64,000 nt of DNA. Origin: Deroplatys truncata (lineage: Eukaryota; Arthropoda; Insecta; Mantodea; Mantidae). The translations under genes and the position numbers were made by a program. Every line of letters begins with the position of its first letter. Within the stretch, counting starts at the first letter, position 1. This document shows, piece by piece, positions 1 to 64,000 of this stretch. The DNA lies in the NCBI GenBank assembly GCA_030765065.1, contig CM060978.1:219685498-219749497 (forward strand). Reading direction: 5' to 3'. Below the pieces are notes generated by a model. The model did no database searches. It was not told the DNA's origin and was given only the letters and a program-made list of their open reading frames with translations.

Positions 1-104
1 ATCAATAGAACCTTTAATTACAAGGTTATGTGGGACTTAAATCTGATATACGATTAAACTTCCGTAAGAGGAGCATTCCCTACCAAGTGAACTCTCTGCT
101 CCTA

Positions 105-1961
105 GTTGTTTGCGTTGTTATCTATACTGGGTAAGGTATATTGCAAAATTATCTATGACCGGTTAAGGGGTTGGGTAAAAGAGTTCGATATGATTTCTAA
201 ATTTCAGGCGGGTTTCAGGGAAGGGTTCTCTACTGCAGATAATATTTTCATATTAAAAACATTAATTGATTCAAATTTGAATAGAAAGAGGGGGAAACTC
301 TATTGTGCTTTTGTTGATTTTAAAATGGCTTTTGATAGTGTGCAGAGGAATGCCCTTTGGGCGAAACTTCACCACAAAGGACTCTCTGGTAAAATGATGA
401 AAGCTCTAATGCAAATTTACAACAGTGTGAATTTCAGCATCAAAATAGACCAAAACACAACAACTGAATCTAAATCGGCCAGTAGAGGAGTTCGTCAAGG
501 ATGTATTTTATCGCCCCTATTGTTCAATTTATTCATAGACGATATAACAGACGTGTTAATAGCAGAGGAAATGAATGGCCCAAAAGTAGACGATGTCTGC
601 ATTCCTGTACTTTTATACGCGGATGACATGACAATTTTGTCAGTGACGACAGAAGGCTTACAGAAAGGTATTAATAGGTTGGAACAATATTGTAAACAAT
701 GGGGTCTGGTGGTAAACATTAACAAAACAAAAACAATGGCTTTCAAAAATGGCTATGTGTATGGCAGGGATGAGAAATGGTATTACAAGGGGCTAGAACT
801 ACAAAACGTTAAACATTTCTCCTATTTAGGAGTAATGTTTAATATGAGAGGGAAATGGAACAAACATCTATCTGTAACTAACTACAAAGCACGAGGGCAG
901 TTAAATGAATTATTACGTACCCTCTCGCGGATACCGGATGTACCTGTAGATACATTAGAAAAGATGTATAACTCCATGATAAGGCCTGTTCTGTTATACG
1001 GCAGTGAAATCTGGGGATGGGAAAGAGCAGAGCATGTAAATAAAACACAGGTAGCCTTTTGGAAAAGAGTTCTTGGAGTTTCACAAGGCACATCAAATTC
1101 GGGGGTATTGAGGGAGGTAGGATGCTATGAAGACACAATACACTGCAAAATAAGAGCAGTGAAGTACTGGCTAAGGCTGATGCATGGGGATAACTCCACA
1201 CTACGATCCAAATGTTATAAATACCAGCGAGAAAACCTGTCTCCTAAGTTCTGGGCAGCTGATTTGGAAAGGGGTTTGAGGAGAATAGGAATGGGATCAG
1301 TATGGCTAAGAGCTGAAACAAATGACAAAAACATATGGAAAGGTGTTAAAAGAAGACTAAGAGACATCAACCAACAGGAAATAGAATCGGACTGTAAAAT
1401 TAAACCTTCTCTAAGTCTAGCAAATGAAATAAAATTGAACTGGGGTAAAGAGGCATATATACTTAATTTAGGAAGAAAGGAAAGATCAGGAATGGCATGG
1501 TTTAGACTGGGGGGCTGGAGAGCACAGAAAATGACCGACGATTCTGGCAGGAGAATCTGCCCATTCTGTGAATTGGATGAGGACTGGGTACATATTTTGG
1601 CGGAATGTGCACAGTGGGAGAACCAGCGAACGATTAAACTCAAAGAAAAATTCTTAAGTCCCTTAAGAAAGAGATTGGCATGTTGGGATCTACTGGCTGA
1701 CCAGAGGAACTGGCAAAACATGGGCAATTTTCTGGCTAAAGTGCGCGAAGCTAGGTCAAATTTGTTCAGTTAGACAAAGGTAATTTATTTCTATTTCCCT
1801 TTTTCTTGTTCCTTTTGTTGTGTTTTCTTTATCTGTTGTTTATTTTGTCACCCTATTGTATCTTAAATATGCATGTACGGTCAATGACCCATGCACTAAA
1901 TACTTGTGTAATAACTTCAGTAATTTGAAACCAATAAAGATACCTTATCTATCTATCTACT
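105..1961 (+). mobile_element. LINE-A left copy, 5'-truncated non-LTR retrotransposon
   Basis: A non-LTR retrotransposon copy holding the reverse-transcriptase half and a 3' untranslated tail. The 3' end carries a polyadenylation-like AATAAA and finishes in TATC/TCTA tetranucleotide repeats at about 1945-1961, a typical LINE 3' end of the tetranucleotide-tailed kind. There is no endonuclease domain: an in-frame TAG lies immediately before the reading frame, and homology to known LINEs seems to begin at about 105, so the copy is probably 5'-truncated. The same element occurs in the opposite strand at 61841-64000, which confirms both the 3' boundary and the family identity. A CR1/L2-like or Jockey-like clade fits the protein; I cannot decide between them. 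Confidence 0.88.
106..1773 (+). CDS. LINE-A reverse transcriptase ORF (partial, no endonuclease)
   Basis: A 555-codon open frame encoding the reverse transcriptase that would copy LINE RNA into DNA at a nicked target. Visible motifs: the first palm aspartate in AFVDF (D71), the RQGCILSP box (from R130), the catalytic YADD (residues 171-174), then the thumb, and a C-terminal CCHC-like finger with C485, C488, H496 and C501, as in many CR1/Jockey-type ORF2 proteins. The frame starts at a TTG directly after a TAG, so it is not a natural start: the protein would normally continue upstream through an apurinic endonuclease domain, absent here. No internal stop interrupts the frame, so this copy is relatively young or recently active, but without the endonuclease and 5' end it cannot be autonomous. 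It ends at TAG 1771-1773. Confidence 0.88.
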   Translation: MFALLSILGKVYCKIIYDRLRGWVKEFDMISKFQAGFREGFSTADNIFILKTLIDSNLNRKRGKLYCAFVDFKMAFDSVQRNALWAKLHHKGLSGKMMKALMQIYNSVNFSIKIDQNTTTESKSASRGVRQGCILSPLLFNLFIDDITDVLIAEEMNGPKVDDVCIPVLLYADDMTILSVTTEGLQKGINRLEQYCKQWGLVVNINKTKTMAFKNGYVYGRDEKWYYKGLELQNVKHFSYLGVMFNMRGKWNKHLSVTNYKARGQLNELLRTLSRIPDVPVDTLEKMYNSMIRPVLLYGSEIWGWERAEHVNKTQVAFWKRVLGVSQGTSNSGVLREVGCYEDTIHCKIRAVKYWLRLMHGDNSTLRSKCYKYQRENLSPKFWAADLERGLRRIGMGSVWLRAETNDKNIWKGVKRRLRDINQQEIESDCKIKPSLSLANEIKLNWGKEAYILNLGRKERSGMAWFRLGGWRAQKMTDDSGRRICPFCELDEDWVHILAECAQWENQRTIKLKEKFLSPLRKRLACWDLLADQRNWQNMGNFLAKVREARSNLFS

Positions 1962-2690
1962 TATGGAACCTTTCAAGCCCCAGATACAGCTCAGTTACGT
2001 GTTCAGGAGACAGTGGCTCCACACGCGGCAAAGAAACGATTTAAGAGGCGCTGGTTATTTCGGAATTAGGTCCGCCTCAAAATCTTGAGTCCTACAATAG
2101 ACTTACATCAGTTTCGTTCCCAATTTTACAAACTTTTACTAAGTAGTGTACTTTGTTAACCACCTGAGAAAAATCACATAATTAGCTAAGCACTTATAAA
2201 AACACGTAGATACAGTGTCAAAATCAACCAAGAATAAAATGGTGGATCCAAACTGCAAAAGAAGTGATAAGCTACAGCCAGTTAAGAGAGACGTTTAACT
2301 TAAATGGGTGTGTACAATCATATCGTATCGAACAAATTAAGATATAAATTCTGACGTGAGCTATGCTCATGCATTTTATATACCGAATATATTAATACAT
2401 TTATAACATCTAATATAGGGCTAAAGCCAACTTATAAGACTGTAACACACAAGCAAATCTTCCAAGTAGAAATAGGAATTTGCTTAATGTCACTGGATTA
2501 GATTTAAGGGAATGTAATTCAAAGTATCAAGTGACTAAGTGACAAAAGCAAATTGTAAACTCCATATTACGAAGCGGTAGCATGGGTTAAAATCTGACTT
2601 TTTTGCTTGTTTTGGAATTATGATTAGGTAATACAAAGTTGCATACGAAATGGAAATGAGTTATACCGCTAGACACTTAACTTTGATAAA
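1962..2690. other. AT-rich interval, nothing recognised
   Basis: I see no reading frame, RNA gene or clear repeat boundary here. A stretch at 1975-2050 is somewhat GC richer but has no recognisable identity. Confidence 0.6.
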
Positions 2691-2694
2691 AATA

Positions 2695-3075
2695 ATCTAA
2701 AAATATGTATTATATTCACAAGAATTACTCCAGCTACTATCGTTTATTTTTATAATATCTCTTCTACAAAATATTTTTAAAAAACTTATTTTTCTATCTG
2801 CTTCGTGTTAATCCAGATAAACATTTGCAGAAATTATTTGATTACACATTTCCTAGAAGGTACAAGAGGAATACAGGATGCGGAAGTGATAGTCTGATCT
2901 CTAAATGCTAGTGTTGAAATTCAAAGTAAAAATGAGTAATACATCAGAAATTCGAAATAAATTCTGTTTTTTAAATATATCTAATTTGTTTGTCTAGGAA
3001 CTTTTTGTTATAGTTTACACACTATATAATTATACAAAATTCATTCCGAATGAAGAGGACATATGTTATTCCCAT
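2695..3075 (-). repeat. Ancient HelA fragment, 3' portion
   Basis: Diverged match to the 3' half of the HelA repeat in reverse orientation: the phrases around CTTATTTTTCTATCTGCTTC, GTTAATCCAGATAAACATTT and TTCATTCCGAATGAAGAGG follow the same order as in the better copies at 58364-59212 and 15270-15967. With the fragments at 4465-4560 and 5040-5216 it is colinear with one old HelA copy split by later insertions. Confidence 0.55.
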
Positions 3076-4464
3076 AAAATAGCATAAAACTGTATTGCCC
3101 AACCTTTGCTTCGTGCGCTCTCTTCATCGATCTAGAAATGTAAAACGCATTTGAGTAAAAAGCTTCACATGGTATAGCTAGAAATCGGGCAGAGTCTAAA
3201 AGTATTAAGACATTTTAGTTCTATAAAATATAAATTCCAAAACAATGAAGACAGTGACGGCGCAAATTAATGAAATGATAGTTAAATAAAGAAATTGCCA
3301 ACATTGCCTTCTTTGCTTCCAAAACATATTTAGATGCTTGAAATAAACATGTTTTAAGACCTAGAATTTTAGGGAGAAAACTGTTTTTAAACGCTCCAAA
3401 TGGAAAAGAAACGAAGTTTAGTTTGAATTTCCCTATATTTTTAGTAGCAGCAGTATTCAAACCCCAACACTTCAACAAAGTAAAGGAGGAGAATATAAAT
3501 ACGTGTTGGCTGTTAACACAGATGGAACATTCAAATGTTGCGTATAAGCCTTCGCTTGTTTTTATGTTTCTTGCAGATTGTAAACTCCATGAGAACGCAG
3601 TACATATTCAACATCTACCGTTTGAAATTTTTGTGGCCTTTATTTTCATTTCTCGTTTTCCACACACGCTACAACCGTTGGAGCATTAACTTTCTATGCA
3701 GAAGGAAAGTTTTATATTCACGTTAAACAAATACCGAGGTAAACACATCGTGATAGCATAAAATTCTACGTGTTCGTTATGATTATGGAGTGTTGTTGGC
3801 TTTAATGGAAACTAAAGATCATATGTTGATAATTTCAGTCTCTCTTAAAGTTGCTGAATGAAACGATGTGACATTTGAAATAGCGCATCATCTTAATTTA
3901 TACCTTTGCTCTTGCTCACTTTGATCTCTCGTTTATAACCCAATTTTTTTGACCAGCAAAACTATGTGTGTAAAAATCAAATTATTATGATGAAAGATCT
4001 AATGTGTAACAGCAGCACGTTTTTTCCCACTCATTTACTATTTCATAGAGAATATTTTGGTTGTCACAGTAAATAATTTCAGTGGCGTAATACTATTGTA
4101 ATTTTATTGTAAACAGGAGGGTGATACTGCACTCAACTGTTTAACGAGCGGGCGAATAGTATTTCATATAGGCTGGTCTTGAGCTCAGAAGAAACAAAAG
4201 ACTGACAACTTCTACCTTTCCATCTTGTCCTACACACATGTTAATGTGGAAGAACAAAAAATGCAATTTCTACATTGTTTTAAATATAGAAAATTGTATA
4301 CAAGCAGCGCTGAATTTTTCGAAAATTGTTGATTTTGTTTAATTTGACTGAGGTGAATACTTAAGAGATTGAACAGCTTTTCTTCCGCTGTTTTTTGCTA
4401 ATTTTTGGATTTTTCGTCCATATAAAATTAAATGAGAATAAAGAGAACTTAAATGGCTGTTTAC
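3076..4464. other. AT-rich interval between HelA pieces
   Basis: No gene is supported. Short frames on both strands at 3221-3726 have no recognisable motif. By position this interval looks like sequence inserted between two colinear halves of an old HelA copy, but I see no terminal repeats that would name it. Confidence 0.5.
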
Positions 4465-4560
4465 AGAACATTCAAGAAATAAATTTCATTTGTCATGACA
4501 ATGTCTCAAACCTATTAAATTTTCATTGGAATTCTTTATCTATTTTGAGAAATACATAAT
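4465..4560 (-). repeat. Ancient HelA fragment, middle portion
   Basis: The run containing ACATTCAAGAAATAAATTTC and CATTTGTCATGACAATGTCT matches the centre of HelA in reverse orientation (compare 7490-7580). Confidence 0.5.
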
Positions 4561-4639
4561 ATTAATGGAAATTATCGATCACACAACTCGTGAGTAAGAC
4601 GAAGTTTGCAAGGCATTCGTAGAATCATACTGATAGTCA

Positions 4640-4835
4640 AGATTTGAACCGCGTATCTTCTGGTTTTACACGGCTTGTGCGAATGAACAATTACCATTGA
4701 TTGACCTAATAGTTGGTTAAACTTGAAGCCTGGGACTTATGACATTGTAAGTCAGCATGGGGTATGTCGCCTCAAAATGAATTTGAGATCTGCTTGTGCT
4801 TTACCGGAAGAAATGCGAGTTAGTTGGGAATTTTG
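4640..4835 (+). repeat. SINE-T fragment (same family as the trimer at 14178-14835)
   Basis: Diverged copy of the tRNA-derived SINE found on the minus strand at 14178-14835. Shared landmarks are ACGGCTTGTG, GAACAATTA, a short linker, GAAGCCTGGGACTTA, GTAAGTC.CATGGGGTATG and GAAATGCGAGTTAGTTGG. The tail of one unit is followed directly by the head of the next, so even this old copy was a head-to-tail junction. Confidence 0.65.
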
Positions 4836-5039
4836 TCTTGCCAGCACGTTGCCATGGTATCTCGGTTGGCAGTCTGATTCTACCTTTCCAACAATAGTGA
4901 TATTTGCTTGCAAAAGGTTGTTTGATGTGGAGGAATTAAATGTAAGTTTACGAATGTTGTAAAATGCTCTACTAAAATACCATTTGCGGGCTTTGTCACT
5001 GAGGTATGTCGTTCTCTCCGTCTCTATGTGCCATCCAGA

Positions 5040-5063
5040 TTCACCCATTACCGCGTGCGCGTG

Positions 5064-5112
<49 letters not shown>

Positions 5113-5216
5113 ACTTAAAAGATTGTATGCGTGCTATTTTATGAGCGGTGGATTTAATGTGTGCATTTCTGGGGAATCTTTATCTTCGTTTTGGGTGGAA
5201 CGCAGCCTCGTATAAC
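5040..5216 (-). repeat. Ancient HelA fragment, 5' portion with CA microsatellite
   Basis: A CG/CA dinucleotide tract (5051-5114) followed by a diverged version of the 5' end of HelA in reverse orientation, ending with TTTTGGGTGGAACGCAG. The position of the microsatellite relative to this end is the same as in intact copies. Confidence 0.6.
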
Positions 5217-6977
5217 ATAGGTAACCAGTAGAGATAGTAAACGTACGTGAAAATATAAACTGGTTTTAATAAAGCATTGAAATTATTTCGGGAAACGTGA
5301 GAAAGTGAATATACATTTCAGTCCTTAATTATTGCACATGCCTTTTAACAGAAATTCGCTTATTACTTCAAATCTTGGCCTTGTTGCACCATATACGTAA
5401 TAAAATGTACGCGGAATATCTTTGATCAAGATCTCAGCGTTATGGATTCTCACCCCAGAAGTCCCCGGCTGGGGTAGAGAATTTTTCTTTGTCCAGAAGC
5501 ATTCCCTACCCTCAGAGGAGGCGTAAGTATGGAGGTGAATGCGAGTGTGTTTAATAGCAAAACAGGTTTAAAAAATCTATCCCTAAGCTAACTTAGAGTT
5601 CGAATTCTTTCTGAAGTCAAAGCCCAATACGACTGTAGAGGTTAGGGGAGCTATAGAAATGAAACAAAAATAATTTTTCATTTCGTCTTTTGAAAACGAA
5701 GTTACTTTCCTTCACAGTGTAGTAATATCTTATGAAAAAGACTCTCTTAAACCATCAATAAGAAGAGAGATAGTGAATAATTGCTACTCTACATCAGAAA
5801 AGGCACTTTTTCCAAACAGCGTAGATAGAATATTTAAATGAAATATTTTTCAGTTTTGTGCTCTCAAAGTAAATCAGCTGCACTGAGCTGAAATGATACT
5901 CTGCCGAGAGACTGGGAACCTCCTATGAAGCATGAAATTAAAATTGAAGTTTGATGTCAGACCAGGTCACATAATGAAAACTGAGCGGGCACAAGGGTAG
6001 GAAGTCAGTTTTAGATGGTATCATTATCTTCTTTAAAAACGTAAACTATTGTCGTATATGCTTTATATGGTTGTTTCAACATGCAGTATTGGCTCAACTG
6101 TTCATGGGTGTAGATCTCTTAGGATTTTATGATATGAGCGATAAAGACTAAAGGAGAATTAAGAAACATCGAATAAAAAATTAATGGGCTGTACCAATAA
6201 CAGCAAAAATGCCTTCGTTCGCCGAGTAACCAAATATGCAGCACACGAAAAACCATTTTAGCGGAACAATAATACTAAACCCACGAAACCCGTTTCCGTC
6301 GCTCCTTGTCTATACATCTGTGATAGAGTTGAAACTCTCATCTAGTTTGCGTATTGAAAGCCCTAAAAGCGTCCGGATAAGCATAATGAATGTTGTACTC
6401 TGAACGTAATACTCTCTATGACGTTGCGAGCAGAACGGGTACAATTCAACCTGTCTCGTTCATCCTGTTGCACAGTGCAATATAACTTTGTGTATACTGG
6501 ATTGCAAATGAGTATTAGTAACACATTAACACATTTTGTACATATAAATGTGGAGGTAAAACTAATTTGTGGAGAAAATTTTATAACTGTGAGGACAGCG
6601 GCCAAATACAGCATAATTCCCCTTTTGTAATTATTTTCTCGCCTTATTTAATTGTAATGCCGTCTGTGCTTTATTCCTGTCCTATATTTGAGTTATTTGA
6701 AATGTACATAAATAGCGAAATAGTTTCTTGGTGTACAGCTAGAAAAATATTACCTCATTTATTTGACTGTAAGTGTTACATTTTTCCTTTATTAAACAGT
6801 ACAAAAGCCTGGTTATAGGATTTGAGATATTAATTTATGTTTAATTGGCAATACTATTAAGGAGCTAAAAACCCAACTAATATATTCCCTGTGCTTCCCT
6901 ACTTTTCTCTGTGATACGCGCAAGAAGAATCAGCGGGTACTCGACGCCTCTCAGGAGAAACAAGAGTGCAAAAAAAA
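5217..6977. other. AT-rich interval, nothing recognised
   Basis: No gene, SINE head or terminal repeat could be identified. Short frames at 6363-6818 lack motifs and look fortuitous. Confidence 0.55.
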
Positions 6978-7119
6978 TCTGATGTGTTACACTCACAGGA
7001 CTTTCTCTACTCTTGTACAAACTATTATTACAAACGCTTATTCTCCATCCACTTCATGTTAATCGAGATAAACATTTGCAGACTCTATCTTATTGCTAAT
7101 TTTCTTGTAGATGTAAGGG

Positions 7120-7154
<35 letters not shown>

Positions 7155-7881
7155 CAAGGGCAATATAGAAATACAGTAGCCTTTAAGTGCATACATGTCT
7201 CTTAATAGTTGGTTGCTAGGTGCAGCACCATTCTCTTTGCCACAGATTAATACTCTTTGCATATCCAAGACAAAAAAATGAATAACGAATTCCCATTTGA
7301 GAAAATAAGTATTGAAAAATTCAAGGGAATAACAATCAATATCTCGAAAATGGTTCACTCAACCAAAAAATGTATATGACATAAATTGTGTATTTTAACG
7401 CGATCTACAATTTTGTCTATCTCTTATGGTTTACCAATTTAGCAAAAGTCGTTCACAATGAAGAATACTTTTGAAGACATTCCCAGAAAATTCAAGATAT
7501 ACATTTTATTTGTCATGAAAATATCTTAAACATATGATACTTTAATCAAAATCGTTAGAGCCATTTTTGAGAAAATTAAAATTTTCGAAAAATGTTCCAT
7601 GTAAAGGGTAATCTGGGGTGGGGGATTTTCTTGAAAACCTTCGTGTCGCATCTCTGTAAGATACTGAACATAAATACCAAGTTTGGTGTTTATCCGACTG
7701 TTCGTTTCTGAGTTATGCTGTTCACAGACAGGCACACAGACACACACACGGACATGTTTCCAAAAAAAAAAATTTTTGGATTCAGGGGGTCTTAAAACAT
7801 GTATTTCCGGTGAAATCTCGTTATCGAATTTTTGGGTGGAATACAATACTTCCCCTACTTACTATACGTAGTAGAGAAAGT
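6978..7881 (-). mobile_element. HelA copy (Helentron-like, non-autonomous), minus orientation
   Basis: Full-length copy of 904 bases. Its 3' end reads TCTGATGTGTTACACTCAC on the plus strand and sits after a run of A; the 5' end is at GTAGTAGAGAAAGT before AAAAA. It contains the inverted copy of ACTTTCTCTACT near the 3' end, a CA-rich tract at 7735-7753, and an (AT)n tract at 7122-7150. The AT tract lies where the long copy at 29824-31587 carries its coding segment, so this copy appears to be an internal-deletion derivative. No protein is encoded. Confidence 0.75.
7122..7150. repeat. (AT)n microsatellite inside a HelA copy
   Basis: Perfect AT dinucleotide run at the presumed internal-deletion junction of the surrounding repeat. 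Confidence 0.9.
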
Positions 7882-8200
7882 AAAAAGTCTGGTGACAAAG
7901 CCTCGCTCGATCAAATGAGGCAGCGGAAAAAGTGCGTTCAGTGTGCTCAACTTACCATGGTTAAGGTGGCGAGAAGTACACGGAAGTTTAAGAGTCATCA
8001 TTGTACCATGCAGGAATGCAAAATCGAGGCTAAATGCTGAGTGAGGATGGATTACTCATTATCAGGAATAGGAATTTGTAAGCATTAAAGCCAGGACGAA
8101 TGAAATGCGGCTCAACTGTCACTAGACTATAGGAAGAAAGGTCGGGGATAAAAAACACTCCCAACCTTCGTACTGCCTTCGGCGTTTGCAAATAGCACTC
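7882..8200. other. Interval between HelA and LTR-like repeat
   Basis: Mixed-composition sequence without a recognised gene; a 76-codon frame covering 7810-8040 begins in the HelA end and has no motif. Confidence 0.5.
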
Positions 8201-9170
8201 TGAGGCAGTATTTTTAACACTTAAATAATTTCAGTGTAATTATATAATATATAAATTCAATAACAGCCCGCCTTGAAGCAATATGTGTATGTAATAATTT
8301 GTAAAATGTATGTAACAGTCATTGCATATGCTTATATTATTGTATCCATGTATAATAATGTTATGTGAATATATTACGTAATTTAATAACGTAGGAGCTG
8401 TGAGAATAATAAGTTAAAAGTTGCTAACAATGAGGTAACCTTGAGTCAATAATGAGTAAGAAAGTTTAACAGTACTGCTTGTGATTCTTGGAGTAACAAT
8501 AATGTAATTTTAGTTACAGTTTATAAAATTAGCCAATCAACAGCCAGAAAAAGTTTTAGTTAAATGCAGGTATTCTATTGCAGTAGGATTAGCTAATCGG
8601 AGACTTGAAATACAGAATTTACAAGTTTAGACGGTTGAAATCTATTCAGTTGCCTGCAGACAGTGATTGTAACAAGACGCAAAAAAGTGTACTCAAGAAA
8701 TTTAATACGTATTCGTGTGAGACGAAAAATAAGTTTAGGTGTTAAAAAGTGCAAGTATTTAATAAAAATATCCCACAGTTCTCTCTTTATATCAGTGAAG
8801 TGTTATTTAAATCGTATCAGGTATTAATAAAAGGGGTGAAGTAAAATAATAGTCTGTGTAAGCCTACATTCTTGTCGCATCACGCCCTGCCAAGATATCC
8901 ATGTCTCTAAAATAATACTGACGCAGCTGAGGCAAACATAAATATTAAATATTTAAAGAAACAGTTTAATTACAAAGCTAATATTGTTTTTAAACTTGGG
9001 GCAAAGGCCACCTGAAAGTACATTTGGGGCAAAGGCTACCGGAAACTGTTTACTATATGTGCGGTTGCAACTACTACAAGTTCGGCTGCACAACAATGAA
9101 ATATAATACATCATCTTCACACTGACTTTCCATACGTAGCAACAAAAACTCCTAAAATACTCCTTTCTCA
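8201..9170 (+). mobile_element. LTR-like repeat B, copy 1 (LTR plus leader)
   Basis: Begins TGAGGCAGTATTTTTAACAC and has an inverted counterpart (AATAATACTGACGCA) ending at 8925, giving a 725-base LTR-like unit with TG...CA ends. AATAAAA at about 8827 could be its polyadenylation signal. The match to copy 3 (51951-52860) continues past 8925 for some 240 bases through a leader containing GGGGCAAAGGCCACC and CAACTACTACAAGTTCGGCT, so the copy is LTR plus the start of an internal region rather than a clean solo LTR. No coding sequence is present and no target-site duplication is evident. Confidence 0.6.
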
Positions 9171-9476
9171 ACTCGGACCGATTTTTACCTGCTCATTAAT
9201 AAGCTTCTCCTTTACAGTCTACTTGATGGAGCCAAACGCATCTACCCGAGTAGAAGTCAAAGGACATGTTGGACTCTACTGGATGCAAATAATAGCAGAT
9301 TATGATACAAGGGGTTAAATTAGGGTTTTATTTTGGGAGTAGGAATGTTTGCCACAGGCCTACGTTTCGGAATCCTACGAGCAAATAAACCACTTTTAAC
9401 ACTTTGGCATATACTATTTTTTAGACAGCGCTCGAATTTCTAAATTATCAATAATACTATTGATTCCTGAAATTAA
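9171..9476. other. Interval between LTR-like repeats B1 and B2
   Basis: No gene or repeat recognised. Confidence 0.45.
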
Positions 9477-9835
9477 TAGATAATCTCACAGCTCTCTGTA
9501 TAAGTGAAGTGTTATTTAATCGTGTGAAGGATTAATAAAAGGAGTGAAGTAAAAATTATAATTTGTGTAAGCCTACATTCTTTAGCCGCATCACCCCCTG
9601 CTAAGAGATACATGTTTCTAATGATGCAGCCGAGGCAAACATAAATATATATATAATACTTAAAGAAACATAAAAATACCAAGTGTTTTCCTAAACGTTG
9701 GGGCGAATGCCACCGGAAAGTGAACTTTGGAGCGAAGGCCACCGGAAACTTTGTACCATACGTGGGGCAGTTACTTCAACTTTGGCTCCCCAACAGTTGA
9801 ACTACAATACATCGTCTCCTTCATTATGTGCTAGG
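9477..9835 (+). mobile_element. LTR-like repeat B, copy 2 (3' part of LTR plus leader)
   Basis: Starts inside the LTR-like unit at ATAATCTCACAGCTCTCTGT and runs through GTGTAAGCCTACATTCTTTA, GCAGCCGAGGCAAACATAAA and the leader with GCCACCGGAAA, closely matching 52505-52860. The upstream three quarters of the LTR are missing. Confidence 0.6.
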
Positions 9836-10707
9836 GTATCTGTGATACGTGACGGAGCGGGTGGTTACAGGAATGAGACCTAGAAGCCTAACTGTCCATC
9901 ACATATGGTTCTAAGAGTTATCCACTAACAGACCCGTCGCGATATGACCAACGTAAAATAAAATAGAATAAAATGAAATGTTTTTACGGAGTTTCGCTTC
10001 TCGGCTAAGGATGGCTCGGTTATTTGCCTGTCTATATTCAAGAAACTCTTGTTTATGACAGGAAAATTGTTTCGTGTGCGACTATTGCAAGACGCGTAAT
10101 TAGTACGACATTTTACGAACAGAAAATAAACGAAGGATACAGAAGTTACATTCTTTCTCTTTTTAGTCACTCGACGAAAGGAAAAAAGCATGTGGATGGG
10201 TTCCACAAGATTACATCATTGCTCAAATGGCGGAGGAGTCCAGAGGTAACATTACGGAAGTGTTTCAAGATAATGATTAATGCTGACGTGTTCCCTCTCT
10301 TTTCCCAGATCTACGAGTAGCAAGGTAAGGTTAAATGTACAATACAAGTCCTTACAGATTGAAAAACTCGTGGAAAACATACAGGACAGGAAATCGGAAA
10401 GATACAGCTGCGGAACTAAATATTATCAATCCAGATATGTTTACCTGGTAAAGTGCATCTTTAGCTGAGGATAAACGAAATTTCCAATATTAGTTGTAAC
10501 GCAAGATTTCAGACAGTTTGAAGAAGCAATTTTTGGTACACAGCAGTGGCCCCTGGTTTTCCTTTTTTTATTAACTTTTTTAATAGTGTGTAAAGCCCAC
10601 TCCACTACTTAGTTGCCACAGGCGGTGGCGCTGATGATGCATAATATGAAATAATAATTGGGAAGAAATTTTGGAAGGGAAACGTTTCAGGAATAGTTTA
10701 GGGTATC
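9836..10707. other. Interval without recognised features
   Basis: Short frames on both strands at 9925-10468 overlap each other and show no family motif. I see no transposon ends. Confidence 0.5.
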
Positions 10708-10737
10708 TTGCCGGCTTTTACCAGTTTTACAAGCACT

Positions 10738-11330
10738 GGACGAGGTGGCGCGGCGGTAACGCGTGCGACTCGCATTCGGGAGGTCCTGGGGGTTTCATTT
10801 CCGGTGACAGCCCACTCTGATCCCTACGTTTTTTTCGGGTTTTCCCAGGACGTCAGGCGAATGCTGGATTGCTTTCTTTTAGCCATCGAAGTTGTGGTCC
10901 CTCCATTTCGATCCATTCATTATTTAATTTACCACGTTAGGTCTGTTTCAGGGTTGGAAGTAGGCGATGGCGTTTCGGTGCGGCGTGGCAGACAAAAAGG
11001 ATTCTCTTTAAACTTTCTCCATATCTCGGCCTTCGACTGGCTGCTGGGGTATAAGAACCGCCCTAGAAAAGGGCGTTGGACCCTGTATGTGGGGCGGGGT
11101 CTCCAGTCTGCCTGTCCGGCTGTCGGGGCGTCTCAATCTGGAAACTGCAGGGGTCCAGTCATTGTTGTTCGTCATTCCTGGTTCCGGTCGTCCGATGTCT
11201 CCTCTCACCTCCCTCCCTCCCGGGGAAACACTCTTTGGGAATATAGATCAATTTCCCCCCTGGGTTGGTGCCGAGACCCTTTGATAAGAGAAATGAGGAC
11301 TGGAGTAAGAAATCTGTCAAGGAGGACGAT
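10738..11330 (+). repeat. Long tRNA-derived SINE (SINE-L)
   Basis: A tRNA-like head (GGTGGCGCGGCGGTAACGCG as box-A region, then GGGGGTTTCATTTCC as a decayed box B) is followed by a body containing TTTTTTCGGGTTTTCCCAGG, GGCGAATGCTGG, GTCTGTTTCAGGGTTGGAAG and CCCCCTGGGTTGGTG. The same sequence of blocks occurs at 17563, 44692 and 57106, so this is a dispersed SINE family of about 0.5 kb. A 245-codon frame over it is a by-product of its high GC content, not a gene. Confidence 0.72.
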
Positions 11331-11400
11331 CCTGGTGGAATTTGAACCGCAGACTTCCCGACGACCTCGGCTAACCGTGTTGGTCACGGCCGGCTGTGAC
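11331..11400 (-). repeat. Inverted tRNA-like SINE head abutting SINE-L
   Basis: On the minus strand the block reads as a second tRNA-like head: GGCCGTGACCAACACGGTTA, GGTCGTCGGGAAGTCTGCGG and a box-B-like GGTTCAAATTCC. It faces the SINE at 10738, so two tRNA-derived promoter-like heads point toward each other. Confidence 0.5.
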
Positions 11401-11543
11401 ATATGCGAGCGCAGGGAGATATTACAGAAACTCTTTAATATTTAACCATAATTGTTGTCATTAATCATCTGGCTGCATCTCACGGTAAGAATCTATCCAA
11501 ACTAGAAACAGTGGAAGCATAATATGTACCTATATAAAACAAA

Positions 11544-12252
11544 TCTGATGACACATTCACGTGCCTTTCTCTACCCTCTATTTTTATTAGTGGGTGTACA
11601 AACTATTCTTAATAAGGTTTATTTTTCTATGGACTACATATTATCCAAATAAAGCTTTGATAAAATGGCTACATCAGATTTTTTCAGGACACAAAGAGAA
11701 CAGCGATTGTCAAATATTTAAGAACTGGACGCTATATGCTAGGCTTAAAATTCCATACTGTTTCCATGCAATCGTGAGAAACAGCTAAATGTTGACAGGA
11801 CTTTGAAGAATGACCAAGTAATGCACAATTCGAACCCTTAATAACGATGTCTCACAAATGGCTTATGCTACAACAAATAATTACTTGAAGTAAATTCTGT
11901 GCTTTAAAAAGATCTACATTTTTGGAACTACGTTTTCTTCTATCGTTTAACGTTTAGCAGTTGTACGAGATTGTACAAATATTTTTCCAACTGAAGTGGC
12001 CTTCAAGGGTATTCTCAGAAAATTCAAGTAATACGTTTTATGTGTCATGTAAATATATTTAATATATGGTATTTTCATCAAAATCAGGAGAATCCATTTT
12101 TTAGAAAATAGAAAATTTCGAAAAATGATTCATGTAAAAGGGTAGCTTGGGGTGGGGATTTTCGTGAAAATCTGCGCGTCGTATCTTTGTAAGGAACTTA
12201 TTCAAATGCCAACTTTCGTATTTCCGACCTTTCGTTTTTAAGTCTGTCTGCT

Positions 12253-12305
<53 letters not shown>

Positions 12306-12324
12306 GGACGGTTTTCTAATTTTT
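11544..12324 (-). mobile_element. Old HelA copy, 3' and central part (interrupted)
   Basis: Older HelA subfamily in minus orientation: 3' end at TCTGATGACACATTCACGTG, then TTTCTCTACCCTCTATTTTT, and a CA microsatellite at 12256-12302 near the 5' side. At 12324 the copy is cut by a younger HelA (12325-13176) in the opposite orientation and resumes at 13177 with AATTCAGGGACCTCAAAACG, running to GTAGAAAAAGT at 13284. Confidence 0.72.
12256..12302. repeat. (CA)n microsatellite in HelA core
   Basis: A dinucleotide run of almost 50 bases at the position where every HelA copy carries a CA/TG tract. Confidence 0.92.
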
Positions 12325-13176
12325 ACTTTCTCTACTACGTATAGTAAGTAGGAGAAGTATTGTATTCCACACAAAAATTCTATACCGAGATTTCACCGGA
12401 AATATATGTTTAGAAAACCCCTGAATCCAAAAGAGGCATTTTTGGAAACATATCCGTGGGTGTGTGTGTGTGTGTGTGTGTATGTGTGTGTCAGCAGCAT
12501 ATCTCAAACGAACAGTCCGATAAACACCAAACTTGGTATTTAAGTTCAGTATCTATCAGAAATGCGACACGAAGGTTTTCAAGAAAATTCTCCATTCCCA
12601 GATCATCCTTTACATGGAACATTTTTCGAAAATTATAATTTCCTCAAAAATGGCTCAAACGATTTTGATAAAAATATCATATATTTAAGGTACTTTTATG
12701 ACAAATAAAATGTATATCTCTAATTTTCTGGGAATGTCTCCAGAAGTATTCTTCATGGAGAAACTCTTTTGGATAACTGGTAAACCATAAGAGATAGACA
12801 AAATTTTACTCCACAAAAAATGTAGATCGCGTTAAAATACACAATTTGTCATATACATGTTTTTTGTTGATTGAACCATTTTCGAGATATTGCTTGTTAT
12901 TTCCTTACATTTTCCAATACTTATACTTTTTCTCAAATGAGAATTCGTTATTCATTTTTTTTGTCCTGGTAATGCAAAGAGAATGGAATACTCCACATAG
13001 CAACCAGCTCTTAAAATATTTGACTATCGCTTAAAACCTACCAATTCACCTTGCATCTACAAGAAAATTAGCAATAAGATTAACATCTCGATTAACATGA
13101 AGCATATGGAGAATAAGCGTTTGTAAAAATAGTTTGTACAAGAGTAGAGAAAGTCATGTGAGTGTAACACATCAGA
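12325..13176 (+). mobile_element. Young HelA copy nested in an older HelA
   Basis: Complete 852-base element: starts ACTTTCTCTACTACGTATAG directly after TTTT, has a TG microsatellite at 12459-12490, and ends with the hairpin ATGTG/CACAT and CATCAGA before TTTTTT. Removing it rejoins the two halves of the older copy with only a T run at the joint. This fixes the element ends and shows insertion within T residues without a visible duplication longer than the T run. Confidence 0.8.
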
Positions 13177-13284
13177 TTTTTTAATTCAGGGACCTCAAAA
13201 CGTGTATTTACAGTGAAATCTCGCTAAAGAATTTTTGGGTAGAGTACAACACTTCCCCTACTTACTATACATAGTAGAAAAAGT
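13177..13284 (-). mobile_element. Old HelA copy, 5' end (continuation of 11544-12324)
   Basis: Contains the conserved 5' block in reverse orientation (ACAGTGAAATCTCGCTAAAG, TTTTTGGGTAGAGTACAACA, CTTACTATACATAGTAG). Confidence 0.72.
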
Positions 13285-13675
13285 AAACAGCGATTGGAGT
13301 GGCAGACTACACAATCCAGACTCGTGTATTCTCTGGGGAGAGAAACCTTCCTCATTGAAGATTTCAGGATACACCTGCTCTACCCAACACCAGTGCCTCG
13401 GACAACTACTAGCATCATTGAACGATAGAAATCTGTGATTCATTCACATGATTTTCTCCACCCTCTACCGATTATTGAAGGGTATACAGATTTATTCTTA
13501 CGAAACTCTATTTTCCTAAATAGGTACCTACGTCATTTTAATAGATATACCTAATCGGAAATAGCTGGATTAGACATTCCATTATTGATACAAAGGAAAC
13601 AGCAAAAACACTATTCCGCATTTTCAAACTTTTTGTAGATGATTTCTTAAAGGTAGGTGTTCTTCAATCAAGATT
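13285..13675. other. Interval with a short HelA 3'-end fragment
   Basis: Mostly unrecognised. At 13438-13545 CACATGATTTTCTCCACCCT and the following bases match the 3' end of the old HelA subfamily in minus orientation (compare 58378-58480), so a truncated copy is likely. Confidence 0.45.
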
Positions 13676-13904
13676 TTATGCTGATTCCAGAAATAACTTC
13701 CCTTTTTCTCTATCACGTCAGGTTTTTACACAAAATAAGAAATGTTTTGACAATTTTACTAATGAGCGTACAAAAGTATTCAAATACCATTTCACACAAG
13801 GTAAGCTTTTATTCAAGAAACATTTTAAAAATACGCTCAAGAACTCCCCTAATTTATTTCATGACTACATTTTAACAAAACAAGAAGCCAAAATGTTTTA
13901 TTTA

Positions 13905-15237
13905 ATTTTTTCAAACTTTCTCTTCTCTGACTTCCTTGCAGATTCTTGAAGATGACTGTGCTTCCTCAACATCCAACAGTAGTCGGCCATCATAATTTCA
14001 TTCCATCTCCCCATGTTCCTCCTTTCCATTTCCTTAATATCTTATTGAAAATATTCACCCTGCTCTTCACTATAATGTCCCAGATTTTCTGGAAAGTAGT
14101 CGATATGTGAATGCAGAAAATGCACCTTTAATCTCATGTTACAACCCATCTTCTTGAAATTTTCCAACATTGTTGGTGGAATTAATTGTTCTTTCACACA
14201 AGCCGTGTGTTGGACAGGGCTGAAAAGGTAGAATCAGATGACTGAAAAATTCAATGTTATAGCCGGGATATGAACCAAGGATCTCCCGGTCTCCGGCACG
14301 CCAGCTGACTCGCATTTTTCCCGTAAACCACAAGGAGATCTCAAATGTATTGAAATGTCATACCCCAATGGCGACTTACATTCTTTGTAAGTAGTTAAGT
14401 CCCGGGCTTTTAGTTTCAACCACTATTATGTCAATGGAATTAATTGTTCTTTCACACAAGCCGTGTGTTGGACAGGGTTGGAAAGGTAGAATCAGATGAC
14501 TGAAAAATTCAATGTTATAGCCGGGATATGAACCAAGGATCTCCCGGTCTCCGTCCGGTATTCTAACCACTCAGATACCATGGCACGCCAGCTGACTCGC
14601 ATTTTTCCCGTAAACCACAAGGAGATCTCAAATGTATTGGAAATGTCATACCCCAATGGCGACTTACATTCTTTGTAAGTAGTTAAGTCCCGGGCTTTTA
14701 GTTTCAACCACTATTAGGTCAATTAATGGAATTAATTGTTCTTTCACACAAGCCGTGTGTTGGACAGGGTTGGAAAGATAGAATCAGATGACTGAAAAAT
14801 TCAATGCCATAGCCGGGATTTGAACCACGGATTGGTTCGAAACATTGTTTCGGCAATGTCTTGTAATTAGGATCTTTTTTATTGCCGAAGACGTTTTCAG
14901 TAACTGATCGGAAGGCGGTCCATGCTTCTATTTCGCTTCTTTGTCTTCTCAAAATCTTCATCCTTCATCAATTTCTTTGAGGACCAACAAAAGTTCCAGA
15001 CCTAAATTTGTCTTGTGTAATTAAGAGAAATTTCTTGAAAAGGTACTTGAAGTAGGGTCCATCCTGTGGTAGAGCCCTTACAAATTGCTTCATCAAGTCC
15101 AATTTTATGTGTAGTGGCGGAAGCAATATCTTTATATATCTATATTTTTGAAGTGAAATTGTGAAAAAAACTGTACATGATAGAAAAAAACTAAAAATCA
15201 GTTCTGAAATGAGCATAAAAAAGTGAGTCAGAATCAC
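13905..15237 (-). pseudogene. Conserved transposon-associated protein remnant, split by SINE trimer
   Basis: Minus-strand coding remnant in two parts. The upstream part (15237 to about 14836) contains LPPLHIKLDLMKQFV, FKYLFKKF, FVGPQ and AWTAFRSV..NVFGNKK. The downstream part (about 14177 to 13905) encodes, in one frame, NFKKMGCNMRLKVHFLHSH, IDYFPENLG, SEEQGEYF, EMERRNMGRW and MMADYCWMLR. I recognise this as a widely dispersed invertebrate protein family of unknown function, often in many copies and therefore probably carried by a transposon. The separate part between them is a tandem SINE array. Two stops follow GPQRN, and further damage makes it a pseudogene. Sequence at 13676-13740 is an inverted, diverged match to the start of the remnant at 15165-15237, which could be terminal inverted repeats of the carrier element. 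Confidence 0.7.
14178..14835 (-). repeat. SINE-T head-to-tail trimer
   Basis: Three tandem units of a tRNA-derived SINE, starting (plus coordinates) at 14178, 14436 and 14728 with GGAATTAATTGTTCTTTCAC. Read on the minus strand, a complete unit has a box-A-like TGGTATCTGAGTGGTTAGA and a box-B-like GGTTCATATCCCGG, so the head derives from a tRNA. Only the middle unit (14436-14727) is complete. The first lacks about 29 bases covering box A; the third is truncated just past box B. Linkers between units are short AATGGAAT/TGACCTAATAG-type sequences. The array interrupts the coding remnant on either side. Confidence 0.8.
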
Positions 15238-15269
15238 TTAATGGTTTTCAGTCATCCGATATCATGCAG

Positions 15270-15552
15270 ACTAGTGTAATCAAATGCTTTAGAACCGGAC
15301 GCTAGACGCTGCCTTAAAATTCCATACTCCTTCTAAAACATCGCGAGAAACGCCAGAAAATCGACAGGACTTAGGAACGGCTAGTATTGAACAGTTCGAA
15401 CCATAATAATGGATATTTTGGAAATGGCTGATGCCACAACTACATTTTTGTGTAGTACGTTATCGTCAATTGCTTAACGTTTACTGATAATATAAGATTA
15501 TACAAAATTCGTTCGGAATGAAGTGGCCTTCACAGGCTATTTCCAGGCATTA

Positions 15553-15591
<39 letters not shown>

Positions 15592-15967
15592 CATATTTTA
15601 TTTTCCTTGTAAACATCTATAATATACGGTATTTTAATCAAAATCGTTAGAGCCATTTTTAGGAAATCAAAAATTTGGAAAGTGTACCATGTAAAGCGGA
15701 ATTTGTGTGGGGATATTCTTAAATATTTGTTACGCATATTTGGAAGTTACTGAACCTAAATACCTAGTTTGGTATTTATGCGACTTTTGGTTTTTGAGTT
15801 ATACTCAGACACACTTAGATACACACGGAACTTTTTATAAAACTCCTTTGGGTGATCTCAAAGGACTTCAAAATATAAACTTCAGGTGAAATCTCAGTAT
15901 TTTTGGGTGGAATGTAGTAGGTAACTTCTCTACCTTATAAGTACGCGGTGGAGAAGCTGGAGAAAGT
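15270..15967 (-). mobile_element. Old HelA copy, 3' end missing
   Basis: Older subfamily in minus orientation from about ACCGGACGCTAGACGCTGCC to GAGAAAGT at 15967. It has an (AT)n run at 15554-15590 and a CA-poor core with CACACTTAGATACACACGG. The terminal 3' hairpin is not present. Confidence 0.65.
15554..15590. repeat. (AT)n microsatellite in HelA
   Basis: Uninterrupted AT dinucleotide tract of some 35 bases inside the old HelA copy. Confidence 0.9.
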
Positions 15968-16255
15968 AAAAACAGAAGACTTATGCCCGGCATTTTACGG
16001 CACAGGGGCAAGATTGACCGATCATGGACAAAGAAAACTTTAAGATGAGACATGTGTTTGCAGAATGGCAGTTCATCGTATCAACACATCACACCAAACC
16101 ACGACTGTGAGTGTAAACTATGTATGCGGTCGTATTATGTGATCCCTATCATCTGGAACGCTGTACTAAAAGAATAAGACAATAAGTGACTTTACTAACC
16201 AAAAGAGAAGCGCAGGTGTGTGATTAAACACTGTAATCTCTTTTTGTATATATTT

Positions 16256-17385
16256 ACTTTCTCTACTACGTATAGTAAGTAGGGGAAGTATTGTATTCCA
16301 CCCAAAAATTCCATACCGAGATTTCACCGGAAATACGTTTTGAGGCCCCCTGAATCCAATAAAAAGCATTTTTGAAAACATGTCCGTGTGTGCGTGTGTG
16401 TCTGTGTGTCTGTGAACAGCATAACTCAAAACACATAACTTGGTATTTAGGTTCAGTATCTTCCAGAGATGCGACGCGAAGGTTTTCAAGAAAATCCCCC
16501 ACCCCAAATTACCTTTTACATTTTCTAAATTTTCTCAAAATTTCTCTAACGATTTTGATTAAAATATAATATTTTTATGATATTTTCATTACAAATGAAA
16601 TGTATATCTCGAGTTTTCCAGAAATGTCTCCAAAAGTATTCTTCATTGTGAACGACTTTTGCATAACTGGTAAACCATAAGAGACACACAAAATTTTATT
16701 ACACAAAATATGTATATCGCATAAAAATACACAATTTCTGTGGTATACATTTTGTTGTTGAGTGAACCACTTTCGGGATATTGCTTGTTATTCCCTTAAA
16801 TTTTCGAATACTTATACTTTTTCTCAAATGGGAATTCGTTATGTTTTTGAACTGTAATGAATATTGATGCTTGGAGTTCTGAAGTAAATTATAAAATTCT
16901 TCATTTAGGCAATGATTTGCACTTAAAATTAATTTCAAATTATGATGGTGTTATGTCATATCCGCCTTACTTGTGCGTTCATGAGGTTTGGCTGCAGGAT
17001 ATTGTAATTGATGATGAAAAGTAATCTGCAATGCAGTGACAAATAATTTTGCATTACAAGGGATCATACCGAGGGATTTAGGCAGTGGGTTAAAACATTT
17101 TGCCAGTCCTATCACGACGATGTGTTTACTGCACAATTAAAACCTATCTCTTGTTTTTATTTGTTTTGTTTTTTGTCTTGGTAATGCAAAGAGAATGGAA
17201 TACTCTACATAGCAACCAACTCATAAAACATTTGACTATCGCTTAAGGCCTACCAATTCCCCTTGCACCTACCAGAAAATTAGCAATAAGATTAACATCC
17301 TGATTAACATGAAGCAATTGGAGAATAAGCGTTTGTAAAAATAATTTGTACAAGAGTAGAGAAAGTCATGTGAGTGTAACACAGA
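16256..17385 (+). mobile_element. HelA copy with coding insert (long form)
   Basis: Plus-orientation copy of 1,130 bases. Starts ACTTTCTCTACTACGTATAG after TTT and ends GTGAGTGTAACACAGA before TTTT. Relative to the short copies it has about 320 extra bases (16843-17160) between the TTCGTTAT and TAATGCAAAGAGAATGGAAT blocks. The extra segment is homologous to the coding segment of the long copy at 29824-31587 and lies in the same orientation relative to the element, so it is an original internal part rather than a chance insertion. Confidence 0.75.
16843..17160 (+). pseudogene. Cysteine-protease-like protein fragment in HelA (copy 1)
   Basis: Plus-strand remnant reading NIDAWSSEV, KILHLGNDLHLK, SYPPYLCVHEVWLQDIVIDD, then decaying through stops. 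It aligns block by block with the longer remnant at 30028-30516 on the other strand. The amino-terminal part with the putative catalytic cysteine is missing here. Its sense direction is the same as the 5'-to-3' direction of the repeat, as it is in the other long copy. Confidence 0.6.
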
Positions 17386-17534
17386 TTTTGTTATTTATTA
17401 ACTCATGGTGCGTTGACTGGTCAGATTTTTCTCTTACTTATATGGCTATTTGGCTGCAATAATTGTATTGTTATTATAACTGTAAAACAAATGCTACGCC
17501 AAAAGTAGGGAACTGTATCATAACTTAGTCAAAA

Positions 17535-18085
17535 TTGACGTTTGGTAAAAGGTATATCCAGCGTGGTGGTTCGGGCGGTAATGTCTGCGACCCGTATTCG
17601 ATTCCGGCAGGCGACTTTCCGGACCCATGGATTTCTTCCGGGGTTTTCCGGGTCGCTAGGCGAATGCTAGGAAAGTTCATTACATTCCCCGAATTTCCGT
17701 CCTTCCGTTCACCTCCATTCTCATTTCATTTCAGTTTTCATCTGCTTGGTCTGTTTCAGGGTTGAAAGTGTCGGCGAGAGTCTCGGCTTTGCATGCTGTA
17801 TATGTAACTCTTCGTCCCCCGGAATTGGGGTGGTCTCCGAGTCCTGGGCTCCCCAGTGCGATATTCAAGCCTGCAGGTGGAAGAAAAGGAGGTTGTACCT
17901 ACCAGTTGCCACCTGGGAGTTTCAATCTAAAAAATGTAGAGATATTGGCCTCTACCATGCCGTATCCTGGTATCCTCTCACCTCGCCCCTCCCTACCGTG
18001 GGCACCCCGTTAGGGGCTTCAGGCACAAAAGATCTTGTTCGAGTGGCAAAGTCCTCCTCCGCACATAGTCCTAGTCCTAGTAAGT
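17535..18085 (+). repeat. Long tRNA-derived SINE (SINE-L)
   Basis: Head with GTGGTTCGGGCGGTAATGTC and box-B-like TTCGATTCCGG at 17563-17610. The body shares GGGTTTTCCGGGTCGCTAGG, CGAATGCTAGG and GTCTGTTTCAGGGTTGAAAG with the copies at 10738, 44692 and 57106. Several overlapping frames here are only SINE translation. Confidence 0.68.
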
Positions 18086-18121
18086 GTTTATCTCAGAATG
18101 ATAGGAAAAAACCTGATTTTT

Positions 18122-18948
18122 ACTTTCTCTACTACGTATAGTAAGTAGGGGAAGTATTGTATTCCACCCAAAAATTCGATACCGAGATTTCACCGGAAAT
18201 ACATGTTTTGAGACCCCCTGAATAAAAAAAATATTTTTGGAAACATGCGTGTCTGTGTCCGTGAACAGCATAACTTGGAAACGAACAGTCGGATAAACAC
18301 CAAACTTGGTATTTAGGTTCAGTGTCTTCCAGAGATACGACACGAAGGTTTTCAAGAAAATCCCCCACCCCAGTTTACCCTTTACATAGAACATTTTTCG
18401 AAAACTTTAATTTTCTAAAAAATGGCTCTAACAATTTTGATTAAAATATCATATATTTAAGATACCTTCATGACAAATAAAAGGATATCTTGAATTTTCT
18501 GGGACTATCTCCAAAAGTATTCTTCATTGTGAACGACTTTTGCGTAACTGGTAAGCCATAAGAGATAGACAAAATTTTAACCCACAAAAAATGCAGAGTG
18601 CGTTAAAATACACAATTTATGTCATATACCTTTTTTGTTGTTGAGTGAAGCATTTTCGAGATATTCCCTTAAATTTTCCAATACTTACACGCTTTCTCAA
18701 ATGGGAGTTCGTTATTCAATTTTTTTGTCCTGCTAATGCAAAGAGAATGGAATGCGCCACATAGCAACCAGCTCTTAAAATGTTTGACTATCGCTTAAAG
18801 TCTATCAATTCTCCTTGAATCTACAAGAAAATAAGCAATAAGATAAACATCTCGATATCTCGATTAACATGAAGCATATGGAGAATAAGCGTTTGTAAAA
18901 ATAGTTTGCACAAGAGTAGAGAAAGTCATGTGAGTGTAACACATCAGA
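18122..18948 (+). mobile_element. HelA copy, complete short form
   Basis: 827 bases, from ACTTTCTCTACTACGTATAG after TTTTT to CACATCAGA before a G and a T run. The terminal hairpin and the inverted ACTTTCTCTACT are intact. Its TG core is short (18242-18260). Confidence 0.78.
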
Positions 18949-19734
18949 GTTTTTTTATTTAACACATATACCTTTCTCTGCCCATTATAAATTTCACATG
19001 TAACTCTTATAAAGCTATACCATGTAAACATAACGTGAATCTTCGTTTTATATTACTTTGATCACAATAAAGGTTTGTCAAGTGACTGTTTCAAGCTAAG
19101 AATCATTGATTTTACTTCCACAGTGTGCACGAAGAGCAACTAATCGTGATAGATTAATTTTTGTATGATAGAGAAAGTAATTAAAAGGTGAAACAAAAAG
19201 AAGCTTTATAAAACATCTGTTTTAAAATATATGAAGCTTAGCTAGTATAAGAAAGATTTGTTAATCACTAAGTGCAACTTTAAAAACTTAACTGCTTACT
19301 GTATCGGAAGCAAAGGATTTCACAACCCAGCATAAAAGCAATAAATTCTGACATCAAATAAGGAAGTAGCTTAAAGAGGAATTTCCATGACACTTACGTA
19401 CATTTATCACCGTTTTTTACCGCACGGTTATTATTTATGAAAGTAATGTAGACACTTTAGATATTCAATGTGAATGTCCTCATTTATTACTGCAAGGTGT
19501 TTCCCAAAACCGATCTATCAGATTGTTGTGCTATTCCGATGATAAATTTATTGCTAATATAAAAATGAAAAGCGGGAACGTGAAAAGCGAAAGTTATTAG
19601 CCCTTTCTCTGCAGAATATTTATATACACCATGTTGCTTAGGTATTATCAGAGAGATGTACAGTCATTACTATGCTCCTCGCTGAATAAGAAAAGCGACA
19701 TTTTCCAAGAATAATGTTAGCACTTAAACAAAAA
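18949..19734. other. AT-rich interval, nothing recognised
   Basis: Unique-looking AT-rich sequence between two HelA copies; no gene supported. Confidence 0.55.
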
Positions 19735-20522
19735 TTTGATGCGTTGCACTCGCCTGACTTTCTCGACTCTTTTACAAATGCTTATTCTCCATCTAGTTCA
19801 TGTTTTAATAGATAAACATTTGCATAAATCATCTTATTGCTAATCATCTTGAAGGTGCAAGGGGAATATGGTAGTATTTAAGCGATAGTCAAATCTCTTA
19901 AGACCTGGTTGCTATGTGGAGCATTTCATTCTCTTTGTATGTCCAGGACATAAAAAACGAATAACGAATTCCCATTTGAGAATGTAAAATATTGAAAAAT
20001 TCAAACCAATTACAACGAATATCTTGGAAATGGTTCACTCGACAAAAAAATGTATATCAAATACACAAAGTTTATGTTATAACGAGATCAAGATTTTTGT
20101 GTAGTAAAACTTTGTCTATCTCTTATGGTTTGCCAGTTTTGCAAAATGCATTCAGAATGAAGAGGAGTTTTGCAGACATTCCCAGAAATTGAAGAAGCGT
20201 ATGCATTTTATTTACCATAAAATATCTTAAATATGTGGTATTGAGCAAATCAAAATTTAAAGAATGCTCCACGTAAAGGGTAGTTTGAGGTGGGGGATTT
20301 CTTTGAAAATCTTCGCGTCGCATCCTTGGAATGCTAAGTGTGTATTTATCAGACTTTTCTTTTTAGGTCATGCTGTTCACAGACACACACGCATGGATAT
20401 TTTTCTAAAAACTCTTTTTTGGATTCAGGGGGCCTCAAAACATGTATTTCTGGTGAATCTCGGTATCGAATTTTTGGGTGAATACAATACTTTCCCTACC
20501 TACTATACGTAGTAGAGAAAGT
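19735..20522 (-). mobile_element. HelA copy, minus orientation
   Basis: 788 bases from TTTGATGCGTTGCACTCG (diverged 3' end) to GTAGTAGAGAAAGT before AAAAA. It includes the 3'-subterminal CTGACTTTCTCGACTC and a short CA core at 20384-20392. Confidence 0.72.
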
Positions 20523-20570
20523 AAAAATCATCTGAGGTACTACATAGCTTGCCAATCCTTTTTCTTTCCC

Positions 20571-21220
20571 TACCTAAAGGTAGAGAAGGTATGGCATTCC
20601 ACCCAAAAATTCTATACCGAGATTCAACGGAAATGAAGTTATGAGGCTACCTGAATCCATAAAAAGCACCTTTAGAAAAAGATCTGTCTGTGAACAGCAT
20701 AATTCAAAAACGAAAATCTGGATAAATACCAAAATTTAGGTAAACTTTGGGTTCAGTATTTTCCAAAGATGCGACACGAGGATTTTCTAGAAAATGTCTA
20801 CACCCCAAACTACCCTTGATATGGAACATTATTCGATTTTTTTTATTTTCAAAAATGGCTTTAACGTTTTTTATTAAAATACTATACATTAAAGGAATTT
20901 ACATGACAAACAAAATGTATATTTTGAATTTTCTGGTAATAGCATGTGAATTCAGTTAATTCAGAAGAAATTTCGTACATCTTGTATAACTGGTAAACGT
21001 TAAGTGATAGATGAAGACGACTAAAGAAAAAACGTAAATCTCTTTAAAACACAAAATTTATTTTAAATAAGTATTTTGTGGCATAAACCATTTCTGAGAT
21101 ACCCGTTATTAAAGGTATGAATTGTTCATTTCTTGGTCATTCTCAAGTTCTATCAACATTGAGTTGTTTCTGGCTACTAAATGGAAACAGTATGTTATAT
21201 TAAGGCCAGTATATGGCGCC
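20571..21220 (+). mobile_element. Old HelA copy, 3' end missing
   Basis: Plus orientation, beginning TTCTTTCCCTACCTAAAGGT and running through ACCCAAAAATTCTATACCGA and GGAAACAGTATGTTATATTA. It starts only about 50 bases after the previous copy in the opposite orientation. The 3' hairpin end is not recognisable. Confidence 0.62.
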
Positions 21221-21462
21221 CATCTATCATCTATATTTTAAGTAGCCACTACGGAATTTTCTTGTCACTTTTCCGTCTTTCTGAGAAGGATCTAGGAGAT
21301 ATGTTAGATCAAGATATTTTATATTATAAACGTGCTTATTTTAAACATTTAAAACATGCTTAAAGCATTATTCGAATGTTGAGGTTGATAACGAACGTTT
21401 TACAGGAACAGAACACATTTGAAAGTTGTAGCGTCCGAATTAGCTCGCCAGAACATGCCATA

Positions 21463-22794
21463 CGAGGTGTGATCGAAAAGTTTCCGAAATGACGTCATAA
21501 ATACTACACAACAGTTTGTTTTATCTAATCTGCACTGTCACCCTCGAAGTAGTCTCCTTGGGAGTTGATGCACTTGTCCCAACGCTTCTGCCACTGCTGG
21601 AAGCACCTCTGGAAGACCTCTTCTTTCAACATGTTCAGAGCCTTCTGCGATTCGCGATGGATGACATCAATGTCCTCAAAACGGCGTCCTCGGAGCCGCA
21701 TTTTAAGTCGCGGGAAAAGAAAAACGTCCGTTGGTGCCAAATCTGGAGAATAGGCGGAATGGGGAGCAGTATTCATCCTATTTTTATCCAAAAATTGGCG
21801 AAGAGAAAGGGCTTTGTGCGCGGGCGCATTGTCATGATGCAGGAACCAGTCACCACTCCTCTATTTCTCCGGCCGTTTGCGTCGCACGTTCTTCCTTAAT
21901 CTTTGCAGCACTTGTTTGTAGAACACTTGATTCACTGTTTGACCCTGTGGCACAAATTCCTTATGTACAATGCCTTTAATGTCAAAAAACACAATCATCA
22001 TTGACTTCGCTTTGGATCAAACTTGTCTGGCCTTTTTCGGGCGTGGAGATGAAGGATTCTTCCATTGTGAAGATTGTTGCTTCGTTTCTGAATCGTACCC
22101 ATAAATCCATGTTTCATCACCAGTAATAATTTTCTCCATAAACTGTGGGTCATTTTGTGGCTGTTCTTTAAAATCTGTGCAGGCAATCACAAGGCTTTCC
22201 TTTTTGGTCATTTGAAAGCGGGCGCGGCACGAACTTGGCGGCAATTCTTCTCATGTCCAAATTGTCTTCAAAATGCTTTGAACACTTCCAAAGGAGAGTC
22301 CTAATGAGTCAGAAAGTTCTTATTGTAATGTGCCTATCATTTAAGACCATTTCCCTCACCTGATTGATATTTTCATCAGTTTTGCTGAAACAGGGTCGCC
22401 CCGAACGATCTACACCTTTAACTGAGCCACACCACTTTTAAATTTCGAAAACAACTCAAATGCCTGTGTTTTGCCCATAACGTCCTCCCCATAAACTGTT
22501 ATTAACATTTTATAGCCTTCTGTTGCAGTTTTACCGAGTTTAAAGCAAACTATGATGTTCGTTCTTTGTTCTTCGTAATCTGACATTTTTGCTACGCGGA
22601 AAAATCGCAGCACATGCAAAACAAGTGTTCACTTCAGAGCGTCTACCTTGTCACTGCATGGTCACAGGAAGTCACGTGACCTCTTTATTTTAATCGTGAA
22701 GGAACGCTGCATGTACAGTCTGGGTAAGAATTAAAGAAATCTCAGTGTCAGCATTGTTGTGAAGCCATTTTGGAAACTTTTTAATCACACCTCG
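21463..22794 (-). mobile_element. mariner transposon with TIRs and TA duplication
   Basis: A 1,332-base element of standard mariner size. The left end CGAGGTGTGATCGAAAAGTT and right end AACTTTTTAATCACACCTCG are near-perfect inverted repeats of about 23 bases, with TA on both outer sides (21461-21462 and 22795-22796). The transposase runs right to left and fills most of the interior. Confidence 0.93.
21525..22586 (-). pseudogene. mariner transposase (broken)
   Basis: Transposase of the IS630-Tc1-mariner group, which cuts and pastes the element at TA. Starting at ATG 22584-22586: MSDYEEQRTNIIVCFKLGKT is the HTH start, followed by GKTQAFELFSKFKSG (mariner WF.RF.-like helix region) and SLVIACTDFKEQPQNDPQFM leading into the GDETWIYGYD block with the first catalytic aspartate. 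The C-terminal part has AYSPDLAPTDVFLFPRLK with the third aspartate and ends ..GDYFEGDSAD. These pieces lie in different frames with stops between them (around 22400, 22240 and 21800-22000), so the copy is dead. The D34D spacing is inferred from the family, since the part holding the second aspartate is frame-shifted. Confidence 0.88.
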
Positions 22795-22796
22795 TA

Positions 22797-23307
22797 TTTA
22801 GTAGTGTTTAATACGCAGGTTCAAAAGTCGCAGATACACTAACAAATCTAACACAAAGAACACCGGCATTCATAATAAACATAACATTGTGACAGTGGAT
22901 GAATACACAGGCCGTTATTCCACAGATATGATCAGCTGTAATCATGACTACCCTGACAGTCAAAGATAGTCACCAGAGTGGGGTAAAGAGAACATGCGCA
23001 GGAGCACTGCTGACAAGGTGTCCATCCAAGAAGAGCTAAAAGCCGGCTGCGGAAGGTAAGTGAAGGTAGCAGTGCAATCACATATCATTTAATCGCTTTG
23101 ATTTATGAGAAGCAGAGTGGACCTACGAGGGCCACTACATACGTATTGAAACACGGAAAATTGGTTACCCCTGGGGAAAGCATTGTTGCTTTGTCAAAAT
23201 AGCTGACTCATTGGTAATGCAATGGTAGCACACAGACCATTGTTGCGCCATTAGTTTCTGCTCAGTTTGTTTGGAGTCTGGAAATTGTGGACGTTTTTTC
23301 AAGTGCA
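22797..23307. other. Interval between two mariners
   Basis: No gene. The 5' region and outer end of the decayed mariner at 23308 probably lie in the last 150 bases, but I could not find convincing TIRs. Confidence 0.45.
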
Positions 23308-24446
23308 ATGGAGATTCAGAGAGCATTTTCGTGCAATGACTTTGTAAGACTTCAAATGTGGCTTAAATGAAACGCAGTCTCCTGGGCGTTTGAGGGGGCT
23401 TTTGGCGACTATTCTCCGTCACGTGCCACTGTGTTCCGCTAGTTTGCAGAATTTAAGAGGGGGAGTATAGACAAGTAACTGTAGTGACTGACAACAGCAT
23501 CACCGCTGTGGAAACATTCGAGAAGATCCAAGACTAACCTACAAGGACATTGAGTTGGTATTAGGGATTATTTCGCCGAGTGTTTCAACCATCCTTCATG
23601 AACACCTTCGTGCAAAAACAAATTCTTCAAGATGGGTATCCCATACTTTATCTAAAGCACAAAAGCTCCATAGGGTAGAATGGTGCAAAGAAATGCGGTA
23701 AAGATTTAAGTGTAGAGTCTCGCCGAGTTTCAGATATTGTTACGGGTGACGAAACATGGATGTATCAGTTTTACCCTGAAACAAAACGCAAGCCCTTCAT
23801 TTGGGTGTTCCCAGATGACCAACCACCCAAGAGCAAGAAGTGCCGGAAAGAAAATTGTTGCTTCTTTCTTCTCCAGAAGTAGTCACTTTGCAACAGTTGT
23901 GCTCGAAAATCAGAAAAACTATTACTGAAAAGTGGTACATAAGTTTGTCTTCGGAAAGCGTTTCAAAGAATCCAAGAAAAGCGTCCAACGACAGGACTAA
24001 GGGGCACATTGTTGCATCATGACAAAAAGCACACATCGCTAATGTCATAATTGAGTTTCTGCAAATAACTGAAACAAACTTATTCACCCATCCACCCTAT
24101 AGTCCCGATTTGGCACCATGTAATTTCTTCCTGTTCCCTACGGCGAAGAACTGACTTCTAGGTTAACAATTTTCTAGCCCAGAAGAAGCAGTTTTTGCAT
24201 ACGAAGAGGAGTTATGTGCCGTGAGAGAAACTGAGTGGCATGGATGCTTGCAAAAGTGGTTCCGGAGGACGGAACGCTGCATACAGTGCCAGGGAGAATA
24301 CTTTGAGAAACTGGGATAAACAAAACGGTTCCGTGACTATTCATATATTGCTGTCTCAGTACATATCTAGTGACCATTGTATAAAGAAATGTCTGTCCAA
24401 AATGGACAGATTTGTCCAAGAGAACGAAATATCTCTCTTTTTATAA
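23308..24446 (+). pseudogene. Second mariner transposase (decayed)
   Basis: Plus-strand remnant starting MEIQRAFSCNDFVRLQM, with YSPSRATVF.FAEFKRGS (HTH region), VTGDETWMYQFYPETKRKP (first catalytic D), LLHHDKKH (second D) and PIHPIVP..HHVISS in the wrong frame, corresponding to the PPYSPDLAPCNFFLF block (third D) readable in another frame at about 24094-24135. Several frameshifts and stops disrupt it. It belongs to a different mariner lineage from the copy at 21463-22794. Terminal repeats could not be located with confidence. Confidence 0.82.
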
Positions 24447-25309
24447 CAATTTTACGTGAGTTATTTATCTACTACAATAAAACGCATAATTTTATTTAAA
24501 AGTGCCGGGAATCTAAAAGCAAAGTCAGCTAAAACAGTTTTTGTCTCAAAATTTAGGGTCAACATAGTCTACACTAACGCTACACCACTGATCATATATC
24601 CTACCCTCTAAGAGGCAAGTGTTATGGTACATTTGTAGTGTTACAGAATAAGGTACTTTTAAAATAACAGTTTTTAGGAATGTATAGTTCCTGATAGGGA
24701 AACTTAATTGTGTTTAAAGAGCTCTTCCATAATTTCGGGCAAAATAATACATTCTCAAATTACTAGTTAAAGCTTGCAAAAAATGTGCTTGAAAAATATA
24801 AATAAATTTTTTTGTTTATTACATTATGTTTACATTTTGGAAATACTACATGCTTCTTTACATGAATATTTTACTAAAAATAATACATTTTACTTCAAAT
24901 GTTACTGTAAATAACTAAAATAATTGTACTTCGTTTTTAATTTTCAAAATTATAAACTGTTTTAATGTGTTAATTAAATATTTTAATTGCATAACCACAT
25001 TCTATTTACTTTTGTTATATTTCTCTTTAACTGTATTCTTTCATTATTTAATAAAGTACATTCATATATTAGGTGTTCTACTGTGTGCTCGTTCTCTTAC
25101 ACATAGGGTCATCAGTTATTTTAAATCGATGAAAGTATGCATTTATATTTTCATGTCCAGTTAAAAATGTTATGTTGAACGTTAACCTTATTTTTGCTTC
25201 CATTCTGCTACGTACGGTGGGGAAATATAAATCTATGGATTACAGAATCAGTCGGAAAGTTTGTCTTCAGTCATATTTATGCCACTTTTCCGGAAGACAG
25301 GAGTAACTA
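24447..25309. other. AT-rich interval, nothing recognised
   Basis: Very AT-rich between 24760 and 25080. No gene supported. Confidence 0.55.
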
Positions 25310-25482
25310 AAATATTGTCTGTTTAGAGTCTTTTGAGACAGCGATAGGCAAAGGTAGAAAACCGCTTAGTCGCGACAAGGTAGGTTTCGTGTGGCGGGAC
25401 TTTGTACTAGATACCATGCGGCCACGCAAATTGCTTATCTCCGCCTTACACTGTCATAAAAACTCTGAACAGACAATATTTA
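25310..25482. mobile_element. MITE-like inverted-repeat unit
   Basis: AAATATTGTCTGTTTAGAGT at 25311 is matched by ACTCTGAACAGACAATATTT ending at 25481 in inverted orientation, and weaker pairing continues inward (GAGACAGCGATAGGC against the region before GTCATAAAA). The unit is about 173 bases and has no coding capacity, which suits a MITE or one large hairpin. I see no clear target duplication, and only one copy lies in the window. Confidence 0.55.
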
Positions 25483-26397
25483 TCTTTAAATGCCCTGTTT
25501 TGGTATTTTGACTTGTAACATTATTTCTAAGTGGTGCCGTAAAATATTTACAGGAAAGGAAGAAAAAAGAATATTTTGGTTTCTAACCATCACATAAGTT
25601 ACTCTAACTAGTATGTATTTTAATAGCTATTATTTCATACAAAAGCTTCATTTTGTTTTTGTTTCGTATTAATTATGATGAAACATTCGCATAAAAGTTT
25701 TAAATACATATTCATTGAAGTTGTGTAACAGCATTCAGAACGCTGAGGCATCTTTACCTCTACTCTGCTGTGAAAACCAGGGATTCGAATGTTTGACTAG
25801 ATTCTGAGTCTCAAAGTCAAATGCTTAAGCTAATACCTGTAGAGACAATATTAGCTTGACACATGTTCGTACGCCAGAAGGTCTATCATCTCGCTTAGCA
25901 ATTATTGTTGACCTGCAGGTATGTCTTCCTGATGTGTTAGCAAAATCAATTTTCTAATACGTAACGCTTACGAGATACATTAAACACAAAATATCTACGA
26001 CTTCAAAATTTTCGTGATTAAGAATGACTACCGACTGTTCTAAAATATTTATGTTCTCATAGTATTCCAGGAAATCAAACATTTAAAGTTACTGAAGACT
26101 TTAAAGCATAATTGTGATACCCTATAGTAGTTGGGACAAGGTATTGTGCTTTTCAATTTCCTTTTGCATACGGCATGTGGGTATGTAATTTTATTTAAAA
26201 CACAATTTGTTGGGATTACAACAAGAATTTTTAAGTTCCAAACAATGGTTCTAGCATTAAAAGTTATACATACATACAAATGAACCAATATTATTATAAA
26301 AGCAAAGGAAGTCTTTGCAAATGTTTGGAATAGTTTAGAATAAATGAGAGGAGAATTCAGACATACTGAAAGCAAGAGTTGAAAAGTCGTCATACAC
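25483..26397. other. AT-rich interval, nothing recognised
   Basis: A 114-codon minus-strand frame at 26049-26393 has no motif and abuts the transposon end; I do not support it as a gene. Confidence 0.5.
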
Positions 26398-26399
26398 TA

Positions 26400-28527
26400 A
26401 TAAGTTGTGTTGCAAAATAAGACCAACAAATGAAACTCCTCATATAGAGAAAACTAAAATCAAATATATTCTTACTTACATAAAATTATACAGCTTTTAT
26501 GGTATGATTAGTTACAAACAAAAGCATGCTGAATACAAGCAAAAATTCTGTTGCAAAATGATGAGACCACTAGTCTTTAATATCCTATAAATGCACCCTT
26601 TTTACAGAACTAACTGAAACACGCAATCCGTCATGCACTCTGGGAGTTTCTGTAACACTGGCAGTTCAAGTTTATTCCATGCAGATATCACTGAAGTCTT
26701 TAATCTCTGCACCATTGGCATATTGCTTTCCATTACAATAAACTGATATGCACGTTTCCCCATACGTTCTCCATAGGTTTAAGGTCTGGGGAAATGGTGG
26801 GCCATTCCATAACACTAACACCTTTGAGACAAAATCAATTCCTTGTGCATCCAACAGTATGGATACATTGTCCTGCTGAAATATCAAAAAATATTCATCC
26901 TCTGTGCAAGCGGTGGAAGGTGTTCTTCAAGCATTGTTTGATAGTGTATGGCATTCATACGATCCGCAGGAAATGCAAGATGTGCTTTCCCTCCTATCCG
27001 AATCCGCCCCATACCATCAAAGACTTTCCCCTTACTGCCTTTTTAAAAATACTTTCTCGTTTTTTTCTGAGGACATGCCGGTAGCATGCCCAGCCATCAG
27101 CGCCGTTTAGGTTGCATTTTTTTCATCGCTAAATATTACACCTTTCCATTCTTCCTTCCAGGTGAAATGTTCTTCAGCCCAGTCAACACACCTTGTTTAT
27201 GGTAGACTGTCAAACGGGGTTGCGTTTTCCGTTTCTTGTATTTCAACATGTTTGTCTGACTAGCCTGGACAACGTCGATTTGGAACACTGACAGCGGGAT
27301 ATCGAGCAAGTTGTTCCAAGCGATGAACCACCAGCACTGTCTTCTGATCACTTGCCTCTTCTGTCGAGGCGTAATTTTTTGAGGTCTTCCATACGACCTT
27401 TTTGTTCCATAATTATTTCCTAGCTTTAGCAAGTTATAAATGTTATAACACATGGTGACATGCCAGGCCTTCTTTCTATTTCTCAGGCAAGTTTCCTCCT
27501 CTCTTTAAGGCTTTAACTTGACCTTGCACGAAGCTGGAAAATCCTACCTTCCTACCCATGCTCACTTACTTCAATAGTTATCGTGCAGTCTTCACAAACA
27601 CAACAGACATGAAGTTAAACCCTTCGTATACCTACGCCGCTGTATCTCCAGTCCTGACGTTTCATGAGGGTAAAGAAAGAGACAGGTATATATTAGAATG
27701 GTCACCTTTAGCAATGCTAGCGCTGTGAATTTCCATGCTAAAGGAAGCTATTCTGATTCGCTTCAACAGATAAATGAGGACTGTAATTTGATTTCTTTTA
27801 AGTATGTAATAAATATAGTCTACTGTTCTTGCTTAGAGCTTTGCTGAACATAAACCATAACACGAAAGATAAGAATAAAAGATCCGGCAAGGTTTGCAGT
27901 GCTGAGTTGACTCGCACAGCAAAGGGTGGAAGTTGTCTACTAGGACCAATTACAGGCTCCCTCTCCGGTGCGTACACTGCAATTTGGACTGTGTTGCCGA
28001 TTTTCTTGTAAGTGAAGCCCGTGTCGTCAGTAGCTGTTTGCTTTAGTCCAGGTGAAGCTTGTTTTCTGTGCGCATGCGATTTAATGCGTTACCCTTGTTT
28101 AAGTTTCCTGTAAATGCTATCTCCATACTTTAAATACTATAACATAGGCAACTATTTCATCGTTTGCATTTTACGAAGAGATGGCACAGGTATACACACG
28201 TGTTCAGAGTAGGGGTAAGAATTGGCAACACTACCTCTCTCGGTCGCGCTAAATGTCAGAGCCGGAGATAAAACGGCGGTACTATACTTGCAGCATAACG
28301 TATGAGAACGAAGTTCACGGAATATTCAGCCTGATCTTATCATTTTGCAATGGCATTGTCTTCTGTCTCCCAGCCTATGTGTAAAGAACGCATTTATTTG
28401 TAACTGATCCCACGATGCAGGTAATATAATTGTATGTAGCTACGTAAGTAAAAATGCATTTGATTTTAGTTTTTCTCTATTCATGACGAGTTTCTTCAGT
28501 TGGTCTTATATTGCAACACACCTTGCC
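26400..28527 (-). mobile_element. Tc1-like transposon with about 40-base TIRs
   Basis: Left end AAGTTGTGTTGCAAAATAAG (continuing into GACCAACAAATGAAACTCC) and the inverse of the right end (AAGGTGTGTTGCAATATAAG, then GACCAACTGAAGAAACTCG) form imperfect TIRs of about 40 bases. TA lies outside both (26398-26399 and 28528-28529). The 2.1 kb length is greater than usual for Tc1 elements because some 950 bases lie between the transposase start and the right TIR. Confidence 0.78.
26605..27559 (-). pseudogene. Tc1-like transposase (broken)
   Basis: Starts at ATG 27557-27559 with MGRKVGFSSFVQGQVKALK, a Tc1-style DNA-binding amino end. YGTKRSYGRPQKITPRQKRQ is the GRP..T-type hinge, followed by LTVYHKQGVLTGLK. 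After frame breaks, IFQQDNVSI marks the second catalytic aspartate, and a shifted frame at about 26740-26800 reads WPTISPDLKPMENVW, the third catalytic block with glutamate. The first acidic residue falls in a damaged part. At least three frame changes make it inactive. Confidence 0.82.
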
Positions 28528-28529
28528 TA

Positions 28530-29155
28530 TTTCTCACAAACGATGAACGAGTGAAACGAAACAATACGTCACGTTTATTAATGCTGTGAATGCTGCAAAT
28601 CGACAGGAGTAGTGGCAATAGTAGTGCTGAGAAGAAGGAAAGACCCAATCTGGCAATTCCCGTAAATTATTTACTTATTGGCGGAATTTTGTACATGTAA
28701 GTGTACTTTCTGAAGTGCATTGCAGATTCTTAAGTGATTTAGAATTCGTTATCGCCTAAAAATGGGCGATGCTCTTCAGAAATTCCAGAGCAAGTTTATA
28801 GGGTCATATTTTTGGAAGTCAAAATGTCAATGGTTTCACATGTTTATAGTACTAGACTAAATAAACAAGTGTACTTTCTTTATAATGGCGTTAGCTTAAA
28901 AGAAACTGTTTGATGAATACCGTTTGTACAATTTCGTTCTGCTGCTTCAAGAATAATAAGGAAATGCAAGTTTTCAACTTTGTGCAATTAGTACGAGAGT
29001 CTATAGTAAATAGAAGAGTCTATACAATCCATTTTGTGTTTCTCAAGCAGGTAGTTCATATCACTAGAGATGTCGCGACAGTACCAGCTTAATCTAAAGG
29101 ACAGTGTACAGAGTTAGGTTTATTTTTATGCGACCCCAATAAAAGTGAGGTACTT
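28530..29155. other. Interval, nothing recognised
   Basis: Short frame at 28910-29092 without motifs; no repeat ends seen. Confidence 0.5.
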
Positions 29156-29159
29156 ACAG

Positions 29160-29757
29160 ATTAATTTCAGAATCGCATAATGAATTATCGTCATCAGCGC
29201 AAGGATTGAGCTTATTAGACGTTCAGAGTCCCTCCATCTTGTCCTGGATGTTCCAAGATCACATCTTCTCTATGATCGGTACAGTAGCATTTGATAAGGA
29301 ATCCTTTCCGATGGCATTCTCTGCACATGATGACATATTTTCTTTTGCTTTATTTCCTCATTGAGTTTCTTCACCTTCGCGTATGTCTGTACTTCATTTT
29401 GTTTCCAGTGTTGTATAACCTGCCACACATCTTAAAAATCTGTATTCGTCTTTCATCACTTCTTCACAAGAGCCATGTTTCACTTCCATACATTAAATAG
29501 GAAACAGTCATAATTTTGTGGAGCATTAATTACGCATTCTTTCTTATTTTAATAGCTCCTTATATGTATTGACATTTTTGTAACTTGCCATGCAAGTCTT
29601 TTGAACATTTTTAACGATATGTTGTAGCCTAGATAATTAAAATTTCAGACCTGTTCGATAATATCCGCATTTACAATTATTTTAATTCTTAATTTATGTT
29701 TTCCAATACTTTTTGTCTTGGCTGTTGAAATTTCTATCCTATAATGAATAAAGGTTT
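29160..29757 (-). pseudogene. Decayed LINE reverse-transcriptase C-terminal remnant (LINE-B)
   Basis: On the minus strand, changing frames give RIEISTAKTKSIGKHKLRIK, ADIIEQV*NFNYLGYNIS, a YGSETW-like block near 29490, DERRIQIFKM, VAGYT, and KKICHHVQRMPSERIPYQML followed by TSRTRWRDSERL. The order (substrate-binding KTK, then NYLG, YGSETW, DERR, M..RIP and RTRWRDS) is that of the thumb and tail of non-LTR reverse transcriptases. It is much more decayed than LINE-A and a different family. The palm domain is not present. Confidence 0.7.
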
Positions 29758-29823
29758 ATTTTACGATTGAATGTGTAGCTGAATGAAACGGAAGAGCTGA
29801 ACGCTCACATTAGTAAACAAATA

Positions 29824-31587
29824 TCTGATGTGTTACACTCACATGACTTTCTCTCCTCCTGTACAAACTATTTTTACAAACGCTTATTCTCCATATGCTT
29901 CATGTTAATCGAGATGTTAATCTTATTGCTAATTTTCTTGTAGACGCAAGGGGAATTGGTAGGCTTTAAGCAATAGTCAAATATTTTAAGAGCTGGTTGC
30001 TATGTGGAGTATTCCATTCTCTTTGCATTACCAAGACAAAAAAATAAGAGCTATAGATTTTAACTGTGCAGTAAACACGCCGTAGTGATAGCACTGGAAA
30101 AGTGTTTTTAACACACTGCCTAAATCTCTCGGTATGATCCCTTGTAATGCAAAATTATTTGTCACTGCATTGCAGACTACTTTTACATCATCAATTACAA
30201 TATTCTGTAGCCAAACCTCATGAGCGCACAAGTAAGGCGGATATGGTATAACACCATTATAATTTTAAACTGATTTTAAGTGCAAACCGTTGCCTAAATG
30301 AAGAATTTTATCAATTACTTCAGAACTCCAAGCATCAATATTTATTACAGTTGAAAACCATAACGCCATCACCAAGTTGCTTGTGCACTGTGTGTTTTTA
30401 ACCTCACCAAATATGTCGTTATTTTGGCTCAAAGTGCCAGTAATCACTTTGTCTGCTTTCACGGAAAATAACTTCTTAACATTAAAATTAAAACTGATTC
30501 GTTTCTTACTAGGCACTTTGAAAAGTCTTAAAACGTGAACCAGTAAACAAAGAACAGAAATTACCTGAAAATGGTACTATAACAAATAATATATGAATGA
30601 ATAAAATGAAGCAACCCTTAAACCGTGGAAACAAAAAATATAAACTAAAATAGGAACATTTACAATGCTACTATAACTAACAATAAGATACCACTTAATA
30701 AAATGAAACGATCTTACGAAATTGGTTCAAATCAGCATTTATTTGAAGCAAAAGCCGATAAAAGATTCATGGCACTTCGTTTATTTCTCAGTATAAAAAA
30801 TATTTGACTATTGCTTAAGGCCTACTATGTTCCCCTGGTTTTGTATTTGCAAGGGCAATACAGAAATACAATAGCCTTTAAGCATATACATATTTCTTAA
30901 TAGCTGGTTGCTAGGTGCAGCACCATTCTCTTTGCTACAGATTATCACTCTTTGCATATCCAAGACAAAAAATGAATAACGAATTCCTATTTGAGTAAAA
31001 TTATAAGTATTGGAAAATGTAAGGGAATAATAAGCAATATCTCGAAAATGGTTCACTCAACAAAAAACTGTATATGACATAAATTGTGTATTTTAAGGCG
31101 ATCTACATTTTTGTGTAGTAAAAGTTTGTCTATCTCTTATGGTTTACCAGTTATGCAAAAGTCATTCATAATGAAGAATACTTTTGGAGACATTCCAAGA
31201 AAATTCGAGATATCATTTCATTTGTCATGAAAATACTTAAAACATATGATATTTTAATCAAAATCGTTAGAGGCATTTTTGAGAAAATTTAAATTTTCGA
31301 AAAATGTTCCATGTAAAGGGTAATCTTGTGTGGGGGGATGTTTTTTTAAAACCTTCTGTCGCATCTCTGGAAGATACTGAACCTAAATACCAAGTTTGGT
31401 GTTTATCCAACTGTTCGTTTATGAGTTATGCTGTTCACAGACACACACACACACACGGACATGTTTCCAAAAATACTTTTTTGGGGTTCAGAAGGCCTCA
31501 ATACATGTATTTCCTATGAAATCTCGGTATCGAATTTTTGGGTGGAATACAATACTTCCCCTACTTACTATACGTAGTAGAGAAAGT
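29824..31587 (-). mobile_element. Long HelA copy with coding segment
   Basis: 1,764 bases in minus orientation: 3' end TCTGATGTGTTACACTCACA at 29824, 5' end GTAGTAGAGAAAGT at 31587 before AAAAA. Both terminal structures match the short copies, so the whole interval is one element. Between them lies about 740 bases (30048-30790) absent from the short copies, which holds a reading frame in the sense of the element. A CA tract is at 31439-31455. Two versions of the GCTGGTTGCTA block (near 29992 and 30902) flank the coding part, so short copies could arise by recombination across this duplication. Confidence 0.78.
30028..30516 (-). pseudogene. Cysteine-protease-like protein carried by HelA (copy 2)
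   Basis: A minus-strand frame of 163 codons, open except for one stop at codon 84. No ATG is visible at its start (the first codon drawn is GTG), so the true beginning is upstream or lost. Key stretch: GTLSQNNDIFGEVKNTQCTS with C44, then NLVMALWFST, W63, IDKILHLGNGLH (D69, G75) and YPPYLCAHEVWLQNIVIDD. The pattern G..Q....F....QC..N..MA...., W, .D.IL..G..L recalls the cysteine-peptidase-like proteins (papain/OTU-fold, C76-like) that accompany some eukaryotic transposons. That assignment is from memory of the pattern and is tentative. A second copy is at 16843-17160. Function in the element is unknown. Confidence 0.55.
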
Positions 31588-32467
31588 AAAAATGAAGGTA
31601 ACTACCATGTCGATCTCATTCATTAGTGCACATATCTGTACCATTGCTCTTGTAGCTTTTTTATTTTTTGTAATCGTGGAAATGCGTATGCATTTTTGTT
31701 CTGTTTACGTATATGTAATACGCGTGATAGCAAGAAAGGAAAGCTGTTTTCAATATCAAGCATTACAAGAAATATTTATACAAGGTTGCTAATGTAAACT
31801 GAAATTCACCAACACGCAAGCTGCAAATCTCTCGTGATCCACGAAGGAAATTCAAATCTCTCACCGTGGATCATAGATTAACATTTGATTCAGTACGGTT
31901 ATTTTAGAAATTTGTCATGAAAGTTTGACAACACGATGATATTGAAAATGGATCGAAATATATTCTAATAACTATGTAAATCTGGTAAGTAATCACGAAA
32001 CTAGTGGTAACATTAATGATTAGCAGAGAAAAATATATTTGGATGCCGCAATGGCCAACTTTTCTCTCAAAAATAATAACAAAAAACAAACGAAACAAAA
32101 AAGAAACGCCAAGCTTGGAAAATAATTCGATGATGTTGGTGATAACGGTGGTGTGTGTTACCCTGGCATCGCTCCAAACTCGAAATTTGCAGATAAACAT
32201 ACTGGCACGTCTTCAGACCTTGTATGACATGTTTATTGATTAGTAGAATTGATTGTTTTTCTACATTTCCGTTTTCTGATTTATTTTCGGTACTTTTATC
32301 GGTAATCTAATGACGGTTTTTATTGTATCTGTTTCATAATTTTAATGAATATCAAATCTTTTTCTAACAAAAGTGCTAACTTTAACTTCAATAATTTCTC
32401 ACTCCTCAGCGATACTAGAGGCGCTTCGCGATTATAATACATGCTGTAAAATATCTCTGTTATAATC
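31588..32467. other. Interval, nothing recognised
   Basis: Overlapping frames on both strands at 31538-32243 have no motif. No gene supported. Confidence 0.5.
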
Positions 32468-33156
32468 AAATATCTTTCTCAACCAACTAACCAACTATTT
32501 TTATACAACGTCTGCAAACCATTCTTCGAAAGCTTGCTTTACTTCAAGCTGATTGAGATAAGCCTTTGAATAAACAGTTTCTTTGCACATTTAAGACACA
32601 TTGAAAAATTCAAACCAATACCAACGAAGATGTTGGTAATGGCTAATGACTGAAAAATTATTTGACATAAATTGTGTGCTTTAAAGGATCTACATTTTTA
32701 GTGCTTATCCATCTCTCTTGTCGTTTACCAGCTAAACAAAATTCTTTCCGAATGAAGAGGCCTTTGCAAGGTATTCCCAGGAAATTCAAGATATTGATTT
32801 TATTTTCTATGTAAATATATTAAACATGCGGTATTAAATCAAAATCGTTGGATCCATTATTGAGAAAATCAAACATTTCAAAAAATCTTTGTGTAAAGGG
32901 TAATTTTGGGTGGGAGAATTTTCTTGAAAATTTTCGTGTTGCCGCTTCGGAAGATCCTGAACTTAAATACCAAGTTTGGTATTTATCGGACGTTTCGTTT
33001 TACAGTTTTGCTGGGCACACACACACACACACAGGAATTTTAGATTTTTTCGAAAATATTCGGGCCTTAAAATATGTATTTTGGTGAAGTCTTGACTTAC
33101 ATTTTTGGGTGGAATACAGTTCCTATAGGTATATAGGTAAGTGGTAGAGAGAGCAA
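32468..33156 (-). mobile_element. Old HelA copy, minus orientation
   Basis: Diverged copy running from about ATCTTTCTCAACCAAC through TTCTTTCCGAATGAAGAGGC and GGTAATTTTGGGTGGGAGAA to GGTAGAGAGAGCAAAAA. CA core at 33017-33032. Confidence 0.65.
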
Positions 33157-33218
33157 AAATTGTTAAGTATGTTTCCGTTCTCAGCGGTTGCATTGTGCAC
33201 GAATTCCAGTGCCATAAG

Positions 33219-36200
33219 CATGGTTAGGATTTTTAGGTGCGCAACTTTTTACTTAGGGTAAGTTAAAACTGTGCGGAAAGATATCACAGTGTGAAATTTT
33301 GTTTCCAGTTGCGAAAAGTGGCATTTTTTCTAGCACATTTTTCTCTTTTTTGGGACATTTACCCCTTTTTGGCACCTTTATCCCAAGTTCTCCCAACCAT
33401 GCCCATAATCCTCTTTTTTTCCCCCTTTTTTCTTTTAAGTTTCATTTCAATTTATTCTTTAACTTTCAATTAACGTCTCCTCAGCTTGCTGTGTACGTGC
33501 GAATAGTAAGCCTTCCTCTTTCAGTAAAAGCCGCGCGGGAATCGACAGCACACCCGCAACAATGGAAAATAATTGTGTGTTCGACGAAAAACTCTTTCTC
33601 TCGCTTTACCGCTATAAAGTAGCCCGCAATAATGCAATTGACAATGAGTGATTCTATCCCACCAGAATCAGCAGCTGCTGTTCGTGAATGTGGGTTTGTT
33701 ATTGTGAGAGACGTCATCTGTGCGTGGAGGCGAAGGCTGGTCACGCAGGGACGGCAGTAACCTCACCCGCGCAGTTCCGAGAATTATTAAGACTGGGTTA
33801 TGCTCGAAACTACAAGAAATCGCTGAGACTGAAGTTCCAGCATGAATGAGAACATTCTGGTAATTGTGGCGGTGTTATAAGAGAATGTGGATAACGAATG
33901 GGCGCAAGAGTGAGTTGTGAGACAGTCGCATTGTGTTAGCAAATGAATTAGCGTTAGCTCTCCAAACGAGTGTACTAGTACTAGATTTTACCATACCAAA
34001 GATGTCCAGTACTCGATTTAATGTTCTGGCTGAGGAATTCATAAACACTGATGGAACTGTTATGCGATGTACTATTTGTGATTCAGGAATTTTATTAAAT
34101 GAAAAACACCGGCGAGATCGCATTAAACAACACATTTCCAACTCTTAAGCGCAAATGAACAAGCCTCTTCAAGCAAACAAATCACGGCAACCTCTATTAC
34201 GAAATGCGTTTCAACAGAGTTCTTCAAAAAGCCAAAATTTGAAGGAATTAAACATTGATTTGTATGCAGCTCTTACACAAGCAGGAATTCCACTCAATAA
34301 GGTGAACCATCCAGCCTTCAAGGGATTTCTTGAAAAATACACAAAGATATTAATGCCCGATGACAGTACTTCAAGAAAAAAACTACACGGAGCCTGTTTA
34401 CCAAGAAACCATAGAAAGAATCAAGGGAAAAGTGTCTGATTGCGATGTGGGAATCATTGTGGATGAAACCATAAACTCAATGGAACGATACGTTTTGAAC
34501 ATTTTAGTTTTTCCCTTAGCATGGGAGAAAGATAAGCGCATGTTGTTAAAAATGTACGAGCTGCAGAAAGCCAATGCCAGTACAATACTGCAATCCATTA
34601 TGGACTTCTGCCAAAAACTCTGGCCTACTGGTATCGAGTTTGAAAAGCTTCTTCTTGTGGTTACGGACCAGGCTCCATACATGGTTTCAGCTTTTAACCA
34701 ATTAAGACATTTATTTCCTAACTTGAAGCATGTGACATGCTTGGCTCAAGCCCTTCACAGGGTTTGTGAATCCATAAGGAACGAATACGACATTTCAAAT
34801 CAATTCATCTCTGCCCTGAAGAAGATTCTACTGAAAGCTCCGAGCCCTGTTGTATACTACAGGGAAATCACTGGCCTGCCCCTTCCAAATTTCTCGGTCA
34901 TTACCTGCTGGGGATCTTGGATTGAGTGTGCTGCTATGTTGTGTGAGAATTTTGACAAAATTAAAGAGTTTGTGCTTTCTTTGGATCCATCCGACGCAGG
35001 TGCAATTTCCAAGGCAAAGCAACTGCTGTTATCGGTGAAAATACATAATTTGCAGACAGGACTACATTCTGTCCATACTTATAAGTACCTGCCTGCAGCT
35101 ATTAAACGAATGGAAGAACAAGGTCTGGAAAAGGAAAAACATTGAGATATTTTTACTTCCAGGAGGGAGCAGTTAGATGGCTTTGCCAAAGACAAACTTT
35201 AATCTAGTCTTCAGAAGAATCCAGAATTGAGGAATTTGCCACATCTGTAGAGTTGCCATTCCGAGTGAATGCAAGGTTTGCCCCCACTGGTTTCTGTGGA
35301 TGTTGAAAGAAGCTTTAGCATCTACAAAGACATTTTATCTCCTAATAGAAATAGACATACTTTTAAAAATGTGGAGATGCTTAATGTGAAGTATAATAGC
35401 GTCATGTTTTTTTCCTTTTTTTGACGAGTGATAATATGATATACTTGTTTGTAGTTCAATAAATTAGAATAGAGGGAAGAGAAATCGTTGAATTAGTTAA
35501 GGGAATGTACAACTGAAATTAACCCAATATCTCAACAACAACAACAAATTCCAAAAAATTCTCCATTGTTTGTAGTTTTAGAATCCACTTTTATTTTTGA
35601 CCTAGCGAACGCTTCAGGATCGCTACGAGACTTTTTAAATACCCTTGCGCATTTTGTTGCTAGCTGTTTATATTTTTAAAACTTCATTTTAAGGCGTTTC
35701 TTATTTTCAGCATTTCTGTATATTCAAAATGTTTCACACGATGTAGTTTTTATCAATCCATATTGACATTTTCTATGCTTATTTCAAAAACCCAAATAAA
35801 TAAAACTGTCATAATTTTTTTGTGTAATGAATACTTTTTGCGCTACTAATTTTTGAAGATAATGTATAAAAAACTAAAAAATGCAAATACAAAATTGCAA
35901 AACTTTTTTCTCTTAAACTAAGAATGGTAGAAAAAAGTTATATGACAGATTTGTAGTTCCTTGACATAGAAGCAACATAAGATTTTTTTTGAAGAATGTA
36001 TCATGTGTTGCATTTTGAATATACCCATAACTTTATATTTTGAAAATTAATAACGTGAAAACTAATTAAGATTTTGGATTGAATTCACAAAACAATTATA
36101 TCATGTGGTTGCAATTTCAGCCCAATTGAAGGGATAGTTTAGAAAATAGCAATTTCCGTTGTACATCCCCTTAAATAAACCAGCGCCTTATTGTCCCTTT

Positions 36201-36267
36201 TTTTACCTTATTTGAGCACCTTTTCCCTTTTTTCATCTAAAATTTGCACCTAAAAATCCTAACCCTG
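33219..36267 (+). mobile_element. hAT transposon with TIRs and 8-base duplication
   Basis: 3,049 bases. The left end CATGGTTAGGATTTTTAGGT and right end ACCTAAAAATCCTAACCCTG are inverted repeats starting with the CA(G)GG-type hAT terminus. The flanking octamers are GCCATAAG (33211-33218) and GTAATAAG (36268-36275), six of eight identical, as expected for an aged 8-base hAT duplication. The interior encodes a BED-finger/CGGBP1-like transposase and has AT-rich subterminal regions with CCCTTTTTT motifs on both sides. Confidence 0.9.
34002..35395 (+). pseudogene. hAT transposase, CGGBP1-like type (broken)
   Basis: Starts at ATG 34002: MSSTRFNVLAEEFINTDGTV, then the zinc finger MRCTICDSG.....RRDRIKQHISNS (C, C, H pattern of BED/CGGBP1 fingers). 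An in-frame TAA at 34146 precedes LYAALTQAGIPLNKVNHPAF and FLEKYTKILMPDDSTSR. A frameshift at about 34370-34400 leads to CDVGIIVDETINSMERYVLN (first catalytic region, D in VDET), LLVVTDQAPYMVSAFNQLRH, LKHVTCLAQALHRVCESIRN, and ITCWGSWIECAAML. After a stop at 35143, further frame changes end in VSVDVERSFSIYKDILSPNR, the conserved hAT C-terminal dimerisation motif. The family includes the source of vertebrate CGGBP1. At least one stop, one frameshift and a damaged 3' third make it inactive, although over half is well preserved. Confidence 0.87.
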
Positions 36268-36275
36268 GTAATAAG

Positions 36276-36974
36276 CCTCGCCGTTTACAACTTAGCTTCA
36301 AATACACTGAATTACAGTCAAACATCTCGATGATCCTGGCAGTGCAGCTTGAGGCAATGCATGGTGTTGGGTGAACTAAGAAGGTGCCGTGAGTCACTAA
36401 CGAGTGCAGAGGAGATCAAGTTTCGTTTTGACGATGTATACATAACGCGGCCAGGACAAGGAACCAGTCGGTGAAATATGTAGCTAAGTGTATTGATTCT
36501 ACATAGAATGCATTCACTAGCACAGTCCTGTCCTGGTCAATGACCTGTGGTACACGTTCTAGATAGTACGGAACGAATGGACACCTTGCCAGTAAGGGTA
36601 TAAGAAAGCTCAAGGTATATGTAAACTACTGTTAAGGTGGCCAGAATAGAATTTCAGGGCTCATGTCGATGAACCTGATATATGCACGTTTACAGTTACA
36701 TTCATGGCTTTTATAAGTGCTAATAAAGACAAATGTGTGGTAAAGTTCTATGGACCGCGGGCCAATTTCGACATTTCATTTCATTAATCGCATGCCTACC
36801 TGGTTGAACATTAAAACTAAAAGGAAAGGGAAGGAACTGTTAACACTTGTGTAACCTAACTTTATATTGCTTCCGGTTACGGTATTTTTGTTTGTGAATA
36901 TCTTATGTGACGTGTGTAATTAGAAAAAGTGCCATTAGTAAGTGAAGGTGCGCTGACTGACCGTAATTCACCGA
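36276..36974. other. Interval, nothing recognised
   Basis: Sequence between the hAT element and an old HelA copy; no gene supported. Confidence 0.5.
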
Positions 36975-37341
36975 TCTGTACATGTACATTATGGGTAGAT
37001 ATGGTATTGCACCCCACCCAAAAGTTCGATATCAAGATTTCATCGGAAATACATATTTTGAGTTTCCCTCATTTCAAAGAAATCTGTTTAGAAAATGTCC
37101 ATGTGCGTGTCTGTGTCTGTGTTAGCATAAATCAAAAACGAAATGTCGGACAAACACCAAACCTGTTATTTAAGTTTAGTATTTCCAAAAAGATGCAACA
37201 AGAAGATTTTCAAGTAAATTCCTCTAATCTAAACCACTCTTTACAGATAAAATGTTTCGCGATTTTTCATTTTCTAAAAGTTGACTAACGATTTTGATTA
37301 AAATACCATATATTTTATATATTCATAACAAATAAAATGTA

Positions 37342-38577
37342 CGCTATGTATCCGGACAACCCCACAAACATACGTTTTTCATCTTAGGTGCATTGTGCTG
37401 CAACCTACTGCCTGGTACTCATTATCCGCGACCGCAGTAGTCATTAGACATCGTGAAACAGCAGAATGGGACGCTCCGTGGAACTCACGGACTTCGAACG
37501 TGGTCAGGTGTTTGGGTGTCACTTGTCTCAGAAGTCTGTACGCGAGATTTCCACACTCCTAAACATCCCTAGGTCCACTGTTTCTCATGTGATAGTGAAG
37601 TGTAAACGTGAAGAGACATGTATAGCACAAAAGCGTACCGGCCGATCTCGTCTGTTGACTGACACGGACCGCCGACATTTGAAGAGGGTCGTAAAGAGTA
37701 ATAGGCAGACATCTATCCAGACCATCACACAGGAATTCCAAACTACATCAGGATCCACTCCAAGTAATATGACATTTGGGCGTGAGGTGAGAAACCTTGG
37801 ATTCCATGGTCGAGCGGCTGCTCATAAGCCACACATCACGCAGGAAAATGCCAAACGACGCCTCGCTTGGTGTAAGGAGCGTCAACATTACACGATTGAA
37901 CAGTGGCAAAGCGTTGTGTGAGTGACGAATCACGGTACATAATGTGGCGATCCGATGGCAGGGTGTGGGTATGGCGAATGCCCGGTGAACGTCATCTGCC
38001 AGTGTGTGTAGTGCCAACAGTAAAATTCGGAGGTGATGGTGGTATAGTGTGGTCGTGTTTTTTCTGGAGGGGTCCTGCACCCCTTGTTGTTTTACGTGGC
38101 ACGATCACAGCGCAGACCTACATTGATATTTTAAGCACCTTCTTGCTTCCCACTGTTGATGAGCAATTCGGGGATGGCGATTACATCTTTCAACACGATC
38201 GAGCAGCTGTTCATACTGCACGGGCTGTGGCGGAGTGGTTACACGACAATAACTTCCCTGTAATGGACTGGCCTCACAGAGTCCTGACTTGAATCCTATA
38301 GAACACCTTTGGGATGTTTTGGAACGCCGACTTCGTGCCAGGCCTCACCGACCTACATGGATACCTCTCCTCAGTTTCGCACTCAGTGAAGAATGGGCTG
38401 CCATTCCCCAAGAAACCTTCCAGCACCTGATTGAAAGAATACCTGCGAGAGTGAACGCTGTCATCAAGGCTAAGGGTGGGCCAACATCATAATGACTTCC
38501 AGCATTACCAATGGAGGGCGCCACGAACTTGTACGTCATTTTCAGCCAGGTGTCCGGACACTTTTGATCACGTAGTG
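37342..38577 (+). mobile_element. Tc1-like transposon (copy 1) in HelA
   Basis: 1,236 bases bounded by TA at 37340-37341 and 38578-38579. The right end, read inverted, is CACTACGTGATCAAAAGTGT then CCGGACACC. The left end reads CGCTATGTATCCGGACA, i.e. the same TIR with a 10-base internal deletion of TGATCAAAAG. The interruption of a known HelA phrase gives an independent check of the boundaries. Confidence 0.92.
37466..38492 (+). pseudogene. Tc1 transposase, DD34E type (two single-base deletions)
   Basis: Begins at ATG 37466 with MGRSVELTDFERGQVFGCHL, a Tc1 paired-like DNA-binding domain: KSVREISTLLNIPRSTV is the first recognition helix, RTGRSRLLTDTDRRHLKR the GRPR-like hinge and second subdomain, and TPSNMTFGREVRNLGFHGR leads to the catalytic domain. 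SDESRY carries the first aspartate, IFQHDRAAVHTARAV the second, and LNPIEHLWDVLERR the glutamate. Against copy 2, one base is missing near 37920 (which truncates the first frame at 151 codons) and one near 38279, so the sequence is in three frames. Otherwise it is nearly complete and relatively young. Confidence 0.92.
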
Positions 38578-38980
38578 TATATCTTGAATATTCTGATAAT
38601 GCGCCATACAAAAACATAGATCTCGTTAATACACACACTATTTCATTTTGTGGCATGAGCCTTTTCCGAGATATTGGTATTAATGGTTCGAATTGTTCAA
38701 TTCTTAGTCATTCTTTGAAGTCCTGTCGATTAATAATTTCTCACGAATGCATGGAAACAGTATGAAATGTTAAGGCCAGTGTATAGCGTGCAGTTCTAAA
38801 ACATGTGACTGTCGCCGTTTCCTTTGTAGGTATCTATACAAGTTTATTGCAGCTATTTCACATAGGTTTATATCGATTAAAATGAATTGGATAGGAACAT
38901 AAACGTTCTTAAGAGTAACGTGTGTGTTCAGTAATAAGCGATAGAGTGCGAAAAAAGTTCTGTGAATGTAACACTTCAGA

Positions 38981-39626
38981 TTTTTATAGCCTCTTCCACT
39001 TAAGGTATAGAAATATTCTGCGAATTGTAAGCATACATACAATTACATAATGGGGAAAATTTTTTTACTGAATATGTGGAAAAGCAGGGCTTATTGCAAG
39101 ATTTTCGACTTTTTGTTATTATTGTGTGCATCTAAATTAACCCCTGAAATCAGCTTAACAATTGAAAACATTTTGAATACATCTTTGTATCTCCGCAAGC
39201 AAAGAACAAAAAGCGGACAATATAAAATTTCAATTTAAGGAAGTAAAAGAATTTTTAAGAATTTCTCTCGTTGCAGATTAACTGTCAAGTGGAAAATTTT
39301 TATCTTCTCGAAACGGATCCTAAGAATTGATTTATATCTCAGATAGGAATTTTAGGATCACAAATAACATGAATACTTTGAATTTTCTGTAAATATCCAG
39401 ATAGGTTTTCCTTTTTATAATTAAATTTTATAATCATGAAAGACATGCAATACCTTAAAAAGGAATGCTAACAGCAAAACATCAAATCAGACCAACTATC
39501 TACCACTTTATCTTCATATGATTATTTATTGTGTATAATTACAAAATAACACAAAGCATTCAACATAATCACATTGACTACGCAAGTCCCTATGGTGGTC
39601 AAAAATTGATAATACAAGAGTAATAA

Positions 39627-39660
<34 letters not shown>

Positions 39661-41053
39661 TAATTGGAAGTTTATATCCATTCATTCGGTTATCATACTC
39701 CGATGTTCGGATATTCACTTATAATCTTTAGTTTCTCAGAAAGAAAGCAGCGGTTTCTTTCTTTATGGGAAGTTTGTGATGAATTTATAAGTAGAAAAGC
39801 AAGAACTGAGCGACATATGAAAATGACAGTGGACATGGATAACAACAGCATCAAACTAGTAGAAGTATCTACTCCTTCTTATTGCTACCCATTATTTTCT
39901 GTTTGTGTTAATTTTGGCCTTCATTCTATTTTGTTTTTCGTGTGTTTTCTTAGCAGTTTTGTGTATGTTCGTTACTGATAATGACCAAGGTTAAGTTGAT
40001 GTTTTAAATTGATATTATTTCATCCCAAACTAATTTTCTCTATAAGTAACGGGAAGCCGAATGTGCCAAGTAGACATTCACGATAAATCATTACAAACTG
40101 TGATAGTTGTGGTTATTCAGCAGTGCTTTTGCATAGTATTTTCAGTCTTTTCTTTGCTCAGTCCTAAACTCCATTTTTCGGGTTTTTCACCAAACATCAG
40201 CGGTGTATTCTCTAAATGCCTCTCTGCATTCTTTTGCCATGACCGGTGTAATTTAATAAAAACTCCCAAAATGAAGTCTATATCGGTTTGGGAAGTTTTG
40301 CCAGAAATTGCTCAGAAACTAAATCTACACCATACTAATTATTTAAAGCCACAAAAACAGTTTCCTTCTGTTGAAGAAATACGGGATTAATAACACAAAG
40401 GTCGTCTTTTTCAGTTTTCTCCACTGCAGCTCAAGCTGGGCTATCTCAAGACATGCTGCATAATTAGAATTACATTTTGAATGCTACTCTTTGATCGAAA
40501 TAGCTGCTGAACGTATAATGTCGTCGTGCTTCTCTTTATTGAACGGCCTCCCTATCTCGGCAGATATCCAAGTGCATGCTCTTTTCTGAAAGGGTCGAGC
40601 GACATTTGTCATGTTCCCATGTGTAGATCTTAAAGGATCTGCTTTGATACTTGCGTGTTTTCGCTCCCTTACTGTAATTACTCTAGGGTAAACAGTGCAA
40701 GAAAATAGCTAGATATTGTTGTTTCCCTTTGTGTTGAACAGACAAGAGACGAGGGAAAATCTGAAGCCAGCCCTCTGATATGGTCTAATTACTTTATTAT
40801 GAAACTTGATCCAAACTTGCCTTGTCGGATGTTTGCTTTCCCAAGAAACCTCGAAAATTATCTTAACAAGGAATTTGAGCCCTAACAAAGGATATGAAAC
40901 TTAACAAGCATTTATGTAATGCGTCTGCCAAAAATTAGTTTCTAGGTACATTTGAAAGCTTTACCAGAGTTCAAAGTCTCAGATGTTGGAAGTTTGAACA
41001 CCTTCTTTCAACTTAACATTGCAATACGGAAGCATTTTACTTGTATGTACTTG
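38981..41053. other. AT-rich interval with an AAT microsatellite
   Basis: No gene supported. Frames at 39664-39978 and 40061-40390 show no recognisable motif. (AAT)n lies at 39631-39660. Confidence 0.5.
39631..39660. repeat. (AAT)n microsatellite
   Basis: Ten uninterrupted AAT trinucleotides. Confidence 0.92.
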
Positions 41054-41186
41054 TACTTTTAATTTCTCTGTCACGTACATAGTGCTAGAGAAGGTAATGC
41101 ATCCCACCCAAAAATTCGATATTGAGATTTCACCAGAAATATAGTTTTGAGGCACCTTGAATCCAGAAAGCATTTTTAGAAAAGGC

Positions 41187-41225
<39 letters not shown>
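41187..41225. repeat. (GT)n microsatellite in HelA core
   Basis: GT run at the usual core position of the repeat. Confidence 0.9.
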
Positions 41226-41227
<2 letters not shown>

Positions 41228-41398
41228 CAGCACAACTCAAACGAAAAGTCGGATAAATACCAAACTTTTATTTTATTTTATTTTCCAAATATGCGACACG
41301 CGGATTTTCAAAAAATCCGTCCACACCAACTAGCACCAACAATATGCAACATTTTCGACATTTTTTTATTTTCTAAAAATTAATATGATTAAAATATT

Positions 41399-42372
41399 GA
41401 GAGTGTAACTATGGTCATATATGCCACATATAGATTAATGTAAATTATAATGTGAAATGGTATTAATAAGCAAAATACTTGTTATATAAATATGTTAAGG
41501 CGTAAGTTTTATGTATGTGCAAGTGTTTAGCTGGAGCTGTGGAACCCTTGTTAAAAGCCGACAAACATGTTTTTATTAGAATATGGGCCCAGGCAAAAAG
41601 GACTTGTAAGGGTAAGTAATAAAGCAATAACTTGAGTCTTTGTGGAATAGAAAATGCGACAAGCGAAAACAACATATTTTTGTAGATAGATCACATGTTT
41701 GGAAACAACCAACAATAGCCGGTTAAGTCTTCTAGAAGGTTCCAAACTGAACGAAGAAGCCAATAAGATTGTAAAAAAGAATATATTTAAAATGTTTAAG
41801 TGCAGCAAAGTTAGTTGTAGCGTCCCCATCAGCCAAGGCGGTTGCGTATAAAGTGCTGTGATGTGAATAACATACATATAAACTCTCAGAAGCAGGCGTT
41901 TTTATTTACTTCTCATAATGTATTGGGAACGTTGAAATGTTATCAATTTAAAAGTTAAAGAAATGAGAAATAAATTATATTTTAGGAATGTGTGATAAAT
42001 ACTACCATTATTTCTAGATCACTTATAAAAAATACTTGACTGCTCAGCGACCGTTCTACACCTCCAACTAGCTAAAGTAACTGTGTAGCTTCGTGCTAAA
42101 GCAGAAAATGCATGTGTCATTGTGTTCTTCCACGGATTTAATCTTTTGTTAGAATTGTTACATCTTACCTTCCTTCCCGTACCATACCCTGTAAAGTTAA
42201 ACAAGCTCTACCCAAGAAACCCAAACAGCAGCAGCCGTGGCAATAACATCATAAAAATGTAATAGTAACAACCAATACACAAGATAATCACCATAGTTCA
42301 TATATTAATTCATATATTAATATATCGGACATACTGCGAGTTATGCTCCCAACACGAGTATACCGCATCATC
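41399..42372. mobile_element. Unknown 974-base insert in HelA
   Basis: Lies between the two halves of a HelA copy, flanked by ATATT on both sides (41394-41398 and 42373-42377), which could be a 5-base duplication. The insert begins GAGTGTAACTATGGTC and ends ACCGCATCATC. I see no TIR, LTR partner or coding region; a minus frame of 108 codons at 41551-41877 has no motif. A solo LTR is possible. Confidence 0.45.
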
Positions 42373-42885
42373 ATATTAAAGTTATTCACATGAAACATAA
42401 AATGTATATCTTGAATTTTCTGAGAATAGCCTATGAAGTTATCTTCATTCGGAATGTTTTGTGTAATCTTGTGTATTTAAACGTTGGGCGATAGATGTAA
42501 ATGTACTAGACAAAAAACATAGATCCTTTAAAACACACAATTTATTTCAAATAACTTTTGTGGCATCAGATATTTCCGAGATATTGTTATTATTGGTTCC
42601 TTTTGTTAAATATTTTGCCATTCTCTTTTAAGTCCCCTAATTTTCAGTGGTTTCTCTCAAGTGAATGGAAACAGTGTGGAATTTTAAGGTCAGCACATAG
42701 CAACCATTTCTTAAAAACTTTATTATCGCTATTCGCTTTGTATCTATAACGAAATGTGTAATGCTGTTTCTGCAAGGTTTATCGCGATACAAATGAAGTA
42801 GGTGGAACAATAAGCTTTCGAAAGAATAATTTGTATACCCACTAATAAACTATAGAAAGTAGGGAAAGTATGTCAATATAACACA

Positions 42886-44680
42886 CTTTTTTCTCAAAAG
42901 TAGTTCAGTTGAATCGGTAGTCAATACTTGCTCATTGTTATTATTTCTCGAACAAAGAAATGCAGAAGGAAGGTTGGGAATGACATATTGGATCAAAATA
43001 TTAACTCAAAATACAAGTTAATAAAAATATATCTTCTATTTAATAACAGAAAACATGGGCATAAATAAAGAATTTTAAGTATGACAAGTACAGATTTTTC
43101 AAATTCCGCGACTTAAATAGAATTTGCTCTTTAGGACTATGTGCTTCGTACGACTCCTAAACCTAAATCTAAACCTCAAAATATTTTCTGTGAATAAAAT
43201 TGTGTACGCAACTTGTGGAACGTGGAATTTTTTCTTATACTTCACGAGCATAGCGATGAAAAAAATTTTCACACTTAAAAAACACTTATTGGGTAAACAA
43301 GTATTACGTGCCTAGACTTCTGGAGTTTAAAAGCAATTTATAGGGCTTTAATATTGCATTATTTTATGCTTAAAATGTAACTTTTGAGATTAAAATATTC
43401 TTACCTCTGTAAGCTTCAAATATAAAATTACAAATTTAAAACAATTCTGGAAGCTTCATTAATAAACCAACTTAAACATCAGACAATTATGCTAACCTAA
43501 CATCATTTTCTAGTTTGAAATATTCATATGAAATGTCTGAGTTTCGGGAGGAAATTTGAAATCGGTTTTTATTATTGTTTTTTTGTATTTAAAACATAAC
43601 ACTAATTTAATTTGATATTTCCAGGCATGAAGTTCCCAAATTTAACGGAAAATGACTTGTAATGTTTAAAAAAGTATACCTTTTCACAAATAATTAAGTG
43701 TTATAGTTATTTAGACATTTTAGTTTTACATATTTCGTATAAAATTTGTTTAATCTAAACGCCTAATATGTGCATTTAAGAATGTAAAAGTTTGGTTTGA
43801 AAATGTATACTGCATAGCGTGGAAAGCTTTGAATCTTTGAAGGAATAAAAAGAAACAAATCGAGAAAAATACAGGAGGAGTTAAATAAGAGGGGACTAAA
43901 GTATTTCAGTGGTTTTAAAGAAGTGTGATGCATAACAAGACAAAAATGCTAATTTTCGTTCAAATTTTATATATGCATAGAAGAGCATCTCTTGGCTGCG
44001 TTTTGTATTAAAACGAAAGTGCTCGCAAATAACTTGGTAAATATTTCCTCTGCTCGCAAACAGGATATTTTTTATTTCTTTAGTTATATTAGAGTGCGTA
44101 CTGTTTTTCTCTCCGCTCTCTGTTCCGAGTTGCCTGCAGTGAAATGAATACGAAGTGTATTATTCCACACGACCATTAAATCCAGGAATTCAGGTGCACA
44201 TTGTGAGGCGCCACCTCAGGGCAGCTTTGTTAGCGGACTGCACAAGTTTGGGTTGCAGTGAGAACTGGACTTTGAGAGGTACTTTATTGTGGTGGCGAAT
44301 TGTGGAATTCTGCGGCCAGGCCTGAGGGTTAAATTCATAATACAATGGGAGTAGGTATATACAGTTGGAGATACAGCGGTTGCACTCGTAGCATTAACGC
44401 CTCTGTATCCTACCAGTTCATTTCCAGGGTAATGCAACATTCATTGTTCCCAGGATGAGGCTGTGATATTTGAGAAATGCTGTTTGGTTAAAGTGGCCCT
44501 ATATGGGAGAAATGTTGTTTCACAATATTTAATCTCGGAGATTGGTAATCAAGTGGATTCACTCGGGCAATCGTGATTTATTTCTAAATTCAGTTAATCA
44601 GTACAAAGGTTTGTCATTGATGATAGGAAACTAAGCTGGCATAAATCATCCTATGAAATTAATTTATTTTTGAAACTATG
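42886..44680. other. AT-rich interval, nothing recognised
   Basis: Very AT-rich to about 44080, then more mixed. The part at 44190-44440 is moderately GC-rich without a readable gene. Confidence 0.55.
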
Positions 44681-44874
44681 TTTTAAGGAAGTGAGCGAGA
44701 TTGGTCTGCGGTAACGTGTGATGATTGCATTTGGGAGGTCACGGGTTCGATTTTTGGTGAGTATGGGTTTTTCGTGGTTTCCCGGATCGGGAAGTTTTAC
44801 TTCTAACAGGACTTTCCTGTTATCTGTTTCAGGGTTGAAGAACCAGGCGATTATAATGATGATGTGGCTGGGCT

Positions 44875-46106
44875 GTGATCAAAAGTACCCGGACACCTCC
44901 ACAAACAAACGTTTTTCATCTTAGGAGCATTCTGCTGCCACCTATTGCCTGGTACTCATTATCCCCGACCTCAATACTCATTAGACATTGTGAAACAGCA
45001 GAATGGGACGCTCCATGGAACTCACGGACTTCGAACTTGGTCAGGAGATTGGGTGTCGCTTCTGTTCGAAGTCTGTACGCGAGATTTCCACACTCCTAAA
45101 CATACCACTGTTTCTGATGTTAGTGAAGTGGAAACGTGAAGGGACATGTACAGCACAAAAGCGTACAGGCCGACCTCATCTGTTCACTGACAGAGACCGC
45201 TGACATTTGAAAAGAGTCGTAAAGAGTAATAGGCAGACATCTATCCAGACCATCACACAGGAATTCCAAACTGCATCAGGATCCACTCCAAGTACTACGA
45301 CAGTTAGGCGTGAGATGAGAAACCTTGGATTCCATGGTCGAGCAGCTGCTCATAAACCACACATCACGCAGGAAAATGTCAAACGACGCCTCGCTTGGTG
45401 TAAGGAGCGTCAACATTACACGATTAAACAGTAGCAAAACGTTGTGTGAAGTGACGAATCACGGTACACAATGTGGCGATCCGATAGCAGGGTGTGGGAA
45501 TGGCGAATGCACGGTGAACGTCATCTGCCAGCGTGTGTAGTGCCAACAGTGAAATTCGGAGGTGGTGGTGTTATGGTGTGGTCGTGTTTTTCCTGGAGGA
45601 GGCTTGCACCCCTTGTTTTTTTGCGTGGTACGATCACAGCGCAGACCTACATTGATATTTTAAGCACCTTCTTGCTTCCCACTGTTGAAGAGCAATTCGG
45701 GGATGGCGATTGCATCTTTCAACACGATCAAACACCTGTTCATTCTGCACGGACTGTCGTGAAGTGGTTACACGACAATAACATCCCTGTAATGGACTGG
45801 CCTGCACAGAGTCCTGACTTGAATCCTATAGAACACCTTTGGGATGTTTTGGAACGCGGACTTCGTGCCAGGCCTCACCGACCTACATAGATACCTCTCC
45901 TCAGTTCCGCCCTCCGAGAAGAATGGGCTGACATTCCCCAACAAACCTTCCAGCACCTGATTGAAAGTATGCCTGCGAGAGTGAACGCTGTCATCAAGGC
46001 TAAGGGTGGGCCAACATCATATTTACTTCCAGCATTACTGATGGAGGGCGCCAAGAACTTGTACGTCATTTTCAGCCAGTGTCCGGATACTTTTGATCAC
46101 GTAGTG
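44875..46106 (+). mobile_element. Tc1-like transposon (copy 2) in a SINE
   Basis: Same element as 37342-38577. Left end begins at TGATCAAAAGTACCCGGACA, so the outermost bases of the TIR are lost or mutated. The right end is complete (CTTTTGATCACGTAGTG). No TA duplication is readable, which suggests a damaged left border. Confidence 0.85.
45003..46018 (+). pseudogene. Tc1 transposase copy 2 (broken)
   Basis: ATG at 45003 gives MGRSMELTDFELGQEIGCRF, with the same domain order as copy 1. Lesions differ: six or so bases are missing around 45105-45122 in the first recognition helix region, TGA replaces an arginine codon at 45201, TAG replaces tryptophan at 45432, and TAG occurs near 45888. The catalytic blocks IFQHDQTPVHSART and WPAQSPDLNPIEHLWDVLER are well preserved in one frame (45471-45890). 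Because copies 1 and 2 carry different lesions, each was probably inserted when its source was intact. Confidence 0.9.
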
Positions 46107-46360
46107 TCGGTCCCACCTCCGGGTGCTCTTGACTACCCTTCCGGGGACCCCCGGATGATCTCAGGTGCTCGTGGGTTGACTTTGGCGGCGTCGGAGGCTT
46201 TCGAACTGAAAGCGTTTGGGACTCTTCCATGCTTGTGCACGTCGTCTCTCGGATCTGGTCACTCTTTGTCTCTCTCCCTTCATCCGTCCTTCTCAGGGGC
46301 ACTTTCGAAGCAAAAAGGCCTTGCGGCCTACTTGCGGTGATCTTCCCCGATTGCTGCAAC

Positions 46361-46988
46361 CACTCGTAATACGTACCGTTACACTTTTACCTTTCTATAT
46401 TTTCAGTGTGCCGAGTTTTCAATTTTATCACCGTTTTGTTTAACATAATTTAATACAAAGCTGTCACATTAAATTTCTAAGAAAATAATTCTCAAAAATC
46501 AAAATCGAGTCATTCATTAAAATGTTCCACGTGATAAAAGCTTGAAAATGTCAAACATTTAAATTAAAGTTAATTTTTTTTATAAAATATTTAATTGCTA
46601 TAAAATTAATTTTGTAGCATTTAAACCTTTTCTGGGATAAATAATAACGTAACACTTTTAATTTTGTAAGCATTTTGTGTTAATCGTTAAATCCAAAACT
46701 ATATATTTGTTATTAAGTAAAAGTTTCTTACATCCTTTTACTCATCTTCAAGGAATGTTTGTTGTACATTTTAAACTAAATGAACAAAAATTGCATTACG
46801 AGAAACATTTTAAAGTGGTGAGTGTTAAACAATAAGAGAAAGCTGTAAAACTTCATTAGCTATTTGCGCACAATTGCAGACTCCATATACATATCGTTTG
46901 GGCATTTAAATGACCAGAAAGGCAAAGCTGAACTTCAGTTCTTACTCTGCAGTATTTCAAGTATTAAAATATACATATTCTAACGTTA
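46361..46988. other. AT-rich interval, nothing recognised
   Basis: No gene or repeat end recognised. Confidence 0.5.
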
Positions 46989-47629
46989 CTTCATATAAAT
47001 TCCTCTACCCAATCTTGTACAAAGTATTCTTACTTTAGACTATTCTTCTATTTACTACTTGTTAATCGTTATGCATTTACACATTTCGGTGTAGAAGGAG
47101 AATAGAGTAGGCTATAGATATTGCACAGAGTGGATCGCTATATTATGAGTTTGAAATTCCACTCTTTGACATGGCCACGAGAAAGAACTAATAAACTTAC
47201 CGCTTGAAAAAAGCATAAGTATTTGTAAATTCAAACCAGAACAAACAATATCTCGGAAATGGTTATATAAGAAGTGTTGACATAAATTGTGTGCTTTATC
47301 GAGTTATACATTTTTTTGGTGTGTGTGTATAGTAAGAGTTTGTCTAGCTCTACGGTTAAATATGACTGCACAGACTATTACCAGCGAATTCCAGACATAT
47401 TTCATTCCTCATAAACATGTGGTATTTCAATAAAAAACTTTGGAGCCAGTTTTGAGAAAATAAATAACAAAAAATGTTCCATGTTAAGGGTATCTTGTTT
47501 GGGGGATTCAGTTAAAAATATTTGTCACATTTTTGGAAGATTTTAACTTAAATATTAAGTTTGTTGATTATCCGACTTTTCGTCTTTTATTACGCTATTC
47601 ACAGATATACGCGCACACATAGACTTTTT
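46989..47629 (-). mobile_element. Old HelA copy, 5' end lost at a young HelA
   Basis: Diverged minus copy from about TTCCTCTACCCAATCTTGTA to GCGCACACATAGACTTTT. It stops just past the CA core, where the young copy 47630-48438 begins. Unlike the case at 12325, the missing 5' end is not found beyond the young element. Confidence 0.65.
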
Positions 47630-48438
47630 ACTTTCTCTGCTACGTATAGTAAGTAGGGGAAGTATTGTATTCCACCCAAAAATTCGATACCGAGGTTTCA
47701 CCGGAAGTATATGTTTTGAGAACCCCTGAATCCAAAAAAAAGCATTTTTGGAAACATGCCTGTGTGTGTCTGTGTACGTGTGTCTATCTCTGAACAGCAT
47801 AACTCAGAAACGAACAGTCGGATAAACACCAAACTTGGTATTTAGGTACAGTATCTTCCAGATTACCCTTTACAGGGAACATTTTTCGAAAATTTTCTCA
47901 AAAATGGCTCTAACGATTTTGATTAAAATATCATATATTTAAGATACTTTCATGACAAATGAAATTTATATCTTGAATTTTCTGGGAATGTCTCCAAACG
48001 TATTCATCATTGTGAACGAGTTTTGCATAACTGGTAAACCATAAGAGATAGACAAAATTTTACAACACAGAAAATGTAGATCGCGTTAAAATACACAATT
48101 TATGTCATAGACATTTTTTGTTGTTGAGTGAACCATTTTCGAGATATTGCTTGTTATTCCCTTAAGTTTTCCAATAATTATACTTTCTCTCAAATGGGAA
48201 TTCGTTATTCATTTTATGTTCTGGACATAATGGAGAATGGAATACTCCACATAGCAACCAGCTCTTAAACTATTTGACTATCGCTTATAGCCTACCTATT
48301 CCCCTTGCATCTACAAGAAAATTAGCAATAAGATTAACATCTCGATATCTTTATTAACATGAAGCATATGGAGAATAAGCGTTTGTAAAAATAGTTTCTA
48401 CAAGAGTAGAGAAAGTCATATGAGTGTAACACATCAGA
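47630..48438 (+). mobile_element. Young HelA copy, complete
   Basis: 809 bases, from ACTTTCTCTGCTACGTATAG after TTTT to CACATCAGA before C and a T run. Terminal hairpin and inverted terminal sequence intact. It sits directly after the CA core of an older HelA. Confidence 0.78.
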
Positions 48439-48534
48439 CTTTTTTTAAATATTGTCGAATGTTTAACATTGAGTACCCGTAACCAGAAATAGGAAGTTCT
48501 ACAGAGACATGGGAATCATCTCGTAATAACCTAT

Positions 48535-48840
48535 GAACAAACAACATAGAGACTCTGTGAATATGTTGAACTTACAAGATTACTTTCTGAAGCTTAATAA
48601 TAAATTCTTTTAGTTCGGTAATTAAACTTGCTTATATTTTTGATACGTAGATTACGTTACGATCCACGCAAGGCATGCTTTGTTTGTGAACAGACAACTT
48701 AGAGTCTTTGTGAATATATTTAAATTACAGTTACTCTTTGGAGCAAATTGATTCTTATTTTATAGGTACAGTAATTAAGCATTTATTGTTTCCTTTTTAT
48801 GTACAAGCAAAGCTTATGATCCATACAGAGCATGCTTTTT
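48535..48840. repeat. Diverged tandem duplication, 153-base period
   Basis: Two units starting at 48535 (GAACAAACAACATAGAGACT) and 48688 (GAACAGACAACTTAGAGTCT) align along their length, sharing GTGAATAT.TT, GGTAATTAA/AGTAATTAA and GATCCA..CA..GCATGCTTT. No coding potential. Confidence 0.72.
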
Positions 48841-49480
48841 TCATGATGAGAGTTGCAATCTCTAGCCTCAAATTTAAGCTTATCAAGTTCGGACACTGCT
48901 TCCTCTTAAACTAATCGAGATATTACTATGAACATCTATTTCAATATAATTGATGTATGTATGTATTAATTAATCTAGTTTTTGTTAGAGTATTACCTTT
49001 ATTTCTGGATGAATATTTTAATAAACCTAAAAATGTTAAAATTGTGGTTGAAATGCTCCGGAGAAGGTGGGTTATTTGTTTTCTTTTCAACAAGTGCTAC
49101 TTAAAAATAATTTTAGAAGCTACAAAATTGTAGCAGATAGTTTATTTGCATTTTGAGCCTATCTGAGGAAATGCCCTCAATACATGGAATGGAATTTTCT
49201 CAATAACTCCTTTTATGGAAGAGTCTTTGCTATTATAGCCGGGTTTGTTCATTGATATCCTTTATTTACTGGAGCATCTTTAAAGTCAAATTGCTTAAAA
49301 AGTCAATTCTAAACTAAACCTTCCAAAGCAAAAAGTCAGCCATATATGAATTTTTAATGGAAAGTGTAAAGGGGAGTCTACATATAACGTTTGCAGAAAA
49401 AAAATTGAAACGCTTCAAAATGCTTCTAGTGTGAGCAAAACTACTTATTCATACCAGGTATCCAGAAAAAAAGTTTCCAG
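48841..49480. other. AT-rich interval, nothing recognised
   Basis: No gene supported. Confidence 0.5.
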
Positions 49481-49697
49481 TATTTACAGAGGACGTAGTA
49501 TGCAACAAGAACAACAGTTCTATAAACATTGGTCGTAAACCTAACGTCTTCTGAGTTATGATCTTATTTTGTACGAGGAGCATTTGGCACGAAATCAAGG
49601 AGAACACATCGTGTGTTACGATTTTTTCCTCCTTGCCCTACTCAGCTGCGCAGTAGTTGGACAAACCCTTTATCTCCCGGGAGGGATAGGGGAACAG

Positions 49698-50042
49698 GTG
49701 GTGGCGCCGTGGCCGAGTGGTTAGACCGCTCGCCTCCCACCGAGGCGGACCGGGTTCAATCCCAGGGACCGCATGTGGTATTTGTGGTGGACGAAGCGGC
49801 TTCTGGGCGGGTTTTCTCCGGGTTCTCCGGTTTCCCCCGCCATTCATTCCACCAACTGCTCCATCATCACCTTTCCTTTCATCCATTTCACCAACATCCC
49901 ATACCAGGCATCGGGCTGATCACCCATCCTGGATGCTCTGTCTGATCCATGAGTGTCTGCTCCCCCAGGCATCCGCCTGTAAGTCCTGGGGGGGTGTAAG
50001 TCCTACATAAGAGGAGGGTAAACAGATAATGAATGAATGATA
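49698..50042 (+). repeat. tRNA-derived SINE (SINE-S) inside the DUF4817-type transposon
   Basis: A well-preserved tRNA-Ser/Leu-like head with box A TGGCCGAGTGGTTAGA and box B GGGTTCAATCCC, body block GGGTTTTCTCCGGGTTCTCC, a GCATCGGGCTGATCACCC segment and an (ATGA)n tail. It is the best preserved SINE here, and the only one of this subfamily in the window. Confidence 0.85.
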
Positions 50043-50339
50043 CGTATGGCGCGAGGGGAATACTACTGGTCTTTTCTCCCCTCCCCTCTCCATCGTTCTC
50101 CTTGTTTGCTTTTCTGTAGGGTTCAGGTCGAAAAAATCGTACTACCCGTAGGAATTTGCAACTATGCAGCGCATAGTGTTTGTATATGGTATCTCAAGCA
50201 AAAACAGAATACAAGAGTAGTCAACCTACAGTATTCCACTACGTGCTACACTGCAATACTCTACGTTGTTTTCTTGTCCTTCTCTGGACTTACAGCATCT
50301 AATGGAGCCCTTTTAATTATTCAACACGGGAAATAGCAG

Positions 50340-51214
50340 ATATGATCTTCTGTTACGGGCAAACAAAGTGACCTACGGGCATGTAACTTGTATAATGACA
50401 AATATCAACACGCCGTACACTATCTGTTAAGATGTTTAGCATCCTTTTCCAACGACTTTCGGAAAGGGGTACCTTAGTACCGCGAACAAGAGATCGTGGC
50501 TGGCCTCAAACAATTCACACCTGATTTGGAGCAACGGGTACTTACTAGAGCAATTGGTGGTCAATTCTGAAACGAGTGTCCCAAGGGTAGTTACAGCTGC
50601 AGGTGTTGCTAAACCTGTTATCTGTTCAGTCCTTCATGAACAGTTGCTTACCCACTTATTGGGTATTATACAGACACACACGCGGTGATGGCATGCAAAT
50701 CCGCATGCACTTGCAGAAAGCACACCTGTACACATTTAGTGTCAATGTATGGGCAGGCATTTACGGAGACAGATTGGTGGGTCCCTACGTTCTACGCAAC
50801 AGATTGAATGGTGCTTGGTATCGTAACTTCCTTCGGAACAAGTTACCTGTGTTGCTGGAAAATGTGCCACTACCTGAACTGGGTAGGGTTAGGCGACAGC
50901 CAACATGAGTCTTTCATGAGCGATGGATTGGTCGTGGAGGGCCAATACCTTGACTTTCCCGTTCTCCTGACCATGACCATTTAGATTTTTGGCTTTGGGG
51001 TTATTTATAGACCATGGTGTATGTAGTCCCCATAAGTATTGTGCAGACCCTACGAGACCGCGTGTTCAATGCCAGTGACGCAATCCGGCAACAACCAGAA
51101 TTGTTCCAAAGAATGCGTGACTTCATTAAACGCAGGGTGGAAGGCTGCATTGCAATGGATGGCGGCCACATCAAGCACCTATGTGACATGTTAACACTGA
51201 TGGTAGTGTGGTAG
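50340..51214 (+). pseudogene. DUF4817-type transposase (broken)
   Basis: Remnant of an insect transposase with a DUF4817 helix-turn-helix and a DDE domain. Readable pieces, in changing frames: ADMIFCYGQT, VKMFSILFQRLSERGTLVPR, TRDRGWPQTIHT (hinge), FSVNVWAGIYGDRLVGPYVL, RNRLNGAWYRNFLRNKLPVL, LLENVPLPE, ERWIGRGGPIP, SPDHDHLDFWLWGY, and VQTLRDRVFNASDAIRQQPE ending near GCIAMDGGHIKHL. The part that should hold the first catalytic acid (before FSVNVW) is deleted, and the HDGAP.H block with the second is replaced by a junction at RRQPT, so two of three catalytic residues are gone. Confidence 0.85.
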
Positions 51215-51301
51215 CCATACGTCAGCAGATATTAAGTTTACGACCAATGTTTATAGGAACTGCTGTTCTTCTTTCGTTGCATACTACCTCGTCTGTAAAT
51301 A

Positions 51302-51950
51302 GTATAACCTTTTATACTATTTATACACTGTATAAGCGGTTAATCAGAGAAGTCTAAAGATTAAACAGAGAAACGTGATTTTGTCACTAATTTCACTTCT
51401 GTTTTGAAGTCCATAAAACTAAAGCCAGAAAAGAAACTTAAACTTCGTGTTACCTTCTGGTCCTTACCAGGCTTTTTACACAATGCTAGGACTATTTAAT
51501 ACTATAGTAAATATAAGCCATGAAAGTATAGACGATATTAAACTATTTCTCAGTGATTTTATATATATGAACAACTCTTAGCAATATCTTCCATGTTTTT
51601 ATTTTTTAATAATTGCTCATTAGTTTACAGTATTTAAAATATATTCTCAATTATTTAAAAAAGTGTTCATCATAATGTAAAAACTACATGAAAACATAAG
51701 AATGACAATAGAAAGAAAAACTTCAGATATGAAAGTTGTTTTAACAACAGAGTTGAAATAAATTAAATTATATCTTCCTGCTCAGATTCAGCTACTCTAG
51801 TGACATGAATCATCAGGACTGTGGATCTGCTTTAGCTTTATCATTTTAGTATTGTCACTGTTTATATGAACCCATCTATTTTTAAGGTAATTGATTAATA
51901 CGGGTAATTAAAGCTAAATATATATTATGTTAAGTATAACCTATAGGTAT
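51302..51950. other. AT-rich interval, nothing recognised
   Basis: No gene supported. Confidence 0.5.
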
Positions 51951-52860
51951 TGAGACAGTATTTTTAACACTTAAATGATTTCAGTCTAATTATATAATTA
52001 AAAAAATAACAGCCTCCCTTAAAGCAATATGCGTATACTACAATATATATAAAATGTATGTAACAGTCATTGTATTATGTTTATATTATTGTATAGGTGT
52101 TTAATAATGTTACGTGAATGTATTAAGTAATTTAAGAATGTTAGAGCTGTGAGATTAGAGGCCGAAAGTTGCTAACAATGAAGTAACCTTAAGGCAATAA
52201 TGAATTAGAAAGTTTAATAATGCTACTAATAATTCTTGGAACAATAATGTCATATTTTAAAACAGTTTATAAATAGCCAATCAAAAACTAGAAAAACTGA
52301 AAGTTAAATAAAAGTATTCTATTGGAGTAAAATTAGCCAATCATAGACTTGAAATAGAGAAATTTACAAATTTAAGCGTTAAACGCCAGTCGCTAGAAGG
52401 CAACGTACCTGAGCAGTTCATTCGCTCGGTACGTATTCAGTGAGACATAAAATTCATTACGGCGAGAATATTATAAAGCTTACGTGTTAAATGTGCAAGT
52501 AATTAATAAATCATCTCACAGCTCTCTATATAAGTGACGTGTTATTTAATCGTGTGAAGGATTAATAAAAGGAGTGAAGTAAAAATTATAATTTGTGTAA
52601 GCCTACATTCTTTAGCCGCATCACCCCCTCCAAAGAGATATGTGTTTCTACAAATTAATACTGACGCAGCCGAGGCAAACATAAACACAAATATAATGTT
52701 TAAATAAAGATTCAAAAAAATAAAAAATTGATTTTTTAAACGTTAGAGCAAAGACCACCGGAAACTTTATACCATACTCAGTTGCAACTACTTCAAGTTC
52801 GGCTCCCCAACAGTGGAACTATAATACAACTTCTTCAAACTGACTTTCCAACAGTGAGGC
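51951..52860 (+). mobile_element. LTR-like repeat B, copy 3 (LTR plus leader)
   Basis: Begins TGAGACAGTATTTTTAACAC, matches copy 1 throughout, and reaches the inverted end TTAATACTGACGCA at 52668 (718-base LTR-like unit). The leader follows with GCAGCCGAGGCAAACATAAA and GACCACCGGAAACTTTATAC and ends near CTGACTTTCCAACAG. AATAAAAGG near 52566 may be the polyadenylation signal. Confidence 0.6.
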
Positions 52861-53766
52861 ATTCAACCTTCTCAGTATGTATGAAGTATGTACATCAGGT
52901 TTCTCGAAAATGGCTTTATTTCCTAATCACAAAAAGATACATAAAATCTATGTGGCAGCACATAATATTTATAGAATTGGAAATCAGGCCGAGCCAGTCA
53001 GAGGCATGGCGAAGGAATTTCACACTGATATATGAGGTACAAATATTATAACATTCGCTGAAAATAGTGAGTGCAAAACAGTGTCTTTAAATTCATGCTT
53101 GGTCCAAAACATTAGTACGAGTACTAATAGCATAAAGTACTCTCAACGGAAAGACCTACGAAAATGATGTAGTGAATTAAAATTGTTTTGCACAAAGACA
53201 TCCTAGGAGAAAGAAAAGCATCGCACAGTGATTGCTTCACATTGGGCGGACCACAGCTGTCAACTGCCTGCTATCAGAAATATAGAGGCAGCACAGTCAG
53301 GGCCACAACACAGGCTGTGCACTTGAGTTTTAATTAATTTCACTAGGCTTTATTAATCGTTTATGGTTTCGAATTTGGAAGTAACCTCTGAGTTCTCGTT
53401 GAATCCGTTAAAGTTCGTTAATTATCAAATAGCTGATTCATTGTATTCGTTAAGAGATGTATCCAGAACAATAATTGGCTTCGAAAAACCGCTCACTGCG
53501 CATGCGCGAGGTGGCGCGTTGTCCACTTTCTGGTTCACCCTCCAGGTATTCAGTAGAGAGAGGTAGTTCTCTTTGTGGAAGGAAACTAGTACCTATGCTC
53601 TGGCCGGGCTGCCTCTTGGAAGTTTCCTTGTATATTTATGCAAGTAATACAGCCTTTGTAACAAACTCGTTCCAAATGTGAACTCATCCTAATAGCTGCT
53701 GTTGTGATTCCTCCCCCTTCGCTGTTAGTCATGTGAACGTTTTAAATATGAGTTAGGAAAGCTAGT
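52861..53766. other. Interval with one CpG-rich patch
   Basis: No gene recognised. A CpG-rich patch at 53490-53525 contains TGCGCATGCGCG, listed separately. Confidence 0.45.
53497..53508. promoter_or_regulatory. Palindromic NRF-1/ewg-type motif
   Basis: TGCGCATGCGCG is a perfect match to the palindromic NRF-1 (insect ewg) binding consensus, inside a short CpG-rich patch in otherwise AT-rich DNA. The motif is established for metazoan promoters; promoter activity here is inference, and no transcript is visible nearby. Confidence 0.35.
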
Positions 53767-54612
53767 AGCTTTCCATACTCCGTATAGTAAGTACGGGAAG
53801 TATTTACATTCCAACCTAAAATTCAATACCGAGATTTTACAGGAAATACATGTTTTGAGGTGCACTGATGTATATAAAGCAATCTTGGAAACATGTCCAT
53901 GTGTGTGTGTCTGTGAAGAGCATAACTCAGAAACGAACAGTCGAATAAACACCAAACTTGGTATTTAAGTTCAGTATCTTCCAGAGATGCGACACGAAGG
54001 TTTTCAAGAAAATCCCCCAACCTCAGATTACCCTTTACATGGAACATTTTTCAAACATTTTAATTTTCTCAAAAATGGCTCTAACGATTTTGATTAAAAT
54101 ATCATATATTTAAGATACTTTCATGACAAATAAAATGTATATCTGAATTTTCTGGGAATGTCTCCAAAAGTATTCTTCATTGTGAACGACTTTTGCATCA
54201 CTGGTAAACCATAAGAGAGAGAGAGAGAACATTTTACTACACAAAAATGTAGATCGCGCTAAAATACACAATTTATGTCGTATGCATAATTTTTGTTGAG
54301 TGAACCATTTTCGAGATATTCCTTGTTATTTATTTGAATTTTCCAATAATTATACTTTTTCTCAAATGTGAATTCGTTATTCATTTTTTTGTCCTGGTAA
54401 TGCAAAGAGAATGGAATACTCCACATAGCAACCAGCTCTTAAAATATTTGAGTATCGCTTAAAGCCTAGCAATTCCCCTTGCATCTACAAGAAAATTAGC
54501 AATAAGATAAACATCTCGATATCTCGATTAACATGAAGCATATGGAGAATAAGCGTTTGTAAAAATAGTTTGTACAAGAGTAGAGAAAGTCATGTGAGTG
54601 TAACACATCAGA
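53767..54612 (+). mobile_element. HelA copy with diverged 5' terminus
   Basis: 846 bases, from CTTTCCATACTCCGTATAGT to CACATCAGA before a T run. The 5' 12-mer is altered but the rest is close to the young copies. TG core at 53898-53910 and a GA tract near 54216. Confidence 0.75.
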
Positions 54613-57105
54613 TTTTTTTGTATAGCGTTACCTCTCGTTGCCAGGGAATCTGTCCTCAGTTACATTAAATGGCCTGAGTTTGTGTCAAATGTATGGCAAT
54701 GTAACAATATTTTCTTCCATTCCACAAGCATCAACTGAAATACAGGCGGTAGTTGATAACCGGTTTTATCACTCCTGGACCAACGTAACTTTAAATCCAG
54801 ATTATTGTTACACCTAAGAGGAAAAGATGCGCCGACAGAAATTAAAACGTTTCCATGTAGTTAATAAGATACTACCTCCAAATACTATCAATGGCAGTTT
54901 TTCACTCTGAATTAGAAAATATTTTACTGTTTTAATTTTATACTTCTGGGAACTAATCCCTAATTATTACAGCACGCTACAATAAACAATTGCGAAATAT
55001 GGAGATAATTTTACACTAGTATTAAGGGTTTAAACCACAGGAATAGAATTGCATTTGGACGGCGTGGCAGATAGATTGATCTTTGAACCTAAAGGCGCAT
55101 TCCAGGAATAATACATAAAATTCAATCTATGGGCCATTCCGTGAAGGAAAGAGCTGAAACATTCTCAAATTTTGGGTTCTGCTTATTAATTCTGTAGACT
55201 TGTTTCAAACCGTGAAGCATTTTAATAATGAACTACTGCGGCCACGAGAGTTAACGGTATGAACTATTATGAACCGACCTAACAGGCAAAACATAAATGC
55301 CCTATGCGCAAACATGATTTCTCTAAAAGCACTTTCGGTGGTGTAACACAGAATTATAGTGATCTCATTTGAGTTACTTAGCCAGCAGTGTATATTCAAG
55401 AACAGCGAACAAAGATGGTTTGAAAATCTCTTCCATTTGACACTCTGCAGGGTAATAGATTAACGAAACGCATTTACCTCATTGAATAGAGGCATTTGAG
55501 CGCTACAGGTGAGAAAGAACACAAAGGAAAACACATTTTTTGCTTATGTCTGATGAACAAAGTTGGATAAATCGTGAAAGATGTTTGTGCTGCATTATGC
55601 AGTCGTATTTTCTGTATTTTAAGGGAACGTTTACTTAGCTTATGTGTATGACATTCTCCCTATGTTTATTATATTCGTAATGTTGTACTTTAACATATGT
55701 TTTTATCATGTAATATATAACTATATTCGAAATTTAAAAGGTACATTGCGATCAATTTGATCCACACGAATAGCGAAGTTGGATCTCTAGATATGTAACC
55801 TAAAGTACATTCATGTATTTAATTCCACCAATGTAAAGAGATTTTTTGGAATCATTCAGTACAGAGATGGGGATAGCATTATATATCTCAGGTTAAATAT
55901 GTTTTATAACTTATTAAAACTATGCACCTACTATCGTTTGTTTACAACACTTGGAAATTGTATTGTTTATATACTGTCACACAAGTTGGACGTAATCAGA
56001 TGCAGTAAAGGTGTTTTTGCTAAGAGCGTGAAACGTGACCCATGTTCTCGTGTGGTTTAAGGTGCTTGAGAGGACATCTATGGGTAAAAACCTAAATGCT
56101 ATTTATAGCGACCTGGCACGGCTAAACGTAAAACAGTCAGCTCGCTAGTCAGACTACTGTTCTATGGTAAAGCAATTTGCTGTCGCATTCACCTTTGATC
56201 TTCCAACCGCTGTCTACTGACGTTCTAGGTTAATGGCTTAGACCAATAAACCAACACAGTTTGTGCGGTGTCATACCTTTTGTGCAATTTCTGCATTTGG
56301 TCTCATTTATCGCCGATATAGCTATGCAAATTAATGTTGTGAAATTTCAACATTCATTTGAATTATTATGCTAGTTTTATTTTCCCTGTCTATGGTGGTA
56401 AAGAAAATGCTATATTTCACTAGTTATAAATTAGTAATTATTTTCTTTTGCTAAATGTGTATTTTTCTATTTGCTTCAGCAGTGTGTTAATACAAACTGT
56501 AAGGTTTACCTTTGTACAATACAATATTACATTTACAATTATTATTATAAAGGTATAACTTCGTAATAATTATGCTGTTATGTTTATTAATTTTATCCTT
56601 CTTCGACAGCGTATATCTACTTTGATTTGTAAGAAGCGGAAAAAATACATGAACGTTTTCTTGGACTTGTATGTGGTTACTCAAAAGTTATTTTGTGCAA
56701 ACGATAAGATATATGGTTGCATTTAAATGCGCACTGAAGGCCCGGCTTTGAAGGCTCAAAAAACAAGCACAACAAACGCTTCACTTTTCGAATATCACCT
56801 CACCTTCATGGAAATAGCTTTCTTACTTCAGAGACAGTATGTAACATGTTCAGAAATCTGTCAAGTGGAAACCATATAATAACATGCACCATATGCTGTG
56901 CCATGCGATAGCTCTGCTCTCAGCGGCGTGTCCATCAACATCGTCGGATACAACCGAACACTCTAGGGGCGGAAAAAAAAAACACTGGCACAATTTTTGG
57001 AATCAAAGGGGCATGTGTATGATTTCTAAATTGTGTTTGTGATCATGTAAATTATTCTGTCCTCCCTTAAAGCGAATATTATTTCTGTAGTGTAAAGCTT
57101 GTTTC
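54613..57105. other. Unrecognised interval
   Basis: The longest stretch without an identified repeat. Frames at 55205-55399 and 56487-56684 have no motifs. It may be old unique sequence or an intron. Confidence 0.5.
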
Positions 57106-57640
57106 GCCGAGCGAGATGGCTCTGCGCTAACGTGTGAGGTTCGCATTCGGTTCCGGGTTCGCTTCTCGTCAGGCCGGTAAATCTTGTTTTTTTCGTGGTT
57201 TCCAAGGTCGGTATGTGAATGTAGAAGGTTACTCTTCTACCATAATTTTCTGTCCATTTTCTTTCATATGTTTTAGGGTCGTAGAACCAGGCGACGGTGG
57301 TTGGCATGTTGTGGCAGGGAAATTGCGCTCTGGAAAGATTTCTCCCTGGGGCTTGGTGGAACTGCTGGGCCCCCTTCCTTTGGGAGTGTCTCGTCTATAT
57401 CCGGCACCCCTAGGTTGCGGGTGGCGAGGTCAGGGCTAGCTGAGGTTAGAATTGGTGTCATGTTAGAATCGTTATGGACCCCAATCTTACCGCGCACATT
57501 GTCCGGAACTGGTTGTCCTTCAGGTCTCCTCTTCATCGCTTCCTTCCAGGGCTCACGTTCGAAGCATAAAGGGCCCACTGTGGCCTCTATGAGGTTCTGT
57601 GCTACAGTTACTGGAGGCCTCTGCCACTGCTAACTCCACC
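57106..57640 (+). repeat. Long tRNA-derived SINE (SINE-L), full copy
   Basis: Head with GCCGAGCGAGATGGCTCTGC and box-B-like CCGGGTTCGCTTCTC, then TTTTTTCGTGGTTTCC, GGTCGTAGAACCAGGCGACG, TTTCTCCCTGGGGCTTGGTG, CTTCATCGCTTCCTTCCAGG and GCTCACGTTCGAAGCATAAA. It is the reference copy for aligning the pieces at 44685-46360. Confidence 0.72.
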
Positions 57641-58363
57641 TAAGGTTGTTTCAATAGGTGCACTAAAATGTGTGTTATATTGTACCAAAGGAGTTAGCTC
57701 CGCATTCAGAAGATATCGGTATCTAGTGCCCTGTATCCGCCAATTCGACTGGCCTGTTTTCGTGGTTTCCTCAGCTACCAGGCAAGTATTTCCCTTTGTG
57801 GGATTAATAAAGTTTAAAGTATGTTGGTAATGCTTTAAAGGCCAGTTCTTCTGAATAAAGTGACAAAAACTCCTAATACTGTTTTTAGTACAGCGACAGT
57901 ACATAATTTCTGCCAGTTCTATGAAGTAGCGACATAAAGTTGGCATGGTTTGTGTCGGTCGGAGATAGGACAGGTAGGAGAGTTATGAATAGAAACAGCC
58001 AAAATTAATAGCATTTTGGGGAAAAAGTAGAACCAAAAATGTGCTTGATATACAAATTTTACAGCAGGTATCAACGCCAGGTTTTAATATGCAATATAAG
58101 TGCAAATAGAGAAACAGAAATGTAGATGAATGTGGAAATACTCAATTTACAAATGATGTGCGAAACGATTAAAGAATAAAACGAGGAAAGACATAAGATT
58201 ACAATGTTATAAAGCTACAGTTCTTAAGTTGTTGTGTGGGACCTAGGTAATGAAGTTGGAAAGCAGAATATAGGCTGAGGAGAGCAACTTCCTCAGAAGA
58301 ACCAAATATAAGAACGAAATTGAATATGCAGCAAACTATCAAATCGAGAAATATTTAAAAAAA
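57641..58363. other. Interval, nothing recognised
   Basis: No gene supported. Confidence 0.5.
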
Positions 58364-59212
58364 TCTATTCTATACCTTCACATGACTTTCTCTACCCTCT
58401 GTCATTTATCAGTGGGTATAACCACTTTCACTAAAGCTTATTTTTCCATCTACTACATTTTAATCCAAATAAACCTTTGCAGAAACAGCTACATCACACA
58501 TTTGCTTATAGACACAAACAGATAGCGATAGCCAAATGTTTAAATGGACGCTATACGCTACCTTAAGATTCCATACTGTTTCCATGCAATCGCGAGAAAC
58601 AACTGAATACTGAAAGGATTTAAAGAATGACCAAGTAATGAACAATTCGAATTTTAAATAACGGGTATTTCAGAAATGGTTTAAACTTATTGGAAGTAAA
58701 TTGTGTGTTTTAAAGAGAGTACTTTTTTGTGTGGTAGCTTTTCGTCTATCGCTTAACGTTTAGCACTTGTACAAGATTATACAAAATTCCTTCCAAATGA
58801 AGTGGAATTCACTGGCTATTCCCAGAAAATTCAAGACATACATTTTATTTCTCACGTAAATACTTTTTAATATGTTGTATGTTAACGAAAATCGTTACCG
58901 CCATTTTTTAGAAAATAAAAAATTTCGATAAATGTTTCATGTAAAGGGTAGTTTGGGGTGGGGAATTTTGTTGACATTCTTTGTGTCGCATCCAAGGAAG
59001 GTACTGGACTTAAGTACAAGCTTGGTATTTATCCAACTTTTTGTTTTTGATTTATGCTGTACACACACACACACACACACCTTATTCTAAAAATGCTTTT
59101 ATCTTTTTTTGATTCAGTGAACCTCAAAGCATGTATTTACGGTGAAATCTTGGTATCGAACTTTTGTGTGCAATGCATTACTTCCCTACTTACTATACGC
59201 AGTAGAAAAAGT
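58364..59212 (-). mobile_element. Old HelA copy, complete, minus orientation
   Basis: 849 bases of the older subfamily, from TCTATTCTATACCTTCACAT to GCAGTAGAAAAAGT. CA core at 59062-59081. It is the best template for the old subfamily, with GACGCTATACGCTACCTTAA and CGCGAGAAACAACTGAATAC that the young copies lack. Confidence 0.75.
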
Positions 59213-60213
59213 AAAAAGAGAAGCATCATCTGTTAACCCCCCCCCCCAAGCAAAGAAAACCTGGAACCAACTGGACTATCCAAAACACATATGATTATAA
59301 ACAAAATCACAAAAGGAATTTAGGAAGACCTATGAGAAGGTGGTAAAAAATATAACTCGTATTCTAAACAATGGTTGCTAGCTTTATGGGAGCAAGATTT
59401 TTTTTTATTTTGAAGTGTGTAGAATCCAATGCATATGACAAGAAAACAGACATTCCAAAACATTTTGATGAACTATTCATATTTTGTAAAGCTTAAGATT
59501 TTTCGCTTTTAAAATAATTTCCGTTAGCAATGAATCAGTCTTTCCAAATATTATAATCAGGTGATTTTCTGTGAAACACGTTAAGAAACCTCAAGCCACT
59601 GTTTCCAAGAAATCAAGTACAGTTGAGAATGTGTAGCATTTCTTCTACGTGACGCCACGCGCGAAATTAAACGCCCTCTATTCTTGAACAGCTGTTATAT
59701 TCGTGAACCGGTGCTTTTAAAGGGCATGTTGTAACTAGCATTAAACAACGATACACAAAAATCTACAAAGCGTATTTTATTTAAACTAATGAAGTAAACT
59801 CCTTAAAGTATAAGGAGTTTTGGCTTAAAAATATATTACATTTCATAATATTTTGGGATTGTTTCTTCTTATTTTGGTAATGTTTTATGCATTTTTGCTG
59901 TCTCTGTTATGAGAAGAGTGAGCGATGGGGGTTCTGGTTTGAATAACGTGGTAATTTCTTATATATGGGGGTTGCATTAAAACATCTTCCGTTCTGAAAA
60001 TATTGACTATCTTTATTCCATAATTCCTCTCATACTTGATATCCGTCGCCACATTCATGTGTTCAGAACTGCCACATTAAATTTGTTTGTGTTTGTGTCC
60101 CCGGTTCCTGATAGTAGATTGTGTTTTTAAGCCCTAGACAGCATCAATCTTCAATTCCGATACTGTGAGCCTGTTACACACTTCTGTCCATCTTGGATGT
60201 TCATCGCGAAAAC
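59213..60213. other. Interval with a C homopolymer
   Basis: No gene recognised. A C run of about 13 bases occurs near 59236. Sequence next to 60213 may belong to an open frame interrupted by the LTR (see findings). Confidence 0.45.
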
Positions 60214-61144
60214 TGTGGCAGTAATTTGTAACACAATAATGTAAATGCCAGAGTGATTGTAGTATAAATAAGCATTATTGTATGACAATGATTTGGGATG
60301 TTTGTTAATTATAAGCATTGTTAGGAAATAAGTTTACACGGCTTCACTGAAACTGACAATAGGAGCGGATAACAATGAGCGAGGTGGTGAGTTGAATATT
60401 AATTAGAAGAGACAAACAAATGACGTCATATTGGCGCGCTTTTCTGTAGAAATGGAGGGAATATCTTCCTTATAGCATATGTTTTCGTAATTTTGATTGG
60501 ATATAAAAATAGACGCTAATGTTGGCGCGTTTTATTAACCAATAGCAGCTGGGTTATAATATTTAGGCATATTAGGGTGTGGGAATATAAAAAGCTAAAG
60601 CCAGAGGCAAGTATTGCCCAGTTCAACAGAATCATCCACGCATTACACGTCGCTGAGTCCAACAGAAACATTTGTGCATTACACGTCAATCAGTCCAACA
60701 GAAGCATTCGCGTGTAATACGTCGATCAGTTCAACATAAGTATTCGTGAGTTATACGTCGCGTAGTTCATACATAAAGTACACGTTACGCAATTCTACAG
60801 AATCTCTCGCGTCTTAAAGTTTGTTATAAATGTGAAACACGCGAATTAATAATGTGCAGTAAATAAGTGATTATAGTGATATTAGAAAATATAACAGTTT
60901 CAGTCTGGCATGTATCAAGAGTCAATATGTGAACTTAATTAATTGTGACGGTAATAAAAGTGTAAAAACAAATTCTTTTATCAGTGTTATCTTTTAGTAA
61001 AAACTCCTTTCCGTTTACACACCCTGTTCAAGAGATCTGCTCGACCGAGAAATAATAGCTAGCCGGAGGACAATGAACCCAAAATGCAAAATAATAAAAC
61101 AATAACAGGCGCTCAGAAAAAGATAACACGAAGTGACCGCGACA
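60214..61144 (+). mobile_element. Solo LTR, family C, copy 1
   Basis: 931 bases with TGTGGCAGTAA at the start and CCGCGACA at the end, the same TG...CA inverted termini as copy 2. TATA-like GGGAATATAAAAAGC near 60586 and polyadenylation-like GGTAATAAAAGTG near 60952 are in LTR order. A tandem repeat of 36 bases sits between them at 60621-60828. No internal region, primer-binding site or second LTR is present, so it is solo. Flanks AAAC and AATT do not form a clean duplication. Confidence 0.72.
60621..60828 (+). repeat. 36-base tandem repeat within solo LTR
   Basis: Units start at 60621, 60657, 60693, 60729 and 60765, each with GTYCAACA at the start and ACACGTC-like ends. The last units are shortened. 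The sister LTR has only two units (62853 and 62889). Confidence 0.85.
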
Positions 61145-61358
61145 AATTTGCTTCCATGCGTTGTGCAGATAAACATGAAGCATCTTGCAACCAACTAACA
61201 AAATGCCACTTCAAATTGTAACCCAAACGTGGGGCTAACAAACCATCGACTACAAAACCCAGTTGCACAAAATTTCTAACTGCCGTTATACGGAAATCGG
61301 GACCACCCTCTACATTATCAAATAAACAAGTGATCTTTAACCCAGTTGCTGTTGACAT
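61145..61358 (-). pseudogene. Unrecognised short open frame, cut by LTR
   Basis: A minus-strand frame from ATG at 61356-61358 runs 71 codons (MSTATGLKITCLFDNVEGG ... QRMEAN) and then enters the solo LTR. If the LTR and a four-base duplication are ignored, the frame continues beyond 60213 for roughly 20 codons. I do not recognise the protein. Fortuitous openness cannot be excluded. Confidence 0.3.
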
Positions 61359-61486
61359 TTTACTTTAAAATGTGTAGTATTTTGTCTGCAGATTGTTGAA
61401 AGTGAAGACACTTCTCACGCCTGCTTTGTAAATGAAAATTATAAGGTTCAGGTTATTGCCTTAAGTTTGAGTGCCTTTCTCTGTCA

Positions 61487-61772
61487 GTCGTCCTCCGTGG
61501 ACTAGTGGTACCTCTAGTTCCCAAGGTCGCGGGTTCAAACCCGGCGGAGGGCGATGGATTTTTTTTCGGGCGTAAAAATCCTTCGCACGGCTTCCTTCGG
61601 AAGGGAAGTAAGGCCGGTGGTTCTGTGTCGTAGATTTACGGCACATAAAAGAACCTCAAGCCTGATAAATAGTCCTCTGAGCAAAATTACCGGTCTTTCA
61701 CGCCCAATATAAAATGGGACGCTAAGAACCACAGCAGTTAAAGAGCGTCCATAAATAAAACTCAAAATTAAA
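61487..61772 (+). repeat. tRNA-derived SINE (SINE-G) with 8-base target duplication
   Basis: A tRNA-like head at 61491-61553 has a 7-base acceptor pairing (TCCTCCG with CGGAGGG), box A TGGACTAGTGGTA and box B GGGTTCAAACCC, followed by a non-tRNA body (GGTTCTGTGTCGTAGATTTA, CGCCCAATATAAAATGGGAC) and an A-rich tail. TTTCTCTG lies on both sides (61476-61483 and 61773-61780), marking a retroposed insertion. Confidence 0.8.
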
Positions 61773-62024
61773 TTTCTCTGACATGTAGTCATCCTTAACG
61801 ATACATAATGCCCCCACCTCAGGCTAAGGCAGTTCTCATTTAGTAGATAGATAAGGTATCCTTATTGGTTTCAAATTATTGAAGTTATAACACAAGTATT
61901 TAGTGCATGGGTCATTGACCGTACATGCATATTTAAGATAAAAGTATGATGACAAATAACAACAGAAAAAGAAAACAAAACAAAAAGAACAAGAAAAAGG
62001 AAAATGGAGATAAATTATCTTTGT

Positions 62025-64000
62025 CAAACTGAAAACATTTGACCTATCTTCGCGCACTTTAGCCAAGGAATTGCCCATGTTTCACCAGTTCCTCTGGTCA
62101 GCGCGTAGCTTCCAACATGCCAATCTCTTTCTTGAGGAACTTAAGAAGTTTTCTTTGAGTTTAATTGTTCTCCCACTGTGCACATTCCGCCAAAATATGT
62201 ACCCAGCCCCCCTCCAAATCACAGAATGGGCAGATTCTCCTGCCAGAATCGTCAGTTGCTTACTGTGCTCTCTCCAGCCCTCAAGGCTAAACCCTGCCAT
62301 TCCTGATCTTTCCTTTCTTCCTAAGTTAAGTATATATGCCTCTTTACCCCAATTAAATTTTATTTCATTTGCTAGACATAGAGAAGGTTTAATTTTACAA
62401 TCCGATTCTATTTCCTGTCGGTTGATGTCTCTTAGTCTTCTTTTGACACTGAGACAGTATTTTATATCACATTTTATAATGCCAGGGTGATTGTAGTGTA
62501 AATTAATATTATTGTATGTACAGGATTTTAGATGTTTGTTAGCCATAAGTATTGATAGGAAATAAGTTTATACGGCCTCACTGAAACTGACAATAGAAAT
62601 GGGTAACCATAAACCGAGGGGGTGAGTTGTTTATCACTAAGAAGAGACAAACAAATGACGTCAGGGTAGCGTGGTTTTCGTTAGAAATGGAGGGAATATC
62701 TTCCCTAGAGCATATATGTTAGTAGTAGTGATTGGCTGACAAAAGACGCTAATGTTGGCGCGATTTGGTAACCAATAGCAGCTCTATTATAATGTTTAGG
62801 CATTTCGAGGTGAAGGAGTATATATTCTCGAGCCATAAGCAAGTTTCACGCAGTTCTAAGGAATCTCTCGTGAGGTGCACGTCATACAGTTCGGAAGAAT
62901 CTCTCGCGAGGTACACTCGTAAAGTTAGTTACAAAAATGTGAAGTACGCGGTAACTAATACGACAGTAATTATATTCTGAGATACCACAGTTTCAGTCAG
63001 GCGTGTATAAAGATTAAGTATGTGAATTATTAAATAAGTGTGACGGCAATAAAAGCGTAGAAACAAATTCTTTTATCAGTGTTATCTTTTAGTAACAACT
63101 CCTTTCTGCTTACATGCATTGCTCAGAGATACTTGCTTAACTGAGTAATAATAACTAGCCGGAGGACAAATAACCCAAATTTTAAAATAATAAAACAATA
63201 ACAGGCGCCCAGCAAATAAGATAGCACGAACTGATTACTGCGACAACACCTTTCCATTTGTTTTTGTCATTTGTTTCAGCTCTTTGCCATACTGACCCCA
63301 TGCCTATTCTTGTCAAACCCCTTTCCAAATCAGCTGCCCAAAACTTAGGAGACAGGTTTTCTCGCTGGTATTTATAACATTTGGATCTTAATGCGGAGTT
63401 ATGCCCCTGCATCAGCTCTTATTTTGCAGTGTATTGTGTCTTCATAACATCCCACCTCCCTCAATATTCCCGAATTTGATGTGCCTTGTGAAACTCCAAG
63501 GGCTGTTTTCCAAAATGCTGCCTGTGTTTTATTTACATGCTCTGCTCTTTCCCATCCCCAGATTTCACTTCTGTACAACAAAATCGGTCTTATCATAATG
63601 TATCTACAGGTACATACGGTATCCGGAATAATTCATTTAACTGCCCTCGCCCTTTATAATTAGTTACAGATAGATGTTTGTTCCATTTTCCTCTCATATT
63701 AAACATTACTCCTAAATAGGAGAAATGTTTAACGTTTTGTAATACCATTTTTCATCCCTGCCATACACATAGCCATTTTTGAAAGTCATTGTTTTTGTTT
63801 TATTAATGTTTACCACCAAACCCCATTGTTTACACATTCTTCCAACCTGTTAATACCTTTCTGTAAGCCTTCTATCGTCACTGACAAAATTGGCATGTCA
63901 TCCACGTATAAAAGTACAGGAGTGCAGACATCGTCTACTTTTGGGGATTTCATTTCCTCTGATATTAACACTTCTGCTATATCAAATGATAAGGATCAAA
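62025..64000 (-). pseudogene. LINE-A reverse transcriptase (broken, right copy)
   Basis: Minus-strand pieces match the left copy: YVDDM at about 63900 (alanine of YADD replaced by valine), LYRSEIWGWERAEHVNKTQA at 63570-63510, CYKYQRENLSPKFWAADLER at 63375-63300, then after the LTR KRRLRDINRQEIESDCKIKP, GKEAYILNLGRKERSGMAGF and the finger region near 62230, where CPFC is shifted by frame changes. The terminal stop seen at 1771 is lost here (TAG became TTG). Multiple frameshifts show this copy is older or less constrained than the left one. Confidence 0.85.
62450..63245 (+). mobile_element. Solo LTR, family C, copy 2, inside LINE-A
   Basis: 796 bases from TGAGACAGTATTTTATATCA to TTACTGCGACA. 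ACAC lies on both sides (62446-62449 and 63246-63249). Removing the LTR and one ACAC gives CTTTTGACACCTTTCC, against CTTTTAACACCTTTCC in the intact sister LINE, so the insertion is resolved to the base. TATA-like sequence near 62818 and AATAAAAGCG near 63048 follow LTR order. Confidence 0.93.

Follow-up and report, generated by a model that had tools for sequence, protein, structure and literature searches.

What is the origin of the protein-coding remnant carried by a long copy of the repeat HelA, and is this copy the parent of its family or a product of it? The question is raised by the minus strand of the window (the whole stretch of 64,000 nucleotides of Deroplatys truncata contig CM060978.1 analysed here). 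The long copy, HelA-long, is very probably an internally deleted non-autonomous Helentron (HINE), and its autonomous relatives of about 10 kb encode a protein that runs from a VTD (viral tegument-like deubiquitinase domain, Pfam Herpes_teg_N) to an endonuclease.

Extent and ends of HelA-long

HelA-long was searched for in a genome of 4.29 Gb and 818 contigs, where 40 places (39 besides the window) were scored among 14228 first-look candidates that included short relatives. Of these 39 places 27 were fetched, the 12 left out being mostly shorter matches, which gives 28 aligned rows with the window copy. The ends were placed by comparison with the 27 fetched copies and with a second copy in the window, and by the T-rich flanks. 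The whole non-autonomous Helentron occupies 29819..31592 on the minus strand, with its 5' end at 31592 and its 3' end at 29819. The 3' end can be read in all 28 aligned rows and the 5' end in 22. Apart from scattered changes, the copies open with a T run that leads into ACTTTCTCTACTACGTATAGTA and close with AGTAGAGAAAGTCATGTGAGTGTAACACATCAGA and a second T run, and T runs border both edges in most rows. The ends are indeed those of HelA, as had been annotated, although the true ends lie a few bases outside the 29824..31587 given initially.

The 12-bp subterminal inverted repeat ACTTTCTCTACT can be read directly at 31576..31587 (minus strand), where it is followed by the palindrome TACTACGTATAGTA; it is kept across copies, with single changes in some. 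The same repeat stands near the 3' end (29846..29857, minus strand), with one mismatch in the window copy, the usual form there being AGTAGAGAAAGT. A short palindrome, GTGTAACAC, lies at 29830..29838 (minus strand). Both 3' features are read from the sequence and the copy alignment. HelA-long thereby shows what defines a HINE: subterminal inverted repeats of 12-15 bp, a 3' palindrome, a T-rich insertion site, and ends shared with an autonomous Helentron (the 5' end is common to 7/7 autonomous loci and the 3' terminal sequence is nearly the same). An internal GT microsatellite is present in the HelA-long copies. Short HelA copies measure roughly 800-900 bp. The extra DNA of the long copy, initially put at about 740 bases, is real but amounts to about 900 bp over the short copies, of which about 758 bp is shared with the start of the autonomous coding region.

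Short copies consisting of a 5' module and a 3' module without the VTD were found by alignment within the window. One lies at 12319..13181 on the plus strand, and similar ones lie near 18116-18956, 47625-48455 and 53769-54617 on the plus strand and near 6970-7886 and 19725-20528 on the minus strand. Other mobile elements in the window were identified by eye. A 555-aa reverse-transcriptase-like frame of a non-LTR element is located at 106-1773 (plus strand), and a fragment of a related element near the other window end (62082-62567, minus strand). Tc1/mariner-like transposase frames or fragments are found at 37457-38292 and 45450-45890 (plus strand) and at 21525-21860 (minus strand). A 263-aa open frame at 34354-35145 (plus strand) resembles part of a hAT-type transposase or hAT-derived gene. 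Scanning the window for Rfam families and tRNAs returned no matches. Elsewhere in the genome, COX1-like mitochondrial inserts are numerous, and some are clustered on the largest contig seen (C16 of G000, in the 638 and 672 Mb regions and others). One of these COX1 inserts (L059) contains no stop under the invertebrate mitochondrial code and has 9 AGA and 12 TGA codons, as expected of an invertebrate host.

The VTD fragment

The initial annotation had described a 163-codon minus-strand frame at 30028-30516 with one in-frame stop, oriented in the sense of the element and enclosed by the HelA ends. Both the frame and its placement are found in this form, and frame reading shows the stop to be a TAA at 30265..30267 (minus strand). 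A truncated VTD (Herpes_teg_N) of 155 codons could be delimited at 30052..30516 (minus strand) by profile and copy alignment. It starts with GTG at a site where most other copies have ATG. The presumed catalytic Cys codon, in NTQCTSN, was counted from the frame to 30385..30387 (minus strand); its role is assigned via the alignment of the autonomous VTD to 6ppb. The frame terminates with ...AQLKSIALIFLSW-stop, and the truncation precedes the catalytic Asp-x-His motif. Because the fragment ends before Asp-x-His, the Cys/His dyad that had been envisaged cannot form in it.

The pattern Q....F....QC..N..MA with a later W and D.IL..G had also been reported as conserved in a second copy. That copy (about 16250..17414, plus strand; alignment and frame reading) holds less of the VTD segment than HelA-long does. 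The W and D.IL..G part is present in it, whereas the Gln/Cys part is missing: it can be aligned to the VTD part of HelA-long only as far as window position 30365, and the Gln codon (30424-30426) and the Cys codon lie beyond. Other genomic copies, outside the window, retain the Cys part of the motif.

The profile search that had been proposed for the translated frame names Herpes_teg_N, but below threshold from the window piece: the first piece of the frame matches it with E 0.025 and 14.7 bits (cut-off 25). The same piece gives an unrelated SSrecog match of similar score (E 0.047), the second piece yields only a sub-threshold DUF6498 match, and, searched against the PDB, the window piece by itself returned only a chance hit. 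The Pfam and PDB matches of the window fragment alone would not settle the family. The 155 codons nevertheless align without a frameshift to an open domain of the autonomous elements, so the fragment is not a product of chance. The earlier assignment to a cysteine-peptidase-like protein of papain or OTU fold therefore stands for its first part, the protein being of the cysteine-peptidase type and a VTD. Published VTD structures have a papain-like fold. The OTU fold was rejected, as no OTU family appears among the Pfam matches of the two window pieces (to E 10) or of three pieces of the autonomous frames (to E 0.1).

Autonomous relatives

The whole genome was searched with Herpes_teg_N up to E 10, and 150 of 218 candidates were scored. 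At least 148 matches were obtained in frames of 157 to 2543 aa, with at least 57 rows over the cut-off, at least 48 of which span the profile from position 3/4 to 163/164. At least ten weak matches fall inside HelA-long copies. In at least 17 places, a single uninterrupted frame of 2182-2543 aa is listed for both Herpes_teg_N and Helitron_like_N. The autonomous form of HelA had been predicted to encode the peptidase-like protein next to its replication protein, and the two are found in the same frame at these places. Extension from other genomic copies, suggested as a way to recover a full element, led to elements of about 10 kb with HelA ends, and the segment recurs in other HelA-ended copies (the 28 long copies and the autonomous loci). 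Because the autonomous elements carry HelA's ends, HelA belongs to a Helentron family.

The domain order in one autonomous frame is VTD, 21-aa repeats, DUF6570, HUH Rep, PIF1 helicase and AP-type endonuclease. Frames from two loci contain DUF6570, Helitron_like_N and PIF1 in this order with Herpes_teg_N before them (complete in one; the other query began inside the VTD). The Rep and the helicase are joined in one protein at both loci, with Helitron_like_N at E 1e-27 and PIF1 at E 3e-27 or better. The C-terminus of one frame matches Exo_endo_phos_2 with E 5e-6 and 26.8 bits, slightly below the Pfam cut-off of 27.4. The autonomous form thus appears to carry a C-terminally fused AP-type endonuclease, as judged by E-value and motifs and not by the curated cut-off. 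The motifs HEH, GVGKST, GDFN and SDH are readable in the autonomous frame; we take the first two as Rep/helicase marks and the last two as endonuclease marks.

The VTD of an intact autonomous copy scores 42.9 bits against Herpes_teg_N, over the cut-off, and possesses the catalytic Gln, Cys and Asp-x-His (here Asp-Pro-His) residues. It matches two PDB sequences at E 10 or less. The first is 6ppb, a herpesvirus large tegument protein (E 0.0033), in which Gln, Cys and Asp-Pro-His are aligned; the second is 8adb (E 0.017), aligned over the Asp-Pro-His region. The structure of a zebrafish Helentron VTD, 8ADD, is not among the matches in this range, so it is the family profile and the motifs that tie HelA's VTD to those published from Helentrons.

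The VTD and the Rep are separated by 63-bp/21-aa repeats that vary in number. Frames of at least 200 aa in the autonomous element spans comprise the large one and others that overlap its repeat region. None of these unspliced frames was recognised as the RPA frame present in some Helentrons. The frames scanned in the autonomous loci contain a single VTD each and no OTU. Frames of about 255 aa had hinted at a separate VTD-only class, which was discarded: in the one inspected (L017) the sequence runs on into the repeat region, just as it does in autonomous copies. Likewise, L058, taken for a possibly diverged family, belongs to the same family and has a frameshift. Directly upstream of the main 5' end, six of the seven autonomous loci (L044-L057) carry at least one further HelA 5' module of about 650 bp, arranged head-to-tail. 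Over 9.5 kb, an autonomous locus on one contig shares 99.6% identity with another on a second contig. Together with the 17 long open frames, this pair points to recent activity of the autonomous family.

Deletion origin of HelA-long

When aligned to the autonomous elements, HelA-long falls into two blocks with the same 5' end at 7/7 loci (nt 142/146-942 and 938-1695; the first block is split at locus C8). The 5' internal junction lies at 30796..30800 (minus strand), where 884-1064 bp are missing relative to the seven loci. The 3' internal junction, at 30041..30047 (minus strand), joins the VTD fragment to a 226-bp 3' end module, and compared with the four loci possessing this module HelA-long lacks about 7.6-7.7 kb. 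The deletions remove the Rep/helicase and cut the VTD just before the catalytic Asp-x-His. The autonomous VTD continues through YWLFDPHSCNAKG, which is absent from HelA-long, the second junction falling before it.

The junction blocks were compared in every row, and both junctions are common to all 28 long copies, with a small gap at the 5' junction in L043. A single founder deletion product has therefore been amplified. The autonomous element has its own 3' end, the terminal sequence of which is nearly the same as that of HelA. In four of the seven loci (L046/L047, L048/L049, L054/L055 and L056/L057), an extra 226-bp HelA 3' module is found behind it. Since HelA-long uses that module, it probably derives from an autonomous copy that carries the module in this appended position. 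The three other loci need not be regarded as lacking the HelA 3' module; they finish at the element's own 3' end.

Decay of the fragment and alternative explanations

The changes relative to the majority sequence were counted over the 155 codons of the 28 HelA-long copies. They are distributed 121/137/132 over the codon positions, with a dN/dS-like ratio of 1.12, and 24 of them make stops. The window copy differs by 4.5% from the majority (range 1.7-5.6%) and is among the more decayed. The frame drifts neutrally after insertion, and this decay rules against HelA-long as a working VTD-only element.

One could still imagine HelA-long as semi-autonomous, with a truncated VTD that is made and useful, for example as a non-catalytic ubiquitin-binding decoy. 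The frame is open in the majority sequence of the 28 copies, and a truncated protein could thus have been produced by the founder. Five of the 28 copies stay open, and insect VTD proteins without active-site residues exist according to the accessible part of PMC9741609. The even spread of the changes over the codon positions, the ratio and the stops nonetheless make this explanation very unlikely. These counts bear on neutrality after insertion, with which a role in the founder is still compatible. The VTD fragment of the window does nothing as a protein and is a leftover of the deletion.

The same stretch is open in all seven autonomous copies, but these were picked for long frames. The same count over their VTD gives a ratio of 0.97 on 38 changes in seven copies, without a purifying signal, so the rates do not support constraint on the parent's VTD. 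In pairwise comparisons the ratio ranges from 0 to 1.28 in the VTD, with two pairs undefined, and from 0.15 to 0.96 on the Rep side.

Helitrons are able to capture genes, and the VTD segment could in principle be a host gene fragment taken up by a Helentron. VTD genes outside transposons do exist in insects, as the available text of PMC9741609 reports. However, the segment is the N-terminus of the autonomous Helentrons' own protein at seven loci; because it is already present there, no capture is needed for HelA-long, and this origin is extremely improbable. Finally, there is next to no chance that HelA-long is the ancestral parent of the family, as first thought possible: it exceeds the short copies in length and coding-derived DNA, but it lacks Rep, helicase and endonuclease, open-frame elements of some 10 kb exist that share its 5' end and have a nearly identical 3' end, and both internal junctions are deletions relative to these, which makes it a deletion derivative instead.

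Mosaic autonomous copies

Four of the seven autonomous copies, across two lineages, were compared in bins of 500 bp, the alignment within the repeats being unreliable. C3, C5 and C10 differ from C13 by 0-2.2% per bin from about nt 4000 to the end and by 2.6-12.7% before it, VTD included. The bin wholly inside the VTD shows the lowest divergence of the 5' half. The boundary between the similar and the differing halves, at about nt 4000, is the coding minisatellite of 21-aa repeats.

Fixed differences between the lineages affect 15 of 219 VTD codons and 12 of 1680 Rep-side codons. An arms race, in which the VTD protein would evolve faster than the Rep, was nevertheless rejected in favour of mosaicism, because the synonymous/nonsynonymous contrast among the variable codons does not reach significance (Fisher p 0.16) and divergence is higher throughout the 5' half, non-coding DNA included. 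The contrast between the halves is more simply explained by recombination in the repeat region than by selection. Tentatively, the VTD half might be an exchangeable module, with the 21-aa repeats as a recombination hinge for swaps of the VTD end.

Proposed mechanism and comparison with known systems

By analogy with known Helentrons, the autonomous Rep, helicase and endonuclease would recognise the subterminal repeats and the 3' palindrome and, acting in trans, would copy HelA-long into T-rich sites through rolling-circle replication. The parent's VTD is predicted to remove ubiquitin and may perhaps shield the transposition proteins from the proteasome, as suggested in the accessible part of PMC9741609.

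The deletion origin links a repeat that is common in the window to an autonomous source in the same genome. With at least 17 long open VTD-Helentron frames (seven compared), this one genome is well suited to asking how a deubiquitinase benefits a transposon. A further lesson is that non-autonomous copies can disseminate a piece of a catalytic domain as nothing more than a deletion leftover, which calls for caution when weak domain matches in repeats are read.

Both VTD-Helentrons and deletion derivatives of Helentrons are already published, as the accessible parts of two papers tell. Erven et al. 2022 (PMC9741609) describe VTDs inside Helentrons, with activity and structure for the zebrafish ones, and VTD Helitrons in insects; this bears out the earlier remark that such a class is known to accompany Helentrons. 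Thomas et al. 2014 (PMC4067079) describe HINE/DINE-1 elements as non-autonomous Helentrons and deletion derivatives of a Helentron. No paper on HelA's own Helentron family was found in host-blind searches, with subscription journals mostly outside their reach. Literature searches combining Herpes_teg_N with transposon, or Helitron with peptidase C76, returned no papers, whereas Helitron with deubiquitinase and tegument did.

The autonomous VTD resembles the N-terminal deubiquitinase of the herpesvirus large tegument protein (6ppb_n), with residues 40-182 aligned and Gln, Cys and Asp-Pro-His matched. Over the Asp-Pro-His stretch it also resembles 8adb, which is the Waddlia VTD (Wc-VTD1) according to the available text of PMC9741609. 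Unlike in these proteins, there is no capsid context, the overall similarity is weak and the window copy has no Asp-x-His.

As in the VTD Helentrons covered by the accessible text of PMC9741609, the autonomous HelA has its VTD in a large Rep/helicase/endonuclease frame, and the catalytic residues are kept, as in the presumed autonomous copies there. Unlike in those elements, a region of 21-aa repeats splits the VTD from the Rep, the scanned HelA frames contain no OTU and only one VTD, and the derivative HelA-long keeps only the VTD part without Asp-x-His.

The termini of canonical Helitrons are, by contrast, TC and CTRR, according to the part of PMC4067079 at hand. HelA-long shares with the HINE/DINE-1 elements described there the 12-bp subterminal inverted repeats, the internal microsatellite, the 3' palindrome and the T-rich flanks. 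In contrast to the mite HINE families without coding capacity in the same text, it keeps a recognisable VTD remnant.
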